Position numbers and translations under genes: made by a program
Notes under the pieces: generated by a model
The model's database searches: none
What the model was told of the DNA's origin: nothing
What the model saw: only the letters and a program-made list of their open reading frames with translations
In this document: positions 1 through 64,000 of the stretch, in pieces
Numbering within the stretch: position 1 is the first letter of the stretch
Layout of the letters: the number at the start of each line of letters is the position of its first letter
Assembly (NCBI GenBank): GCA_021794075.1
Contig: JAJYRM010000006.1
Location: forward strand, 1-64,000
Length of the DNA: 64,000 nt
From: Bacteroidota bacterium
Lineage (GTDB): Bacteria > Bacteroidota > Ignavibacteria > Kryptoniales > JAKASW01
Reading direction: 5' to 3'

Positions 1-1101
1 GTCGGCGGCATTCACGCGTCCGACCACTATGCCGCCCTAGCGGATATCGATATGTCTAACAGTGCGAAGTCCGGAGAAGCAAATAGCTTGGCTGAAGGAA
101 GAAGCAGAGTCGAGCCCCTTCCGATTCTTTCATATGATACTGACATCGGATTTGGTTACGGGGCAAAGTTGTTTCTCTTCGACCTATTCCACGCGAATGA
201 GTCGTTCGACTTTGTGCTGTTCAACAGCACAAAAGGCGAAAGATGGTACAGAGGCGTATTTTCGTATCCCGACTTCGAATACCGTGAGGGAACCGTTTAT
301 CCTATTTCTGTCGACTTTACCTTCGATTATGATAAATGGCTTCAGAATAATTTTTACGGAATAGGAAATGGGTCGCTTTTTTCCGATCGTGAGATTTACA
401 CGAGGGCGCCTATCGAATTGGCCCTGACATTCAGTCGGGGGGTCACGCGCGAAGTGGTCGGCCAGGTTATCGCGAAATATGAAAGGATAGAAAATTACGG
501 CTTCGATTCCACCAGCGTACTGAAGTTGCTGCCGCCGTCATTGAATGCTTCTGCCGCCAGGTACGCGTCGATCGGGGTCGATATCCGTTACGACACGAGA
601 AACAGTTTTATCAATCCTACATCGGGAGCCGTGCTGCAGGCTGAGTCAGAGTACGCTCCTAATCGCGTGGCAGGGAACGTTTCATTCTTGCGGTTGGCGA
701 TGTGGTCACAATACTACTATACTCTTTTCTATCCAACTACGGCGCTTGCGCTCCGCGTGGGGCTGCAGCAGGTTGTCGGCAGCAATCTCCCGGTCCAGGT
801 GCTCACTTCGCTCGGCGGAAATAGCACGCTTCGTGGGTTCACTCAGGACAGGTTCCTCGACAAAGCGATGGCTCTCATGAACGCGGAAGTGAGGTTCCCA
901 ATTTTCTGGAGAGTGGGCGGGGTTGTCGGTGTCGATGCCGGTAAGGTATGGCATAGTTTTGCGGACGCGGATCTGCGAAATTGGGCGGCAAATTCCGTGG
1001 CGGGCCTCAGGCTCTACATGGACAATTTTGTCGTTCGTGCCGATTTCGGATTTGGCCCTGAAGGAACGGGCTTCTATTTCAATTTTGGGCAAGTCTTCTA
1101 A
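1..1101 (+). CDS. Omp85/surface-antigen (D15) family outer-membrane barrel, 5'-partial
   Basis: The reading frame is open from base 1 without a stop, so the gene begins upstream of the window; the ATG at 52 is probably internal. The visible 366 codons read as alternating amphipathic strands rich in aromatic residues (for example YDTRNSFINPTSGA). They contain the L6-loop type motif LGGNSTLRGF and end in a terminal phenylalanine (YFNFGQVF), as expected for a 16-strand Omp85 barrel in the outer membrane. No POTRA domain is seen, so either it lies upstream or this is a barrel-only patatin/D15-type member. Its substrate cannot be told. A second, complete barrel of the same broad family lies at 16878-18185. 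Confidence 0.75.
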   Translation, partial: VGGIHASDHYAALADIDMSNSAKSGEANSLAEGRSRVEPLPILSYDTDIGFGYGAKLFLFDLFHANESFDFVLFNSTKGERWYRGVFSYPDFEYREGTVYPISVDFTFDYDKWLQNNFYGIGNGSLFSDREIYTRAPIELALTFSRGVTREVVGQVIAKYERIENYGFDSTSVLKLLPPSLNASAARYASIGVDIRYDTRNSFINPTSGAVLQAESEYAPNRVAGNVSFLRLAMWSQYYYTLFYPTTALALRVGLQQVVGSNLPVQVLTSLGGNSTLRGFTQDRFLDKAMALMNAEVRFPIFWRVGGVVGVDAGKVWHSFADADLRNWAANSVAGLRLYMDNFVVRADFGFGPEGTGFYFNFGQVF

Positions 1102-1213
1102 TTTCCCGCTCCGGAATTGGCGATGCCTTGCAATGACAAGGCAATAAAATGTGTATCACATCAACTCTTCAAAAGTGTTATATTTAGCCTAAAACGATTC
1201 AGGAGAGTTGCAG

Positions 1214-2230
1214 GTGAACGACGTTACAGTTTCGAAAGCGGAACTCTGGTACAATGCGTTTCGTGGTTTCTATAGAAAAGAGCTGCCAATCGAAAAACTT
1301 GATCCCATTTCGAGGTGGCTTTACGCTTCACGAAGTATAATCCTGGTGATTTCAGCGCAGGCGGCGATAATAGCCGGGCTGCTCGCCATTCGGGCGGGAT
1401 CATTCAATGGTTTATTTTTCATATTGCTACTTGTGGGCCTGGTTGTCGCCCACGCCGTGAGTAATCTCTCCAACGACTATTTCGGATTTCACAGGGGACA
1501 CGATACTCCGGCATCCCCGAGAATGAGATACACGCTTCATCCGCTCGCGAGCAATATGATGAACGTGAAATCCCTGAAGAGGGGAATTTGGTCACTGGTT
1601 ACTGTCGGTGTCCTGATAGCGATCTACTTCACGGTTGTAAGAGGTCCCGTGGCCGCAATCTTCGCAGCTTTAGGGCTCGGCATACTGTACTGGTACGATG
1701 GAGCTCCCCGTGACTTGAAAAGCATAGGACTCGGCGAAATTGCCACCTTGATAGTGTGGGGGCCTTTAATGATAGGAGGCGGTTTCTTCTGCATGACGGG
1801 AAAAATTTCGACGCCTGCCTTCCTTGCTTCGATTCCATATGGGCTAGGTGTTATGTCTATACTTGTCGGCAAACACATCGATCAGATGGAGTTCGACCAG
1901 ACACAGAGTCAGAAGACTCTTCCGATCGTGCTGGGAGAAAAACGCGCCCGCGTCTTCAACCAGACTTCGATCTTCCTCATGTATTTTGTAGTACTTGTGC
2001 TGGTCGTCCTTGGCTACGTCACGCCGTTCGCGCTTCTCGTGTTCTTGAATTTTCCTCGTGCCTGGAAGGCGATGGGGGTCTTTTCCAAGCCTCGCCCCGA
2101 TTCTGCGCCTGAAGGTTATATCGGTTGGCCGCTCTGGTACCACAGGTTCAGCCTGGTACACAACAAGAGGTTCGGCTGGCTGTACATACTGGGGTTGGCA
2201 CTCGGCGCGGCGTACGCGTTAGTGTTCTGA
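1214..2230 (+). CDS. UbiA-family prenyltransferase (menaquinone/1,4-dihydroxy-2-naphthoate type)
   Basis: An integral membrane protein of about 338 residues with eight or nine hydrophobic helices. It has two aspartate-containing loops typical of UbiA enzymes: NLSNDYFGFHRGHD near residue 90 and DQMEFDQTQ near residue 220. These bind the Mg-diphosphate of a polyprenyl donor. The family attaches polyprenyl chains to aromatic acceptors in quinone synthesis. The context (ubiX at 9190 and an amidohydrolase at 36851) would fit menaquinone synthesis, but the acceptor is inferred. A TTG at 1208 directly abuts the AGGAGAG ribosome site (1201-1207); the GTG at 1214 leaves a six-base spacer and is the better start. 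MenA and MqnP are both possible. Confidence 0.8.
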   Translation: MNDVTVSKAELWYNAFRGFYRKELPIEKLDPISRWLYASRSIILVISAQAAIIAGLLAIRAGSFNGLFFILLLVGLVVAHAVSNLSNDYFGFHRGHDTPASPRMRYTLHPLASNMMNVKSLKRGIWSLVTVGVLIAIYFTVVRGPVAAIFAALGLGILYWYDGAPRDLKSIGLGEIATLIVWGPLMIGGGFFCMTGKISTPAFLASIPYGLGVMSILVGKHIDQMEFDQTQSQKTLPIVLGEKRARVFNQTSIFLMYFVVLVLVVLGYVTPFALLVFLNFPRAWKAMGVFSKPRPDSAPEGYIGWPLWYHRFSLVHNKRFGWLYILGLALGAAYALVF

Positions 2231-2374
2231 TTGGATTGGCGGCGACTCGTTAGTCCTTCTTGACTAATTCTTATTCCCGCTCAATGCTACACATCGCTGA
2301 AAAATCGATTGTCTCTTTGGTTATAAAGGCAGTTTAGAAAAAGGACGATGATCCGTACACTATCCTGATTCGAA

Positions 2375-4228
2375 ATGGAACGGAAGAAGATACTTTGGGT
2401 TAGGCTTGATGCCATCGGCGACAACCTCCTCGCCGCATCGATGCTGCCGCACATTTACGAAAAGTTTGGACACGCGGCTATTACCGTCGTGTGCCAGAAA
2501 CACATAGCGGAACTGTATCGGGCGAGTCCATACGTGGAAAGAGTTGTCGGCGTCGACAAGATGGCTATGTTTCTCGACACGAAATACAGGAATGAAATCC
2601 TCCTTGAGCTTCGAAGCCGTGAGTTTGATTTAGCGCTCGATTCTACATGCTCGTGGGAACAGCTGGCCGACTTTCTCGTGGTCGGAAGCCTGGCGAAGGA
2701 AAAGGTTGCCTTCAGGAATTCGGCGGCGGTCGCTAAGAACGTGAAGGGGAAGCGAGATGGAATATTCACTACTCTCCTCGAATTTAGTTCCATCTACGAG
2801 CCGGAACTTGAGAAGTACCGTGAGTTTCTCGCGGGCATTGGCATAAATGCTCCGGCCTTGAATTCGACAGTGTGGATCCCCGAAGAAGACGACGCGTTTG
2901 CCGCGGACTTTTTTGGAAAGAATAAATTGCGGCCCGAGAAAACAATGGCGCTTTTTGCTTTCGGGCGCTCTCATCTTAGGACCTACCCTTTCTACGGAAA
3001 CGCGCTTGAAGAGGTATGCGCCGAAAACGACTTCTCGATCCTGGCGTTTGGAGATGCACCGGCGTATGGATTCAACCAGAACTGTCTTAACGAAATCAAT
3101 GCCAGATCCATCAACCTTAGCGGTAAGACTACGCTTCTCCAAACCGCAGCGCTCATGAAGAGATGTCGCATTGCCGTCGGTGCCGAGACAGGTTTGGCTC
3201 ACATGGCTTGCGCGGTGGATATACCGAACGTAGTGGTCCTGGGGGGAGGGCACTATGGGCGGTTCATGCCATATGCGCGGAAAACATCTGTCGTCGCGCT
3301 CCCGCTGGATTGCTACTGGTGCGATTGGACATGCAAATACGAGTACTCTCATTGTGTAGTCAACATTGCACCTGAAGTTGTAGAAACTGCGGTGCGTGAG
3401 ACTCTAAGCACCGAAAGCGCCAGGCCCCGTCTATTTTTACATCCCGCCTCCCGTTGGACCAAGAGTTCGGCAGAACCAGCCTGGCAGATGCCTGACAAAT
3501 TCACGACTTCTGACAACGTAGATATCATATCCGTTGAGTTTAACAGAAAATATCCTGCCGGAAGGATTTCCAGGCGCGACCTGGAATCGAAATTTGCCAT
3601 GCACAACGATGCGGAAATGCCGAAGAGTGTAGCAGAAGCGTTGGAGAGTGCCGGTGGATTGCGCAGGGCGGGAGAATCTGCAAAGGCCCTCGAAATACTT
3701 GAGGACGCAATCCAGAAGAATCCGGGATTCCCCCCGCTCCTAAATATGAAAGGAGAGCTGTATGTCGAAGAAGGCCGCATGGAGGAGGCTCGCGCGATCT
3801 TTTTCGGTATTATAACTTTGATCCCTTTCCACACGGACGCCATGAACAATATCGCTGTGCTTGACATACTACAGAAAAGATACGATTCCGCGATCGGTGT
3901 CTTAAAGAGGCTTCTGGAAGTGGAACCGGACAACAAGGTAGCGCTCTCCAATCTGCGCTTTATCGAGAAAGAGCTCAACCTAAGGAATGAACTCCTCAAC
4001 GCCGAGCAGCTCATCATAAACGAAGATCTCGACTCCGCGCGTCAAGTTCTTGATTCGATCTTAAAAGAGTATCCGGATAACGAGGACGCGCTTTCGGACC
4101 TTGCGGTGGTCGAGGCGAGAGACGGAAGGAGCGGTGAGGCGCTTCGACTGCTTCAGCGCGTGCTTGCCGGAAACCCGGATAACGAGTTTGCAGCGAAGCT
4201 TCTTGAGAAAGTCCTTCTGGGACAATAG
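2375..4228 (+). CDS. Glycosyltransferase family 9 (heptosyltransferase-like) fused to C-terminal TPR repeats
   Basis: Residues 1 to about 345 look like an ADP-heptose:LPS heptosyltransferase fold. The N-terminal loop RLDAIGDNLLAASMLP matches the GT9 nucleotide-sugar motif, and GAETGLAHMACAV is the conserved C-lobe motif. A Cys cluster (CYWCDWTCKYEYSHC) lies close after it. From about residue 410 the protein changes to helical tetratricopeptide repeats (for example LRRAGESAKALEILEDAI and MEEARAIFFGIITLIPFH) that run to the end. GT9 enzymes act in the cytoplasm on lipopolysaccharide or surface-glycan cores; the TPR tail suggests docking to a partner. The fusion (617 aa against about 350 for a plain GT9) is unusual. 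No other LPS gene lies next to it, so the acceptor is unknown. Confidence 0.82.
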   Translation: MERKKILWVRLDAIGDNLLAASMLPHIYEKFGHAAITVVCQKHIAELYRASPYVERVVGVDKMAMFLDTKYRNEILLELRSREFDLALDSTCSWEQLADFLVVGSLAKEKVAFRNSAAVAKNVKGKRDGIFTTLLEFSSIYEPELEKYREFLAGIGINAPALNSTVWIPEEDDAFAADFFGKNKLRPEKTMALFAFGRSHLRTYPFYGNALEEVCAENDFSILAFGDAPAYGFNQNCLNEINARSINLSGKTTLLQTAALMKRCRIAVGAETGLAHMACAVDIPNVVVLGGGHYGRFMPYARKTSVVALPLDCYWCDWTCKYEYSHCVVNIAPEVVETAVRETLSTESARPRLFLHPASRWTKSSAEPAWQMPDKFTTSDNVDIISVEFNRKYPAGRISRRDLESKFAMHNDAEMPKSVAEALESAGGLRRAGESAKALEILEDAIQKNPGFPPLLNMKGELYVEEGRMEEARAIFFGIITLIPFHTDAMNNIAVLDILQKRYDSAIGVLKRLLEVEPDNKVALSNLRFIEKELNLRNELLNAEQLIINEDLDSARQVLDSILKEYPDNEDALSDLAVVEARDGRSGEALRLLQRVLAGNPDNEFAAKLLEKVLLGQ

Positions 4229-4400
4229 CCATTGATGCTCTAGCATCTGCCATCTTTGCCCTTCTCCATCTTCTGCCATTTTCAAATTCCTTTTCATGAC
4301 GCTACATCTGACAGCCATGCAAGTTGCCCGTTCTGTGGATTCCCGGCATTTTCTTTTGTAGAATTCTCAAAGATCCGCAGGCAAGATTCAGGAGGGAGAA

Positions 4401-4541
4401 ATGAAAAGGGCGTCAAGCATGAGTGTCGTTCTGGATCGGGTTTCAATTTGCGTGTTAGCCATTGCGGCCGCGGTAAACCTATGGGGTTGCACAAGCATTC
4501 AACCGCTCGTGGTCGTGCGAAGCGTCGATGTTAACGGGTGA
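4401..4541 (+). CDS. Small putative lipoprotein (46 aa)
   Basis: A short frame starting at ATG 4401 directly after a strong GGAGGGAG ribosome site (4391-4398). It encodes a positively charged start (MKRASSM), a hydrophobic stretch (VSICVLAIAAAVNLW) and a lipobox-like WGC at residues 28-30. Only 16 residues follow the putative lipidated cysteine. It ends in TGA 48 bases before tsaD. It may be a real micro-lipoprotein, or the start of a longer gene cut off by a stop. The good ribosome site and signal-peptide shape argue for translation. No function can be assigned. Confidence 0.45.
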   Translation: MKRASSMSVVLDRVSICVLAIAAAVNLWGCTSIQPLVVVRSVDVNG

Positions 4542-4588
4542 ATCAATTGAAGCTTGTAAATGTTTGACGTTAATTTTATAATTCATTC

Positions 4589-5602
4589 ATGAATCTTCTG
4601 GCAATAGAGAGCTCATGCGACGAATGTTCGGCCGCGGTTCTTAAAGACGGCGCGCTTAAGTCGGTCGTGATTTCATCGCAGCTCATACATAGTGAATACG
4701 GCGGAGTGGTACCGGAGCTTGCCTCGCGCGCGCATATGGAGCTCATAGTACCTGTAGTCGAGGAGAGTCTCAAGAAAGCATCGGCTTCCAAGGAAGAGAT
4801 AGATTCCGTGGCGGTCACTTACGGACCTGGGCTCGCGGGATCCCTTATCGTCGGTATTAGTTTCGCAAAAGCCTTCGCATCCTCGCGTGGTATACCTGTT
4901 GTCGGCGTCAATCATATGGAAGGCCACCTTTACTCGGCATTCCTCGAGGACGATAAGCCTGAATTCCCGTTTATCGCGCTCGTCGTGAGCGGTGGTCACA
5001 CCATGCTCATTCATGTGAGGGAGCCTTTCACGCATGACCTCCTGGGGCAGACGCGGGATGACGCGGCAGGCGAGGCTTTCGACAAGGTCGCCAAGCTTCT
5101 CGGACTCGGATACCCGGGCGGTCCGGTCATCGACAAGATGGCAAAGGAGGGGGATCCGAAGGCGTTTAAATTTCCTCGCGCGTTCATGGATGGCGATTCG
5201 TTCGAGTTCAGCTTCTCCGGAATTAAAACAAGCGTGCTTTATCTTCTCAAGGAATTGAAATATGATCCCGACAAGCCCGATGAAAAGCTCGTTCGGGATA
5301 TCTGCGCGTCTTTCCAGGCGGCCGTGATTGACGTGTTGGTGGCGAAGGCGATTAACGCTGCGCGAAAGTTCGGCGTGAAGTCTATAGTCGTCGCGGGCGG
5401 AGTCGCGGCCAATCGCGGCCTGCGTTCCGCGCTACAGGCATCAGCCGAGTACATCGGCGCGAAGGCCTTCTTCCCGAGGCCCCTCTATTGCACGGATAAC
5501 GCGGCGATGATAGGCATCGCGGCACACTTCAAGTATCTTAAAACAGGCATGGTTACCGACCTCACCCTGAAACCAACTCCCAATCTCGCACTGAGTTTTT
5601 GA
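4589..5602 (+). CDS. tsaD: tRNA N6-adenosine threonylcarbamoyltransferase TsaD
   Basis: This enzyme transfers the threonylcarbamoyl group from its adenylate to A37 of ANN-decoding tRNAs (t6A). The 337 residues match the usual Kae1/TsaD length. It starts with MNLLAIESSCDECSAAV, the family signature. The metal-binding HxxxH is at H109/H113 (NHMEGH), followed by the ATPase-fold motifs FIALVVSGGHT, GEAFDKVAKLLGLGYPGG and VAGGVAANRGLR. The near-C-terminal CTDNAAMIG contains the conserved aspartate. No clear Shine-Dalgarno site precedes the ATG. It is followed after one base by trpA, so the genes are probably cotranscribed. Confidence 0.97.
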   Translation: MNLLAIESSCDECSAAVLKDGALKSVVISSQLIHSEYGGVVPELASRAHMELIVPVVEESLKKASASKEEIDSVAVTYGPGLAGSLIVGISFAKAFASSRGIPVVGVNHMEGHLYSAFLEDDKPEFPFIALVVSGGHTMLIHVREPFTHDLLGQTRDDAAGEAFDKVAKLLGLGYPGGPVIDKMAKEGDPKAFKFPRAFMDGDSFEFSFSGIKTSVLYLLKELKYDPDKPDEKLVRDICASFQAAVIDVLVAKAINAARKFGVKSIVVAGGVAANRGLRSALQASAEYIGAKAFFPRPLYCTDNAAMIGIAAHFKYLKTGMVTDLTLKPTPNLALSF

Positions 5603-5603
5603 A

Positions 5604-6407
5604 TTGAACAGAATCAAAGGAATGTTAGAAAAGGCCGTCCGGAACGGCAGCGGCAGAAAATTGCTGAGTGTGTACATGATGCCCGGATTTCCGCACAAGG
5701 ATTCCGCGTTGAGGATCCTTACGGCGGCGGAAAAGGCGGGTGTGGACTTCGTGGAACTTGGCGTTCCGTTCAGCGATCCGCTCGCCGACGGGCCGGTAAT
5801 TCAGCGGGCCGCGCAAGTCGCAATAACAAATGGCGTGACGCCTTCCGCAATCCTATCGATGGTGAAAGAGTTCCGGAAAAATTCAGAGCTTCCAATTATT
5901 CTGATGGGCTATGTGAATTCTTTCTTGAACGGCATTGGCAAGAACTTCGCTACCAGGCTTCGCGATGCCGGCGTGGACGGCGTAATAATACCTGACCTTT
6001 CGTACGAAGAATCCCGCGATGTGAGGGAGGAAATCGAGAAGGCTGGCTTGAGTATCGTGCTCCTGGTCGCTCCGACTTCCGGCGCAGACAGGATCGCCCG
6101 GCTCGACGAAGCGACCACCGACTTCAGCTACTGCGTATCCGTGACCGGCGTTACCGGAGCCAGGAAAAATCTCGTGAGCGACGAAGTTAAATCATTCCTG
6201 CAGCTTGTCGGGAAGACCGCCAGGAAGCCATTCGTCGTGGGATTCGGCATCTCGACGCCGGAGGCAGCCTACGAGATCTCGCGCTACGCGAACGGAATCG
6301 TCGTGGGATCGGCATTCTTACAGGCAATCTCCGATGCGCCAAAAGGGGGAGAAGCTGAGAAGGCTTCGACATTTCTTAAGGGTCTCAGAACGGCAATCGA
6401 CAAATGA
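5604..6407 (+). CDS. trpA: Tryptophan synthase alpha subunit
   Basis: Cleaves indole-3-glycerol phosphate to indole and glyceraldehyde 3-phosphate, passing indole to TrpB. A TIM barrel of 267 residues with the active-site glutamate in VELGVPFSDPLADGPVIQ and the aspartate in GVIIPDLSYEE. The phosphate-binding loops are near FVVGFGIS and GIVVGSAF. The TTG at 5604, one base after the tsaD stop, is preferred over ATG 5622 because the resulting MNRIKGML opening is typical for the family. No trpB or other trp gene is present in the window. Its stop overlaps the start of the chorismate mutase gene (ATGA). Confidence 0.96.
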   Translation: MNRIKGMLEKAVRNGSGRKLLSVYMMPGFPHKDSALRILTAAEKAGVDFVELGVPFSDPLADGPVIQRAAQVAITNGVTPSAILSMVKEFRKNSELPIILMGYVNSFLNGIGKNFATRLRDAGVDGVIIPDLSYEESRDVREEIEKAGLSIVLLVAPTSGADRIARLDEATTDFSYCVSVTGVTGARKNLVSDEVKSFLQLVGKTARKPFVVGFGISTPEAAYEISRYANGIVVGSAFLQAISDAPKGGEAEKASTFLKGLRTAIDK

Positions 6408-6736
6408 GCGGAATGAAATCGCTGAGAAGGAAGATCGATCTGCTTGATAAGCTGATCGTAAGGCTTCTCAACAGGAGAGCGAGATACGCGGATGAAATTG
6501 GAAAGATAAAGGAAAAGCTCGGTCTCGAAGTTTATTCACCCGAAAGAGAGAAAAAGGTTTTTGAAAACGTTAGCAAGGCCAACCCCGGTCCTCTGACCGA
6601 CGAGGCTGTAAGAAGGGTGTACGAAAGAATAATAGACGAATCGAGACGCCTGGAGCGTGAAAGCGTTGAAGAGAGGCGGACGTCGATCGTCCCGGGGAAA
6701 CGCCGCAAGCATTCATCAAAGGAATCTCCGGACTAA
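6404..6736 (+). CDS. Chorismate mutase, AroQ class
   Basis: A 110-residue all-helical protein that rearranges chorismate to prephenate, the entry to phenylalanine and tyrosine. It shows the AroQ pattern: RRKIDLLDKLIVRLLNRRAR near the N-terminus, KIKEKLGLEVYSPEREKKVF in the middle, and a final helix RRVYERIIDESRRLER that supplies active-site residues. The C-terminal tail is basic and probably disordered. It overlaps trpA by four bases (ATGA) and is followed by mltG after eight bases. Free-standing rather than fused to DAHP synthase or prephenate dehydratase. Confidence 0.9.
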   Translation: MSGMKSLRRKIDLLDKLIVRLLNRRARYADEIGKIKEKLGLEVYSPEREKKVFENVSKANPGPLTDEAVRRVYERIIDESRRLERESVEERRTSIVPGKRRKHSSKESPD

Positions 6737-6744
6737 GGAGATTT

Positions 6745-7749
6745 ATGAGCGACAAGAGGGACTTTAAACGCGTTGTCCAAGGCACTCTTGCGATAATCGC
6801 CGTCGCGTGGCTGGTAGCCTTCGTGGCGCCGATTCACAGCGCGGGGGGAAAGGGAATCATCCTGACTATTCAGCGCGGCGAATCTGCCGATCAGGTTTAT
6901 TCAACCATCACTCGTTCCCATGTCGTCTCCAATATTGTGCTCTTCAGGATCTTCTCAAAAATCTTTGGCATCGATCGCAAGATAAAGGCGGGGAAGTATT
7001 TGCTTTCCGGATATTACTCTGACTACGATGTCATGAGGCTCATCTCTGCAGGGAAAAGCAACCTTCTTGTTTCCGTGACGATTCCAGAGGGGATGGATAC
7101 TAGGCAGATAGCCGAGATATGCCACCATGATCTCGGTGTGGATTCCGCTGCATTCGCGAGAGAAGCGCTCGGGGACTCAATGGCCGAAGTTCTTGGGGTA
7201 CCGTCATCGAATCTGGAGGGGTACTTATTTCCTGACACGTACGACTTTTATTACGGCACTAAGCCGGGCGAAATAATGAAGCGGATGACGGATGAGTTTA
7301 AATTTTATTTCAATGATTCGCTGAAGGAACGCGCGCGCGTTATGGGCTACACGGTCAACCAGATCATGACCATGGCATCGATAGTAGAAGCGGAGGCGCA
7401 GATCGATTCGGAAAGAGCCATCATCGCAAGCGTTTATTACAACCGGCTGAGGAAGCGTATGCCTCTCGACGCCGATCCGACAATCGAGTACGCGCTAGGG
7501 AAGCATACCGAGATCTATTATAAGGATCTGCACATCAAGTCGCCTTACAATACGTATGAAAACTACGGTCTTCCTCCGACCCCGATATGCAGCCCCGGTT
7601 TGAAGTCCATAATGGCGGCTCTGTATCCCGACACGACGGATTATCTTTACTTCGTGGCAAACGGGAAAGGCGGGCATGTATTCACCGTAACTTTCAGAGC
7701 CCACAAACGCGCCATACGTGCCTACCGACGTGCCATGATGAGAGAGTAA
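6745..7749 (+). CDS. mltG: Endolytic murein transglycosylase MltG (YceG-like)
   Basis: An inner-membrane enzyme that cuts nascent peptidoglycan strands inside the glycan. It has an N-terminal membrane anchor (residues 10-30), then a LysM-like part (IQRGESADQVYSTITRS), then the YceG domain. The catalytic glutamate is E215 in ASIVEAEAQ, and downstream are the family motifs IIASVYYNRLRKRMPLDADP and YNTYENYGLPPTPICSPG. The length of 334 residues is normal. The ribosome site AAGGAG lies just before ATG 6745. It sits in the same compact operon as trpA and the chorismate mutase. Confidence 0.96.
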   Translation: MSDKRDFKRVVQGTLAIIAVAWLVAFVAPIHSAGGKGIILTIQRGESADQVYSTITRSHVVSNIVLFRIFSKIFGIDRKIKAGKYLLSGYYSDYDVMRLISAGKSNLLVSVTIPEGMDTRQIAEICHHDLGVDSAAFAREALGDSMAEVLGVPSSNLEGYLFPDTYDFYYGTKPGEIMKRMTDEFKFYFNDSLKERARVMGYTVNQIMTMASIVEAEAQIDSERAIIASVYYNRLRKRMPLDADPTIEYALGKHTEIYYKDLHIKSPYNTYENYGLPPTPICSPGLKSIMAALYPDTTDYLYFVANGKGGHVFTVTFRAHKRAIRAYRRAMMRE

Positions 7750-7757
7750 GGGCGCCC

Positions 7758-9197
7758 ATGTCCGTTTTCTCGATCATCAGGTTTAGAATTAAACAAACGA
7801 TCTCGGGTGAGAGGTCACGGGGCATTCTCAAATTTCTCGCGCCAGATATTTTTATCGGCCTTTTTCTGGTAGTCTCTCCCGACTCCACGCGCGTGGAATA
7901 CTTCTCGGTGAGGGTGGCCATAGTGGCGACGGGCGTAGCCCTTTTCACCGCGCTCGCCGAGACAAGGAGATTTTTCTTCTCCGGTGGAGACATTGAGAGG
8001 TTCTATTTCGTGAGGCCAACGGTCTCCTCCCGGATTGCATCCATATCGGGGATGTTTGTGTTGATATTCCTAATCGTGGCCGCCGTGTTCGTACCCACAT
8101 TGCTTCTGAGTCCCGGAGGGTTTCGCTTCATTGCGAGCGGAATTCCCATGATGGTTGCATCAGTATGCGCTTCGACATCTATATATTTCTTACTTATTTT
8201 CATTTTGGCATTGGTTCCGGCGGGTGCCGCTAATCGCGCCTTAACATTTTTGCAGATATTCATGGCGCTGGCGCTGCTCGCGACATTTCAGCTTTCAGCC
8301 AGAGTTGATTTCTTGGCTGATCCCATGGTCCTGATTTTGGCTGCTCTCTTGCTGTTCTTCTCTCTTGCGATTCTGTTTGTGTTGTTGCCGTTTTCTGAGA
8401 GATTGGTTGAGAAACTCGGATACGAGAGCGAAGGCTCGATCGCAGACCTTGTCGGGATTGTTGAACGGATAAAGAAGCCGCTCCTCATTCAAAGCGACGA
8501 AGAAAAGGCCGGCCTCATGTTCTTCCTGTCAAATCTGTTCCGAAGTTCTCAGTTTAGATTGTCGACTATCGGAGTGGCAGGCACTCCGGTGATGGTGGCA
8601 GTTTACTGGTCTATGCAAAGACTCCCATTGATGAGTTTCGATCCATTCCGCCACTATTTTGCCCCAAATTATATCGCGCCGGTCGCTTCGCTTGTGGTTT
8701 CAGGAATAGTGGTCCAATACTTCCTGTCGCAGAACGTGCTAAGTTCAAGGGATCATGAGGCGGGATGGGTATTCAAGGTTCGGCGAAAGTTCGATTCCGG
8801 AAAGTTCGTCCTCGGTGTTCGGAAGGGACTCCTTCTATTTGTTCACGTGCCTGTCACGATACTGGTGTTTGTAGCGTCGCTTTTCACGAACCCGCCTGCA
8901 ATAGCCTTTGCGGTTGCTGCGACATACTATTTCATGGTACATGTGGCAGCGAGCTGGTTCTCGGTTGCCCAGAGGCGGCTTCCGTTTTCTGTGCCGTTCA
9001 CTCCGCTCGACGCCCCCGAGATGGTGAATCTGGTCTTCATGTTTGTGTATTCGTTCCTGGTTACCATGGCGCTGATATTCGCTTACGGAAGCACCGGGAA
9101 ACTTTTGATGGTGAACCTTTTAGCTTTTATCTTAATAGGTGTTCTCGAGTTTTCATCCGTGGCAATAGTGAATAAGAGGGTCAACGCAGGTGTCTGA
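7758..9197 (+). CDS. Unknown polytopic membrane protein, possibly an ABC-exporter permease-like protein
   Basis: About 479 residues with roughly ten long hydrophobic helices (for example IASISGMFVLIFLIVAAVFV) and a charged soluble segment in the middle (residues ~225-260, SIADLVGIVERIKKPLLIQS). The frame is open further upstream into mltG, but the ATG at 7758, nine bases after the mltG stop, gives a natural MSVFSIIRFRIKQ start. The overall look (cytoplasmic RFRIKQTISGE start and alternating helix hairpins) resembles ABC-2 type permeases, but no ATPase gene is adjacent, so this is only a suggestion. Its stop overlaps the GTG of ubiX. Confidence 0.7.
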   Translation: MSVFSIIRFRIKQTISGERSRGILKFLAPDIFIGLFLVVSPDSTRVEYFSVRVAIVATGVALFTALAETRRFFFSGGDIERFYFVRPTVSSRIASISGMFVLIFLIVAAVFVPTLLLSPGGFRFIASGIPMMVASVCASTSIYFLLIFILALVPAGAANRALTFLQIFMALALLATFQLSARVDFLADPMVLILAALLLFFSLAILFVLLPFSERLVEKLGYESEGSIADLVGIVERIKKPLLIQSDEEKAGLMFFLSNLFRSSQFRLSTIGVAGTPVMVAVYWSMQRLPLMSFDPFRHYFAPNYIAPVASLVVSGIVVQYFLSQNVLSSRDHEAGWVFKVRRKFDSGKFVLGVRKGLLLFVHVPVTILVFVASLFTNPPAIAFAVAATYYFMVHVAASWFSVAQRRLPFSVPFTPLDAPEMVNLVFMFVYSFLVTMALIFAYGSTGKLLMVNLLAFILIGVLEFSSVAIVNKRVNAGV

Positions 9198-9804
9198 TAA
9201 GGTCAAACGGAAAATCATCGTCGGCGTTACCGGCGCGAGCGGAGCTATTTACGCGCTTCACACTATTCGTGCTCTTCTTCAGCATGGGGTCGAGGTTCAC
9301 CTGATAGTCTCGGACTACGGCGCTTACGTCATGGAAAGCGAGACGGGCTTCAGCCTTAAGGGGACGAGCCTCCTGGACGATTTCGCTGAGAGATTCCCGG
9401 GCGCTCCGCTCACCGGTGGAATAGTCAGGTACAGCAATAAGGATCTTGCCGCGTCCGTATCAAGTGGCTCATTTGGAACCGACGGTATGGTCATCGTGCC
9501 TTGTTCGATGAAGACACTCGCGGGGATCGCGCAGGGAATTGCGAGCAGTCTGATCGAGCGTTCGGCCGACGTTACACTCAAAGAGGGGAGAAAACTCGTG
9601 CTTGTTCCGCGCGAGACACCGCTGAACAAGATACACCTGAAAAATCTTCTTGCCGCGGCGGATGCCGGCGCGCACATAGTTCCCGCTATGCCGGCCTACT
9701 ACCAGAAACCGCAATCGATACCGGATTTGGCGGACTTCATGGCGGGGAGAATACTGGCGCTCTTCAATATCGACGCAAAATTATTCGAGCCTTGGCAAAA
9801 GTAA
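9190..9804 (+). CDS. ubiX: Flavin prenyltransferase UbiX
   Basis: Makes prenylated FMN from FMN and dimethylallyl phosphate, the cofactor of UbiD-type decarboxylases used in ubiquinone and menaquinone pathways. The 204 residues begin with the flavin-binding motif GVTGASGAIYA. They contain MVIVPCSMKTLAGIAQGIASS, the conserved VLVPRETPLN, and the family ending MPAYYQKPQSIPDLADFMAGR. The GTG start at 9190 overlaps the previous stop. No ubiD is seen in the window. The gene could serve the futalosine menaquinone route, which also uses UbiX/UbiD-type chemistry; that is inference. Confidence 0.95.
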   Translation: MSDKVKRKIIVGVTGASGAIYALHTIRALLQHGVEVHLIVSDYGAYVMESETGFSLKGTSLLDDFAERFPGAPLTGGIVRYSNKDLAASVSSGSFGTDGMVIVPCSMKTLAGIAQGIASSLIERSADVTLKEGRKLVLVPRETPLNKIHLKNLLAAADAGAHIVPAMPAYYQKPQSIPDLADFMAGRILALFNIDAKLFEPWQK

Positions 9805-11456
9805 CTAACGCGCTTCTCGTAATTATTGCGCTCTTCATGGCGGGCTGCGCCGGACAGTATCCTCCATCCGGAGGTCCGATAGATACCACGCCCCCAAAAA
9901 TTACGATGTCGTCCCCCACCGCGAACGAACTCAATTTCTCTTCCAAAGAAATCAAACTGAAGTTCGACAAGTATATGGTTCGCAGGACTGTTGAGAGCTC
10001 AATCTTCTTCCCGCCCTACAGCCTGAATGATCTGAAGTTCGACTGGTCCGGCAAGGAACTCTCGATAGAAGTCAATAAGCCGCTCCAGAAAAACCGTACG
10101 TATATTCTGACCGTCGGCGCCAGAGCGCAGGACGATCATGGGAATTATCTCGGCAAGGCGGTCAATATTGTTTTCTCGACGGGCGCGCAGATCGACACCG
10201 GTATGATTTCTGGGCAGGTGTACGCACCCAAGCCCGAACCGTATACGGTCGCGGCTTATCCCGTCACTCCTGAGATAGACACGCTCCATCCATATCTGAC
10301 GCTTCCGAGATACATCACTCAATCGGACGACAGCGGCCGGTACGTTTTGCAAGGTCTTGCCGATGGCAACTACCGTTTGATTTGCTTCAATGACCAGATG
10401 CGGAATTTTCTGTACGCTCCGCAGATCGATCTCTACTCGTCCGCCACGCGCGATGTGAAGGTGACCAGTAGCGACCAGAAGGTCGGGGGCGTCGATTTCA
10501 TCGCCGCGACCGAAGATACGGCGCGTCCTCAACTCTATAGCGTCTCCCTGGCAAACGATGGACTCCTTCTCCTGAAATTCAGCGAGCCGCTCGATACCTC
10601 ATATATTTCTCCATCGTACTTCGTCGTCCGGGACTCGGCGACCGGCGACACCCTGCCAGTGGATTTCGCGGCCCGGCTCGAGTCTAACGAGTACAATGTT
10701 GTGCTCCGGACAGCCAAACCTGTCCCGCTTCACCTGAAATATTTCGTCACCGCCACGGACAGCCTTCGGGATATTTATGATAACCTGATGTCGATTGGGA
10801 ATAGTTCGCAAGTGTTCACCCCCGACAGTGCTTCCGCGAAAGTTGCGCCATACTTTTTCAATTTCGCTGATTCGCTCAAGGGCGTTACTCCCTATGATAC
10901 CATGTTCTGTCAGTTCGTCATACCTTCGATGAACGGAATCAGAACTGATCCAACAGTCACCCTTCTCGACAGCGTAGGTAATGTCATGCGTGGATTGATA
11001 AGGCGCGCTTCCGGAACAGTATTCGCCGTGGATCTTCACCAACTCAAGCCGTCGGAATGGTACTCGTTGAGACTTGAATACAAGACGGACTCGAGTGGCG
11101 CTGAAAAGGATTCCATTGTCAAGAGAAGCTTCATGACGGTAGACTCGACACTTCTGGGAGATTTGGAAGGAAATGTAACTCCTGTGATTCAGGGCAAGAG
11201 GATTATTGTCGCGGCACGAGACGCTGGGGGAAAGGTCTTCTATGCTTATGCCGATCGCGACGGCGCTTTCAAGATAGATGGCATTCTTGCGGGCGTGTAC
11301 GACGTTCGGGCGTACGTCCAGCATGGAAAAGGGATGGCGTATTTCAACGGACGAAGCTACCCATACCAGTTCGCCGAACCATTTGGAGTATATCCAAACG
11401 ATATCAAAATCCGCGCGAGATGGACGACTGATGGGGTCGTCATAACGTTACGCTAG
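9792..11456 (+). CDS. Ig-like domain lipoprotein (SbsA/Big_5-type N-terminal domain)
   Basis: About 554 residues starting at TTG 9792, which overlaps the ubiX end. Here a signal peptide (LLVIIALFMAGC) with a lipobox cysteine appears. The open frame extends upstream inside ubiX but is not credible there. The mature protein starts YPPSGGPIDTTPPKI, the hallmark of a Bacteroidota family with an SbsA-like Ig fold (EIKLKFDKYMVRRTV). Further Ig or carboxypeptidase-regulatory-like segments follow (SGQVYAPKPEP; GRYVLQGLADGNYRLICF; AFKIDGILAGVYDVRAY). It is probably anchored in the outer membrane. Function unknown. Confidence 0.8.
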   Translation: MAKVTNALLVIIALFMAGCAGQYPPSGGPIDTTPPKITMSSPTANELNFSSKEIKLKFDKYMVRRTVESSIFFPPYSLNDLKFDWSGKELSIEVNKPLQKNRTYILTVGARAQDDHGNYLGKAVNIVFSTGAQIDTGMISGQVYAPKPEPYTVAAYPVTPEIDTLHPYLTLPRYITQSDDSGRYVLQGLADGNYRLICFNDQMRNFLYAPQIDLYSSATRDVKVTSSDQKVGGVDFIAATEDTARPQLYSVSLANDGLLLLKFSEPLDTSYISPSYFVVRDSATGDTLPVDFAARLESNEYNVVLRTAKPVPLHLKYFVTATDSLRDIYDNLMSIGNSSQVFTPDSASAKVAPYFFNFADSLKGVTPYDTMFCQFVIPSMNGIRTDPTVTLLDSVGNVMRGLIRRASGTVFAVDLHQLKPSEWYSLRLEYKTDSSGAEKDSIVKRSFMTVDSTLLGDLEGNVTPVIQGKRIIVAARDAGGKVFYAYADRDGAFKIDGILAGVYDVRAYVQHGKGMAYFNGRSYPYQFAEPFGVYPNDIKIRARWTTDGVVITLR

Positions 11457-11611
11457 GGCAGCGCCATACTCCGCATCGCCTGAGCCTGATGTGCTCCAAG
11501 ACACTTAAACTCCGGTTTAGAAATTCTAAAATCCCATAGTTAAGCGGCGAGTCGTCCTGTTCTTGGCGTGGCCGATTCCTGCGCATCAACACTTTTGAAA
11601 GGGATTAGATT

Positions 11612-12145
11612 ATGAAGACGTTGCTCTTCCTTGTAGCCTTCCTCCCTATGACGGCATTTGGCCAGGGATTTCTGCCACGATGGGAAATGTCTCTCTTGAC
11701 CGACGCAAATTCTTTCTCGGATCGAGGTGGTGGGCATAGCCAGATCGGCTTAGCATTTCGGCCCGGACTCTTCGTGATGCCCGGACTTTCTTTGGAACCT
11801 GAGATCGCGTGGGCCGCTTTTCGCGGACAGAGCCCGGCGATCAACGCGAGCGGTAATATTTCCTACAGCTACGGGATGGGATACAATACGTTCGTGCCCT
11901 TTGTCCTTGCGGGATACGGAGCCGGAAACGGCTTCCCGTTTTACCAACCGATCCAGAAGGATGCCACTTATCTTTCGGCAATTACTTTCTTCAACGCGGG
12001 GGGCGGACTGAAGGTGATGGTGATCGGTGGAAGATCGCTAGTAAGGATCGAGTATCGCTATCAGGCTTTCAAGGCCGATATCCATGGTTTCAAAGAGAAT
12101 GTCTTTGCCAGAAGGATCATGCTGGGATTCTCAATTCTTCTTTGA
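11612..12145 (+). CDS. Putative small outer-membrane beta-barrel protein
   Basis: 177 residues with a clear signal peptide (MKTLLFLVAFLPMTAFGQG, cleavage after about residue 18). Alternating hydrophobic strands follow: ISYSYGMGYNTFVPFVLAGY, GGGLKVMVIGG and a last strand RRIMLGFSILL. This is the size and pattern of an eight-strand barrel. An AAAGGGATT ribosome site precedes the ATG. The 155 bases upstream hold no gene. Function unknown. Confidence 0.65.
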   Translation: MKTLLFLVAFLPMTAFGQGFLPRWEMSLLTDANSFSDRGGGHSQIGLAFRPGLFVMPGLSLEPEIAWAAFRGQSPAINASGNISYSYGMGYNTFVPFVLAGYGAGNGFPFYQPIQKDATYLSAITFFNAGGGLKVMVIGGRSLVRIEYRYQAFKADIHGFKENVFARRIMLGFSILL

Positions 12146-12268
12146 TCGTTCAATGATAATCTGACACTTCTGCGCGGAGTGAAGGTCTGCGGCGCCAGCG
12201 CGGTATGAATTGAACCTGTCCTTGGTTTGAACGATTTTCCATAGTCATCATACCATGGAGGATTTTGC

Positions 12269-13216
12269 TTGGAAGTTGTCGGCGGAACTGCCGGATGGAG
12301 TTACGAGGACTGGGTCGGACCGTTTTACCCCGCCGATCCGCCAAAAGGTTTTTCACGCCTCGCCTTCTATTCCGGCTTTTTCGATTGCGTCGAGGTCGAC
12401 AGCACTTTCTACCGCCATTTTCTGCCCAGCGTCGCGGAGAAGTGGCTGCGGGAGGTCGAATGTAACGACCGCTTTGTCTTCCTTATAAAGCTTCACAAGA
12501 GCTTCACTCACGGCAGGCCGGAAGAAGCAAAAGACACGTCGACCGACAAGACCGTGGTGTCGGATTTTCTCGCGCCGTTTGTTGAGGGGAAGAAACTGGG
12601 AGGACTCCTCGTTCAATTCTCCGAGTACTTCAAGGATGCTCAGGCGGCGAGGGACAGGATCTCTTCTATCGTAGATGAGTTTGCAGGCATCCCGCTCTTT
12701 TTTGAGCTGCGACACGTGTCGTGGTACACCGAGAAGGCTTCAAGGTTTATTGCGGAGAGGCATATTGACGTCATCGCGATAGACCAGCCTGATCTCAAAG
12801 GGATGGTGGGACTGAATCCAGGCATCGTCGGCGAGATCGGTTATTTCAGGCTCCACGGGAGGAATAAGGAAAAGTGGGAGCTTGGAAGGAAATCTCTCGC
12901 TGAGAAGAAGTCGGCTCCTGTGGTTACAGATGTAAGTGAGCCGGGGAGGAACGCCCGCTACAATTATTTGTACTCCGAGTCTGAGCTCGATGAGATAGAG
13001 GTGAAAATCCGGAGCGTCGGCGAGAGGTGCAGGAGGATATACGTTGTGGCTAACAACCACCCCATGGGCAAGGCTGTCGCAAACGCACTTGAGCTCGTCA
13101 GGAGACTCAGGAACCAGGAGACGGTAAGGATGCCAGAAACAGTGATAAGGTATTTCCCCGAACTCGAAAAAGTGGCGGAAAGGGTGAACTTGGGGCCTCA
13201 GGCATCCCTTTTTTGA
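12269..13216 (+). CDS. DUF72 (YecE-like) TIM-barrel protein
   Basis: 315 residues of the DUF72 family, a barrel of unknown enzymatic role. Seen in sequence: GGTAGWSYEDWVGPFYP at the start, FDCVEVDSTFYRHF, FVFLIKLHKSFTH, LGGLLVQFSEYFKD and the late GYFRLHGRNKEKW. The TTG at 12269 is chosen because it follows GGAGG (12257-12261) by seven bases and the protein then begins at the conserved first strand. It stands alone, with about 100 bases on either side. Confidence 0.88.
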   Translation: MEVVGGTAGWSYEDWVGPFYPADPPKGFSRLAFYSGFFDCVEVDSTFYRHFLPSVAEKWLREVECNDRFVFLIKLHKSFTHGRPEEAKDTSTDKTVVSDFLAPFVEGKKLGGLLVQFSEYFKDAQAARDRISSIVDEFAGIPLFFELRHVSWYTEKASRFIAERHIDVIAIDQPDLKGMVGLNPGIVGEIGYFRLHGRNKEKWELGRKSLAEKKSAPVVTDVSEPGRNARYNYLYSESELDEIEVKIRSVGERCRRIYVVANNHPMGKAVANALELVRRLRNQETVRMPETVIRYFPELEKVAERVNLGPQASLF

Positions 13217-13314
13217 GCATCCACTTCCGAATCATAGGCACTGGTTTCTGTCTCACGCGCTTCCTAAATTTTCTTGCCAGGATATCAATCATAAAAAAGA
13301 TTTGATAAATAACT

Positions 13315-13980
13315 ATGTTTGAGAGCGATTATATACTCAGGATGTTTTCGATGCTCGGTAGGGCGCTCGCAAGGGTAATGTTCTTCAGAGAAACGAAGAA
13401 TTACGACGCGGCCCTCCTTGAGGTGGATAACACCGGGCTTTCGTTGCTTGGCCTAAACATGGACACGATCGAGCGGCTTCCCGTGGCCGACCTTAAGAAC
13501 GTGCTCGGCTCCGATCCTTCCCTTGTCCAGTCGAGACTCTACACGGCGGGAGTCCTTCTCAAGCAAAAAGGAGAATTACTCGAGCTCAAGGATGAAGGCG
13601 CGGACGGCGCGGGACTCTATCTCAAAGCTCTCAGGCTTATGACAGATGAGGTCAAAGGCCTGGAAGAAATTGACGGGCAAAAAGGCATTGCCAATGTCGA
13701 CGCCGTGATTGAGAATCTCAAGGATTATGAACTTCCAACGGATGTGAAACTAAGACTCATAGACTATTTCGATTACTCCGGCCGATTCGACAAAGCTGAG
13801 GATATTATATTTGAAATGGTCGAGGACTCTCCGTCGTTCGCGGGCGACGGGGTCTCGTATTACGAGAGGCTTTTGAAGAAATCCGACTCCGAGCTTGAGA
13901 CGGGCCATCTTCCGCGCGCTGAAGTGGAAGAGGCGCTCAGAGAGCTTCAACAAATAAAACAGTGGCAAGATAAAGCGTAG
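13315..13980 (+). CDS. Helical protein of unknown function, resembles DUF6483
   Basis: 221 residues, almost entirely helical and acidic. The opening MFESDYILRMFSMLGRALAR followed by ETKNYDAALLEVDNTG recalls a family annotated as DUF6483 in other bacteria (memory-based, not searched). The middle part reads like TPR-type helix pairs (LYTAGVLLKQKGELLELKDE; FDKAEDIIFEMVEDSP). No signal peptide, so it is probably cytoplasmic. It precedes queF by 61 bases, but no functional link is evident. Confidence 0.6.
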   Translation: MFESDYILRMFSMLGRALARVMFFRETKNYDAALLEVDNTGLSLLGLNMDTIERLPVADLKNVLGSDPSLVQSRLYTAGVLLKQKGELLELKDEGADGAGLYLKALRLMTDEVKGLEEIDGQKGIANVDAVIENLKDYELPTDVKLRLIDYFDYSGRFDKAEDIIFEMVEDSPSFAGDGVSYYERLLKKSDSELETGHLPRAEVEEALRELQQIKQWQDKA

Positions 13981-14041
13981 CAAACCAACCGTGGCGGTGT
14001 TCCGCCGGAAATACATCTAAGAGAATTCCAGAGGGATTAAG

Positions 14042-14482
14042 ATGTCTGACGATAAGAAGAGAAGGAGTGTCATCAAAACGAAAATGACTCAGCAGGAGGA
14101 CCTTTCCGGCCTCACGCTGCTGGGGAAGAAGGCGGCGGCTGAGAAGAGACTTGAAACATTCCCGAACCACCATCGCGGAAGAAATTACGTCGTGACGCTC
14201 TCGACAGATGAGTTCACTTGCCTTTGCCCGGCGACGGGGCAACCTGATTTCGCGGATCTTACAATTGAATACATACCCGACAGAAAAATCGTGGAGTCCA
14301 AATCGTTGAAGCTTTACCTATGGTCTTTCAGGGATCAGGGAGTCTTCAACGAGCATGTCGCTAACGTAATTCTCGACGACCTGGTCGCCGCGCTGTCTCC
14401 GAAATGGTGCAAGGTGAGCGCGGACTTTGCCGTCAGGGGTGGTATCGCCATTAGCGTGGAAGCGGAACACGGAAAGAGATGA
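14042..14482 (+). CDS. queF: NADPH-dependent 7-cyano-7-deazaguanine reductase QueF
   Basis: Reduces preQ0 to preQ1 in queuosine synthesis. The 146-residue unimodular (YkvM-type) form. The catalytic cysteine is C62 in FTCLCPATGQPDFA. The substrate-binding glutamate and conserved stretch is VESKSLKLYLWSFRD, followed by FNEHVANVILDDL. It overlaps the putative queuosine-precursor transporter gene by four bases (ATGA), which supports a queuosine role. tgt is encoded separately at 38592. Confidence 0.96.
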   Translation: MSDDKKRRSVIKTKMTQQEDLSGLTLLGKKAAAEKRLETFPNHHRGRNYVVTLSTDEFTCLCPATGQPDFADLTIEYIPDRKIVESKSLKLYLWSFRDQGVFNEHVANVILDDLVAALSPKWCKVSADFAVRGGIAISVEAEHGKR

Positions 14483-15201
14483 GCGACACGACTTCCGGGC
14501 GGGAGAGATGGCTCCCTGCGATCGCCGCTGTCTTTGTCACTAGCCTGATAATATCAAACATCATTGCCGTCAAGTTGTTCTCGTTCGGCCCTGTTTTCCT
14601 TCCCGCCGGAACCATCGTGTTCCCAGTGTCATATATATTTGGCGACGTTCTCACCGAAGTGTATGGGTACGCGCGTGCCCGACAGATAATCTGGATCGGA
14701 TTTGCCTGCAACCTCTTCGCGGTGTTGGTCATAGTTATCAGTATCCATCTTCCGCCGGCATCTGTTTGGGATACCGCGGGCTCTCCCGTGGAATCACAAA
14801 AGGCATACTCTGCGATCTTCAATATGGCTCCGCGCATACTCTCGGCTTCGTTCGTGGCGTATCTCGCGGGCGAGTTCCTTAACTCATTCGTTCTTGCCAA
14901 GATGAAGATCGCCACCGCGGGGAAGTATCTTTGGACGAGGACCATCGGCTCGACAATAGTTGGCCAGCTGGCCGATTCTACAATCTTCGTTACGTTAGCC
15001 TTCATTGGCCTGATTCCTGGGAATGCGCTTCTGACGCTAATCGTTTCCCAATGGTTAGTGAAGTCGGCTTACGAGACTGTCGCCACTCCTCTGACTTATG
15101 CCGCCGTCGGTTACCTGAAGCGGTCGGAAAATGTCGATGTGTTCGATATCTCCACAAATTTCAACCCTTTTGCCTGGAGCAGGGAGAACGCACCTGAGTG
15201 A
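14479..15201 (+). CDS. yhhQ: Queuosine precursor transporter, YhhQ/VUT family
   Basis: A 240-residue membrane protein with about six helices. The family signature ISNIIAVKLFSFG is near the N-terminus, then VFPVSYIFGDVLTEVYGYARAR, and later TIGSTIVGQLADSTIF. YhhQ-type proteins import queuosine precursors such as preQ0 and preQ1 (known from the family). The four-base overlap with queF fits this. Having both queF and an importer suggests the cell can take up preQ0 as well as make it. Confidence 0.9.
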   Translation: MSDTTSGRERWLPAIAAVFVTSLIISNIIAVKLFSFGPVFLPAGTIVFPVSYIFGDVLTEVYGYARARQIIWIGFACNLFAVLVIVISIHLPPASVWDTAGSPVESQKAYSAIFNMAPRILSASFVAYLAGEFLNSFVLAKMKIATAGKYLWTRTIGSTIVGQLADSTIFVTLAFIGLIPGNALLTLIVSQWLVKSAYETVATPLTYAAVGYLKRSENVDVFDISTNFNPFAWSRENAPE

Positions 15202-15254
15202 GTGAACCTCGCCGGCGGAAACGATCGGTAGCGGGCCATTTTTAACATTGATGT

Positions 15255-15390
15255 TGGAAGTGCAATTCATGCGATTCGAAATAGGAATGCGAAATTCGCA
15301 TGAATCAAGGCGTTTTCGCCTCCCTGGGGCAACGCGACACAGCACAAAACAGCCTCTGGTGATTGCATTTCAGCCCCGAAGGGGCTAAAT
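15255..15390. repeat. Hairpin-rich intergenic repeat-like element upstream of secG
   Basis: Three adjacent inverted repeats lie in this short non-coding stretch. The first has TTCATGCGA / TCGCATGAA arms, about 20 bases apart. The second is AGGCG-TTTT-CGCCT. The third is AGCCCC-GAA-GGGGCT. The last hairpin and the phrase around it (cctccctggggcaacgcgac ... gcatttcagccccgaagg) resemble short dispersed repeats that recur in Bacteroidota and related genomes. That resemblance is from memory. It may act as a terminator for yhhQ or as a remnant of a small non-autonomous element. Confidence 0.4.
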
Positions 15391-15414
15391 TTTAGGCAAA
15401 ACAAAGGTGAAGAG

Positions 15415-15765
15415 TTGTACGCATTCTTAGTCATACTGGAAATCATCGTAGCCATCCTCCTGATCGTGGTTGTGTTGATGCAATCGAGCAAAGGGGGAGG
15501 TTTGGCCGGTTCCTTCGGGGGAGCTAGCGCAGGGTTTGGTAATATGTTTGGAGTGAGAAAGACTGCGGATATTTTGTCGAGGATGACGACAATTCTCGGC
15601 ACCGTGTTCATTGCGTTGGCATTCCTGATTAACCTGTTCTTCCTGCCTAACAAAGCCTCCAACCAGCAGAAGAGCTTTCTTCAGTCGCAGGGTCAGCGAA
15701 GCCTTCCCGCCCAGCAGGTCCCACAGGTTCCGCTTCAGACACCGACGCCTACGCCGCAGAAGTAA
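15415..15765 (+). CDS. secG: Preprotein translocase subunit SecG
   Basis: A 116-residue SecG, the auxiliary subunit of the SecYEG channel. It has two transmembrane helices (residues 3-23 and ~57-78) separated by the conserved loop VLMQSSKGGGLAGSFGG and a GNMFGVRKTADILSRMT segment. The C-terminal tail is rich in Gln and Pro (QQVPQVPLQTPTPTPQK). The start is TTG 15415 after an AAGGTGAAG site. No other sec gene is adjacent; yajC lies at 39731. Confidence 0.93.
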   Translation: MYAFLVILEIIVAILLIVVVLMQSSKGGGLAGSFGGASAGFGNMFGVRKTADILSRMTTILGTVFIALAFLINLFFLPNKASNQQKSFLQSQGQRSLPAQQVPQVPLQTPTPTPQK

Positions 15766-15780
15766 CCGGGGCCTATCAAA

Positions 15781-16878
15781 GTGTCCGACCCCGCGCTCAT
15801 CTTGCTCGTGGACGACGAGCAGGCCAATCTGGAGTTGTTCTCAACCATCCTGGAAGACGAAGGGTATCGCACCCTGAGCGCGAAGGATGCGTCTTTAGCG
15901 CTCCAATTCCTTGAGACGGAGAAACCCGATCTTATCATCAGCGATATATATATGCCTGAGATGGGCGGATTCGAATTTTATGAGAAGGTCCAGGGAATTC
16001 CGGAACTCCGTTCCGTCCCATTTATATTCCTGAGCGCTCTTTCAGATCGCGCGCACGTGCGCGAGGGGAAGGAGCTTGGTGCGGACGATTATCTCACGAA
16101 GCCGATCGATATCGACGAGCTGGTTACGACGGTAAGAGGCAAGTTGAAGCGTGCCGCTTCGATGCGCAGCGCAATGCAAAATGAGTTCAACGCTCTCAAG
16201 GAGCAGATACTTTCGACTTTGTCTCACGAACTCAACACGCCTCTTACTTATATCATCGGTTTCTCTGAGATAATCAGCAGCGCGGCAACATCAATAACCA
16301 CGAACGAGCTAAAAGAATTTGCCGACCTTATTCATCACGGCGGCGGCAGACTGAAGAATCTCGTCGATGATTTCCTTATAACAATACAGATCGATTCCGG
16401 CCAAACAGCGAGCTATTATCAGACTGATAAACGGGAATTCGATTTGTCGGAGTCGCTCAAGTCTGTCGTCGATGAGTATACTCCGCTCGCCTCCGACAAA
16501 GGGCTGGCTCTCAACGTGAAGATAGAGCCGCATCTGCGCGTCATGGCGTCCGAATCGTTGATGCGTGATGTCGTGGGACGTCTCCTCTCGAATGGAATCA
16601 AATTCACCCCGAAAGGATCGGTCACCCTCTCAGCGGCTGCGGACGGAGAACGCGTCAGGCTGGAGGTAGCGGACACCGGCGTGGGAATGCCCGCCCAGGA
16701 ACTCACCAAGATTTTTGACAAGTTCTACCAGGTCAACAAGGATAAGCAGCAACAGCAGGGAGCCGGGCTCGGACTTTACATTGCCGGCAACATCGCCAAG
16801 ATCAACAACTGCACGCTCGACATTTCTTCATCTGAAAACGACGGAACAAAAGTAACCCTATCAATCCCCACGCGGTAA
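15781..16878 (+). CDS. Response-regulator/histidine-kinase hybrid (REC-HisKA-HATPase)
   Basis: 365 residues in the order receiver, short coiled coil, histidine kinase. The receiver has the acidic pair D11/D12, phospho-acceptor D55 (LIISDIYMPE) and K107 (LTKP). The kinase has H149 in STLSHELNTPL, an N box (LLSNGIKFTPKG) and G boxes DTGVGMPAQE and GAGLGLYIA. No transmembrane segment, so it is a soluble kinase switched by its own receiver. GTG start 15 bases after secG. Its stop overlaps the ATG of the barrel protein gene (TAATG), so the two may be coexpressed. No partner regulator lies beside it. Confidence 0.93.
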   Translation: MSDPALILLVDDEQANLELFSTILEDEGYRTLSAKDASLALQFLETEKPDLIISDIYMPEMGGFEFYEKVQGIPELRSVPFIFLSALSDRAHVREGKELGADDYLTKPIDIDELVTTVRGKLKRAASMRSAMQNEFNALKEQILSTLSHELNTPLTYIIGFSEIISSAATSITTNELKEFADLIHHGGGRLKNLVDDFLITIQIDSGQTASYYQTDKREFDLSESLKSVVDEYTPLASDKGLALNVKIEPHLRVMASESLMRDVVGRLLSNGIKFTPKGSVTLSAAADGERVRLEVADTGVGMPAQELTKIFDKFYQVNKDKQQQQGAGLGLYIAGNIAKINNCTLDISSSENDGTKVTLSIPTR

Positions 16879-18185
16879 TGATGTTACGAGGGATCATTGT
16901 CCTATCCCTTATACTAGTAACGTTCTCCGGACTTCGGGCCCAGGACTCTACCGGCTCGTACCTCCTCCGCAAAATCATCATCGAGGGAAATAAGATCACC
17001 AGGAACTACGTCATACTCCGCGAGCTGCCGTTTGCGGAAGGAGATACAGTTAACCAGAGTGAACTTAAATATGGCCGTGAGAGGCTTTACAGTACAGGCT
17101 TGTTTACAAGGGTGTCGTTTCAACCTGAGCCGGTTGGCAAGAGAGACATGGACCTCCTTATATATGTCGAGGAGGCTTGGTACATATGGCCTTATCCGGT
17201 GGTCGGCTTCCAGGACAGGGACTGGAGGCACCTCTATTTTGGAGCGGGAATCCAGGACCAGAATTTCCAGGGGCGTGAGGAACGGCTCGCAGGCTCGTTC
17301 GCGCTTGGATACGATCCGTTTGCCTCGGTTAGCTTCAGCGACCCCTACTTCGGCCCCGGACGCAACTACACATTTTCAGCAGAGGGAAGTTATTCATACG
17401 GTCAGAACTTCGGCGTGCAAACCGGAAGCGCGAGCGGGCAATTCAGAGACAGCTTCGGTAATCTCAAATTGGAAGTCGGGAGAAGATTCGGCTATTATTC
17501 CACTCTGACTTTGGGCGCGGCTTTTAATTACGTCGCGAAGGATGCCGACACGACTAACCTTGTACTCTCACCCACCGGCACCGATATGTTCCCTTCGCTG
17601 AATGTCTCTTATACGTACGATTCTAGAAATCTAAAAGTCTTTGCCACGCGGGGCGCCTATGTCTATCTCGCACTCGCGAAATATGGAGTTGGCGAAAGCC
17701 TGGTTAATTTCGGCAGGCTGTCGCTCGATGCGAGCGGCTTTTTGAGCCCTTCAAGCATGCTGACGATCGCGGCCAGAGTTCACGCGAACCTGTCTGAAGG
17801 TCCGCGGATCCCGCCGTACAACCACGTCTTCCTCGGATATAATGAGCGCATTCGGGGAATGTTCAATACGGTGTCCGAAGGTGAAAGCATTGTCGGCGCG
17901 AATCTGGAGCTGCGCATCCCGATCATCAAGCAGATGTATTTCGATATCCCAGACGTTCCATTCAGGCAATACTTATCGAACCGCATCGGTTTATATTGGG
18001 CTTTCTTCGTGGATGCCGGAGAGACTATGAGCAAGCGGCTCAATTTCAATAACAACGCCGCCCTTTATGGCTACGGCGGCGGCCTTTGCTTTCTCCTCCC
18101 GTATGACAGCGTTGTGCAATTTGACTACGCACGCGGGAACGACAGGCTTTGGGAGTTTATTCTTGACTTCGGCGTCACGATATAA
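16878..18185 (+). CDS. POTRA-domain outer-membrane barrel (BamA/Omp85 superfamily)
   Basis: 435 residues with a signal peptide (MMLRGIIVLSLILVTFSGLRAQ). One POTRA-like domain follows (LRKIIIEGNKITRNYVILRE ... YGRERLYSTGLFTRVSF). The rest is a barrel with aromatic strand ends, and YNERIRGMFNT is the L6-type RG motif. It ends in EFILDFGVTI rather than the usual aromatic residue. With a single POTRA it is too short for BamA (normally five). It may assist insertion or secretion of a specific substrate. The ATG overlaps the kinase stop, and its own stop overlaps rsmE. Confidence 0.85.
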   Translation: MMLRGIIVLSLILVTFSGLRAQDSTGSYLLRKIIIEGNKITRNYVILRELPFAEGDTVNQSELKYGRERLYSTGLFTRVSFQPEPVGKRDMDLLIYVEEAWYIWPYPVVGFQDRDWRHLYFGAGIQDQNFQGREERLAGSFALGYDPFASVSFSDPYFGPGRNYTFSAEGSYSYGQNFGVQTGSASGQFRDSFGNLKLEVGRRFGYYSTLTLGAAFNYVAKDADTTNLVLSPTGTDMFPSLNVSYTYDSRNLKVFATRGAYVYLALAKYGVGESLVNFGRLSLDASGFLSPSSMLTIAARVHANLSEGPRIPPYNHVFLGYNERIRGMFNTVSEGESIVGANLELRIPIIKQMYFDIPDVPFRQYLSNRIGLYWAFFVDAGETMSKRLNFNNNAALYGYGGGLCFLLPYDSVVQFDYARGNDRLWEFILDFGVTI

Positions 18186-18907
18186 TGGAACAGTTCATAT
18201 TCAATAAGGATAACCTCGGGAAGGATACCTCCGGCAATCCGACGCTTTCGATAGACGGCGACGAGAACTTTCATCTCTCGAGAGTCCTAAGAATCAGAAC
18301 GGGCGAAAAAATACTCGCGACCGACGGTGCGGGAAAAACTCTGCTCTGCGTGGTGAGTTCCATGGGGAAGGATTCTTCCCTTTGCCAGGTGCTTGAAGAG
18401 TATGACGACCTGAATTCTCCTCGGCGTGAATTTTGTGTTGCCATGGCTTTGTTGAAACCCATGTCGAAGATCGAGACTGCTCTGGAGAAATGCACGGAAC
18501 TCGGCACGCGTAAATTTCTGTTATTCTATTCAGAGAGGAGCGAGAAGCTGAGCCCGAGACCTGAACGCTTGCAGGCCATCGTCAAAGCGGCGGTCAAGCA
18601 ATCTCTCCGCAGCAGGATTCCTGAAGTGGTATTCCTTGAAAATCTGAAAGAGGTCGTTGCAAGGAGTGTGAATTACGGCGCGAAGATCGTCTTCCACGAG
18701 AAGGCGGAAGTCACTGCCGCGGACCAATTGGCCGGAACGTCACCCAGCAAATCCATCATCGCTCTTGTAGGCCCTGAAGGCGGATTCTCGGACAACGAGA
18801 TCGCCTATCTGATTGAAAACGGATACGCAAGTCTCTCGCTTGGCAAGGGCCGACTGAGATCAGAGACGGCCGCGATCTCCGCGGCTACGCTGCTTTCTTC
18901 TTTTTAA
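18185..18907 (+). CDS. rsmE: 16S rRNA m3U1498 methyltransferase RsmE
   Basis: A SPOUT-class methyltransferase of 240 residues that modifies U1498 in the 16S rRNA decoding region. The N-terminal PUA-like part contains NFHLSRVLRIRTGEKI. The SPOUT part has MALLKPMSKIETALEKCTELG and KLSPRPERLQAIVKAAVKQS. The knotted SAM site reads ALVGPEGGFSDNEI and SLGKGRLRSETAAI. The start overlaps the stop of the preceding gene by one base. Confidence 0.95.
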   Translation: MEQFIFNKDNLGKDTSGNPTLSIDGDENFHLSRVLRIRTGEKILATDGAGKTLLCVVSSMGKDSSLCQVLEEYDDLNSPRREFCVAMALLKPMSKIETALEKCTELGTRKFLLFYSERSEKLSPRPERLQAIVKAAVKQSLRSRIPEVVFLENLKEVVARSVNYGAKIVFHEKAEVTAADQLAGTSPSKSIIALVGPEGGFSDNEIAYLIENGYASLSLGKGRLRSETAAISAATLLSSF

Positions 18908-18969
18908 CCGATTCGCGGATATTACTCCGAATCAATTTTAGAATAGTTTCACCCTATCAATTGTGAAAA

Positions 18970-21741
18970 ATGAAACAAGAAATCGAAAAAGACTACGACC
19001 AGAATAAAGACGCGCCGCTGCATCGCGACATACGTGAGCTCGGCGCCATCCTCGGAAAAGTGCTCATCGAACAGGAAGGGAAGGAATTCTTCGACCTTGA
19101 AGAGCAACTCCGTCTTCTCACCAAATCGCTGCGCTCCAAGTATGCGGAGAAAACCAAATCCGAGATAGATAAACTCATCGACTCACTCGATATCGATAAG
19201 GCGAACAAAATTGTCCGGGCATTTTTGTTCTACTTCCTTCTCAGCAACACGGCGGACGAGGTGCACAGGATCCGAAGACAGCGAGCCCACGCGCTTACCG
19301 ATGCCACGCCACAGAGAGGCTCTATGGAAGAGGCCTTCATCGAGCTGGCTAAAGAGGGACATAACGTCGACTTCGCCAAAGAGATCCTCGCGATGACCAC
19401 CGTCATCCCGGTTTTCACCGCTCACCCCACCGAGGCGACGAGACAAACGGTGCTCAGGAAGGTGCTCAACATAAGCGAGCTTCTTCTGAAGAGAGAAATA
19501 TCGACGCTGACTCCCGACGAACTCGCGGACCTTAGACAGCGGCTCCACGCCGAGATCACGCTCCTCTGGCAGACGAACGAAATCCGCATGAACAGGGTGA
19601 CCGTCTACGATGAGATCAGGCGGGGACTATTTTTCTTCAGCCAGATACTGTACGATACCATTCCGATGTTCTACCAGAGGCTTAACAGGACGCTGCGGGG
19701 AGTTTATCAAACGGAGATAACTTCGCCAGTCATCCTAAAATTTGGATCATGGATCGGCGGCGACCGCGACGGTCACCCGTTTGTAACCGCGGGCGTTACA
19801 CGGGCCGCTATTACGCTTCAGAGGAAGCAGGTGTTGTCCCTTTACCTGAAAGACATGGATATACTCTTCGAAGCCATGAGCAGTTCCACGCGCATTGTCG
19901 GCGCCTCCGGTGAGCTGATGCGGTCAGTAGAGAGCGATAAGGAAAACCTGGCCGATCAAATAACGGAAGAAGATTTGAAAGACCAGTCCGAGATATACCG
20001 GGTCAAGGTCTTTTTGATGTACAACAAGTTGAAGAACACGCTCAATGAAAGCGGCTACGGCTACCGGTCGGCGTCGGAATTCATAAGAGATCTGGAGCTC
20101 GTCTACGACAGCCTGATGCTTAACAAAGGGAATGTGATCGCGGAATCGAGCGTGCTTCCACTCCTTTACAAGGTGAAGACGCTCGGCTTTCATCTCGCGT
20201 CGCTGGATATTCGCCAGAATTCTGCCGTGCTCCGCAAGGCGGTCGCAGGTCTCTTCAAGGCCTCAGAAGTTGAAGATCACTTTGAGAAACTCAGCGAGGA
20301 GGATATGGCAAAGCTCCTTACGCGTGAGCTCCTTAAGGCAAGACCGCTTGTGAACTCTAACGTCGCTCTCGACTCCGACGCGGCGGAGGTTATATCGGAG
20401 TTCCAGGCGATGAGGTTCGGCAAGGAGGCCGCCGGCGAGGAGATGTGCAACGACTACATCATAAGCATGAGTTCCACCGTCAACGACGTCCTGATCCCGC
20501 TACTCTTCGCGAAAGAAAGCGGGCTCATCCGGGTGAAGGAAGGAAAAATGCAGGAGTCGCGGCTCGACATCCTCCCGCTATTCGAGACCATTGAAGATCT
20601 GAGACATGCGCAAGCCGTCGTCGGAAATCTTTTCAAGAACCAAGCTTACGCCCAGCATCTGAAGCTTCGCGGGATGACGCAGAAGATCATGATAGGATAT
20701 TCGGATAGCAACAAAGACGGCGGTATTGTCGCGTCCAATTTCGAGCTTATCAAGGCGCAGATAAACCTTAAGAAAGTCTGCGACAAGTACGGCGTCACGC
20801 TCGTCCTCTTCCATGGAAGGGGGGGCAGCGTCTCCCGCGGCGGCGGCCCGCTGAATCAGGCGATCCTCGCCCAGCCGATCGGTACGATCGAAGGAAAGAT
20901 AAAGATTACGGAGCAGGGCGAAATGATTTTCGTGAAATACTCCATGCCCGAGATCGCCCTCCGCAGCGTGGAACTGAACGCCTCGGCCGTTATCCTGTCT
21001 ACCGCGAAATACAAGTCCGGCCAGAAAAACGTGGCGGGGAGGTATCTCTCGTTATTCGAAGAAATCTCCGACGTCGCGATGAAGCATTACCGCACGCTCG
21101 TGACGCACCCAAACTTCGTCGAGTACTTCAGGCAGGTGAGTCCTATAGATGTGATAGAAAGAATTGAGATCGGCTCGCGTCCTCCGTCGCGCAACAACGG
21201 TGCGGACCTCAAAAGTCTCCGCGCAATCCCGTGGGTATTTTCCTGGACGCAGAACAGGCAACTGATCTCCGGATGGTTCGGCTTCGGATACGCGCTGGAG
21301 CGCGCGGTCGAAAAGGGCACCGTCACTTGGGAAGACCTGAGAGACATTTATAAGAAGTGGGAGTTCTTCAAGGCCCTAACCGACAATGTCGAAATGGTGC
21401 TCTCTAAGTCCGACATGATTATAGGCGGCGAGTACGTTCGATTGTCGACGAACCCGCGCGTCGCCGCCAAGCTGTTCGGAATGATCAAGGAAGAGTACGA
21501 GAGGTCGTGCCGGGCGGTCCTGAACATTACCGGCGAGGAAACCCTTCTCGACTTCAACCCATCTTTACAGAGATCGCTTCAATTGAGAAATCCATACATC
21601 GATCCGATAAGCCTCGTCCAAATTAGATTTCTCCAGATATACCGCGACGAGAAATCTGATAACGGCACGAAACAGGAAATCCTCGACCTCCTGAGATCCA
21701 CCGTAAACGGCATCGCAGCTGGGATGAGAAATACCGGCTGA
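18970..21741 (+). CDS. ppc: Phosphoenolpyruvate carboxylase
   Basis: A 923-residue enzyme that fixes bicarbonate onto PEP to give oxaloacetate, replenishing the TCA cycle. The catalytic histidine is H152 in VFTAHPTEATR. Other motifs are FGSWIGGDRDGHPFVTAG, the lysine-containing GYSDSNKDGGIVASN, and the glycine-rich FHGRGGSVSRGGGP that holds PEP. The late RAIPWVFSWTQNR is also conserved. It ends in GMRNTG, the usual conserved C-terminal glycine. A hairpin at 21754-21770 (CTCGGC/GCCGAG) after the stop lacks a U run. It converges with the next gene on the minus strand. Confidence 0.97.
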   Translation: MKQEIEKDYDQNKDAPLHRDIRELGAILGKVLIEQEGKEFFDLEEQLRLLTKSLRSKYAEKTKSEIDKLIDSLDIDKANKIVRAFLFYFLLSNTADEVHRIRRQRAHALTDATPQRGSMEEAFIELAKEGHNVDFAKEILAMTTVIPVFTAHPTEATRQTVLRKVLNISELLLKREISTLTPDELADLRQRLHAEITLLWQTNEIRMNRVTVYDEIRRGLFFFSQILYDTIPMFYQRLNRTLRGVYQTEITSPVILKFGSWIGGDRDGHPFVTAGVTRAAITLQRKQVLSLYLKDMDILFEAMSSSTRIVGASGELMRSVESDKENLADQITEEDLKDQSEIYRVKVFLMYNKLKNTLNESGYGYRSASEFIRDLELVYDSLMLNKGNVIAESSVLPLLYKVKTLGFHLASLDIRQNSAVLRKAVAGLFKASEVEDHFEKLSEEDMAKLLTRELLKARPLVNSNVALDSDAAEVISEFQAMRFGKEAAGEEMCNDYIISMSSTVNDVLIPLLFAKESGLIRVKEGKMQESRLDILPLFETIEDLRHAQAVVGNLFKNQAYAQHLKLRGMTQKIMIGYSDSNKDGGIVASNFELIKAQINLKKVCDKYGVTLVLFHGRGGSVSRGGGPLNQAILAQPIGTIEGKIKITEQGEMIFVKYSMPEIALRSVELNASAVILSTAKYKSGQKNVAGRYLSLFEEISDVAMKHYRTLVTHPNFVEYFRQVSPIDVIERIEIGSRPPSRNNGADLKSLRAIPWVFSWTQNRQLISGWFGFGYALERAVEKGTVTWEDLRDIYKKWEFFKALTDNVEMVLSKSDMIIGGEYVRLSTNPRVAAKLFGMIKEEYERSCRAVLNITGEETLLDFNPSLQRSLQLRNPYIDPISLVQIRFLQIYRDEKSDNGTKQEILDLLRSTVNGIAAGMRNTG

Positions 21742-21853
21742 TCGAAAGCAGCGCTCGGCAAAGAGCCGAGTAAGGCAAACCGGAGTTTCATTGGGTCCCC
21801 GGCTCGCTTGTCAGGAGCAACACTAAAGTGGGATTGTCAGCGGCTCTTGCCGC

Positions 21854-23143
21854 TCAACCAGGGATGGGTGATGCGCTTTCCCGATTTCGAAAAAGCTCCC
21901 GTAGTAGGAGCAGAAGCACCGGCCCATATTCGAAAATGAGCACCAGGTTGTAGTCATGCCAAACGCCGGTCAGCTGGTAATTCAGTATCGTAAAGGCGGT
22001 AAGGCTTGAAAGTCCGGCGTAAGCTATTCCGCTCCAACGCGGATTGAGGGGAAGCAGCGCGACAAGCCATCCGATATACCAAGGATGGACGATCGGCGAA
22101 AAAATGAAGAGTATGAAAACGGAAAGATAGATCTTGGTCATGAGATTTTTCTTGCTCAATACCATGGGCGCGTAGGCTATTACCAGAAGTACCGCGCAGA
22201 CGGCCCGTGTCCGCTGATTGTCTTTTATGAAGGCGTCCAGGAAATGGAAGACCACCCCATTGAACGTCCAGTTCTCCGTGAACTTGATCAGCGCGGAGAA
22301 CGGACTTCCCGTGAAAATGTAAGGGACGTAAGCCAGTCCGAAGAGGAGTACCGGTATGGCTGCCGCCTTTATCCTGTTTAATATCCCTTTCTCCGAAAAG
22401 AAGAACACCGGTACCATGATCAGCGCCAGAGGCTTTATCAGCATCGACAGGCCGATGAAGATGTAGCCAAGACTTTTCTTGTCCGTCAGATAGAAATATA
22501 TCGCGAATATCACGAAGGTAAATCCGAAGGCGTCGACATGGCCGTCGAGGAAGAACTGAATGAATGGGAGCGGACAGAGGGCATAGATGAGGAGATATTT
22601 TCTGTCCAATTTCAGCCGCCCCATCGTGAGATAGAGGCCAACCATGGTGAGGATGTCGAAGACGAGGAGCAGTAGCTTGATGCCGAGATAACTCTCCCCG
22701 CCGATGAGGTACGCGATGTAAAAGAGAATCTCAGCCAGCGGCGGGTAGATCGTCTTCATGCTGGGATAAGTGACGAGACGCGGCACTAGATCGGAGTGGA
22801 GGCTCGTGAGCGAAGGGGCGTCGGGAGCGTACCTGTAAGGATTGATGCCGGCGGCCTCGACTTTTCCGTCCCAAACATATCTGTAGTAATCCGGCGAGCC
22901 GACCGGATGAACGGTGAGGAACGCGATCCTAAGAAGTATCCCGATGCTAATAAGAGCGAAGAAATATCTCGACGAGACTTCCTCCTTCATAAGCATTACG
23001 CAGACGGCGATGAAGATCAGAGACGAAGAAATCGTCGTGACGGTGTACGCGATTATCGGTTTCACATTGAACGCGGTCAGGAGGAAGAACGCTAGGAGAG
23101 AGCCAATCAATACCGCGAATGCCAGTTTCAGTGTGTTCTTCAT
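21854..23143 (-). CDS. GT-C type membrane glycosyltransferase (GT87/DUF2029-like)
   Basis: 429 residues with about eleven transmembrane helices. The first periplasmic loop contains the GT-C signature region SPDYYRYVWDGKV followed by AAGINPYRYAPDAPSL. A later loop reads TYPSMKTIYPPLAE. Proteins of this type use polyprenyl-phosphate sugars, often mannose, to decorate lipids or glycans on the outer face of the inner membrane. It lies opposite to a beta-mannoside phosphorylase operon, which may or may not be related. Donor and acceptor are not known from sequence. Confidence 0.75.
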   Translation of the reverse strand: MKNTLKLAFAVLIGSLLAFFLLTAFNVKPIIAYTVTTISSSLIFIAVCVMLMKEEVSSRYFFALISIGILLRIAFLTVHPVGSPDYYRYVWDGKVEAAGINPYRYAPDAPSLTSLHSDLVPRLVTYPSMKTIYPPLAEILFYIAYLIGGESYLGIKLLLLVFDILTMVGLYLTMGRLKLDRKYLLIYALCPLPFIQFFLDGHVDAFGFTFVIFAIYFYLTDKKSLGYIFIGLSMLIKPLALIMVPVFFFSEKGILNRIKAAAIPVLLFGLAYVPYIFTGSPFSALIKFTENWTFNGVVFHFLDAFIKDNQRTRAVCAVLLVIAYAPMVLSKKNLMTKIYLSVFILFIFSPIVHPWYIGWLVALLPLNPRWSGIAYAGLSSLTAFTILNYQLTGVWHDYNLVLIFEYGPVLLLLLRELFRNRESASPIPG

Positions 23144-23582
23144 ATTTCAGTGTAACCCGGGTCCCGTCTTCTTAAATCAATTGGTTCGTTCTCTTTGCGC
23201 GCATAAATTCCGTATAAAATAGATAAAGGGCCAAACATATTACAGTGACTTTATGCTTGTAGCTTTACAACGGAGGCAGGAAATCCGCGTGGGGCAAACC
23301 GGCGTTTGAGAGGTAGGAGCGGACCCGCGCTTACTGATCTGTCATGGTCCGAGCCAAGGAATTATTTCATTTCAATTCCTTTATTCTTAGATTGGCTGAC
23401 GAAAAAGCGGTGTTGTCCGAATAAGCCGGTCCAAGGCGGCGATAACCCACGAAGGTGCCGCTTTTGCAGGTACTTGAAGGATGACCGAGGCCGCTTTCCA
23501 ATTTCGCCGACTCATGTCGATCAAAGCTCACAGTTGGTCTGACTGACGGCGCTCAATCACGCAAATAGGGAGAAGCAAGCAG
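23144..23582. other. Gene-free divergent intergenic region, possible long leader of the symporter gene
   Basis: 439 bases between the divergent glycosyltransferase and symporter genes. It probably carries both promoters. The 78-codon frame inside it (23306-23542) lacks a ribosome site and looks random. GC-rich blocks near 23270-23340 and 23420-23540 could fold, but I do not recognise a known riboswitch. An AGGGAGAAG ribosome site lies just before ATG 23583. Confidence 0.5.
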
Positions 23583-25541
23583 ATGCATCTTGGCGTTGTT
23601 GATATAAGTATCATCGTGGTGTATTTCGTGGGGGTTGTTCTTCTGGGTATGCTTGTCACAAAGAGGGCTTCAAAAAACATCCAGCAATACTTCCTCGGCG
23701 GGAACCAGCTCCCGTGGTGGGCGCTTGGCGTTTCGAATGCCTCCGGAATGTTCGATGTGGCGGGCACAATGCTACTGGTATACTGGCTGACGGTGTACGG
23801 AATGAAGAGTATGTGGCTTCCATGGTTGTGGCCGGTGTTCAATCAGATTTTCCTCATGGTGTACATGTCGGCGTGGCTGAGGCGGTCCAATGTCATGACG
23901 GGCGCCGAATGGATAAAGACACGTTTCGGGACAGAGAAGGGGGGAAATCTCTCGCATATCATCGTGGTCGTGTTCGCGCTGATAGGAGTCATCGGATTTC
24001 TATCTTACGGATTCAAAGGCATAGGCGAATTCGCGGTCGCCTTCTTCCCCCCGCTCGTGAGTAATCCGGCGACTCTCGCGAAATATCCCGACATCAACGC
24101 CAACCTCTACGGCCTGATAATCATGGCGATAACCACGATCTACGTTGTAAAGGGAGGCATGTTCAGTGTCGTGATAACTGAAGTGCTCCAGTACCTTATA
24201 CTGACGATCTCGTCGATAGCGATTGGGATAATCGCGATGGCATATGTCTCTCCGTCGATGATCCACGCGGTCCTGCCTCACGGCTGGGCCAACATGTTCT
24301 TCGGATGGCATCTGCACATGGACTGGACGTCGATCACTTCGGCGGCCTCGTCCAAAGTGACCGAGTTCAGCAAATGGATCTCGACCGACGGCTATTCAAT
24401 GTTCGGACTGTTCTTTATAATGATGCTCTTCAAAGGAATATTCATTTCGGCGGCGGGTCCAGCGCCGAACTACGACATGCAGCGTGTCCTTTCGACGAAG
24501 AACCCCGTCGAGGCGGCAAAGATGAGCTCGCTGGTAAACGTCGTCCTCAACCCCGCGCGTTATCTCATGGTGGCAGGCCTGACGGTGCTGGCGCTGACGA
24601 ACTTCAACGCGCTGTACAGCGGTTCGATCGCCACGCCGAACTTCGAGACAATACTCCCCGAGGTCCTCGCGCATTACATTCCCGTAGGACTTCTCGGCTT
24701 CCTGATGGCTGGCCTGATCGCGGCGTTCATGAGCAACTTCGCCGCGACTGTGAACGCTGCGCCCGCTTATATCGTGAACGATATTTATAAGAGATACATC
24801 AATCCGAACGCGGATCCGAAAGTCTACGTTAACTGGAGTTACGTGACGACTGTCATCGTCATCGTGGTCGGGGTCGGAATCGGATTCATGGTGACCTCGA
24901 TCAACCAGGTCGTGCTCTGGATCGTCTCAGCGCTTTGGGGAGGCTACACGGCGGCGAACGTGCTGAAGTGGTACTGGTGGAGATTCAACGGTTACGGCTA
25001 TTTCTGGGGAATGCTCACGGGAATCGGAACCATGCTTCTGTTACTGGTCCTCGACAACTTCAACCTAATCCCGTTTCTCCGCAATTGGCCGATTTCGAAC
25101 AACGCGAGCATGAATTCCTTCCCGATAATCTTTATAGTTTCAATCATAGGTTGCTACGTTGCGACTTACATGACTCCGCCCGAAAGCGACGAGACTCTCA
25201 TGGGATTCTATAAGAACGTCCGTCCGTGGGGTTTCTGGCAACCTATAAAGGAAAAAGTCATGAAGTCGGATCCGTCGTTCCAGCCGAACAAGGATTTCAA
25301 GCGCGACATGTTCAACATCGTGGTCGGAATGGTCTGGCAGATAACGTTGATGGCCGCCCCAGTTTATTTGGTGATCCGCGACTGGTCCGGACTTATTATC
25401 TCCATGGTAATCATGGTAGTGACATCGATAATTCTCAAGGTCAACTGGTGGGACAAGCTCGAGGAGACCTTCGGTGAAAAAGTCGCGACGGAGAAGAGCA
25501 TTGGTAGTTCAAGTGTAGAATTAGCGGGAGAAACAAAGTGA
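23583..25541 (+). CDS. Sodium:solute symporter (SSS family), probably sugar transport
   Basis: 652 residues with about fourteen transmembrane helices. The N-terminal [20 protein letters not shown] matches the sodium-site region of SSS proteins, and [14 protein letters not shown] and [21 protein letters not shown] are conserved LeuT-fold positions. The length and the C-terminal extra helix resemble vSGLT-like sugar carriers. Its stop overlaps the GH130 phosphorylase start by four bases (GTGA), so the likely cargo is a mannose-containing disaccharide or oligosaccharide. That inference rests on the neighbour, not on binding residues. Confidence 0.88.
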
Positions 25542-26737
25542 ACAAAGCACGATTCAATCAAAAGGTTAGAGAGATGCTCTCCGCGCAGGAGAGACTGATA
25601 AAGCGCAAGAACGAGCCGGTAAAGGAAGGGAACGGGATATTCATCCGATACAAATACCCGGCGGTCACGGCGGCTCACGCGCCGATACACTGGCGATACG
25701 ATCTGGATTTCGGGACGAACCCGAATCTTCTCGAGAGGATCGGCGTCAACGCGGCATTCAACGTCGGAGCAGTAGAGCATCAGGGAAGCGTCCTCCTTTT
25801 CGTGAGAGTGGAAGGGGCGGACAGGAAATCGTTCTTCGTGGTCGCGGAGTCGAAGAACGGGGTCGACAATTTCAGGTTCTGGGATTATCCTATCACGATC
25901 CCCGAGCTGCCGGGCAACCCTGACACTAACGTGTATGACATGCGCGTGACGAAGCACGAGGACGGCTGGTTCTATGGCATCTTCTGCACGGAGCGCAAAG
26001 ACCCGGAGGCGCCCAAAGGGGATTTGTCATCGGCCGTCGCCCAGGCAGGCATCGTCCGCACGAAGAACTTCATCAACTGGGAACGTCTCCCTGATTTGAA
26101 AACGAAGTCCCCGCAGCAGCGGAACGTCGTGCTCCATCCTGAGTTTGTGAATGGCAAATACGCCTTTTACACGAGGCCGCAGGACGGCTTCATAAGCGCC
26201 GGCTCCGGCGGCGGCATCGGCTGGGGACTTTCCGAGTCGATGCTCGGCGCCACGATCGACGAGGAGACCATCGTCGACGACCGTCAGTATCACACTATAA
26301 AGGAAGTGAAGAACGGGCTCGGCCCGGCGCCCATAAAGACCGAGAAGGGTTGGCTCCAGCTGGCCCACGGAGTCAGGAATACCGCCGCGGGTTTGCGATA
26401 CGTGCTCTATATGTTCCTCACCGATCTCGAACATCCCGACATGAAGATCGCCTCTCCCGCCGGCTACTTTCTCGCGCCGGAAGGCGAAGAGCGCCTCGGG
26501 GACGTTTCGAACGTCGTGTTCAGCAACGGTTGGGTGAAAAGAAAGAACGGAGATGTGCTGATATATTACGGCTCGTCAGACACGAGGACTCATGTCGCGA
26601 GGACTACTGTCGATAAGCTTCTGGATTACGTCGTGAACACTCCGCCCGACGGGCTGAGGAGCGCCGAGAGCGTGAAGACGCGGAACGAGCTGATCGAGAG
26701 GAACCTTAAGATCATAAAGAAGTTGAAGAAGAAGTAG
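25538..26737 (+). CDS. GH130 4-O-beta-D-mannosyl-D-glucose phosphorylase
   Basis: 399 residues, a five-blade beta-propeller of glycoside hydrolase family 130. These enzymes use inorganic phosphate to split beta-mannosides into mannose 1-phosphate and a second sugar. Seen: [20 protein letters not shown], then [19 protein letters not shown], which carries the Asp of the proton relay. Next come [19 protein letters not shown] and [14 protein letters not shown]. These closely recall subgroup 1 (mannosylglucose phosphorylase), as does the length. GTG start overlapping the symporter gene. No epimerase or mannanase lies nearby, so the upstream steps of mannan use must be elsewhere. Confidence 0.88.
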
Positions 26738-26807
26738 CAAGCCATGTCAGGCCGTTTAAGGCTTGACACGGTAGGCGTAAACCAAACCTCACCGCTTGCA
26801 GTGAGAT

Positions 26808-26840
26808 GCCGCACGGGAAACACCGTGCGGCTTTTTTTTT
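26808..26840 (+). terminator. Strong intrinsic terminator after the symporter-phosphorylase operon
   Basis: A nine-base-pair perfect stem GCCGCACGG / CCGTGCGGC with a six-base loop, followed directly by nine T residues (26832-26840). It is preceded by two further small hairpins: TGTCA-GGCC with an imperfect partner near 26748-26770, and CTCAC/GTGAG around 26789-26805. It closes the 23583-26737 operon. Confidence 0.92.
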
Positions 26841-27108
26841 ATGACGCCTTAGATTCAGCTCGCCGGATTTGAAGGAGGAGAAATTATCTCCTGGTCGGAA
26901 AGGAAAGGCGCAGCTGTCCGGAGAAGCTTGCGGGTCGCACAATTTGCTCGAGAAGTGCATCGGTATTAACTTCGTCCAAGAATCAAAGGGCTAAAGCGTG
27001 AGTCAGGTGGAGATGACAATGCACATCAGGGAGAGGGCGATCTGTCAGGTAGGGATCCCGGTAGAATGAGTAATACACACGAATCGTACAAATACGAAAT
27101 AGATGTTC
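26841..27108. other. Gene-free stretch between the terminator and the accessory region
   Basis: No open frame with a ribosome site is seen. One short inverted repeat (AGGAGA/TCTCCT near 26876-26892) is present, plus an XhoI-type CTCGAG hexamer at 26947-26952. It marks the border between chromosomal core genes and the cassette-like region. Confidence 0.4.
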
Positions 27109-27163
27109 GCCTGTTATACCATATGCCGCGTATAAAGGTAGTGTGGTTTAGAAGAAGTTAGGC
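27109..27163 (+). other. Candidate recombination boundary: degenerate attC or attI-like site ending in GTTAGGC
   Basis: The segment ends in GTTAGGC (27157-27163), a perfect match to the integron core GTTRRRY, preceded by AGAA. The outer ends pair as CGCCT/AGGCG. The inner boxes TATACCATAT and GTGTGGTTTA pair at 7 of 10 positions. The left core reads GCCTGTT instead of RYYYAAC, so it is not a full attC. It could be a decayed attC or an attI remnant, because attI sites also end in ...AAGTTAGGC. It lies 68 bases before the endonuclease start. Confidence 0.35.
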
Positions 27164-27231
27164 GAAATGGCGGCACGGGCGAATGGAATCTCCGCTCGCT
27201 ATTCTTTATTTTGTGTTAAAACTGGACTACT

Positions 27232-27969
27232 ATGAAGAGGCTTGACAACATTTCCAAATATCTTTCGCAAGCGATCGCCCACTACTGGCTCACTCGGCAA
27301 AAACAGTCTGAAAAGCAATCGAACTCGGGCAGAGCGGATCAGGGTGCTCGAAGCGCTGTGACAGGCGGTGCTCAGATGGATGGCTTCATAGACCTTATTA
27401 GCGATCTAATACTCGAAGTTGGCGCGGATAGATCGAATGTTTTTCGCAACAAGCACCTTGAGTTGCCCGGCTTCTTCCGACCCACGAAAGAATGGGACCT
27501 TTTGCTTGTGAAGGACAGCCAGCTTGTCGTTGGTCTCGAAGCGAAGTCCCAAGTTGGTCCATCCTTCGGAAACAATTTCAACAATCGTACTGAGGAAGCA
27601 ATGGGGAGTGCTCTCGACCTGTGGACAGCGTACAGAGAGGGGGCTTACAACAGGACCATAAAACCATGGCTGGGGTATCTGTTCCTCCTTGAAGATTGCC
27701 CTGAATCTAAAAAACCCGTCCGGGTACAAGAACCACACTTCAAAGTCTTTCCAGAGTTTGTCGATGCATCTTACGCGAAACGCTATGAACTCTTTTGTCG
27801 CAAGCTTGTGCGCGAGCGGCATTATAGCGTTGCTGCCTTTCTCACGTCTGACCGCAAACGTGGGCTAAAAGGCCATTATTCGGAACCTGCGGACGATCTA
27901 ACGTTCGATATATTTGCCAGATCGCTTGTCGCTCAAGTTGCAGCCTTCGGAGTATCGAAAGCCATATGA
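27232..27969 (+). CDS. Type II restriction endonuclease, PaeR7I/XhoI-like
   Basis: 245 residues. The sequence around D89 and E103-x-K105 (KEWDLLLVKDSQ ... VVGLEAKSQVGPSFGNNF) fits a PD-(D/E)xK nuclease core. FNNRTEEAMGSALDLWTAYR directly after it is strongly reminiscent of the PaeR7I family, whose known members cut CTCGAG. The ATG at 27232 has no strong ribosome site; this may matter because weak translation of the nuclease relative to the methyltransferase is common in such systems. Its stop overlaps the methyltransferase ATG by four bases. The gene order is nuclease first. Confidence 0.82.
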   Translation: MKRLDNISKYLSQAIAHYWLTRQKQSEKQSNSGRADQGARSAVTGGAQMDGFIDLISDLILEVGADRSNVFRNKHLELPGFFRPTKEWDLLLVKDSQLVVGLEAKSQVGPSFGNNFNNRTEEAMGSALDLWTAYREGAYNRTIKPWLGYLFLLEDCPESKKPVRVQEPHFKVFPEFVDASYAKRYELFCRKLVRERHYSVAAFLTSDRKRGLKGHYSEPADDLTFDIFARSLVAQVAAFGVSKAI

Positions 27970-28901
27970 CATCAAAAGAAACCGCTCAGCAGGAAGTCAC
28001 GACACACCGTTTGATCCAAGGCGACGCCAGAAATGTCTCGTTCATCAAAAATGAGTCTGTTCATCTCATTGTTACCTCGCCTCCGTATTGGACGCTGAAG
28101 CGTTACAACGAGAGCCCAAACCAGCTTGGGCACGTGGCGGACTACGAACAGTTCGTTAGTGAACTCGGAACAGTATGGAAGGAGATGCACCGCATATTGG
28201 TACCTGGGGGCCGGTTGGTCTGCGTAGTCGGAGATGTTTGTCTGTCACGGAGGAACTTTGGCCGTCACGTCGTATTCCCACTGCACTCGGACATCGCGGT
28301 CACTTGTCGCAAAGCTGGATTCGATAACCTGAACCCCATAATCTGGCACAAGATTGCCAACGCAAATTATGAGGTAAATAACGGATCAAAGTTCCTGGGG
28401 AAGCCTTACGAGCCAAACGCCATCATAAAGAACGACATAGAATTCATCCTCATGCAAAGAAAGCCTGGAGGGTATCGTCAGCCAACCGAACGCCAACGCA
28501 AACTTAGCATGATCTCTAAGGAGGAGTACAATAAGTGGTTCCAGCAGTTTTGGAACATCACTGGCGCATCCACCCGTGAGCACCCTGCTCCTTTTCCGCT
28601 GGAACTAGCTTACAGGCTTGTCAGGATGTTTTCTTTTGTTGGCGATACAGTTGTCGACCCCTTCTGCGGTACTGGCACAACGATGGTCGCTGCTCTTAAA
28701 ACTGGCAGGAACAGCGTTGGAATCGAAATAGACCCTGAATATTGCAAGATGGCCGAGGAGCGCTTGCGAAGGGAGAACGACGACATGTTCTCGTCAGCTA
28801 ACCTGGAGTTTATCTATCCCGCAAGAGAGGGTGAGCACAAGGCGGTCGTGGGCGAAAAACGAGAGAAATATAAATCCAAGGTGAAGCGGTCTCTGAAGTA
28901 A
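27966..28901 (+). CDS. Type II DNA methyltransferase, beta class (predicted N4-cytosine or N6-adenine)
   Basis: 311 residues. Catalytic motif IV is TSPPYW (residues 37-42), located before the SAM-binding motif I DPFCGTGTTMVAAL (231-244). That order defines the beta class. The SPPY form is most often found in N4-cytosine enzymes. ILVPGGRLVCVVGD is motif V/VI-like, and SVGIEIDPEYC follows motif I. It overlaps the endonuclease gene (ATGA), so the two form one operon protecting the endonuclease's target. The attC-like site begins only 18 bases after its stop. Confidence 0.93.
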   Translation: MTSKETAQQEVTTHRLIQGDARNVSFIKNESVHLIVTSPPYWTLKRYNESPNQLGHVADYEQFVSELGTVWKEMHRILVPGGRLVCVVGDVCLSRRNFGRHVVFPLHSDIAVTCRKAGFDNLNPIIWHKIANANYEVNNGSKFLGKPYEPNAIIKNDIEFILMQRKPGGYRQPTERQRKLSMISKEEYNKWFQQFWNITGASTREHPAPFPLELAYRLVRMFSFVGDTVVDPFCGTGTTMVAALKTGRNSVGIEIDPEYCKMAEERLRRENDDMFSSANLEFIYPAREGEHKAVVGEKREKYKSKVKRSLK

Positions 28902-28918
28902 ACAGGTGCCGCCGCTTC

Positions 28919-29050
28919 GCCTAACAAGCGGCAAAAAGACCCTCCGCATTTATATATGTCGTGGTCGCTTCATCCCGATTCGGCACCATGGTCGGAGCTT
29001 CGCGCATTTATAGTGCCGAATCGGGACGACTTTTGCCGCACTCGTTAAAC
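28919..29050 (+). other. Integron attC recombination site (predicted)
   Basis: 132 bases with all the parts of an attC. The left core R'' is GCCTAAC (28919-28925, fits RYYYAAC). The inner box L'' is AGCGGCAAAAAG. A long central palindrome has 14-base perfect arms (TCCCGATTCGGCAC at 28973-28986 and its complement at 29013-29026). The inner box L' is CTTTTGCCGCA, complementary to L'' except for one extra base on the L'' side, as is usual. The right core R' is GTTAAAC (29044-29050, fits GTTRRRY). Length is within the known attC range. It follows the methyltransferase stop by 17 bases. Confidence 0.72.
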
Positions 29051-29100
29051 GCCATTGAGCCCACTCTGTGAAAATAGACCCGTAGCCCTATGGAGGAAAA

Positions 29101-29748
29101 TTGAAATCTTCGCTTGAACTGTCCTTTGAGCTTTCCGATCAAATACTTGTATTTCCTCTTGGCAAGTGTGGCCCTAGCGATGATCCGGATATGCAATATG
29201 CTTATACATCATCATTCCGGGATATGGCTAAGAGATTCGTAGCGGCGATCAAACGCATCGGGGATCCCGACCTTTCATCCATGGTTGCGGACTTGGATAC
29301 CTCACCAGAGTATATTGCACAGGCCCACGAATTGCGTGCGGAACTTCTACCCGTTATTGATGCGTTCAAAGAAGCTTCCCTTGACCCTAACTACCCAACC
29401 AATGTGAAGAGCAACTCTGGCTTCTTGAATGCGGAGGTCCTCGCTAGCCTGAGAAACCTCGAAATCAAAGAGTTGGATACAAGGAAGCTCACCAAGATGT
29501 GCGAGGAATTGAATGACAATTTCTCGAGGGGGAATTACATTTCATCTGCTTTGATCCTCCGTGCAATAATCAACCACGTGCCCCCAATATTCGGCTTGGA
29601 CAGGTTCTCTCAAGTTGTTGCCAATTCAGGAAAAAGTATCGGGCGAGTATTGGCTCGCTTGAATGATGATGCGCGCCCTATATCAGACTTACACACTCAC
29701 CTTCTAATGCGGCGCAATGAGAGTCTTCCAACGAAGAATCAATTGTAA
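29101..29748 (+). CDS. Unknown cassette-borne protein (215 aa)
   Basis: Starts at TTG 29101 after GGAGG (29092-29096). No signal peptide or membrane helix; predicted mostly helical. The C-terminal third (GNYISSALILRAIINHVPPIFG ... RVLARLNDDARPISDLHTHL, read as two short segments) recalls a domain I have seen in uncharacterised proteins near defence or signalling modules. I cannot name it. It lies alone between two integron-like cores, next to a restriction-modification pair, so a defence or stabilising function is possible but unproven. Confidence 0.75.
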   Translation: MKSSLELSFELSDQILVFPLGKCGPSDDPDMQYAYTSSFRDMAKRFVAAIKRIGDPDLSSMVADLDTSPEYIAQAHELRAELLPVIDAFKEASLDPNYPTNVKSNSGFLNAEVLASLRNLEIKELDTRKLTKMCEELNDNFSRGNYISSALILRAIINHVPPIFGLDRFSQVVANSGKSIGRVLARLNDDARPISDLHTHLLMRRNESLPTKNQL

Positions 29749-29857
29749 CTATACAAACCCGCATTGGAAGTTCTGATTCAAGAAGTAATTATCAGAATGA
29801 AAGGATGATCAAGTTGTCGCGTGGTCGAGGCAGCGAGTGTGTTGTTTACAAGCTGAC

Positions 29858-30097
29858 GCAACGGCGTATAGCACGCAGTAAAAAGATGCTCCGCATTTAT
29901 GTATATCGCGGTCGCTATCCGACACATGAGGTGCGGAAAGCTGATTATCACATGAAGTTATCGTGGATCGGGTCACCCAGATTGCCGCGCGCCATGGATG
30001 CTGCCCAAGCGGGCATCAGTTGGTAGTTCGTTTTGTGGCACACTTTGCAACCCCGGGAGGCGGTGTTATCCGGAAACCGTGTAGTCGATAGTTAGGC
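29858..30097 (+). other. Diverged attC-like segment ending in GTTAGGC
   Basis: From 29880 about 38 bases match the left half of the 28919 attC at roughly 33 positions (both share AAAAAGA, then CTCCGCATTTAT and GGTCGCT). After that the similarity is lost. A six-base inverted pair TCCGCA/TGCGGA flanks the following stretch. The left core near ACGCAAC (29857) has one mismatch to RYYYAAC. The next perfect GTTRRRY is GTTAGGC at 30091-30097, too far for a normal single attC. I read it as a truncated or rearranged attC. The whole gap 29749-30138 holds no credible gene. Confidence 0.35.
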
Positions 30098-30138
30098 CTT
30101 AATCGAATCTACTAACAGCCGTAAGGAGATTTTCTGCG

Positions 30139-30885
30139 ATGGACATCCCACGAATATTCAACGTCACTGAAAGTGCCCACCGGATCCACAACCCGATCAC
30201 AGCCGAAAAGCTCGCCACTCTCGGCGCGGCGCTGCGACTGGAGCCGGGGGCCCGGGTCCTTGACCTCGGCAGCGGTTCGGGAGAGATGCTGTGTACCTGG
30301 GCATGCGATCACGGCGTCATCGGCACCGGCATCGACATGAGCCAGTTGTTCACAGAGCAAGCGAAACTCCGCGCTGAAGAACTTGGCGTCGCCGATCGGG
30401 TGAAGTTCATCCATGGCGATGCTGCCGGCTACGTCTCCGGCGAGAAGGTCAGCGTGGCAGCCTGTCTCGGCGCCACATGGATCGGCGGGGGAGTCGCCGG
30501 CACTATCGAGCTTCTGGCGCGGAGCTTACAGGCCGGAGGGATCATCCTCATCGGTGAGCCCTACTGGCGGAAGTTGCCGCCGACGGATGATGTTGCCAAG
30601 GGGTGCCTTGCCGATTCAATCTCCGAGTTTGTCACGCTTGCAGAACTTCTTGCGCGTTTCGGTCAACTCGGCTACGACGTCGTTGAAATGGTTCTGGCTG
30701 ACGAAGACGGCTGGGATAGATACGAGGCGGCCAAATGGCTCACCATGCGCCGATGGCTTGAGGCCAATCCCGACGACGACTTCGCCAAAGATATTCGAGC
30801 CAAGCTGACCTCCGAACCCGAGCGCTACGCCACCTACACGCGTGAATACCTTGGATGGGGTGTGTTCGCGCTGATGCCGCGGTGA
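30139..30885 (+). CDS. Class I SAM-dependent methyltransferase, small-molecule type
   Basis: 248 residues. Motif I is RVLDLGSGSGEMLCTWA (residues ~39-55), then GTGIDMSQLFTEQAK as the post-I acidic motif, and later GGIILIGEPYWRKLPPTDD. The C-terminal WLTMRRWLEANPDDDFA is found in many uncharacterised Ubie/COQ5-like methyltransferases. A TAAGGAG site precedes the ATG. Codon use is visibly more GC-rich than the two preceding cassettes, which suggests separate acquisition. Substrate unknown. It starts 41 bases after a GTTAGGC core. Confidence 0.82.
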   Translation: MDIPRIFNVTESAHRIHNPITAEKLATLGAALRLEPGARVLDLGSGSGEMLCTWACDHGVIGTGIDMSQLFTEQAKLRAEELGVADRVKFIHGDAAGYVSGEKVSVAACLGATWIGGGVAGTIELLARSLQAGGIILIGEPYWRKLPPTDDVAKGCLADSISEFVTLAELLARFGQLGYDVVEMVLADEDGWDRYEAAKWLTMRRWLEANPDDDFAKDIRAKLTSEPERYATYTREYLGWGVFALMPR

Positions 30886-31100
30886 TGCGCCGTTCTTGTG
30901 TTGCAAAACGCGATATACAGTATTTTTCCAGCGCCTTAGAGACCACCTCACGAAGCCTTCCTGCGCGAGTCAGGCCCGACATTCTTATATATCGTTCTTG
31001 CCCTATGCCGCTATTATTATTGATAGAACTGAAGCACGGTGGGACGGGGGGACGGTAGTGGCAACCGACTTTGGCATTCTGTCCAAAAAGGAGGCACTTG

Positions 31101-33257
31101 ATGAAAAATGTTCGATTACTTTTGATTGTACTCTTTGTTTCTACTTGGGCATCCAAATCATACGGTCAATGGGCTCCGAGCAACGGACCTTTCGGCGGGA
31201 GCGTTATGTGCCTTGCCACTTCAGGTGCAAACATTTTTGCCGGTGGCGGTTTTGGTGTTTACTTGTCCACCAATGATGGTGCAACCTGGTCAAATGTGAG
31301 CTCCGGCCTGGCAAACTACTCCGTCACAGCCCTCGCTGCTGTCCCAAACGGCAAGGGGGGCGTGAATATCTTTGCGGGAACCTATGGCGGTGGAATTTTT
31401 TCTTCTGCCAACAATGGCGCAAGCTGGAAGCAAATCAATAGCGGGTTAACGAGTTCTAAGGTGTCGTCTATCGCGGTCATGGGCGTCAATATTTTCGCGG
31501 GAACCCTCGATGGAATTTTTCTGTCAACCATCTACGGCCAGTCTTGGAGTCCAGTCGATTCAGGGATAGGTGACGCCGACGTCTTGTCTCTTGCAGTTTC
31601 AGGATCAAGCGTTTTTGCCGGAACAGGTTATGGATATGCCGTCTACTGCTCGAACGACACCGGGAAATCCTGGGCTCCAATTGATTCTGAACTGGCTTCC
31701 GCCGTATACTCCTCGGGACTGGCTGCCTACTCCAGCGGGACCAACAATACAGAGGTTATTGTGGGCGATGGTGCAAGCGGATTAGGTATTTTCCATTATA
31801 CCAACAATGGCCAAGGGTGGATTCGAATGGGTACAACATTGAAAGGGACTTGGATCCACAGCCTTACCGCAATTCCCAACAAGTTCGGCGGTGTTGAGCT
31901 ATTTGCGGGCACCGGCGGGGACGGAGTCTTCCGATCCACAGATGATGGAGTCAGCTGGGTGAAAGTAGGTGTCGGGCTCACAGAAACCACAGTCCTGGCC
32001 CTTGCTTTCTATACCGACCTGACCGGCAGCCTTAATCTGTTTGCAGGAACTCACGCGAGTGGAGTCTATATTTCCACCGATGAAGGTACAAAATGGACCC
32101 AGACGAACGAAGGTTTCCATAGTCCAGACGTCAACACCATTGCTCTTTCAGGAGCAAGTCTGTATGCTGGAACAAACACGGGTGTGTTTCTCTCAGCAGA
32201 TAATGGAAACTTGTGGACTCAGATCTATACCGGGGGGGTGCATTCGCTAACGGCGTCACCGAACGGATCGGGAGGGACGAATCTTTTTGTGGCCACTGAT
32301 CTTGGTCTCTTTCGTTCAACAGATGACGGAGCAAGCTGGAAAGGGGCAATTACCCTGACAGGCTTTCCCTTCCTTTCCTTGTGTACATATCTTGATCAGA
32401 GTGGAGATACCGCGATTTTTGTCGGATGTGACGGAGGAGGCGTCTACCGTTCAACCGACCAGGGCGCGACTTGGGCTAAAGTCAACACAGGCCTGACCGA
32501 CGGGCATATATATGTTCTTGGGCAATCGGGAACCAATCTCTACGCAGGCACATTTTTTGGCCCTTTCGTCTCGACCGATATGGGAGACAACTGGACTGCG
32601 ATCAACACGGGGCTGCCGGGTGTTGGCATATACTCCTTTGCAGCCGAAGGCACACATCTCTTTTTGGGTACTCTGCAAGGTGTGTTTGTTTCTGCGAACA
32701 ACGGCTCAAGTTGGTCCCATGCTGACACAGGTCTGTCGGACCCTCGCGTTTACGCGCTTGCTGCCTTTGGAACAGACCTTTTTGCTGGTACAGCTGCCGG
32801 TGTTTTTGTCTCAACAGACAACGGAGCATACTGGACATCGACGAATTCGGGCTCGATGGGCGCCTACGCGGTCCATGCCCTCGCAATATCCGATAAGAAT
32901 CTTTTCGCCGGGACTTACTACGGTGTTGGCATTTGGAAACGACCACTGTCCGAGATGGTAACTTTCGTGGGAAATGCTGGGACTCATGGGCCCGTGACGT
33001 TCTCGCTCGGTCAGAACTTTCCTAATCCCTTCAACCCCAGTACGATTATTACCTACCAATTGGCAAAGAACGAATATGTAGTATTGAGAGTGTTTGATAT
33101 GCTCGGGAGAAAAGTGGCAACATTGGTAGATGGACGCCAGGCTGCGGGCGACCATTCGGTAACTTTCAATGCTGGGAATCTGCCGAGTGGTGTTTATCTG
33201 TACAGATTAGTAGCTGGAGCGTTCCATGCCACAGGGAAACTTTTATTGCTTAGATGA
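31101..33257 (+). CDS. Secreted beta-propeller (BNR/sortilin-like) protein with type IX sorting domain
   Basis: 718 residues starting at ATG 31101 after AAAAGGAGG; the frame upstream to 31071 is not needed. Signal peptide MKNVRLLLIVLFVSTWASKSYGQ (split here: MKNVRLLLIVLFVSTW, then ASKSYGQ). About twelve repeats of the form FAGT..GVF.STD.G..W follow (for example IFAGTLDGIFLST and LFAGTAAGVFVSTDNG), as in Vps10/BNR propellers. The last ~85 residues carry QNFPNPFNPSTIITYQL ... FDMLGRKVATLVDGRQAAG ... GVYLYRLVAG, a T9SS-type CTD that directs export across the outer membrane. Probably surface-exposed or secreted. The target is unknown. Confidence 0.93.
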   Translation: MKNVRLLLIVLFVSTWASKSYGQWAPSNGPFGGSVMCLATSGANIFAGGGFGVYLSTNDGATWSNVSSGLANYSVTALAAVPNGKGGVNIFAGTYGGGIFSSANNGASWKQINSGLTSSKVSSIAVMGVNIFAGTLDGIFLSTIYGQSWSPVDSGIGDADVLSLAVSGSSVFAGTGYGYAVYCSNDTGKSWAPIDSELASAVYSSGLAAYSSGTNNTEVIVGDGASGLGIFHYTNNGQGWIRMGTTLKGTWIHSLTAIPNKFGGVELFAGTGGDGVFRSTDDGVSWVKVGVGLTETTVLALAFYTDLTGSLNLFAGTHASGVYISTDEGTKWTQTNEGFHSPDVNTIALSGASLYAGTNTGVFLSADNGNLWTQIYTGGVHSLTASPNGSGGTNLFVATDLGLFRSTDDGASWKGAITLTGFPFLSLCTYLDQSGDTAIFVGCDGGGVYRSTDQGATWAKVNTGLTDGHIYVLGQSGTNLYAGTFFGPFVSTDMGDNWTAINTGLPGVGIYSFAAEGTHLFLGTLQGVFVSANNGSSWSHADTGLSDPRVYALAAFGTDLFAGTAAGVFVSTDNGAYWTSTNSGSMGAYAVHALAISDKNLFAGTYYGVGIWKRPLSEMVTFVGNAGTHGPVTFSLGQNFPNPFNPSTIITYQLAKNEYVVLRVFDMLGRKVATLVDGRQAAGDHSVTFNAGNLPSGVYLYRLVAGAFHATGKLLLLR

Positions 33258-33575
33258 CGCAAACGGTAGCTGTACCTGGCAAGTAGGAAGAACACGCTTG
33301 CCAGAAGCGAGACAATTACACGGAGATACGCTGCGGAAGAAACGAAAGAGGCAGGGAGAGGAGAATATACTCTCTGTGGAACTCTGTGCTTCTCCGCGGG
33401 GCTCCGTGAAATATTCAAAGCCGAGGCAGCTCCCTGCAGGCAGGCTCCCTACTTGCATATGTTCAGCTTACATGTCTCCAACGAGCCGCAACTTCGGCGA
33501 AATGCCCAAAGCCACAGGTACTGTGGCGCATGATTGAAATGATTTAATCGGTATCGGATCCTAAAGGAGACTAAC
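33258..33575. repeat. Non-coding stretch with a low-complexity CTCTGTG/CTCCGTG repeat
   Basis: 318 bases without a credible gene. Around 33360-33410 the sequence strings together near-repeats (CTCTCTGTGG, CTCTGTGCTTCTC, GGCTCCGTGAA). Phrases of this sort recur between genes of many environmental bacteria. A partner AGGCAGCTCCCTGC-AGGCAG-GCTCCCTAC direct repeat lies at 33424-33452. A promoter for the cupin gene must lie near the 3' end. Confidence 0.45.
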
Positions 33576-33923
33576 ATGAGAACCTCTCTGAAAAAGTCAC
33601 CCGCAACGACAAGAGGTGTTACGGAGAAAGTACTCACCGAGGTTGATCTTGGCCCTGAGGTTAAGGGCATGGCAGGGCGCAAGCTTCGGATGCGCCTGAT
33701 TACCATCGCACCTGGAGGCGCCACGGCGATTCACAATCACGAAGACAGGCCCGGCACGGTCTACGTTCTGCGAGGAAGGATCATGGACCATCGTGGCGGT
33801 GTGGCGAAGGAGTATGGACCAGGCCTGGGTTGGCCGGAGGACAGAGCTACAGAACACTGGATCGAGAATAGAGGAAAGACTCCTGCGGTCGAGATCTCTG
33901 TAGATATCATCAAGCAGCGTTAG
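33576..33923 (+). CDS. Single-domain cupin protein
   Basis: 115 residues forming one cupin barrel. Metal-binding motif 1 is HNHEDRPGTVYVLRGRI (residues ~49-65, two His and the downstream Gly). Motif 2 is TEHWIENRGKTPAVEIS, with a histidine and an asparagine at the usual places. It begins ATG 33576 after AAAGGAG. Such cupins bind a metal and act as small enzymes or sensors; substrate unknown. The gene stands alone in a repeat-rich region. Confidence 0.85.
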   Translation: MRTSLKKSPATTRGVTEKVLTEVDLGPEVKGMAGRKLRMRLITIAPGGATAIHNHEDRPGTVYVLRGRIMDHRGGVAKEYGPGLGWPEDRATEHWIENRGKTPAVEISVDIIKQR

Positions 33924-34357
33924 GCTAAAGCCAGGCTCGTCATATCCATGTGTAGTGTTCGCCCGTCTCCGACGAGGGGGCAAAGTTCCGTCACTTTGGG
34001 GATGGAGCAGAAGGAAATCAAACTGCGGACTCTGAAATCTGTTTGATTACAGGCATCTTATGCTCCTCATTTACGATAGTAATATCATATCGCTTTATTT
34101 AGAGAGTCGACCTTGCTGCAATCATCGTATGACATCCTAAACCACGACGCGCAAGGTAAACTTCTACAAGCTCAGCATGTTCGGCTTAAGAGGCGAACGC
34201 ACTTAGATGCGGATGGATCGCGCTGTTTTGCGTCATGTCCGACCAGGCGGACATGACGCCCAGCCTTCTATGAGAGATTCTGCGTGGTCCGAGATGACTG
34301 ATTACTATTCAGGTAAGAAGTGAAGTGAAAGGGGCTATTAGCCGTCCGCTGCCAACC
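33924..34357. other. Gene-free intergenic region with one perfect inverted repeat
   Basis: 434 bases between the cupin gene and the convergent purE. No frame with a ribosome site is seen. It contains the inverted repeat listed at 34230-34259 and a short rRNA-like string near 34190 that I do not count as a gene. Likely decayed accessory DNA. Confidence 0.45.
34230..34259. repeat. Perfect 12-bp inverted repeat with 6-base loop
   Basis: The arms GCGTCATGTCCG (34230-34241) and CGGACATGACGC (34248-34259) are exactly complementary, around the loop ACCAGG. No T run follows, so it is not a standard terminator, though it could end transcription in a factor-dependent way. It may also be a protein-binding site or the end of a small mobile element. 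Confidence 0.7.
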
Positions 34358-35389
34358 TCATTTCAGAAACGGGAGTATCCCATCTTTCTGAATTCTAGCG
34401 TCTTTTTCTTTGACGGACTTGGCCAACCCATCTCTGTATGCTTTGACTCTATCCTGGATTGCCCTATCGAACAAGCCGGCAATCTGAGCCGCGAACAAGC
34501 CGGCGTTCATGTAGCGGTTTATTCCCATGCCTGCTATCGGATGGCCTTTCAACTTTCCCGTGGGAGCGGTCGAACAGAGCATGTTATAGAATATGTCGCC
34601 TTCAACCCTCGGATCGTTCCCGGCGAAACCTTTTGCCAGAGGGAGACCTATCGATGGGATGTCGGTCATCTCCGACACTTTCGCTGGGAAATCGTTTGTT
34701 GGCTTCTCTCGGCCCAGCCCGCCGATGACTATAACTGCCACGGCTCCTTCATTCTCCAATTCTCTAACAAATGATTTAACTCTCACCACATCCTCGGCCG
34801 ACACTTCGGAAACTTGTGTCGTGAGTCCGAATTTTTCCATCGACGAAGTCATCTCAGAGTATTTGCGTTCATCGATTTCTGTTCCAGCCGCCTTAATGAT
34901 TCCAACTTTCGATGCCGTCTTAGCGAGAACGGTCCCTTCAATTCCCCTGTACGCCCTTATCCTGTTGCGCATTTCCGAATCGTTATTGTACGCGATTTCC
35001 GAAGCAAGGATGGCCGCGCTTTCCGATTCACCGATGCCGACACAGCCGACCGGGATTCCGTCCGGCATTTGGATTATGGAGTAAAGAGAATCCTGGCCGC
35101 TGAGGTTCGAAGTAGTAACGGGCAACCCGATTACCGGAAGGACGGTCTCGGACGCGGTCATGCCGGGGAGATGAGCCGAACCTCCGGCGGCGGCTATGCT
35201 TACGAAGAAGCCGTTGTCCGAAAGCCTGCGAGCTTCCGCGGCCATCGCCTGCGGCGTCCGGTGAGCGGACAAAATCCTCGGCGAGTAAGGAATTCCCAAC
35301 GATTCAAAGAACTCATAGGCTTTCCTGATCTTAGGTATATCGGAATCGCTTCCCGTCCTGACTTCAATCAAACCCCTCTGGCTCTTCAC
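34358..35389 (-). CDS. purE: AIR carboxylase-type protein with two tandem PurE domains
   Basis: 343 residues, about twice a normal PurE (~160). The first domain has the full N5-CAIR mutase pattern: RTGSDSDIPKIRKAYEFFE, catalytic-histidine motif ILSAHRTPQ, AAAGGSAHLPGMTA, IGLPVTTSNLSGQDSLYSI. The second domain (residues ~170-300) repeats the fold (VVRVKSFVRELE; VIVIGGLGREKPTNDFPAKV; IGLPLAKGFAGNDP) but replaces SAHRTP by a non-catalytic sequence. The active enzyme moves the carboxyl group of N5-CAIR to C4 in purine synthesis. GTG start one base after the purK stop. The second half may be structural or regulatory. Confidence 0.9.
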   Translation of the reverse strand: MKSQRGLIEVRTGSDSDIPKIRKAYEFFESLGIPYSPRILSAHRTPQAMAAEARRLSDNGFFVSIAAAGGSAHLPGMTASETVLPVIGLPVTTSNLSGQDSLYSIIQMPDGIPVGCVGIGESESAAILASEIAYNNDSEMRNRIRAYRGIEGTVLAKTASKVGIIKAAGTEIDERKYSEMTSSMEKFGLTTQVSEVSAEDVVRVKSFVRELENEGAVAVIVIGGLGREKPTNDFPAKVSEMTDIPSIGLPLAKGFAGNDPRVEGDIFYNMLCSTAPTGKLKGHPIAGMGINRYMNAGLFAAQIAGLFDRAIQDRVKAYRDGLAKSVKEKDARIQKDGILPFLK

Positions 35390-35390
35390 G

Positions 35391-36575
35391 CTATTTGTTC
35401 CCTCCGACTATTTCGACTTTATCCCTTATCTTTTCGGCGCGGCGGATCAACTGATCCTGCGTCTCGCCTTTCAACGACAAGACGGTGAAATGTCCCATTT
35501 TCCTGTAAGGCTTCACTTCATGCTTCCCATAATTGTGGACGTAAATGCCCTCTTCAACACGCGCCGTTCCAATTACAGGTTTCCCGTCGTAAGTTATACG
35601 GTATTTTCCCGACTGTCCTTCAAGGCCGATTATGTTGTACATGACTGTCGGCCCGGATACCAATCCGGTATCGCCCAACTTGTCTCCCGCGATGGCCCTT
35701 AGGTGCTGTTCGAACTGAGATGTGTGACACGCTTCAATCGTGAAGTGGCCGGAGTTATGAACACGGGGTGCAATCTCGTTTATCATGACTTCACCATTCA
35801 CAACGAACATCTCAATCCCATAGACTCCGGCTCCCTTCAATGCCTCCATCGCGTCACGGGCCACCTTCTCGGCTTTTTCAATCACGCTTTCACTCGCCCT
35901 GGCTGGGACGATCGTCGTCTTAAGAATGTTGTAATCCGCGCCATGAATGTTCTCGCCGACGGGGAAGTTCGCGATCTCACCATCGAGTCCGCGCGCGGAA
36001 ATGACCGAGACCTCGAGATCGAATGGTATGAACCTCTGGACCATCACCTCTGTGCCGTTGAAGTAAGTGAAGACCTCTGCTATCTCGTCCTCTTTCCTCA
36101 CGACGAAGTTTCCTCTCCCGTCATAAGAGTCTTTTCTCGCCTTAACCATGAGCGGCAAGCCGTATTCCTTCACGGCTTTTTCTAGATCGGGCTTCCCATC
36201 TATTTTTCTAAAGTCCGGGACAGGAATATCATGGGCGCGGAGGAAATCGGCCTGGGTGAATTTATCCTGGATGATCCGCAAAGTCTCGGGAGAAGGGTGT
36301 ACCGGCTTCCCCTTCCTGCTCAGCTCGCTCAGCACTTTGCTGTTCGCCAGCTCGATCTCGAACGTTAGTATGTCCGCGCTCTCTCCGAGCCGTTTGATCT
36401 GATCTTCATCCTTGTAATCTCCGACGATTTGTTCTTCGAGGAACGGACGCGCGGGACAATCTGGGGTCGGATCGACTGCGATCAACCTGTAAGGTAGATT
36501 CTTGCTCCTTATCGCCTCTCCCATCATTAGGCACAGTTGGCCACCGCCGACAACACCTATTGTTCTTTTATTCAT
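35391..36575 (-). CDS. purK: N5-carboxyaminoimidazole ribonucleotide synthase PurK
   Basis: An ATP-grasp enzyme of 394 residues that carboxylates AIR with ATP and bicarbonate to N5-CAIR. The N-terminal GVVGGGQLCLMMGEAIR is the nucleotide-fold start. ATP-grasp residues appear in LPLMVKARKDSYDGRGNFVV and EVMVQRFIPFDLEVSVI. The metal and substrate region is VNEIAPRVHNSGHFTIEACHTSQFEQHLRA (two parts). It lies directly upstream of purE on the minus strand, making a purK-purE operon that supplies N5-CAIR to the mutase. Confidence 0.96.
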   Translation of the reverse strand: MNKRTIGVVGGGQLCLMMGEAIRSKNLPYRLIAVDPTPDCPARPFLEEQIVGDYKDEDQIKRLGESADILTFEIELANSKVLSELSRKGKPVHPSPETLRIIQDKFTQADFLRAHDIPVPDFRKIDGKPDLEKAVKEYGLPLMVKARKDSYDGRGNFVVRKEDEIAEVFTYFNGTEVMVQRFIPFDLEVSVISARGLDGEIANFPVGENIHGADYNILKTTIVPARASESVIEKAEKVARDAMEALKGAGVYGIEMFVVNGEVMINEIAPRVHNSGHFTIEACHTSQFEQHLRAIAGDKLGDTGLVSGPTVMYNIIGLEGQSGKYRITYDGKPVIGTARVEEGIYVHNYGKHEVKPYRKMGHFTVLSLKGETQDQLIRRAEKIRDKVEIVGGNK

Positions 36576-36850
36576 TAGAAATCTTCAATCGATTGTTAGT
36601 TAATCCTGTGCGAGATTTGTCTCCAGGCGAAAGTGCCAATGAACGGAACGCGCGCTCTTCCCGGAAACAATTACTCTCCCTCTATTCAATTAAATATAAG
36701 AGAAAATTGTGAAACAGGATGGGGGAAGGGGATCATTCGTAGTGACTCGTCGCCATTAATTGATGCGGCCTCATCGGCGTCAGCGGACTGCGTCCAATGC
36801 CGGGTCCATCTACTCTTGAAGACATTTACATGCTGTTATATATTCGATGA

Positions 36851-38041
36851 GTGAGAGCAATCCTTCGTGGTAGATTTGTGGTCGACAGCATACGCGGCAT
36901 GCATAGCGACATCGGTATCGTCGTTGACGACGGGATTATCATCGAGGTCGGGAAGTTCAGCGACGTGGCGAAGATTGCGGGGAAGGGAGAAGTTCGTGAG
37001 TTCGACGGTATAATTTCGCCGGCACTCATTAACGCTCATACTCATCTCGAACTTTCCTCGTTCAGAAAGGACCAGTTCCATCATGCCGACTTTGTCGACT
37101 GGGTGATCAAACTTGTCAATGCCAGACTCTCGATGATGTCGGTGGATGCCGGCCCGGATTGCCGCAGAGCCAAGAGGGAGGCGGAAGAACGCGGGACAGG
37201 TTATTTTGTTAATGTCGGAAATGATTTTGAGCTTAACCGCTCGCTCGGCGACAACCAGTTGTTCGCGTTCGAACAAATCGGAATAAACGAGTCCTCGTCG
37301 GAGAAGATCTTCACGCGGTCGAGTGAAATTGTAGAAGCAACGAACCCTGCGCTGACAGCCCTCGCAGTGCACGCGCCCTACTCCGTCTCCCCGTCACTGA
37401 TGAAAAGCATCAAGTCTTTTAACGACCGCCGGGGAAGCGTGACTTCAATCCATCTTTCGGAAACAGAGGATGAACTCGAATTCGTCATGTCGGGTAAGGG
37501 GAGGATGACTGATCTCCTCAATCAGAGGGTCGGCAAGTGGCGATTTAACCCGGCGGGGGTGTCGCCAGTCGAATATGTCGACGCTCTTGGTCTGCTTGAT
37601 AACAAAACTCTCTGCGTCCACTGTGTATTCACAAACGATGAAGATATAGATATAATGACCAAACGCGGGAACGCGATAGCGGTTTGTGTGAGAAGCAACA
37701 GGGAACTGTCCGGATGCGTCCCTCCCGTGGAGAAGTTTTTGAAGAAAGGCGTGAAGGTGCTGATCGGGACAGACAGCAGGGCGAGTGCTCCGGACCTGGA
37801 CATGTTCGCCGAGGTCGCCTCCTTCTATTCCGAATTTCGCGGCGTGGTGACTCCGGAACAGGTCTTTCGCTCGGCCACTTACGACGCCGCGGAATTCCTA
37901 GGAATGACCGGCGCGTTCGGAAGCATCTCTGCCGGAACGATCGCGTCGCTGGTTTATGTTCCATATGGCGGAAACCGCGAGGATGCCTTCGAATATCTAG
38001 CCACCGGCGCTCAAGGTAAGACTATCAAGGTGAAGTTATGA
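36851..38041 (+). CDS. Amidohydrolase-superfamily deaminase (possible aminodeoxyfutalosine deaminase)
   Basis: 396 residues of the Trz/SsnA-like amidohydrolases. Metal site: HxH in INAHTHLELSS, histidine in LAVHAPYSVSP, histidine in TSIHLSETEDE, and aspartate in LIGTDSRASAPD. The HLELS form and the short FVDWVIKLVNAR segment resemble aminodeoxyfutalosine deaminases of the alternative menaquinone route. That would fit the UbiA and UbiX genes elsewhere in the window, but 5'-deoxyadenosine or other purine deaminases remain possible. Start GTG 36851. Its stop overlaps the next gene (ATGA). Confidence 0.8.
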   Translation: MRAILRGRFVVDSIRGMHSDIGIVVDDGIIIEVGKFSDVAKIAGKGEVREFDGIISPALINAHTHLELSSFRKDQFHHADFVDWVIKLVNARLSMMSVDAGPDCRRAKREAEERGTGYFVNVGNDFELNRSLGDNQLFAFEQIGINESSSEKIFTRSSEIVEATNPALTALAVHAPYSVSPSLMKSIKSFNDRRGSVTSIHLSETEDELEFVMSGKGRMTDLLNQRVGKWRFNPAGVSPVEYVDALGLLDNKTLCVHCVFTNDEDIDIMTKRGNAIAVCVRSNRELSGCVPPVEKFLKKGVKVLIGTDSRASAPDLDMFAEVASFYSEFRGVVTPEQVFRSATYDAAEFLGMTGAFGSISAGTIASLVYVPYGGNREDAFEYLATGAQGKTIKVKL

Positions 38042-38421
38042 ATTGGAAATCGATCCTGGCTCTTTCGGTGGCGCTCCTTCTGGCCATCGTGTGTTACAAA
38101 GTTGTATTTGTCCCGACAAGCTTATCGATGAAGAGTAGTCCGGAGGAGATCTTCGCGTCCAGCACTTCGCCGGTGATCGTCAAGGCGACACTCGTAAATA
38201 AGCTGGGGCTTCCCGTCCCGTTCACGCGTGTCAGCGGAAGGTTCATCGTTTACCAGGGAGCGGACAAGATTCATATCGTAAGAACAGAAGGAAATGAGCT
38301 GATCTTCAAGACCATAGGAAGCACAGGGCGGCTCGTAATCTATTTCTATTCGACTACCATTCCTTTTCCGGTCGAGATGATATTGAACATTAAAGAATCG
38401 GCAATTGCGAGCCTCATCTGA
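38038..38421 (+). CDS. Small membrane-anchored protein with an Ig-like domain
   Basis: 127 residues: one N-terminal membrane segment (ILALSVALLLAIVCYKVVFV, residues 6-25), then a beta-rich domain. The domain reads like a single invasin/Big_1-type immunoglobulin fold (VIVKATLVNKLGLPVPFTRV ... GSTGRLVIYFYST, with the typical VNxxGxPVP). It is probably periplasmic. The start overlaps the amidohydrolase stop by four bases. Function unknown. Confidence 0.7.
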   Translation: MNWKSILALSVALLLAIVCYKVVFVPTSLSMKSSPEEIFASSTSPVIVKATLVNKLGLPVPFTRVSGRFIVYQGADKIHIVRTEGNELIFKTIGSTGRLVIYFYSTTIPFPVEMILNIKESAIASLI

Positions 38422-38579
38422 TCGGAACTTCCAACTGATACGAGATATCGTGACGCGGTACGAGCATGCCGTATTCGAACAAGGTTGAACATGCATCGGC
38501 ACGATCTGCAGTTAACATCTGGGCGCATTGCTGCCGGTTGCCCTCGCAAGATCGATTTGACAATTGAAAGAGAACATAA

Positions 38580-40045
<1,466 letters not shown>

Positions 40046-40049
40046 AGCG

Positions 40050-41276
40050 ATGTCTAATTTTGACAACATCGAATCCGCATTAGCGGATATTCGAGAGGGA
40101 AGGATAGTAATCGTCGTCGATGACGAGGACCGCGAGAATGAAGGTGATTTTGTCCTCGCTGCGGAAAAGGTGACCGCCGAATCGATTAACTTTCTCGCGA
40201 AGAATGGCAGAGGGCTCATTTGCGTGGCCCTCCTACCGGAACGCACCTCGGAGCTGAAGCTCGATCCGATGGTGGACGAGAATACTTCCCTTCACCAGAC
40301 GGCTTTCACAGTCAGCGTCGACGTTCTGAATGGGACGACGACAGGCGTCTCCGCCGCTGACCGCGCAAAGACTGTCATCTCTCTTGTTTCGCCAAAGACG
40401 CAGCCATCCGATCTGGGAAGGCCCGGACACATCTTCCCGCTTCGCGGTGTGGAAGAGGGAGTCTTGAGGCGTTCGGGACATACTGAGGCGGCCATCGACC
40501 TCGCGAGGTTCGCAGGGCTTTACCCGGCAGGAGTCCTTTGCGAAATAATGAACGATGACGGCACGATGGCGCGCGTCCCCCAACTGGTGAAGATCGCCAA
40601 AGCTTTTGGACTTCACATGATCACTATCGAGGACCTCATCCATTACAGGATGATGCGTGAAAAAATGGTCAAGAAGATCGTGGTCACGAAGCTTCCGACA
40701 CGCTACGGCAGCTTTCAGCTTCACCTTTACCAGGGACTCATCGACAAAAAAGAACATCTCGCGCTTGTGAAGGGCGAGATTAAAGGCGACGAACCAGTTC
40801 TGGTTCGCGTGCACTCCGAGTGCCTTACCGGCGACGTGTTCGGATCGTCGAGATGCGATTGCGGAGAGCAGCTCCATCGTGCCATGGAAATGGTCGAGAA
40901 GGAAGGGAGCGGCGTGGTTCTCTACATGCGTCAGGAAGGAAGGGGTATCGGCCTCGCCAACAAGTTAAAAGCCTACAAGCTTCAGGATGACGGCCACGAT
41001 ACTGTGGAAGCGAATGAGAAACTCGGTTTCAAAGCTGATCTTCGCGACTACGGCATCGGCGCCCAAATTCTCGTAGATCTCGGCATAAAGAAAATGAGGC
41101 TGATGACGAACAATCCGAAGAAGATTGTCGGTCTGGAAGGGTACGGGCTTGAAGTCGCCGAAAGGATTCCGATCGAGATTGAGCCGAACGCCATCAATCA
41201 CCGGTACCTCGAGACCAAGCGTGACAAGATGGGGCATTTAATACTTGACTCGGAAGACGAGAATATCTGTCAATAG
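40050..41276 (+). CDS. ribBA: Bifunctional 3,4-DHBP synthase / GTP cyclohydrolase II
   Basis: 408 residues, the two first enzymes of riboflavin synthesis in one chain. RibB part (1 to ~200): [33 protein letters not shown] and [14 protein letters not shown]. RibA part (~205 to 400): [20 protein letters not shown] with the zinc cysteines, then [18 protein letters not shown] and [19 protein letters not shown]. Length and motifs are standard in both halves, so both are probably active. No FMN riboswitch is seen upstream, because the gene follows yajC directly. Confidence 0.97.
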
Positions 41277-41332
41277 CGAAACCGGCCGATTATTTTTTTC
41301 AAAAGAGTATACCACGAGTTGAACTAATTTAT

Positions 41333-41340
41333 TATCTTTG
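41333..41340 (+). promoter_or_regulatory. Possible Bacteroidota-type -7 promoter element (TATCTTTG) for greA
   Basis: TATCTTTG fits the TANNTTTG -7 consensus known from Bacteroidota promoters. A TTG at the matching -33 distance is not evident, so it is weak. If used, transcription would start near 41346, immediately before a strongly folded leader and greA. Confidence 0.3.
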
Positions 41341-41346
41341 AGTAAG

Positions 41347-41422
41347 GCCGCTCAGTCCCGGAACGCCGGGAAAGGCGGCATGCCTTCGCCACAAGCAATG
41401 CGCGCGAAGGCTTTTGCGTTTT
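41347..41422 (+). promoter_or_regulatory. Structured RNA leader with terminator-like hairpin upstream of greA
   Basis: Two stem-loops lie in a row. The first is nested: outer GCCGC (41347-41351)/GCGGC (41375-41379), inner CCCGG (41357-41361)/CCGGG (41366-41370). The second pairs GCCTTCGC (41382-41389) with GCGAAGGC (41404-41411) and is followed by TTTTGCGTTTT (41412-41422). It may simply end the ribBA transcript, or it may attenuate greA, as a leader terminator does for greA in Escherichia coli. Confidence 0.55.
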
Positions 41423-41451
41423 AATGACCAGAAAGTAGCTAGGAGGTTTCT

Positions 41452-41928
41452 ATGTCAAATAATTTTGTCTATTTGACAAGAGAAAAATTGGCGGAGCTGG
41501 AAGCACAGCTTAAGGACATGAAAACTAATGGGAGGTCGGAAGCCGCGCGCAAGATTGCGGAAGCGAGAGCGCACGGAGACCTGTCCGAAAATTCCGAGTA
41601 CGATGCCGCCAAGGAGGAGATGCAAATGCTCGAGCTCCGAATCGCGCAGCTCGAACAAACGCTCACAAGGACGCGTGTGATCGATCCCACGGAAGTCAGG
41701 ACCGACAAGGTCTACATATTCAGCAAGGTCCAGTTGCTGGACATGCTCGCCAACAAAAAAATTGAGTACCAGCTCGTATCCACGGAAGAAGCGGATATCG
41801 TGAAGGGAAAGATCTCAACCGACTCGCCGATCGGGAAAAGTCTCCTCGGTAAAGAGGTAGGTGAAGTGGTTAGTATAAGAGTCCCTGCCGGGGTAAAACA
41901 ATACAAGATACTCGATATCAGCAAATAA
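41452..41928 (+). CDS. greA: Transcription elongation factor GreA
   Basis: 158 residues. The N-terminal coiled coil with acidic tip reads YLTREKLAELEAQLKDMK ... ARAHGDLSENSEYDAAKEE, where DLSENSEY holds the catalytic acidic residues that trigger RNA cleavage in backtracked RNA polymerase. The C-terminal FKBP-like domain has DSPIGKSLLGKEVGEVVSIRV. An AGGAGGTTT ribosome site lies before ATG 41452. Confidence 0.97.
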   Translation: MSNNFVYLTREKLAELEAQLKDMKTNGRSEAARKIAEARAHGDLSENSEYDAAKEEMQMLELRIAQLEQTLTRTRVIDPTEVRTDKVYIFSKVQLLDMLANKKIEYQLVSTEEADIVKGKISTDSPIGKSLLGKEVGEVVSIRVPAGVKQYKILDISK

Positions 41929-42100
41929 CCTTTCGCGCGCCGCAATGAATCTGGAAATATTCCCGCCGGGCGGCCTGAAAAAAAGCTCAAATCGTTTTCC
42001 CGATCAATGCGAAGGAACTGAACGCACTCGTTCCCAACACGAACGTGTCTATGGGCTATTGGGTCATAAGTCGGTTTTGCTTTTTGGGTGAGAGGGTGAA

Positions 42101-42616
42101 TTGAGAAACCTGGAATTTAAGGCCGAGGTTCGGGATCAGGAAAGCCTTCAAAGAGTGTTCATGGAAAACGGCGCGAGGTACGCGGCTACGCTCAACCAGC
42201 GTGACACGTATTTCAACGTCGTGGAAGGACGCCTGAAGCTGAGGGAGGCGGATGGAAAGAAAACCGAATTGATCTTTTATAAGAGAGACGAAACTTCCTC
42301 TTCAGGCATGGAGAGCAATTACAGCATTTTCCCCGTCGAGGACGCATCGCTTAAGGAGTTCCTGGCTGGTTCGTTGGGAATCAAGGTCGTTGTCGAGAAG
42401 AAGCGGCTTCTCCTGATGCTTCGGAACGCGAGGATTCATCTCGATGAGGTGGTAGGGCTGGGGAGGTTTCTCGAATTTGAAGTCGTCTCCGCCGAAGGAG
42501 CTGAATCGGACCGCAAGGCCGATGCCGCGCTGCTGGAGAGGCTGAAGGGATACGCGGCTCCGTTTGTCGTCAGGGAGATAAATAAGTCGTACAGCGATTT
42601 GCTAACGCGACGATAG
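42101..42616 (+). CDS. CYTH-domain protein, class IV adenylate cyclase-like
   Basis: 171 residues forming a CYTH triphosphate tunnel. The N-terminal LEFKAEVRD is the ExK-type motif. It is followed by NQRDTYFNVVEGRLKLRE and ELIFYKRDE. A later arginine/glutamate-rich strand is RIHLDEVVGLGRFLEFEVVS. Members are class IV adenylate cyclases or inorganic triphosphatases; sequence alone does not decide. It starts at TTG 42101 after GGGTGA. Confidence 0.82.
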   Translation: MRNLEFKAEVRDQESLQRVFMENGARYAATLNQRDTYFNVVEGRLKLREADGKKTELIFYKRDETSSSGMESNYSIFPVEDASLKEFLAGSLGIKVVVEKKRLLLMLRNARIHLDEVVGLGRFLEFEVVSAEGAESDRKADAALLERLKGYAAPFVVREINKSYSDLLTRR

Positions 42617-43131
42617 TCCGAACATTGCAGCTTGGCCACGGACGCGCTTTGCAGAAGGCCTCGATGACAGAGCAGAACCTCACTAATGGAGAACACCGCG
42701 CGATGAAGTGAGTGACTGGTCTGCTCTATCTCGCTCGAAACGTCCGGCCTTCTCACACTCGAATCACAGAATATCCGGGTGTATAACGAAGCCGATCCTA
42801 TATTTGAATAGTTCCCCCTTAAGATTAGACTGACGCGGTGTCGGCCGCAAAAAGAAAAGATCTAAACTGAGTGGATAAAGTGCTTGAGAAAACTGGATAA
42901 TGTTCCTATCATTGTAGGGAAGTCAGCGCTCTTACTTCGGGAAGCGACCGACGCGTCGATGGCAGCCCAATGGTTTTAGCAGGCGAAATCTTTCGGCTTA
43001 TCTTTGCGTTGGATCCATAGAGCATGGTGGACGCGAACATTGCTGGCTCCGCGGTGAAGGAAGGAGTTCTTAAGGAAAAACGGACTGCCTCTAAGGTTGT
43101 CATGACAAAGGGAAGGGCTGCCTGGTAGCAA
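42617..43131. other. Gene-free intergenic region of 515 bases
   Basis: No convincing gene. A TATATTTG string near 42804 fits the TANNTTTG promoter element. A short frame before 43000 (reading DNVPIIVGKSALLL...) has no ribosome site and hits a stop quickly. The next gene encodes an anti-sigma-like zinc-finger protein, so a missing sigma-factor gene could once have stood here, but no recognisable sigma motif remains. Confidence 0.4.
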
Positions 43132-44544
43132 GTGAAGCACGTCGACGAACATACGCTTGAACTTCTTGCGTTGCGCGCTCCCGAAGTGTTGGGCAAGGAA
43201 GCCGCGATTAGAAAACATCTAGCGAAATGTGCGGGCTGCAGGACTACCCTAGAAGAGATAGAGGGCTTCTACAGAGATGTCGAACGTGATTATTCGCTGA
43301 GTGCCTCTGAGGTAAAGCCGAAACGAAGCACGGCACTCACGCGCCGAAAGGAGTTGGCTCCTTACTTCGACGCTATCGATTCGCAAGGGGCCGTCCTTGC
43401 AGAAGTGAAAGTCCCAAGTCTATGGAGACGAGCGCGTAATTACGGCTTCGGACATCCCGTCATTAGCTCGTCTTTCGCGGCAATACTGATTGTAGCGCTT
43501 GTCTTGTCGTTGAAAGCCATCACGGGAAACGCTGAGAACCCTTCGTATTATTTCTATAATACTCTAACCAATCATCTCGAAATCTACGGCGGCGACAATA
43601 AGCTGTTGTGGTCTCTGCCAACTTACAACGTAGCTGGAGACAAGTACTTCGAAGACCGGTACGGTGTTCATAAAACCGTAATCGCAGACCTCTATGGTAA
43701 TGGGAAGAAGGAGGTGGTGACGGTAGTCGCCCTTCGAGACCACGTTTACCCTCAGCCGATCAGAGTCTTCGACAACAGAGGGAGGTTAGTGCGGTCGTTC
43801 ACTTTCAAAGACAAGAAGATTGCTTTCAGAGGTCAGCAGTACGATATACCGTTTCAACCGGATTATATCGCTCCGGTAAAGGCGCCTGACGGGAAAACCG
43901 ATCTGATCGTCGGCGCTACAAATACCCGCTCCCCGTACATTATCGCTAGGTTCGACAGTCGCCTGCGCATGATCGGCGAATTCTGGCACTACGGAGTCCT
44001 CAAAGTAAATAAGATAGACGTGTACCATGACGGAGTGCAGGAAATCGCCATAACGGGGTGGAACGATGTACACGACACGTCCACCGGAAGCTACAACTTA
44101 GTCGGCGTGTTGGATCCTTCTAGAATCACCGGAAAGAAAGAGTCGGTCAGGACTCGCGGGTTTGGGCTCCCCCCGTCCGATGCTGAACTGTACTACGTGA
44201 GACTTCCGAAATCGAGTATTGAATTAGCTCAGGCTTTAGGGGCCGACTCCAGGATACTTAGTGAAGATAGTGATAGCTTGCTTCAAGTCGAGGTGGAGCC
44301 GCTCGATTATCGTAATCCCGTAGGTTTCTGGGGCTTCGATTTCATCTTTTCATTGGGCGACATGAAGGTGCATCAGGTCAAGTATTGGAGCACAACGCCC
44401 GAAACTTTCCAAGCTTTGAAAAAAGAAGGGAAGGTCAGCGGCACTTTTGGGGATCAGTATCTTGCAATGTTGAAATATGGGGTCAGGTATTGGAACGGAA
44501 ATAAATGGGTGAAAGACGCGACAAAGATAAAGACCGGCGTGTGA
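43132..44544 (+). CDS. Membrane protein with N-terminal anti-sigma-type zinc finger and FG-GAP-like outer domain
   Basis: 470 residues. The first ~50 (HVDEHTLELLALRAPEVLGK ... IRKHLAKCAGCRTTLEEI, with HLAKCAGC) form a putative zinc finger like those of ECF anti-sigma factors. One membrane helix follows (SSFAAILIVALVLSLKAI, residues ~118-135). The large periplasmic part has repeat-like stretches (VIADLYGNGKKEVVTVVALR; NKIDVYHDGVQEIAITGW) similar to VCBS/FG-GAP propeller blades. The start at GTG 43132 is only weakly supported. No sigma-factor gene is adjacent. It could sense an envelope signal. Confidence 0.7.
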   Translation: MKHVDEHTLELLALRAPEVLGKEAAIRKHLAKCAGCRTTLEEIEGFYRDVERDYSLSASEVKPKRSTALTRRKELAPYFDAIDSQGAVLAEVKVPSLWRRARNYGFGHPVISSSFAAILIVALVLSLKAITGNAENPSYYFYNTLTNHLEIYGGDNKLLWSLPTYNVAGDKYFEDRYGVHKTVIADLYGNGKKEVVTVVALRDHVYPQPIRVFDNRGRLVRSFTFKDKKIAFRGQQYDIPFQPDYIAPVKAPDGKTDLIVGATNTRSPYIIARFDSRLRMIGEFWHYGVLKVNKIDVYHDGVQEIAITGWNDVHDTSTGSYNLVGVLDPSRITGKKESVRTRGFGLPPSDAELYYVRLPKSSIELAQALGADSRILSEDSDSLLQVEVEPLDYRNPVGFWGFDFIFSLGDMKVHQVKYWSTTPETFQALKKEGKVSGTFGDQYLAMLKYGVRYWNGNKWVKDATKIKTGV

Positions 44545-44705
44545 AGTTGAATGAGGCTGGAGACGGTGGTCGTGCGAGCGGTCGGCGCAAACTAAAGTAA
44601 TCCTGGGTGTAAAGATAAGCTCCTTATTTTCGTGCGAGCTTGATTGGAAAGGAATTCGCGCCTTATCTTTCGAACCCCAACTCTGTTTCAGGGGGAACTA
44701 CCTGA

Positions 44706-45716
44706 TCAAGCGTCAGTGAGTGTCTCGGACGCCGTAGTGACCTGGCTGGATGACCTGTCGACGAATTCGCGAATGGCGCCTCTCACTTCGTCGAGAGTTT
44801 CAAGTCGCACCAGAGTAGATCTAAGCGCGGATCCGTTCCTTATGCTGTGGAAGTATCCGTGGTAGTACTTCCTGAATTCCATCAACGCTCGCCTCTCACC
44901 CTTTAGTTTGATTTCCATCTCGAGGTGCCGCAGACACGTGTCCGCCCTTTCCTGAAGATTATACATCGAAGGGGAGGTGCCGTCTCTCATCAGAGACTTG
45001 ATCTCCTTGAATATCCATGGGTTTGTAATAGCGCCTCTTGCGACCATGACGCCGTCGCATTTTGTTTCCTCGAACATGTCCAGCGCATCCTGTCCGGTGC
45101 GTACGTCGCCATTGCCGATGATCGGAAGCTCCGCTGTTTCTTTGACTCGTCGGATCCAATCCCAGTCTGCCTCGCCGTCATGATGCTGTGCCCTTGTTCG
45201 CGCGTGGATGGTCAGGGCCGAGAGCCCTTCGTCCGCGCAGATCTTCGCGACCTCGGCGATTGTAATGGAGTTTGAATCCCAGCCGAGACGGGTTTTCAGA
45301 GTTACCGGCACTGAGACGGCGCTCTTTACGGCGTGTATTATGGCGCGCATCTGGCCGAGATCCTTCAGAAGACCGGCGCCTGCCCCACGCTGTGCCACCT
45401 TAGGCACCCAGCAGCCGGCATTGATATCTATGAGATCCGGGCCGGCCTCCTCAGCCAGCTTCGCCGCTTGGGCCATCACAGCGGGATCGCCTCCGAATAT
45501 CTGGATCCCGACGGGGCGCTCCTTGTCGCTTATCAGGAGCTTTTGTGCGCTCTTTCTCGCGGAGCGGATGAGTCCCTCGGAACTAATGAACTCGGTGTAA
45601 ACTATATCGGCGCCGAACTCCTTACAAATCAGCCTGAATCCGAGGTCGGTGACATCCTCCATCGGCGCCAGGGCGACGGGATTTTCGAGTTCATATTTGC
45701 CGAATTTGATCTTCAT
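44706..45716 (-). CDS. dusB: tRNA-dihydrouridine synthase (DusB/NifR3 type)
   Basis: 336 residues, an FMN TIM barrel with a helical C-terminal domain. It reduces specific uridines in the tRNA D-loop. Seen: NPVALAPMEDVTDLGFRLIC at the start, IQIFGGDPAVMAQAAKL, then DLIDINAGCWVPKVAQRGAG, where the cysteine is the catalytic acid. TIHARTRAQHHDGEADWDWI and IIGNGDVRTGQDALDMFE are FMN and substrate loops. Length and motifs are normal. Confidence 0.95.
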   Translation of the reverse strand: MKIKFGKYELENPVALAPMEDVTDLGFRLICKEFGADIVYTEFISSEGLIRSARKSAQKLLISDKERPVGIQIFGGDPAVMAQAAKLAEEAGPDLIDINAGCWVPKVAQRGAGAGLLKDLGQMRAIIHAVKSAVSVPVTLKTRLGWDSNSITIAEVAKICADEGLSALTIHARTRAQHHDGEADWDWIRRVKETAELPIIGNGDVRTGQDALDMFEETKCDGVMVARGAITNPWIFKEIKSLMRDGTSPSMYNLQERADTCLRHLEMEIKLKGERRALMEFRKYYHGYFHSIRNGSALRSTLVRLETLDEVRGAIREFVDRSSSQVTTASETLTDA

Positions 45717-45932
45717 ATATCAATATAAATCCGCTGATGGGGATGCCGCAAGCTGGTCGCTGCCACCCGTATTTGCTCCGATACCGCTCGTCACAGAGGT
45801 TTCTAAAGTTTGCGCCGGTTTTGACCGCGACGAGAAACGCGAGGAATGCGTAGGAGAATTATGATCTACCTCTGTATGGACAAATTGTCGAGACGCCATG
45901 AGAAAAAAGTGAGTCGAAGTTTCCGGACAAAG

Positions 45933-46814
45933 TTATGGTACGATCTTATTCAGCGGATACTCGATGATCCCTTCCGCGCCGTTGCGCTTCAGCTCGGGCA
46001 CAATGATTCTTACGACACGCTCATCGATTATTGTTTCGATTGCTACCCACTCGTCGTCGTAAAGCGGCGAGACTGTTGGCCTTCTGAGCGCTGGTATGAT
46101 TCCGATGATTTTCGGGAGGTCCGATTTCTTGATGTTCATCTTTAAACCGACCTTGCCCTCAGCCGCAATCGCGCCCTTCAAAAGTAGAGATATTGTCTCG
46201 ATCTTTTCTTTCTTCCAGGAATCTTTGTAAGCCTCTTTGTTCGCGATGAACCTTGTCGAAGATTCAAGGACCGTGTCGATTATACGGAGGTGATTCGCGC
46301 GAAGAGAGCTCCCGGTCTCCGTTACTTCGACGATGGCGTCGGCCAGTTCGGGAACTTTGACTTCGGTCGCTCCCCACGAAAACTCGACTGACGCTTCGAC
46401 ACCGTGCTTCTTGAGGTATTGCTTCGTAATGTTGACGACTTCGGTGGATATTCTCTTCCCTTGCAGGTCTTTCACGGTTTTGAAAGGCGAGTCTTCCTGG
46501 ACCGCGAGCACCCATCTGACGGGGCGCATGCTTTGCTTAGCGTAAACAAGTTCCGCCACTTCGGTAACGTCGCTATTCGTCTCGATTATCCAGTCTTTGC
46601 CAGTCAGGCCGGCGTCGAAAGTACCAAGCTCGACATATCTCGCCATCTCCTGGGCACGGACGAGCATAACCTTAAGCTCATTATCCTCCACACTCGGGAA
46701 GTAACTCCTGGATGATACCGATATGCTGTAACCTGCTTTTTGAAACAACGAAAAAGTAGATTCCTGCAGGCTTCCTTTGGGCAACCCGAGTTTCAGAATT
46801 TTATCATTGGACAT
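45933..46814 (-). CDS. hisG: ATP phosphoribosyltransferase, long form
   Basis: 293 residues. Condenses ATP and PRPP in the first step of histidine synthesis. Seen: [37 protein letters not shown], and the PRPP loop [18 protein letters not shown]. The extra C-terminal ACT-like domain ([17 protein letters not shown] ... [11 protein letters not shown]) binds histidine for feedback control, so no HisZ is needed. It stands alone, with no other his gene in the window. Confidence 0.96.
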
Positions 46815-46873
46815 CTAATACTGCTCCTGATTCAATGCGTCTGTTAAAGTTTATGTATAAGAAATCTGTTTCG

Positions 46874-47788
46874 TCACTTTCGGATAATGCACTCGATGCT
46901 GTCCGGTGTGAGACTGATAACCTGCAACTGGGCCGGAGCCTCTACTGTCGGACGGAAGAAAACATTCCCCGACCTGTGGATCCGGCGGTAATTCACCGTA
47001 ACTTTAAACGAATCCGCCGTCACGTTTGCCATTTCGTTTATCCCTCCGCGCACTGTTATATCGACCGCGGGAGGCAGGAGAAGCACATTTGCTGAATCTG
47101 CGTTCCCCTCAATGCGTATAGGCACATCGTGGTAAGTATTGTCAGCGACCTGCTCCACATCTACTCTGACTCTTGCCTCTCGCGCTGCCACCTGGACTAT
47201 CCCAGGTAGCGTGTCGGAAAGCGGGATCGTCGCGCTGATCGTGTTTATGACTCTCTTGAATTCCCGCGGCTGCGTCTCCCAAGTTTCTATTTCGCGGAGG
47301 AGCCTTCTCGCCCCGGTAATCGTCACTGAGTCAGGCGTCACCCTCGGGGCGCCGACAACCATGAACCCCTCGCGCGGTTGAACGTCAACCCTCGCGAAAA
47401 TTGGGACCTTCCTGGTAATTGTTGAGTCGAGGCTGACCATTACCGAGTCCGGGTCTATATTGAGCACCTGCGCCGCGGATCCGATATCCATGGAGTAGCT
47501 GAGGTCGCGGCTTGTAAGGATTACTCTCTTCCTCGTAAGCGCCGAGGCGTCGAAGTTTACGCTCGCTGTCGTCGAAAGGTATGATGATGCCACCTGCCAT
47601 CCCGTCCCTCGTATTCTCACCGAAACGTGCCGTGGGATAGGATTGGCCAGTGAAAGACCCGCAGGGATGTCGCTCACTTTGAACGGGATGCGCACCGTCA
47701 CTGAATACTGATTGTTCATCGACACTGAAAGCCATACAAGTATCGAAAGAACTACCGAGGCGATTATCGCGTGTGATTTTTTCTCCAT
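46874..47788 (-). CDS. YbbR-domain protein (CdaR-like)
   Basis: 304 residues. One N-terminal membrane helix (AIIASVVLSILVWLSVSM), then tandem YbbR-type beta domains outside. Repeats are of the form VRIPFKVSDIPAGLSLANP, TRKVPIFARVDVQPREGFMV and YHDVPIRIEGNADSANVLLL. In Firmicutes the relative CdaR controls a diadenylate cyclase; no such cyclase gene is adjacent here. The role is inferred only from the fold. Confidence 0.8.
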   Translation of the reverse strand: MEKKSHAIIASVVLSILVWLSVSMNNQYSVTVRIPFKVSDIPAGLSLANPIPRHVSVRIRGTGWQVASSYLSTTASVNFDASALTRKRVILTSRDLSYSMDIGSAAQVLNIDPDSVMVSLDSTITRKVPIFARVDVQPREGFMVVGAPRVTPDSVTITGARRLLREIETWETQPREFKRVINTISATIPLSDTLPGIVQVAAREARVRVDVEQVADNTYHDVPIRIEGNADSANVLLLPPAVDITVRGGINEMANVTADSFKVTVNYRRIHRSGNVFFRPTVEAPAQLQVISLTPDSIECIIRK

Positions 47789-48203
47789 TCAAATAATACG
47801 GGACAAGCTGTCCGTCTTTTCGCTTGATTGGGAACTAGTGATGTATCGGTGAAGAACGGGTAGGCCGTTCGTTTTGAAAATATAGTTCGACAGGCGCGAA
47901 ATTCCAATGGGATTGACCACATCGAGATCTCAATTTGACGAGAAGATAAAGTGTTTGTCGATCGTCAGCCTGCAAACCTATGTGGCGAATATGTCCTGCC
48001 TTTGCTTTTTGCCGATAAGTTAGTCCCATGATTCCCAAGGTCGCATTCCTGAATCCAACTCCAGTTTATGGCGGAGACCAGCATGTAGTGCAGATTGCGT
48101 CCACACATTTTCTGTCAACCGATGTCTCGTAACTCCAATAAAATTGGTGATTTCACCAAGAAAACAATTGCTATTTGTCCCCTCGAATCGTATTTTTTCA
48201 CGA
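47789..48203. other. Divergent intergenic region between ybbR-like gene and purN
   Basis: 415 bases without a full gene. It must contain the promoters for both neighbours. It also holds a 34-codon fragment, listed separately. No riboswitch was recognised; a purine riboswitch before purN was looked for and not found. Confidence 0.45.
48028..48132 (+). pseudogene. Possible N-terminal remnant of a lost gene (34 codons)
   Basis: ATG 48028 opens a frame reading MIPKVAFLNPTPVYGGDQHV and then a TAA at 48130. The pattern (KVAFLNPTP-YGGD) looks like the first strand of a Rossmann-type glycosyltransferase or similar protein. Nothing continues it in any frame, and no ribosome site is evident. It may be chance. 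Confidence 0.2.
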
Positions 48204-48836
48204 ATGAAACTCGCGGTATTTGTGTCCGGAAAAGGCACAAACCTTCTTAATATTATAAAGAAAAACAGGGATGGGTTTCTCCGCTCGGAAGTCGTATTAG
48301 TGATTTCTGATCGCGATTGTGAAGCCATTGAGAATTCTGAGCGCGAAGGAATCAGGACGAAGGTCGCTGACCCTCGGAACTTTGCGGATGAAATGGAATT
48401 TGGTAATGCGCTGGTTGAAGCGCTGAACAATTCGGAAGCGGATTTCATCGTGCTGGCAGGCTATCTCAAGAAGGTCCCGAACATTGTAGTAAAGAAGTTT
48501 GCTAACCGAATCATCAACGTACATCCGGCCCTTCTTCCTTCGTTTGGAGGAAAGGGAATGTACGGGATGAAGGTGCATCAGGCCGTTATCGATTACGGCT
48601 GCAAAGTCAGCGGCGCGACCGTGCACCTCGTCGACGCGGAATATGATCACGGCCCGGTAGTATTGCAGAGATGCGTGCCGGTAAGCGAAGATGATTCGCC
48701 TGAAACTTTAGCTTCGAAGATTCACAAGCTCGAATACGAGCTCCTGCCCGAAGCGATAAAATTATTTGAAAACAACGAGATCAAGATGGAAGGGAGACGG
48801 GTAACCCTTTCAAGGAAGGTATCTAGCAAGACGTGA
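48204..48836 (+). CDS. purN: Phosphoribosylglycinamide formyltransferase PurN
   Basis: 210 residues from ATG 48204; the frame extends upstream to 48144, but the conserved first strand MKLAVFVSGKGTNLLNI starts here. Transfers formyl from 10-formyltetrahydrofolate to GAR. The active site is visible as AGYLKKVPNIVVKKFANRII, then INVHPALLPSFGGKGMYG (Asn and His) and YDHGPVVLQRCVPV (Asp). The stop overlaps purH by four bases (GTGA). Confidence 0.96.
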   Translation: MKLAVFVSGKGTNLLNIIKKNRDGFLRSEVVLVISDRDCEAIENSEREGIRTKVADPRNFADEMEFGNALVEALNNSEADFIVLAGYLKKVPNIVVKKFANRIINVHPALLPSFGGKGMYGMKVHQAVIDYGCKVSGATVHLVDAEYDHGPVVLQRCVPVSEDDSPETLASKIHKLEYELLPEAIKLFENNEIKMEGRRVTLSRKVSSKT

Positions 48837-50359
48837 AAATAAAACGAGTGCTTATCAGTGTAACGGACAAATCTGGGGTAGTAGATTTCTCGAAATTTCT
48901 AAGTAAATCGGGCGCGGAAATTTTTAGCACGGGCGGGACGCTAAAGGCTCTTCAGGCCGGCGGAATACCTGCCAAAAGCATAAGCGATGTCACCAACTTT
49001 CCGGAAATTCTTGACGGTCGCGTGAAGACTCTTCATCCTGCAATCTTTGCGGGAATACTTGCCAGAAGGGATGTGAAAGAGCACCAGGAGCAACTCGAGA
49101 AGCTGAAGCTCTCGATGTTCGATATGGTGGTGGTGAACCTATACCGCTTCGAAGAAACCGTCGCTTCGGGCGCAGGGCTGGATGAGATTGTCGAGAACAT
49201 TGACATCGGCGGACCGTCGTTGATACGCGCTGCCTCGAAGAATTATGAGGGATGCGCGGTCGTAGTGGATCCTTCCCAGTATTCCGAGATTGTCGCTGAG
49301 CTCGGCAGGAGCGGTGAGCTCGGAAAGCCGCTTCTCGGCAAGCTAGCCGCCGCGGCATTCGAGAAGGTCGCGCATTACGATGTGGCTATCTCTCAATTCT
49401 TCAATGAGAAATTTGTAGGCGGGGGTCCGCTCCGCGATAGTCTCATGTTTTCCGGCCGCAAGAGTATGGAGATGCGATACGGGGAAAATCCGCATCAGTC
49501 GGCGGGCTATTATGGAGATTTTGAAAAGTATTTTGAGAAGATCCACGGCAAGGAGCTTTCGTACAACAACCTCGTCGACGTTGACGCGGCTCAGCGTCTT
49601 CTCCAGGAGTTTAGCGAACCGGCAGCCATAATCATCAAGCACACTAACCCATGCGGTGCGGCTATCGCATCGACAATACAGGAAGCTTACACGAGGGCAC
49701 TTAAGACGGATTCGAAGAGCGCGTTTGGCGGAATTGTGGCTGTCAACGGCAAGATCGACGCATCGCTTGCCGCACAGCTGAACGAGATCTTCCTCGAAGT
49801 GTTGATCGCGCCTGAATTCTCCGCCGAGGCCATCGAGATTTTGAAAAAGAAAAAAGATCGAAGACTCATCATCAGCAAGAAATCTCTCCCGAACGACGTC
49901 TCCGTGCGTTCTTCATGCGGAGGAGTTCTCGCTCAGACCGTCGACGATGTTGTGCTGAACGAGAAAGATATCAAAGTCGTGACGAACAAGAAGCCGACCG
50001 AAGCCGAGCTTGCGGACATGAAATTTGCCTACGCTGTCTGCAAGCACGTGAAGTCCAACGCGATAGTGTTCGCGAAGGACCGCATGACCCTCGGTTCGGG
50101 TGCGGGGCAGATGTCCCGCGTCGACTCGGTGAAGATCGCAAGAATGAAGGCTGCCGAGGCAGGCTTGAGTTTACAGGGAAGCGTGGCCGCTTCGGACGCT
50201 TTCTTTCCGTTCTCAGATAATGTTGAGGAAATTGCCGCGGCGGGAGCGACCGCTATCATACAGCCTGGAGGATCGGTAAGAGACGCTGACTCTATCGAAG
50301 CCGCAAACAGGCTGAACGTTTCGATGGTATTCACGGGAATCAGACACTTTAAACACTAG
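48833..50359 (+). CDS. purH: Bifunctional AICAR transformylase / IMP cyclohydrolase
   Basis: 508 residues, catalysing the last two steps to IMP. The N-terminal cyclohydrolase has LISVTDKSGVVDFSKFLSKS, EIFSTGGTLKAL and FPEILDGRVKTLHPAIFAGI. The transformylase has LSYNNLVDVDAAQRLLQEF, IIKHTNPCGAAIA with the catalytic KH, SKSAFGGIVAVNGKID, and the ending GSVRDADSIEAANRLNVSMV. GTG start overlapping purN. Twelve bases separate it from mreB. Confidence 0.97.
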   Translation: MKIKRVLISVTDKSGVVDFSKFLSKSGAEIFSTGGTLKALQAGGIPAKSISDVTNFPEILDGRVKTLHPAIFAGILARRDVKEHQEQLEKLKLSMFDMVVVNLYRFEETVASGAGLDEIVENIDIGGPSLIRAASKNYEGCAVVVDPSQYSEIVAELGRSGELGKPLLGKLAAAAFEKVAHYDVAISQFFNEKFVGGGPLRDSLMFSGRKSMEMRYGENPHQSAGYYGDFEKYFEKIHGKELSYNNLVDVDAAQRLLQEFSEPAAIIIKHTNPCGAAIASTIQEAYTRALKTDSKSAFGGIVAVNGKIDASLAAQLNEIFLEVLIAPEFSAEAIEILKKKKDRRLIISKKSLPNDVSVRSSCGGVLAQTVDDVVLNEKDIKVVTNKKPTEAELADMKFAYAVCKHVKSNAIVFAKDRMTLGSGAGQMSRVDSVKIARMKAAEAGLSLQGSVAASDAFFPFSDNVEEIAAAGATAIIQPGGSVRDADSIEAANRLNVSMVFTGIRHFKH

Positions 50360-50371
50360 AAGAGCACACCT

Positions 50372-51397
50372 ATGGGATTTTTCGGACTATTATCCAACGA
50401 CCTGGCAATCGATCTGGGTACCGCCAACACGCTAATCTGGATGCGCAACAAGGGCGTCGTCCTGAGGGAACCGTCGATCGTCGCCTTCGACAAGAACACG
50501 AAGAGAATCGTGGCTATCGGCCACGAAGCGAGGGAGATGCTGGGAAGAACACACAGGGATATTCAGGTTATCCGTCCCATGCGTGACGGTGTGATAGCAG
50601 ACTTCGAAATAGCCGAAGGAATGCTCAGGGCCTTCATAAAGAAGGTTCATGCCGGTATGATACCGAGCCGAAGAATCGTGATAAGCGTGCCCAGCGGGAT
50701 CACCGAAGTTGAGAAGCGCGCGGTCCGCGATGCGTCTGAACACGCGGGCGCCAAGGAAGTTCACCTGATCGCAGAACCGATGGCTGCCGCCATCGGCATC
50801 GGACTGGACGTCGACGCTCCGGTCGGCAACATGGTCATAGACATAGGCGGCGGCACGACGGAGATCGCCGTCATTGCGCTTTCCGGTATAGTCAACGAAG
50901 AATCAATCCGTATTGCCGGCGACGAGATGAATAACGCCATCATACAATTCTTCAAGAAGAACCATAACATACTCATCGGCGAACGCACGGCGGAAGCTAT
51001 CAAGTGCGAAGTCGGCTCGGCCATGCCGTTGAAGGAAGAGATTACCATCCAGGTGAAAGGGCGAGACCTTGTCGCCGGGATTCCGAAGACCACTGAAGTC
51101 AGCTCGGCAGAAATCCGCGAGGCGCTTAACGAACCGGTCGGCGCCATTGTAGATGCCGTGAAGATATCTCTCGAACGCACGCCACCGGAGCTCTCCGCCG
51201 ATATCCTTGACCGCGGAATTATGCTCTCCGGCGGAGGCGCGCTTCTGAAAGGTCTCGATGAAAGAATCAGGATGGAGACAAATCTTCCGGTTCATGTTGC
51301 GGAGGACCCGTTAACCGCTGTCGTTCGCGGAGTCGGCAAAGTCCTCGACAAGATTACAGAATACAATAAGGTCCTGATCAAGAGCAGACGTTATTGA
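50372..51397 (+). CDS. mreB: Rod-shape actin-like protein MreB
   Basis: 341 residues. Forms membrane-bound filaments that steer lateral cell-wall synthesis. Actin-fold phosphate loops are visible: LAIDLGTANTLIWM (phosphate 1), MVIDIGGGTTEIAVIAL (phosphate 2), and the adenosine motif IMLSGGGALLKGL. RIVISVPSGITEVEKRAV is a family marker. It begins the mreB-mreC-mreD-mrdA-rodA cluster. Confidence 0.97.
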   Translation: MGFFGLLSNDLAIDLGTANTLIWMRNKGVVLREPSIVAFDKNTKRIVAIGHEAREMLGRTHRDIQVIRPMRDGVIADFEIAEGMLRAFIKKVHAGMIPSRRIVISVPSGITEVEKRAVRDASEHAGAKEVHLIAEPMAAAIGIGLDVDAPVGNMVIDIGGGTTEIAVIALSGIVNEESIRIAGDEMNNAIIQFFKKNHNILIGERTAEAIKCEVGSAMPLKEEITIQVKGRDLVAGIPKTTEVSSAEIREALNEPVGAIVDAVKISLERTPPELSADILDRGIMLSGGGALLKGLDERIRMETNLPVHVAEDPLTAVVRGVGKVLDKITEYNKVLIKSRRY

Positions 51398-51409
51398 TGG
51401 TCTTAAGGA

Positions 51410-52249
51410 ATGTATAAGTGGTTAGCCGAGTTCTTTGGGCTCGCGAAGAATTACATAATTTTTGCCCTCCTTATTTCTTTATCTTTATTACTGATTTCCA
51501 CCAATAACAACGGTCATACGAGAGGGTTGCAGGTCGTGGGGCTGGTTACGACTTCATACCTCGAAGCGGGCGTGAACGATGTCCTCGGCTATTTTTCGCT
51601 CAGTTCTGAAGTGAAAAAACTCCAGCTGGAGAACGCTCACCTCATTGACCAGAATGCAAAGATAAGGGGAGCTATGGAGGAAAACCGCCAACTGCGCGGA
51701 TTGCTTAACCTTCGTCAGCAATCGTCTTACCCTCTTATACCGGGAGATGTTGTCGGTAGATCAGCCGACGGAGGAAGGAATTTTATTACTCTCGATATCG
51801 GTGAGAAGAACGGCGTCAGCGTTAATGACCCCGTAGTTTCCGGAACAGGACTCGTCGGGATCGTCTCGGCTGTCAGCGAAAACTTTTCACTTGTAAGGAC
51901 CCTTCTGGATGTTGACAGCAGGGTGGCCGCCAAGCTTGTAAACGCATCCGCCGACGGTTTGGTCGTCTCCGGGAGCTATGGCGAACTCGCCATGGAGAAC
52001 GTTTCGCGAAGGTACCCTGTGCAGCCTGGAGATATTGTCGAAACATCTTCGCTGAGTACGCTTGTCCCTCCGGGAATTGCCATCGGCATGGTTACGAAGG
52101 CCGAGAACAGACCCGGCGACATATTCAAGAAGATTGATGTGGAGCCAGCCGTCGACTACACTTCAATTACAACGGCATTTGTGATGAAATACTCACGCCC
52201 GGCGGAGGCGACTAAGCTCGAAAAGGAGCACCTGCAGAAAGAGAAATGA
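51410..52249 (+). CDS. mreC: Rod-shape-determining protein MreC
   Basis: 279 residues: an N-terminal membrane helix (NYIIFALLISLSLLLIST), a periplasmic coiled coil (KKLQLENAHLIDQNAKIRGA), then the two beta barrels of MreC (YPLIPGDVVGRSADGGRNF, NDPVVSGTGLVGIVSAVSEN, GDIVETSSLSTLVPPGIAIG). Links MreB to the penicillin-binding protein. It overlaps mreD by four bases. Confidence 0.95.
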   Translation: MYKWLAEFFGLAKNYIIFALLISLSLLLISTNNNGHTRGLQVVGLVTTSYLEAGVNDVLGYFSLSSEVKKLQLENAHLIDQNAKIRGAMEENRQLRGLLNLRQQSSYPLIPGDVVGRSADGGRNFITLDIGEKNGVSVNDPVVSGTGLVGIVSAVSENFSLVRTLLDVDSRVAAKLVNASADGLVVSGSYGELAMENVSRRYPVQPGDIVETSSLSTLVPPGIAIGMVTKAENRPGDIFKKIDVEPAVDYTSITTAFVMKYSRPAEATKLEKEHLQKEK

Positions 52250-52734
52250 CGAAACGTCTGTTCGGATACATCGCTCTTTCTATCGCGGCAATCGTGCTCC
52301 AGAAATTTTTGGATAATTACGCCTCGATCGATTCGATATCTCCTCAGCTGATCATATTGGTCGCTGTGTATATGTCGCTGCGGGAGGGGCAGCTATTCGG
52401 AATGGGAGGCGGCTTTCTGGTGGGGTTCGTTAACGATCTTCTTGTGACCCACTTCATCGGATATTCATCTTTACTAGGCGTCATAGCGGGATTTGTTGCG
52501 GGATTTTTTTATAAGGAGGGCGACGTCGAGCTGGCCGCGACGAATTTCAACTTCGCGTGGATCTCGGCGATCACGATCGCGGTCACGCAGCTTGCCGCCC
52601 TTCCGATTATTGCTTCAGGCGAATTGAATTACTTCTATGTTTTCTTGAAATTCACCGTAGGAACGACCATATACACGACAGTATTTGCAATGATTATAGT
52701 TTTTGTGAAGGGTAGAAAGAGTAGATATGTTTGA
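52246..52734 (+). CDS. mreD: Rod-shape-determining protein MreD
   Basis: 162 residues with about five membrane helices (for example LIILVAVYMSLREGQLFGMG, GFLVGFVNDLLVTHFIGYSS). The LLVTHFIGYSSLLGVIAGF segment is typical of MreD. The position between mreC and the PBP2 gene, with overlaps on both sides, supports the call more than sequence identity does, as the family is poorly conserved. Confidence 0.9.
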   Translation: MTKRLFGYIALSIAAIVLQKFLDNYASIDSISPQLIILVAVYMSLREGQLFGMGGGFLVGFVNDLLVTHFIGYSSLLGVIAGFVAGFFYKEGDVELAATNFNFAWISAITIAVTQLAALPIIASGELNYFYVFLKFTVGTTIYTTVFAMIIVFVKGRKSRYV

Positions 52735-54577
52735 GGCCGATTTCGGTTCCCGGGCCAGATCATTTATGATGAGGGGAGTGATTCTGCTTGCCCTCTTCGC
52801 CATAGCGGCAAAGCTCGGAGATATGCAGCTTGTCAATGAGGTTATCTACGGTAAGAAGTCCGAAGATATAACTACGCGCGTGTTCGTCCAACAGCCTCTC
52901 CGTGGTGAGATATTCGACCTGAACGGAAAGGTGATGGTCGAAAACGATCCCGCCTATGAGGTCTCCGTTATCCCCGCCGATTTTAAGAAAAGTCAGTTAC
53001 CGGCGCTGGCCACGCTCCTTAACGTAGACACGACTGTTATCGAAAAGCAGATAAAAATTGGAGAGAGTATCTCGCCGTATTTCCCGGTGCGGGTTAAACG
53101 CGATATCGCCCCGGCGACACTCTATGCCATTGAGGAACATCTGAATGATTTTAGAGGCGTCTATTTCGATACTGAACCCAAGCGCGTCTACGTGGGGAAG
53201 GCTCGCGCTGCGCACATCCTCGGCTTCACTAAAGAGATCTCCGAAAGTCAGCTCGAGACCATGGGCGATTACTACAAACCTGGAGATATAGTCGGATACA
53301 CAGGTCTCGAAGCAAGCTATGAGACGATTCTCCGGGGACAGAAGGGATACAAGTATCTCGCGGTCAACGCTGTCGGCAAGGTGATGGGTCCGTTCGACGA
53401 CGGGAAGCTCGATATCCCTCCGCAGGACGGTTCGGATCTCTACCTTTGTGTGGACGAAGGCTTGCAGGCGATGGCCGAATCACTGCTGGCTGGTAAACGA
53501 GGCGCTATAGTGGCGCTCGATCCCGATAACGGGGGAGTGCTTGCAATGACGAGCGCGCCGGATTTCAATCCCGCGGTTTTCTCCGGATACACGTCTGACT
53601 CTCAGTGGAAAAAACTCATTAACAATCCGGACAAGCCCCTGTTCAATCGCGCTACCATGGCCGCTTTGCCACCTGGATCGACTTTCAAAATGGTACTCGC
53701 CAGCGCCGCGCTCCAGGATGATGTGGTTAATACCGATTGGACCATCGATTGCAAGGGCTCGATGCTCTACGGCGGCAGGCTTTTTCATTGCAACAACGGC
53801 GAAGCTCATGGTGTTGTCAACCTTGTACAGGGTCTGGAAGTCTCCTGCAACATCTTCTACTACAACCTGATGCTGAAAGTCGGCTTCGAAAAATGGACCA
53901 AGTTCGGGAGGCTGTTCGGGTTTGGCCAGAAGACGGGGATCGATCTCACGAACGAAAGCCCGGGCGTTCTTCCATCGAAATCGTATTTCGACAAGATATT
54001 CGGTAAAGATAAGTGGACGAATGGATACCTCCTGAGCCTCGCGATCGGTCAGGGAGAGGTTAGCGCTACGCCGCTTCAAATGGCGGCATATACTATGGCG
54101 ATCGCGAATTATGGACATTATTATCAGCCTCATCTCGTGAATTACATTAAAGATGTCAGAACCGGGAGGATGTATTCTACCCAGTACAGCGAGCGGACAA
54201 TCCCTATAAGCCGTGAGGTCTTCAATAAAGTGCGAGAGGGGATGTATCTTGTCGTGAACGGTCCGCGAGGTACAGGAGGCGCCGCTCGGATACCCGGCAT
54301 CCCTGTGTCGGGGAAAACCGGCACCGCTCAGAACCCGAGAGGAAGAGCCGATGCGTGGTTTGTCGCGTTTGCACCATTCGAGCATCCGAAAATAGCCCTC
54401 GCCATAATGGTTGAGAATTCAGGCTACGGCGGCGCGATATGCGCTCCGATGGCACGGAAGCTCATAGAGTATTATCTCAATAAGAACGGCATCAAATCCA
54501 GCCCTGTACCAGAAAGCATTCTCGCAAGCAGGTACATGCATGACTTTCGTCATGGTGCGCACCCAAGTTATGAATGA
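52727..54577 (+). CDS. mrdA: Penicillin-binding protein 2 (elongasome transpeptidase)
   Basis: 616 residues. Short cytoplasmic end, one membrane helix (VILLALFAIAAKLGDM), dimerisation domain with QQPLRGEIFDLNGKVMVEND, and a transpeptidase domain. Catalytic motifs: S318-T-F-K321 in PPGSTFKMV, SCN in LEVSCNIFYYN, and KTG in PVSGKTGTAQNPRG. Crosslinks wall peptides during rod elongation with RodA. The ATG lies eight bases inside mreD. Class B monofunctional, normal length. Confidence 0.96.
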   Translation: MFEADFGSRARSFMMRGVILLALFAIAAKLGDMQLVNEVIYGKKSEDITTRVFVQQPLRGEIFDLNGKVMVENDPAYEVSVIPADFKKSQLPALATLLNVDTTVIEKQIKIGESISPYFPVRVKRDIAPATLYAIEEHLNDFRGVYFDTEPKRVYVGKARAAHILGFTKEISESQLETMGDYYKPGDIVGYTGLEASYETILRGQKGYKYLAVNAVGKVMGPFDDGKLDIPPQDGSDLYLCVDEGLQAMAESLLAGKRGAIVALDPDNGGVLAMTSAPDFNPAVFSGYTSDSQWKKLINNPDKPLFNRATMAALPPGSTFKMVLASAALQDDVVNTDWTIDCKGSMLYGGRLFHCNNGEAHGVVNLVQGLEVSCNIFYYNLMLKVGFEKWTKFGRLFGFGQKTGIDLTNESPGVLPSKSYFDKIFGKDKWTNGYLLSLAIGQGEVSATPLQMAAYTMAIANYGHYYQPHLVNYIKDVRTGRMYSTQYSERTIPISREVFNKVREGMYLVVNGPRGTGGAARIPGIPVSGKTGTAQNPRGRADAWFVAFAPFEHPKIALAIMVENSGYGGAICAPMARKLIEYYLNKNGIKSSPVPESILASRYMHDFRHGAHPSYE

Positions 54578-54595
54578 TCGCGTAACGGGACGATA

Positions 54596-55816
54596 GTGTT
54601 CGACTTCTTCAAGGAATCTTTCGACTATAAGACTTTTTTCCTGGCACTCATGCTCGGTGGAATAGGCTTGCTGGCTGTCAACAGCGCAACCTATAATTCA
54701 GGCATGCACGATTTTTTCTACAAGGACTTGCTTTGGCAGTCCATCGGAATTATTGTCGCCTTCAGCATAATGTTCTCGTCCAATAGGTTCGTTGAGAATA
54801 GCGCGTACTTCTTCTATGCGGTAACGATCCTTCTCCTGATGTTTGTCCTCGTGGCAGGAAAGAAAGTCGCGAGTCATACGAGTTGGCTGGGGATTCTCGG
54901 TGTCGGCGGTCAACCTTCAGAGCTGGCTAAGGTCGCGACGATACTCACGCTTTCGAAATACCTTTCTGACAAAGGGACTGAGCGGCCGCAGTGGCAGGTT
55001 GTCATGATATCGGCGGGGATCGTCGGGCTTCCGATGCTTCTTACAATGCTTCAGCCCGATCTAGGCACGACGATAGTCTACACCGCCATCTTTTTCCCGA
55101 TTCTCTTCTGGGCTGGACTTCCTCCGATAGTAGTTGTCGCGCTTGTGGCGCCTCTTGCCATAGTAATCGCGGAGTTCACGGGGACCGCTGTTCTTATCAT
55201 CACCGTCATTGCGTTCGGTGTGCTATTCTTCCTGCTCAGCAGGAAGAAGTTGTTCGCCGTGACTCTGAGTTTCGTGGCGGTTTCGTTCGGGTTGTTCATG
55301 GAATATTTCTACAAGAAAATCCTGGCGACTCACCAGCAAAAGCGCATACAGATCTTTCTAAATCCAAACCTCGATCCGCAAGGGGCCGGATACAACGCGC
55401 TCCAGGCGAGAGTGGCGATCGGAAGTGGCGGGCTCTTCGGGAAAGGCTACCTTCACGGCGCGCAAACGCAGCTTCGCTTCGTACCGGCGAGATGGACCGA
55501 TTTCATATTTACCGTCATCGGCGAGGAGTTTGGTTTCGTCGGCGCGGGAGTCACGCTCCTCGTGTTCGGAGCGCTCTTCTTCCGGGGTATACGCATAGCG
55601 GAGCTTGTCAAAACGAAATTCGCGTCATTGTCGGCGATCGGCATAACTTCGGTTCTCCTTTTCCACGTCTTCATTAATATCGGGATGAACATAAACCTCG
55701 CCCCCATTGTAGGCATACCTCTCCCCTTCATAAGTTATGGGGGATCTTCCATCCTGGCCGATTGGATGATGGTAGGGATTCTTTTAAATTTTTACGCACA
55801 CAGGAAGGAACACTAG
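54596..55816 (+). CDS. rodA: SEDS peptidoglycan glycosyltransferase RodA
   Basis: 406 residues with about ten membrane helices. Polymerises lipid II with PBP2. SEDS features: ASHTSWLGILGVGGQPSELA with the conserved region before helix 4, MLQPDLGTTIVYTAIFFPIL with the key aspartate, GGLFGKGYLHGAQTQLRFVP, and the C-terminal GIPLPFISYGGSSILADWM. GTG start 18 bases after mrdA. Confidence 0.95.
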   Translation: MFDFFKESFDYKTFFLALMLGGIGLLAVNSATYNSGMHDFFYKDLLWQSIGIIVAFSIMFSSNRFVENSAYFFYAVTILLLMFVLVAGKKVASHTSWLGILGVGGQPSELAKVATILTLSKYLSDKGTERPQWQVVMISAGIVGLPMLLTMLQPDLGTTIVYTAIFFPILFWAGLPPIVVVALVAPLAIVIAEFTGTAVLIITVIAFGVLFFLLSRKKLFAVTLSFVAVSFGLFMEYFYKKILATHQQKRIQIFLNPNLDPQGAGYNALQARVAIGSGGLFGKGYLHGAQTQLRFVPARWTDFIFTVIGEEFGFVGAGVTLLVFGALFFRGIRIAELVKTKFASLSAIGITSVLLFHVFINIGMNINLAPIVGIPLPFISYGGSSILADWMMVGILLNFYAHRKEH

Positions 55817-55819
55817 CGA

Positions 55820-56380
55820 ATGATTCTTACCGATAAACGCATTCTTGAAGAGATAAAAAAAGGAAATATCGTGATCGACCCATTTGACAGAAAACATCTT
55901 GGGTCGAATTCATATGATGTGCATCTTGCCGACACGCTGGCGATATACAAGGACGATATCCTGGACGCGAGAAAGCATAACGAGATAACAATCTTCAAGA
56001 TGCACGACCACGACGGATTTCTCCTCCTCCCGGGGAGACTCTACCTCGCAGTCACGAAGGAGTACACGGAGACTCACGCTTTTGTCCCATTCCTGGAAGG
56101 TAAATCAAGCATCGGCCGGCTTGGAATCGATATTCACTCCACAGCAGGGAAGGGTGACATCGGCTATTGCAATACGTGGACGCTCGAGATAAGCGTTAAG
56201 CAGCCGGTTAAGATTTACCCTGGAATGCCAATCGGTCAGCTTATATACTTCGAGGTCAGCGGCGAAGTGCTCGTCCCTTACAACAGGAAGGGAAGCGCGA
56301 AGTACAACAAGAAGACCCGGCGCCCGGTTGAATCCATGATGTGGAAAAATTTCGACTCAAAACTCGCGGGTTCCAAATGA
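55820..56380 (+). CDS. dcd: dCTP deaminase
   Basis: 186 residues. Turns dCTP into dUTP (or dUMP in bifunctional members) for thymidylate supply. Family motifs: LTDKRILEEIKKGNIVIDPF, LGSNSYDVHLADTL, FLEGKSSIGRLGIDIHSTAG with the conserved Ser/Arg and the Glu of the active site, and GYCNTWTLEISV. Whether it also has dUTPase activity cannot be settled. It overlaps pyrF by four bases. Confidence 0.93.
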   Translation: MILTDKRILEEIKKGNIVIDPFDRKHLGSNSYDVHLADTLAIYKDDILDARKHNEITIFKMHDHDGFLLLPGRLYLAVTKEYTETHAFVPFLEGKSSIGRLGIDIHSTAGKGDIGYCNTWTLEISVKQPVKIYPGMPIGQLIYFEVSGEVLVPYNRKGSAKYNKKTRRPVESMMWKNFDSKLAGSK

Positions 56381-57171
56381 GCTTCGACAAACTTACTGCA
56401 TCGATAAAGAAACGCGACAGCAACCTTTGCATCGGACTCGATCCGGCGGTTGAGAAACTCCCTGAGTTCCTTTCGGAGTATGAAGACTCCGTCCTTGAAT
56501 TCAATACGAGAATAATTGAGGCCACCAGCGATGTTGCCTGCGCGTACAAGCTTAACACGGCATTTTACGAGTCACTTGGCGAGAACGGCTGGTCTACTTT
56601 CGGCGAGACTATCGCGCGTATACCTGACGACATCTACGTTATAGCCGATTGCAAACGCAGCGATGTCGGGAACAGCGCGAAGCAGTACGCCCAAACGTTT
56701 TTCGGATACTTCGAAGTCGACGCAGCGACTGTGAATCCTTACATGGGATATGATTCGCTCGAGCCGTTTCTCAGTTATAAAGGGAAGGACATCTTCGCAC
56801 TCGCGGTCACTTCCAATCGTGGCGCTGAGGATTTTCAGCTTCTGGAGTTCGGTGGGAGAAAGTTCTACGAGATCGTGCTCGGGAAGCTTTCCGAGTGGAA
56901 CACGAAAGGCAATATTGGCGCGGTGGTGGGCGCAACGCAGCGGGACCAACTCCTGGCCATAAGATCCGGATACAAGAACATGCCGCTTCTTGTCCCGGGC
57001 ATCGGGGCACAGGGAGGATCAGTCGATGCCGTTGCTGACGCCGTCGCCGCCGATGGCGCCCCGGTGATTGTGAACGTCAGCCGCGACATCATCTTCGCAG
57101 GCTCCGATGAAAAGTTCGCGGACAAGGTCAGGGAAAAAGCGTTTTACTACAACGCGCTTTTGAAGAAATAA
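56377..57171 (+). CDS. pyrF: Orotidine 5'-phosphate decarboxylase, subfamily 2
   Basis: 264 residues from ATG 56377 (ATGA overlap with dcd); the frame extends upstream inside dcd but conservation starts here. Makes UMP from OMP. The subfamily-2 signature is DSNLCIGLDPAVEKLPEFL; the catalytic lysine/aspartate tetrad lies in YVIADCKRSDVGNSAKQYA. VTVNPYMGYDSLEPFL (here ATVNPYMGYD) and VGATQRDQLLAIRS follow, with LVPGIGAQGGSVD as phosphate loop. Confidence 0.95.
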   Translation: MSFDKLTASIKKRDSNLCIGLDPAVEKLPEFLSEYEDSVLEFNTRIIEATSDVACAYKLNTAFYESLGENGWSTFGETIARIPDDIYVIADCKRSDVGNSAKQYAQTFFGYFEVDAATVNPYMGYDSLEPFLSYKGKDIFALAVTSNRGAEDFQLLEFGGRKFYEIVLGKLSEWNTKGNIGAVVGATQRDQLLAIRSGYKNMPLLVPGIGAQGGSVDAVADAVAADGAPVIVNVSRDIIFAGSDEKFADKVREKAFYYNALLKK

Positions 57172-57198
57172 GAATCGATTAAGAAAAAAGGCGGGAAG

Positions 57199-58674
57199 AT
57201 GTCACGGAGCTTTTCCGAGTTCCAGCTCAGGGAATTGTTCCGGAATCGGAAATTCGATTCGAGGCTGAAGACTGTCTCTGGGAAGGATGCCGAAATACTC
57301 CAAACGGGCGATCCCAATTCGGATACGGGTCCTGATTTCAAACATTCCCTCGTAAAAATTAACGGCATCACATACCGCGGTGATATTGAACTGCACCGAA
57401 TAAGCTCTGATTGGTTTGCTCACAACCACCACTTGGATCGCAATTACAATTCGGTCATTCTGCACGTGGTCATCGAATGCGACGATACTTCGGGCTGCGT
57501 CACGGAGGCGGGAAGAAAGATAGAAACCATTGAGCTCTCCAGGTATCTTTCCTCCGACGCGGTCGGCTTCCTCTCCGGCATCGAGACCGAAGAACGAATC
57601 GTCTCCCTGCGCTGCGCGGGTGAGAACCGCAAGCTCTCTGTTAGCTTCAAGCTCGATTTTCTAAGGCTTATGGGGGCGAGGCGCTTCATGTCAAAAGTGG
57701 GCAGGTTTGAGGAGAGGCTAAAAGATATCATCGATGAGAATCGTCCTGTGGTGTTCGAGGCGAAGCAGACGTACTTCAAGGACTTCGCTGATCTCAGGAT
57801 AGAACACAGGAAGTACGAAGGCGCGGAACTCAGGACCGAGAGTTATTGGGATCAGCTCCTTTACGAAGGCATACTGGAGGGGCTCGGGTACAGCAAGAAC
57901 GTTCTTCCGTTCAGGAAACTTGCGCGCAACGCGACGCTTGATTTTCTTCGGAGAAATTCGAGCGGCGACGAATTGAAGACTTACGCGATCCTCTTTCATG
58001 CGGCCGGGCTGCTACCTCAGTCAACCGGCGGCTTTGACCAGGAGTCTATCGATTATTGCGCTGGACTAAATGATGCCTGGCAGGCCGTCAGGAAAAATTA
58101 CAAACGGGAGTTCGTCGACAGGTCCGATTGGCTTTTCTTCAAGTTAAGGCCGCAAAACTTTCCGACGATACGCATAGCCGGCGCCGGGTGTATCCTCTCG
58201 GAGTGGATGATCGGACAATCCTTCGGCGTGATTATTGGGGAGGTTGCCGGAAACACCGATCGCGCTTTCGCTGAAGTCTGGCGTAAGAGACTTGTAGTCT
58301 CCGCTCACGACTTCTGGTCGAGGCATTACATCTTCGGTACTCCCGCGGCGGTTGGCGTCAGGATGCTCATCGGTGCGGGGCGCGCCGAAGAAATCTTGAT
58401 AAATACGGTCTTCCCACTTACTTACCTGCGCGGTCAAATATTCAGTGATTCTTATTTAAGTGAACAGGCAAAACGGATTTACGAAGATCATCCGCCGGTC
58501 ACCGACAACACTCTAACCCTTATTATTAAGGAAAATCTCTTTGGTGGTGATAACGTCATCGGTTCGGTGGATGCGCAACAAGGCGCGATCCACCTTTACC
58601 GAAATTTATGCTCGGAGCGGCGCTGTGAAAGATGCAAGATCTGGAAAGCTATCCACAGGAAGCCCGCGGCGTAA
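57199..58674 (+). CDS. DUF2851 family protein
   Basis: 491 residues of a family widespread in Bacteroidota. Seen: SEFQLRELFRNRKFDSRLKT, LQTGDPNSDTGPDFKHSLVK, YRGDIELHRISSDWFAHNHH and NYNSVILHVVIECDD. That N-terminal GDIE/H pattern looks nuclease-like (restriction-endonuclease fold), which is inference. It ends with a cysteine cluster CSERRCERCKIWK. Starts ATG 57199 after a GGCGGGAAG site. Function unknown. Confidence 0.88.
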   Translation: MSRSFSEFQLRELFRNRKFDSRLKTVSGKDAEILQTGDPNSDTGPDFKHSLVKINGITYRGDIELHRISSDWFAHNHHLDRNYNSVILHVVIECDDTSGCVTEAGRKIETIELSRYLSSDAVGFLSGIETEERIVSLRCAGENRKLSVSFKLDFLRLMGARRFMSKVGRFEERLKDIIDENRPVVFEAKQTYFKDFADLRIEHRKYEGAELRTESYWDQLLYEGILEGLGYSKNVLPFRKLARNATLDFLRRNSSGDELKTYAILFHAAGLLPQSTGGFDQESIDYCAGLNDAWQAVRKNYKREFVDRSDWLFFKLRPQNFPTIRIAGAGCILSEWMIGQSFGVIIGEVAGNTDRAFAEVWRKRLVVSAHDFWSRHYIFGTPAAVGVRMLIGAGRAEEILINTVFPLTYLRGQIFSDSYLSEQAKRIYEDHPPVTDNTLTLIIKENLFGGDNVIGSVDAQQGAIHLYRNLCSERRCERCKIWKAIHRKPAA

Positions 58675-58677
58675 GCG

Positions 58678-59430
58678 TTACTTTTTTTCCAGCTGCTGCA
58701 GCAGAGTGGCCGCTTCCGCCTTCAGGGAATCATCGTCCTCGTCACGCTTAGGGAGAGAAGGGATAACCGCGAGCTGTTCCTTCGCCTTGTCATACTCGTC
58801 GTCCCTTATGTAAGCTTTTGCCAGGTCGAGTCGGAACATGACGAATTCGGGATCAAGCGAAATAGCCTTCTTATAGAACTTGATGGCGTCTTTAAGGTTC
58901 CCCCACGCCAGGCCAAGGGGCCAGCGGAACATGAGCGGTTTTTCAGAGAGCTTGGCATGGGTTCTTCCGAGGACATAGTAGGCAATGGCATTATTTGGAT
59001 CGAGCGAGATCGCGCTCTCACAGTCGTTCCTGACCTGCTTGACGATCGAGCCGACGCTGAAAACCCCCTTGAAGAGGGCTATCTTTCCGCCTGCGACTGC
59101 CCTGTAAGTATATGCCATGGAGCTCTTTGGATCAGACTTCACCGCGCTGTCAGCATAGTCAAACGCTAGCTGATACACTTTTAGCTCGGCGTTTTTTTCC
59201 GTGTCTGTCGCGTGAGGCATGTGGTCCGCGATGTGTGTCTCAACCCGCGCGAGTCTCCACAGGACGCTGGCGTCGTGGGGGAACTCAGCGTCCGCCTTGA
59301 GTAGTATTTCGAGGGCCCCCTTGTTGTCGAATTTGTTGAACAGCTCGTCGCTTTGCTTGAGCATTTCCTGGGCAGAGGATGAAAAGGCGGCAATAAATAG
59401 CGCCGCAAAAGCCAGCAGTAAATATTTCAT
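58678..59430 (-). CDS. Secreted TPR-repeat protein
   Basis: 250 residues with a signal peptide (MKYLLLAFAALFIAAFSSSAQ). Tetratricopeptide helices follow: LFNKFDNKGALEILLKADAE, LAFDYADSAVKSDPKSSMAY, CESAISLDPNNAIAYYVLG and FYKKAISLDPEFVMFRLDLA. The C-terminus is charged. Periplasmic location likely. It converges with the DUF2851 gene, only three bases between the stops. Partner unknown. Confidence 0.85.
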   Translation of the reverse strand: MKYLLLAFAALFIAAFSSSAQEMLKQSDELFNKFDNKGALEILLKADAEFPHDASVLWRLARVETHIADHMPHATDTEKNAELKVYQLAFDYADSAVKSDPKSSMAYTYRAVAGGKIALFKGVFSVGSIVKQVRNDCESAISLDPNNAIAYYVLGRTHAKLSEKPLMFRWPLGLAWGNLKDAIKFYKKAISLDPEFVMFRLDLAKAYIRDDEYDKAKEQLAVIPSLPKRDEDDDSLKAEAATLLQQLEKK

Positions 59431-59457
59431 TCGGGCCTCCGTGCTTTTGTGCGCCGG

Positions 59458-60063
59458 TCAGTCGCCTAACTGTAGTCGCCTTATCTCGTCGCGGAGTTTT
59501 GCGGCTCTCTCGTAGTCTTCCCGGCTAATCGCGTCTGTCAGTTCCTTTTGAAGCTGTTCCATCTTGGCTTCTTTCGTGTATGCAGGCGAGCGCTCCCTGT
59601 TCTTCTTCGGTCTCTCGGCCTTGGATTCTACCTCGCTGTCTGTTTCATCCGGTGTCTCCGGAGTGGCAGCAGCTTCTTCCATGACCGTCTCCGCGACGTA
59701 GATTGGGGCGCCGAACCTGATCGCGATTGCTATCGCATCGCTCGGTCTTGCATCTATTTCGTGATTCAGAGAATTCCCTTCAACGTTGAGCCGCGCATAA
59801 AACGTACCGTCGCGGAGTTCGCTGATTAACACGTCGGAAAGCACGTTGCCCAGTGAATCGAGAACATTTTTCACGAGGTCGTGCGTCAGAGGCCTCGGCG
59901 GTTTGATTCCCTCAAGTTCCAGTGCGATCGCCTGGGCTTCGAACTGTCCGATTATTATCGGGAGTCTTCGCTCCCCTTCGGTCTCTTTCAATATCAGGGC
60001 GTATGCTCCCGGGCTCGACGGACTGGGGGAAAGCCCGAGAATATCTACCATCACCTTGTCCAA
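59458..60063 (-). CDS. Bifunctional nuclease-domain (BFN/DUF151) protein with C-terminal UVR motif
   Basis: 201 residues. BFN domain (1 to ~135): SPGAYALILKETEGERRLPI, IGQFEAQAIALELEGIKPPR PLTHDL (split), and HEIDARPSDAIAIAIRFGAP. An acidic linker (ETPDETDSEVESKAERPKKN) follows, then a UVR motif MEQLQKELTDAISREDYERA-AKLRDEIRRL as in UvrB/UvrC and ClpC. This arrangement is common in Bacteroidota and relatives. Biological role not settled in bacteria. Confidence 0.92.
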   Translation of the reverse strand: MDKVMVDILGLSPSPSSPGAYALILKETEGERRLPIIIGQFEAQAIALELEGIKPPRPLTHDLVKNVLDSLGNVLSDVLISELRDGTFYARLNVEGNSLNHEIDARPSDAIAIAIRFGAPIYVAETVMEEAAATPETPDETDSEVESKAERPKKNRERSPAYTKEAKMEQLQKELTDAISREDYERAAKLRDEIRRLQLGD

Positions 60064-60102
60064 ATAAAATTCTCCTTATTCATCGTCAATTTGCGGAATC
60101 GT

Positions 60103-61098
60103 TCAGTCTTTTCCAAGTGCCATTCTCAACTGCGCCGACATCTCCGGGATTATCTCAAACGCGTCTCCGACAATTCCGTAGTCCGCCACCTGGAAAATCG
60201 GAGCATCCTTGTCTTTGTTGATCGCGACTATGTGCTTTGAAGACGACATGCCGGCGAGATGTTGTATCGCGCCTGAGATCGCGACTGCGATATACAAGGA
60301 CGGGGACACTGTTTTTCCGGTTTGACCAACCTGATCGTCATGCGGTCTCCATCCAGCGTCGACTGCCGCCCTCGACGCGCCGACAGCGCCTCCCAGGAGG
60401 TCCGCCAGCTCTTCTATCATTTTGAAATTCTCAGGCCCGCCGAGTCCTCTGCCCCCTGACACGATAATGCTGGCCTCCGTCAAGTCGGGGCGTCCGGCCT
60501 TCGATATGGCGGTGTTCGTAACTCGGGAAGCAAAATCGGAATCATTCAAATCTACCGGCAATTTTTCCACCGAGGCAGCAGAGCCATTTACACTTGCAGG
60601 GCTGAACACATTCGGTCTGATAGTAATGACTTTCTTATGAGAAGTGATATTAACGTCGATTAGCGCTTTACCTGCGTAAACGGGCCGAGTCGCTAGTACA
60701 TTTCCGCCTTCGCCCTTGAGCGCGACGCAATCCGCGGCCAGTCCGGCCTTAAGCTTCGCGGCAACTCTTGGTGCAAGATCCTTCCCCATAGCGCTTGCCG
60801 GCAAGATTACGACATCAGCCGAAAGCGACTCCACCGCGGCGGCGATAACCTTTGCGTACGCCGTTGTCGAGTACATCCCTAATCTGTCATCATCGACTAC
60901 ATATGCCTTTTGCACGCCATACCCACCTAATCCGGGCGCGATTGCTCCGACACCTTTGCCGACGACCAACCCTAAGGCTTCGCCGCCGAGTTCAACAGCG
61001 AGCTTTGATGCTGCGTATGTCGCCTCAAACGCGACTTTCTTGAACTTCAAACCCGCCTGCGCTTCATGAGCCGCTTCCGCAAATGCCACGATCTTCAT
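60103..61098 (-). CDS. etfA: Electron transfer flavoprotein alpha subunit
   Basis: 331 residues. The C-terminal FAD domain is clear: [60 protein letters not shown] and [20 protein letters not shown]. With EtfB it carries electrons from acyl-CoA or other dehydrogenases to the quinone pool. It follows etfB by 15 bases in the same operon on the minus strand. Confidence 0.97.
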
Positions 61099-61113
61099 TA
61101 GATTTTCTCCTCT

Positions 61114-61866
61114 CTAAAAGATTTTAGCTTCTTCGTGAAGGAGCCTGACAAGTTCCGGCACTGCGGTTTTGTCGGTCCCGAGTATTTTGCCCTGCTCTTT
61201 CGGAGCGGGCTTTCTCATAGCAGTCACCTCTGTGAGCGACTCCACGGCGGAAGGCGTGATTTCCTGAATCGGCTTCGACTTCGCCGCCATTATTCCTTTC
61301 AAAGACGGATATCGCGGCTCGTTCAAACCCTTCTGAGCGCTTATCACGCAAGGGAGCGTGAGCTCTACTGTTTCTTTACCTCCCTCAATTTCTCTTTCGC
61401 AAACCACTTTCTTTGCACCAGCATCGACATCGAGTTTCACGACGACTGACGCTGATGGAAGTCCGAGCATTTCGGCAACCATCGTCCCTACTGCAGAATC
61501 GTCGTAATCTATGGACTGCTTCCCGAAAAAGATGATATCCGCGCCTGCGTCTTTCAGCGCGCCTGTGAGCATCGAAGCGACCGAATACGAATCTCCCGCG
61601 TTCTCTGCCTTTATGTGGATACCTTTGTCGCCGCCCATCGCGAGAGCTTTTCTAATCACTTCCTTATGGGAATCGTTTCCTGCTGAAACATAAGTGACTT
61701 CTCCGCCGAATTTGTCTTTCAACTGAAGAGCGGCCTCTACCGCGAATTCATCATACGGATTGAGAATAAGGTTGATCTCGGAGCGATCGATGGTTTTGCC
61801 ATCCTGACCGACTTTGACTCTCGTTTCCGTATCCGGGACCTGGTTGACACAAACGAATAGCTTCAT
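61114..61866 (-). CDS. etfB: Electron transfer flavoprotein beta subunit
   Basis: 250 residues. Start MKLFVCVNQVPDTETRVKVG, then LNPYDEFAVEAALQLKDKFG, VDAGAKKVVCEREIEGGKET, and the late recognition-loop region PRYPSLKGIMAAKSKPI. AGGTGACAAATG places a ribosome site before the start. Normal length for the non-bifurcating group; bifurcation cannot be decided by eye. Confidence 0.96.
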   Translation of the reverse strand: MKLFVCVNQVPDTETRVKVGQDGKTIDRSEINLILNPYDEFAVEAALQLKDKFGGEVTYVSAGNDSHKEVIRKALAMGGDKGIHIKAENAGDSYSVASMLTGALKDAGADIIFFGKQSIDYDDSAVGTMVAEMLGLPSASVVVKLDVDAGAKKVVCEREIEGGKETVELTLPCVISAQKGLNEPRYPSLKGIMAAKSKPIQEITPSAVESLTEVTAMRKPAPKEQGKILGTDKTAVPELVRLLHEEAKIF

Positions 61867-61951
61867 TTGTCACCTCTTTTGGATTTTGTGGTAAGTGTAG
61901 AAAAAGTTATGGCGGCAGGCGTAGAACTTCAAGGGAAGAGGCGTGTAATCG

Positions 61952-63031
61952 TTGATTGCGATCCTCCTCTTCGGTATATTTTTACAAATGCCTGGTGACG
62001 GCAAACGGAACTCGTACGAGTTTTTTGAAGAGAGACTTAGGAAGTCTCTAAGGGTGGATGCACGCTATTCCATCCTCGAATTCATTCCCGCCAAGGATTA
62101 TCTCTACATCTTCACCGATTCGCTCGCGAACGCGATGCATATTTCTCAAGTGTACCAGGATTTATCAATCCGTTTCAGAATCAAAATAGTTTTCCTTCCC
62201 GATAAGAGAGTCGGGTTGCAGACGAAGGGCGTTTGTCATGTCGGTGTGGCGCCCGTCAGGAGGTACGCTGCCTCAGCGAGCGAGCAAGTCACGCAGGTTC
62301 TCTATGGAGAGACTTTCGACACGCTTCAGATCGACCGAACATGGGTGAGGATCAGGCTCCACGCGGACGGTTACATCGGCTGGATCTCATCCGATCAGGC
62401 GACGCTCATGGATGACGACACGTTTTACGATTTTCAATTCCTGCCGAAGGTTTTCGTCGCGGGGGATGTTGTCCCACTTCGCGCCAAGCCGTCACCGCGT
62501 GCGGACATCTTACGTGAAGCAGTATATCCCGCAACGCTGAAAGTTGTGGGGGCTAAGGGCCGATTCCTATCAGTCAGAATGCCGGACGGCCTAGTCGCAT
62601 GGGTGGATAAGACCTCGACAAGCAATTCCATTGTGCGGCGGGAATTTTCCGTCAAAAACCTGCTCAATACCGCGAGAAGATTTCTAGGAGTGTCATATAT
62701 CTGGGGAGGGAGAAGCGCGAAAGGGTTTGATTGTTCAGGCTTTGTCCAGACGGTCTACAGGCTAAACGGAATAAGTCTGCCTCGGGATGCCGACATGCAG
62801 TTCAAAGCGGGAGAAGGGCTTGGCACGTCGATTAGGAAACTAAGAGCAGGTGATTTATTGTTTTTTTCATCGAATGGCAATAAAATAACCCATGTAGCGA
62901 TTTACACCGGAAAAAACGAGGAATTTATACATTCTTCCGGATTCGTTCGCGTTAACAGCTTCGACCGGAAGAGGAAAAATTTCAGCAATAAATTGTTATC
63001 AACTTTTGTGGGTGCGTGTAGAGTTGTCTAA
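61952..63031 (+). CDS. SH3-domain NlpC/P60 peptidoglycan hydrolase
   Basis: 359 residues. A short hydrophobic N-terminus (MIAILLFGIFLQM) follows TTG 61952, and a stop codon lies just before it, so the signal is brief. Two bacterial SH3-like segments follow (SEQVTQVLYGETFDTLQIDR ... GWISSDQA; FVAGDVVPLRAKPSPRADIL). The C-terminal NlpC/P60 domain has C261 in KGFDCSGFVQTVYR and H314 in KITHVAIYTG. It cuts cell-wall peptides, typically between D-Glu and the diamino acid. Confidence 0.9.
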   Translation: MIAILLFGIFLQMPGDGKRNSYEFFEERLRKSLRVDARYSILEFIPAKDYLYIFTDSLANAMHISQVYQDLSIRFRIKIVFLPDKRVGLQTKGVCHVGVAPVRRYAASASEQVTQVLYGETFDTLQIDRTWVRIRLHADGYIGWISSDQATLMDDDTFYDFQFLPKVFVAGDVVPLRAKPSPRADILREAVYPATLKVVGAKGRFLSVRMPDGLVAWVDKTSTSNSIVRREFSVKNLLNTARRFLGVSYIWGGRSAKGFDCSGFVQTVYRLNGISLPRDADMQFKAGEGLGTSIRKLRAGDLLFFSSNGNKITHVAIYTGKNEEFIHSSGFVRVNSFDRKRKNFSNKLLSTFVGACRVV

Positions 63032-63073
63032 CGAAAGTGAGGTGAAGTCGTCTTCAGTCTATATGAAAATGAA

Positions 63074-63601
63074 ATTGCTTTAGAGAGTCATGATCGAGTC
63101 TACGGAAAGGTTTTACTCCTCAACCAGAACTACGAACCGCTAACAATTTGTAGCTGGAAGAAAGCGGTAATCCTCCTTTATCTAGGAAAGGCGGAGCTGA
63201 TCGAACGGTACGACGGCAGAGTGTTGCGATCAGTATCGACATCCGTCCCGATGCCCAGTATTGTAAGGCTGTCAGTCTACTACAGGATCCCTCATAAACG
63301 GGTAATACTATCAAGGAAGAACATCCTCCGCCGGGATGGCAACAAATGCCAGTACTGTGGCAGGAGCGATACGATGCTGACAGTCGATCACATCATTCCC
63401 AGAACCCGCGGCGGTGAGGATACATGGGAAAACCTGGTCTGCGCGTGCATGAAGTGCAACAACAAGAAGGGCGATCGCACTCCTGAAGAGGCGGGCATGC
63501 ATCTTCTTACAATCCCCCGCAGGCCGAACCATGTGGCTTTTATCAGACATTTCGTCGGAAGGATCGACGAGAAGTGGAAGCCTTATCTTTTTATGAAGTA
63601 G
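63074..63601 (+). CDS. HNH endonuclease family protein, start codon uncertain
   Basis: The C-terminal part has the HNH core CQYCGRSDTMLTVDHIIPRT, then RGGEDTWENLVCACMKCNNK and GDRTPEEAGM. Upstream, from about 63110, the same frame reads VLLLNQNYEPLTICSWKKAV and LLYLGKAELIERYDGRVLRS. That is the normal N-terminal part of this family, so the gene is longer than the first GTG (63218) suggests. No ATG, GTG or TTG occurs in frame between the stop at 63038-63040 and 63218. ATT 63074 is given as a stand-in; a small frameshift near 63090 is the alternative. A DNA-repair or defence role is possible. Confidence 0.8.
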   Translation: MALESHDRVYGKVLLLNQNYEPLTICSWKKAVILLYLGKAELIERYDGRVLRSVSTSVPMPSIVRLSVYYRIPHKRVILSRKNILRRDGNKCQYCGRSDTMLTVDHIIPRTRGGEDTWENLVCACMKCNNKKGDRTPEEAGMHLLTIPRRPNHVAFIRHFVGRIDEKWKPYLFMK

Positions 63602-63732
63602 AAAATTTTCGTAAATTAGGCATTGCCTGCGGACCGCGCTATCTTGTTCCTCTGTTGAATTTCCGATTGGAGTTTAGCGGAAACCTCGTGAGATTCGTGG
63701 CGAAAAAAATTTCGTAACAATCATAAATCTAA

Positions 63733-64000
63733 ATGCCTAATAAGAAAATTATTTTGAGTGGGATGCGCCCAACCGGGAAACTGCATCTCGGACACTGGGC
63801 TGGTGCGCTCGAAAACTGGGTCGCGCTCCAAAACGAGGGGGGGTACTCAAATTATCACCTCATCGCGGATTATCACGCGATCACGACGAACCTCGATACT
63901 TCGCACATCCATGAATATTCGCTCAAGATGGTTCTCGATTGGCTGTCTGCAGGCATCGATCCCGACCACAGCCCGATATTCAGGCAGTCTCAGGTAAAAC
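63733..64000 (+). CDS. trpS: Tryptophanyl-tRNA synthetase, 3'-partial
   Basis: The first 89 codons of a class I synthetase. MPNKKIILSGMRPTGKLHLG is the family start, containing the HLGH (HIGH-type) signature, and YHLIADYHAIT with LDWLSAGIDPDHSPIFRQSQ follows. The window ends within the Rossmann domain, before KMSKS. ATG 63733 is preceded by an A/T-rich stretch with no strong ribosome site. Confidence 0.95.
   Translation, partial: MPNKKIILSGMRPTGKLHLGHWAGALENWVALQNEGGYSNYHLIADYHAITTNLDTSHIHEYSLKMVLDWLSAGIDPDHSPIFRQSQVK

Follow-up and report, generated by a model that had tools for sequence, protein, structure and literature searches.

Probable remains of an integron-like cassette platform in a Bacteroidota genome, with a tyrosine recombinase without the I2 domain as the likely integrase

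Classical integrons, such as the class 1 integrons and the Vibrio cholerae superintegron, are built from an IntI integrase, an attI site and attC sites. Xer enzymes, for their part, resolve chromosome dimers at dif. Published surveys pick IntI proteins by their additional domain, I2 (PMC2426708; PMC9668308), and IntegronFinder relies on a profile specific for this domain (PMC9668308). I2 docks extrahelical bases, and its gain is held to have shifted integron integrases from double-strand to single-strand recombination, although direct proof of this causal role is not available since deletion of the domain abolishes IntI1 activity (PMC7790495). Integrons with a reversed intI were noted in Spirochaetota; their integrases are classed as IntI, being recognised by the additional domain (PMC9668308).

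The system described here appears integron-like in its working, yet its integrase does not possess the I2 feature that defines IntI. It shares with classical integrons the combination of one gene and one folding attC per cassette, the core GTTRRRY, an attI-like site by the integrase, long arrays and exchange between species. Unlike in classical integrons, the integrase lacks I2, falls outside the IntI clade and, in this genus, points towards the array, while the attC sites have 18-bp outer arms with a mismatch at position 10, whereas good pairing in classical arrays of that class is confined to the R box. The orientation of the integrase in the cassette direction recalls the reversed-intI integrons of Spirochaetota, but the domain that identifies those integrases is absent here, and other I2-less members differ from them in being divergently oriented. 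The IntegronFinder rule would be expected to class these arrays as integrase-less clusters of attC sites (CALIN), from which they differ in that an integrase gene adjoins the first cassette. With the Xer enzymes (XerA, XerC/D, XerH) and the IS91-linked tyrosine recombinases, the integrase has in common the fold family, a similar size and the catalytic residues; unlike Xer, integrases of this kind adjoin attI-like sites and cassette arrays.

Within the window, i.e., the whole stretch of 64,000 nucleotides analysed, a 132-base palindrome on the plus strand (28919-29050) lies behind a restriction-modification operon. A preliminary description had called it a textbook attC-like site and had proposed to fold its single strands and to search the genome for further attC sites and for intI. 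Its location, the core heptamers GCCTAAC (28919-28925) and GTTAAAC (29044-29050), the inner boxes GCGGCAAAAAG / CTTTTGCCGC with one extra A in the left one, and the perfect 14-bp inner stem TCCCGATTCGGCAC / GTGCCGAATCGGGA all read as that description had them. Folded as DNA, the bottom strand reaches -31.8 kcal/mol against -18.3 +/- 2.6 for shuffled sequences (z -5.2, with none of 200 shuffles as good) and the top strand gives a z of -3.5. The palindrome thus combines the traits of an attC: imperfect symmetry, RYYYAAC / GTTRRRY cores and single-strand folding. A copy with 95% identity is found at positions 118-254 of contig C70, and weaker copies occur on three more contigs. A degenerate attC sequence pattern performed near noise genome-wide, and a covariance model, R1, built from ten sites and containing 17 of 26 pairs with compensating changes, was used instead. 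The palindrome scores 89.4 bits under R1, a value that is not independent because the site was one of the ten. With R1, the genome yielded 32 sites (E no higher than 1), spread over contigs C70, C182, C236, C184 and C172. As the preliminary description had anticipated, the palindrome is an attC-type site, and it belongs to a cassette array; about 32 such sites lie in arrays of one-gene cassettes in this genome.

The cassette that this site closes (cassette 1, 27158-29044, plus strand, 1887 bp) was defined because 27157-27176 and 28906-28925 (20 nt), 1.7 kb apart, are complementary, at 90%; G|TT is found at both ends. Between its left outer arm (27157-27174) and right outer arm (28908-28925, ending in the R'' core GCCTAAC), A27167 is mispaired with C28915. 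In a circular form of the cassette, TTAGGCGAA... would come right after the G of the attC that closes it and form base pairs with the left flank of this site. The cassette carries genes for an XhoI-type restriction endonuclease (27232-27969; PF04555, E 2.4e-91; PADLOC REase_II, E 3e-90) and its partner DNA methyltransferase of N6/N4 type (27966-28901; PF01555, E 1.1e-43; PADLOC MTase_II). Depletion of CTCGAG, a possible sign of XhoI activity, gave no signal in the window (18 observed, 16.7 expected). Restriction genes also occur as cargo on C70, where L032 1395-2303 encodes a type IV Mrr-like enzyme. The palindrome follows the operon stop codon closely and folds well, as befits a transcription terminator or a dispersed palindromic repeat with no part in recombination. 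We nevertheless give such a reading next to no credence: the recombination cores are conserved, the sites lie in chained arrays with one gene per unit, the complementary ends stand 1.7 kb from each other, cassettes shared between genomes end at the cores, and an Rfam scan of the palindrome region found no match.

The arms proved to be a general feature of these cassettes. Across 88 cassettes, the start of a cassette and the flank of the attC of that same cassette are complementary at 73% of positions compared with 41% (sd 1.3) for shuffled sequences; complementarity to the flank of the neighbouring attC is 41%, the same as for shuffles. In the 71 well-paired cassettes, chosen by at least 9 of 15 matches (a choice that favours pairing overall but would not leave a single position unpaired), the 18-bp arms pair at 85-100% over positions 0-16 except for position 10, which pairs at 1%. 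There the cassette start has a mispaired A in 69 of the 71 and the facing base is C in 65. Ten classical cassettes, by comparison, pair at 92.5% in positions 3-6 and at 48% in positions 7-17, without any mark at position 10. Read on the bottom strand, the A-C mismatch of the top strand is a T-G wobble; of 64 sites folded by computation, 62 fold better as the bottom strand. The inner part combines an L stem, at most 12 bp long, with about 30 nt of conserved sequence on one side; the L stem is unbroken over at least 8 bp in 39 of the 64 sites and interrupted in part of the sites, so that extrahelical bases may be present. The window site has one extra A. With its 18-bp outer arms, fixed mismatch and large one-sided conserved loop, the attC is therefore not of the textbook kind. 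End complementarity, together with the edges of shared cassettes, points to discrete and putatively circularisable cassettes with a predicted crossover at G|TT.

Cassette 1 is followed by a second one (29045 to approximately 30000, plus strand), whose start, GTTAAACGCCATTG, matches the complement of 29859-29872 in 10 of 14 positions. Here A29054 stands opposite C29862, so that both window cassettes bear the position-10 mark. Its attC (29866-29963) is damaged, with the left half kept and the right half degraded; the similarity to the first attC amounts to 74% identity over 66 nt (the stretch from 28904 and its partner at 29851), and under R1 the site scores 21.3 bits, for an E of 0.15 genome-wide. 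The ORF of cassette 2 (29101-29748) has no informative family match. Upstream of cassette 1, the segment 27103-27163 ends in the core GTTAGGC (27157-27163) and aligns, with the same GTTA at its end, to the spacer that separates the integrase stop codon from the first cassette in nine other loci, which identifies it as an attI-like site. It is preceded by the decayed 3' end of an integrase gene of the I2-less type (approximately 26926-27102, plus strand): 26942-27124 has 69% DNA identity to L032:6471-6286, i.e., the 3' end of the C70 integrase gene and the following spacer, and tblastn aligns 22 of 59 identical residues (E 1e-6) across in-frame stops. This decayed remnant is all that is left of an integrase beside the window array. 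The remnant, the second attC and the other end of cassette 1 had escaped the preliminary description. The left junction also bears on whether cassette 1 might be a lone cassette inserted off-target in trans (attG-type) with no platform in the window. Relatives do carry single or few sites on many of their contigs, and integrons are documented to act off-target (PMC10127599), but the junction is an attI-like segment after an integrase 3' end, arranged as on C70. An off-target lone insertion at 27157 was consequently dropped as a candidate, and we regard this explanation as very improbable.

The integrase remnant, attI-like site and cassettes together mark the segment 26738-34389 as a decayed integron platform, comprising two recognisable cassettes and, probably, the remnants of others. 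The DNA on either side aligns with L172 of the same-genus genome G012 (23365-26738 with 8351-11724 at 84% identity; 34390-36576 with 11823-14015 at 78% identity), where the same flanking genes are separated by 98 bp compared with 7.65 kb in the window, a presence/absence difference compatible with either gain or loss. Downstream of cassette 2, a methyltransferase ORF (30139-30885), a BNR/sortilin-repeat protein with a T9SS tail (31071-33257) and a cupin (33576-33923) were identified by family matches, all on the plus strand. These genes (30139-33923) are possible further cassette remnants; we infer their membership, as no attC was recognised between them. A 90-nt piece (34031-34120, plus strand) recurs at 84% identity in the outer end of a cassette at L033:16707-16796 and L173:839-928. 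BNR/sortilin-repeat proteins with T9SS tails also occur as cassette genes at L033 (C182) 3573-5615 and 11247-13319, and a further cassette gene at L033 9894-11072 encodes a beta-lactamase-family protein (PF00144). The presence of T9SS genes indicates a member of the Bacteroidota-like group.

Intact counterparts of the platform are present elsewhere in the genome. The arrays are chains of one-gene cassettes, with the longest ORF in the direction of the attC in 25 of 27 cassettes inspected. The main array, on C70, starts at an integrase gene (L032:6308-7216, minus strand) oriented, like its counterparts in the genus, along the cassette direction. The segment from the integrase stop to the first cassette is attI-like and can be aligned among members of the genus; its position and alignment both place a putative attI next to the integrase gene. 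In this spacer (L032 6255-6310), as in its counterparts at further loci of the genus, the core is immediately preceded by an inverted repeat, AAAAACG...CGTTTTT, a possible binding pair for the integrase. Inside the C70 array (L032 3391-5446) are an IS91-family transposase and the tyrosine recombinase that belongs to it, which has a broken reading frame and is a relation of the I2-less integrase; as the array starts at the other, stand-alone integrase, the IS91-linked enzyme was rejected as its owner.

The C70 integrase clearly departs from IntI. It scores 223.6 bits against TIGR02249 (integrase_gron), under the curated cut-off of 265, and its alignment to the Vibrio integron integrase 2a3v contains a 42-residue jump. 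Two conserved motifs are 71 residues apart in this protein; the spacing is 67-76 in fifteen array-linked or homologous proteins versus 112-113 in eleven IntI proteins of the class and IntI1. The additional domain that defines IntI is thus missing from the array-linked integrase, while the catalytic-type residues R150, K175/K178, H240, R243, H266 and Y275 are invariant in the alignment. An AlphaFold model of moderate quality (pLDDT 77, pTM 0.56) has no helix between residues 200 and 216, and its best structural match is 2a3v, followed by XerA (5hxy). True IntI proteins form a clade with 100/100 support that excludes the array-linked integrases, and the Xer-like proteins of the genome itself are distant from the I2-less integrase. 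Ancestral and convergent origins are not separated by this tree because it is in practice unrooted. Given a linked integrase without the defining domain and a decayed platform in the window, the notion of a textbook integron does not hold.

We also considered that the sites are classical remnants served by a true IntI encoded elsewhere or lost, the I2-less recombinase being an unrelated neighbour. A true IntI is found in 12 of 61 relatives of the class, including G002 and G003 of the genus, and genes may have been lost or left unassembled in a genome of 240 contigs. The search for intI did recover an integrase gene in this genome, which is 99.8% complete, but no true IntI over the cut-off, and an IntI acting in trans was rejected on the same search. 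Moreover, R1 found zero sites in 184 kb around the true IntI genes of the relatives, which own classical attC sites; a generic scan near several of them recovered attC-like sites of about 60-160 bp with a different sequence. R1 sites instead follow the I2-less integrases, occurring in 13 of 14 genomes with an integrase at least 53% identical and in 4 of 47 without one, and the arrays of the relatives directly adjoin the I2-less gene. As the integrase remnant in the window also aligns with the I2-less gene, we consider a classical remnant unlikely. Adjacency and co-occurrence do not prove that the integrase acts on the sites: four genomes (G006, G008, G012 and G049) have sites and no integrase match at E 1e-40, and G002, G003, G021 and G040 hold both integrase types. 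True IntI genes with classical attC arrays were seen at L200 (G049), L201 (G031), L197 (G044) and L208 (G003). In two relatives, R1 sites are found singly or in small groups on many contigs (C3, C5, C11, C33 and C39 of G005; C7, C9 and C21 of G007; L174-L180 and L227), a pattern suggestive of more than one platform, or of off-target insertions, in each genome.

Cassettes appear to have moved between these relatives. G009 and G011 share a 541-bp cassette at 93.5% identity, and in both the alignment runs from 3 nt ahead of one boundary to 8 nt past the other. A 3065-bp cassette is shared at 98.6% identity by G011 and G003; the integrases of these two species each have about 70% identity to the C70 enzyme and group apart in the tree. 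Such sharing supports a recent exchange of cassettes between species, with putative edges at G|TT.

In our judgement, what the window contains is probably the degraded platform of a cassette system of integron-like type that would use an I2-less tyrosine recombinase as its integrase. Units ending at G|TT, complementary ends, covarying attC hairpins, attI-like array starts and intact copies on C70 and in relatives can all be read directly from the DNA. The I2-less integrase would excise and insert cassettes by recombining folded single-strand attC sites, presumably with a preference for the bottom strand. The 18-bp arms, the fixed mismatch and the one-sided conserved loop may mark the strand, as extrahelical bases and I2 do in classical integrons. 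The XhoI cassette could now be moved only in trans, by the C70 integrase.

No description of an I2-less integron integrase was found in open-access papers; the novelty of the system is provisional because the search covered open papers only. We lean towards the wider proposal of a second kind of integron in several phyla, with an I2-less integrase, folded attC sites and arms bearing a fixed A-C / T-G strand mark, which would be either a pre-I2 relative or an independent invention and would have been overlooked because integrases are recognised by their I2 domain. Such a system could supply the missing enzyme for some integrase-less attC clusters and could widen the set of phyla with cassette capture. 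The combination of natural folding attC-like sites and an I2-less integrase also makes the need for I2 directly testable.

The R1 model is clade-specific, as it matched only one of 80 more distant loci, nearly all of them I2-less. More distant records were consequently searched by the arm rule, i.e., complementary ends of 18 nt in which an A meets a C at position 10, without any attC model; reversed sequences and classical loci, used as controls, gave none. Cassettes obeying the rule were detected beside I2-less integrases in Firmicutes/Peptococcaceae records (L079, L096 with four, and L137), Patescibacteria groups (L120, L135), Spirochaetota (L111) and Bacteroidia/Flavobacteriales (L102, L105). 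In these records single arm pairs could be due to chance and binning of metagenome-assembled genomes can misassign contigs, while the tandem cases are solid. The integrases at all these loci lack I2; five arrays begin 75-135 nt downstream of the integrase match on the same strand, and others are divergent, like classical integrons. An integrase homologue at E 1e-75 was found in 12 of 396 sampled genomes of the phylum. Two further families, fetched later, also fit the arm rule, in 6 of 6 and 9 of 11 end pairs.
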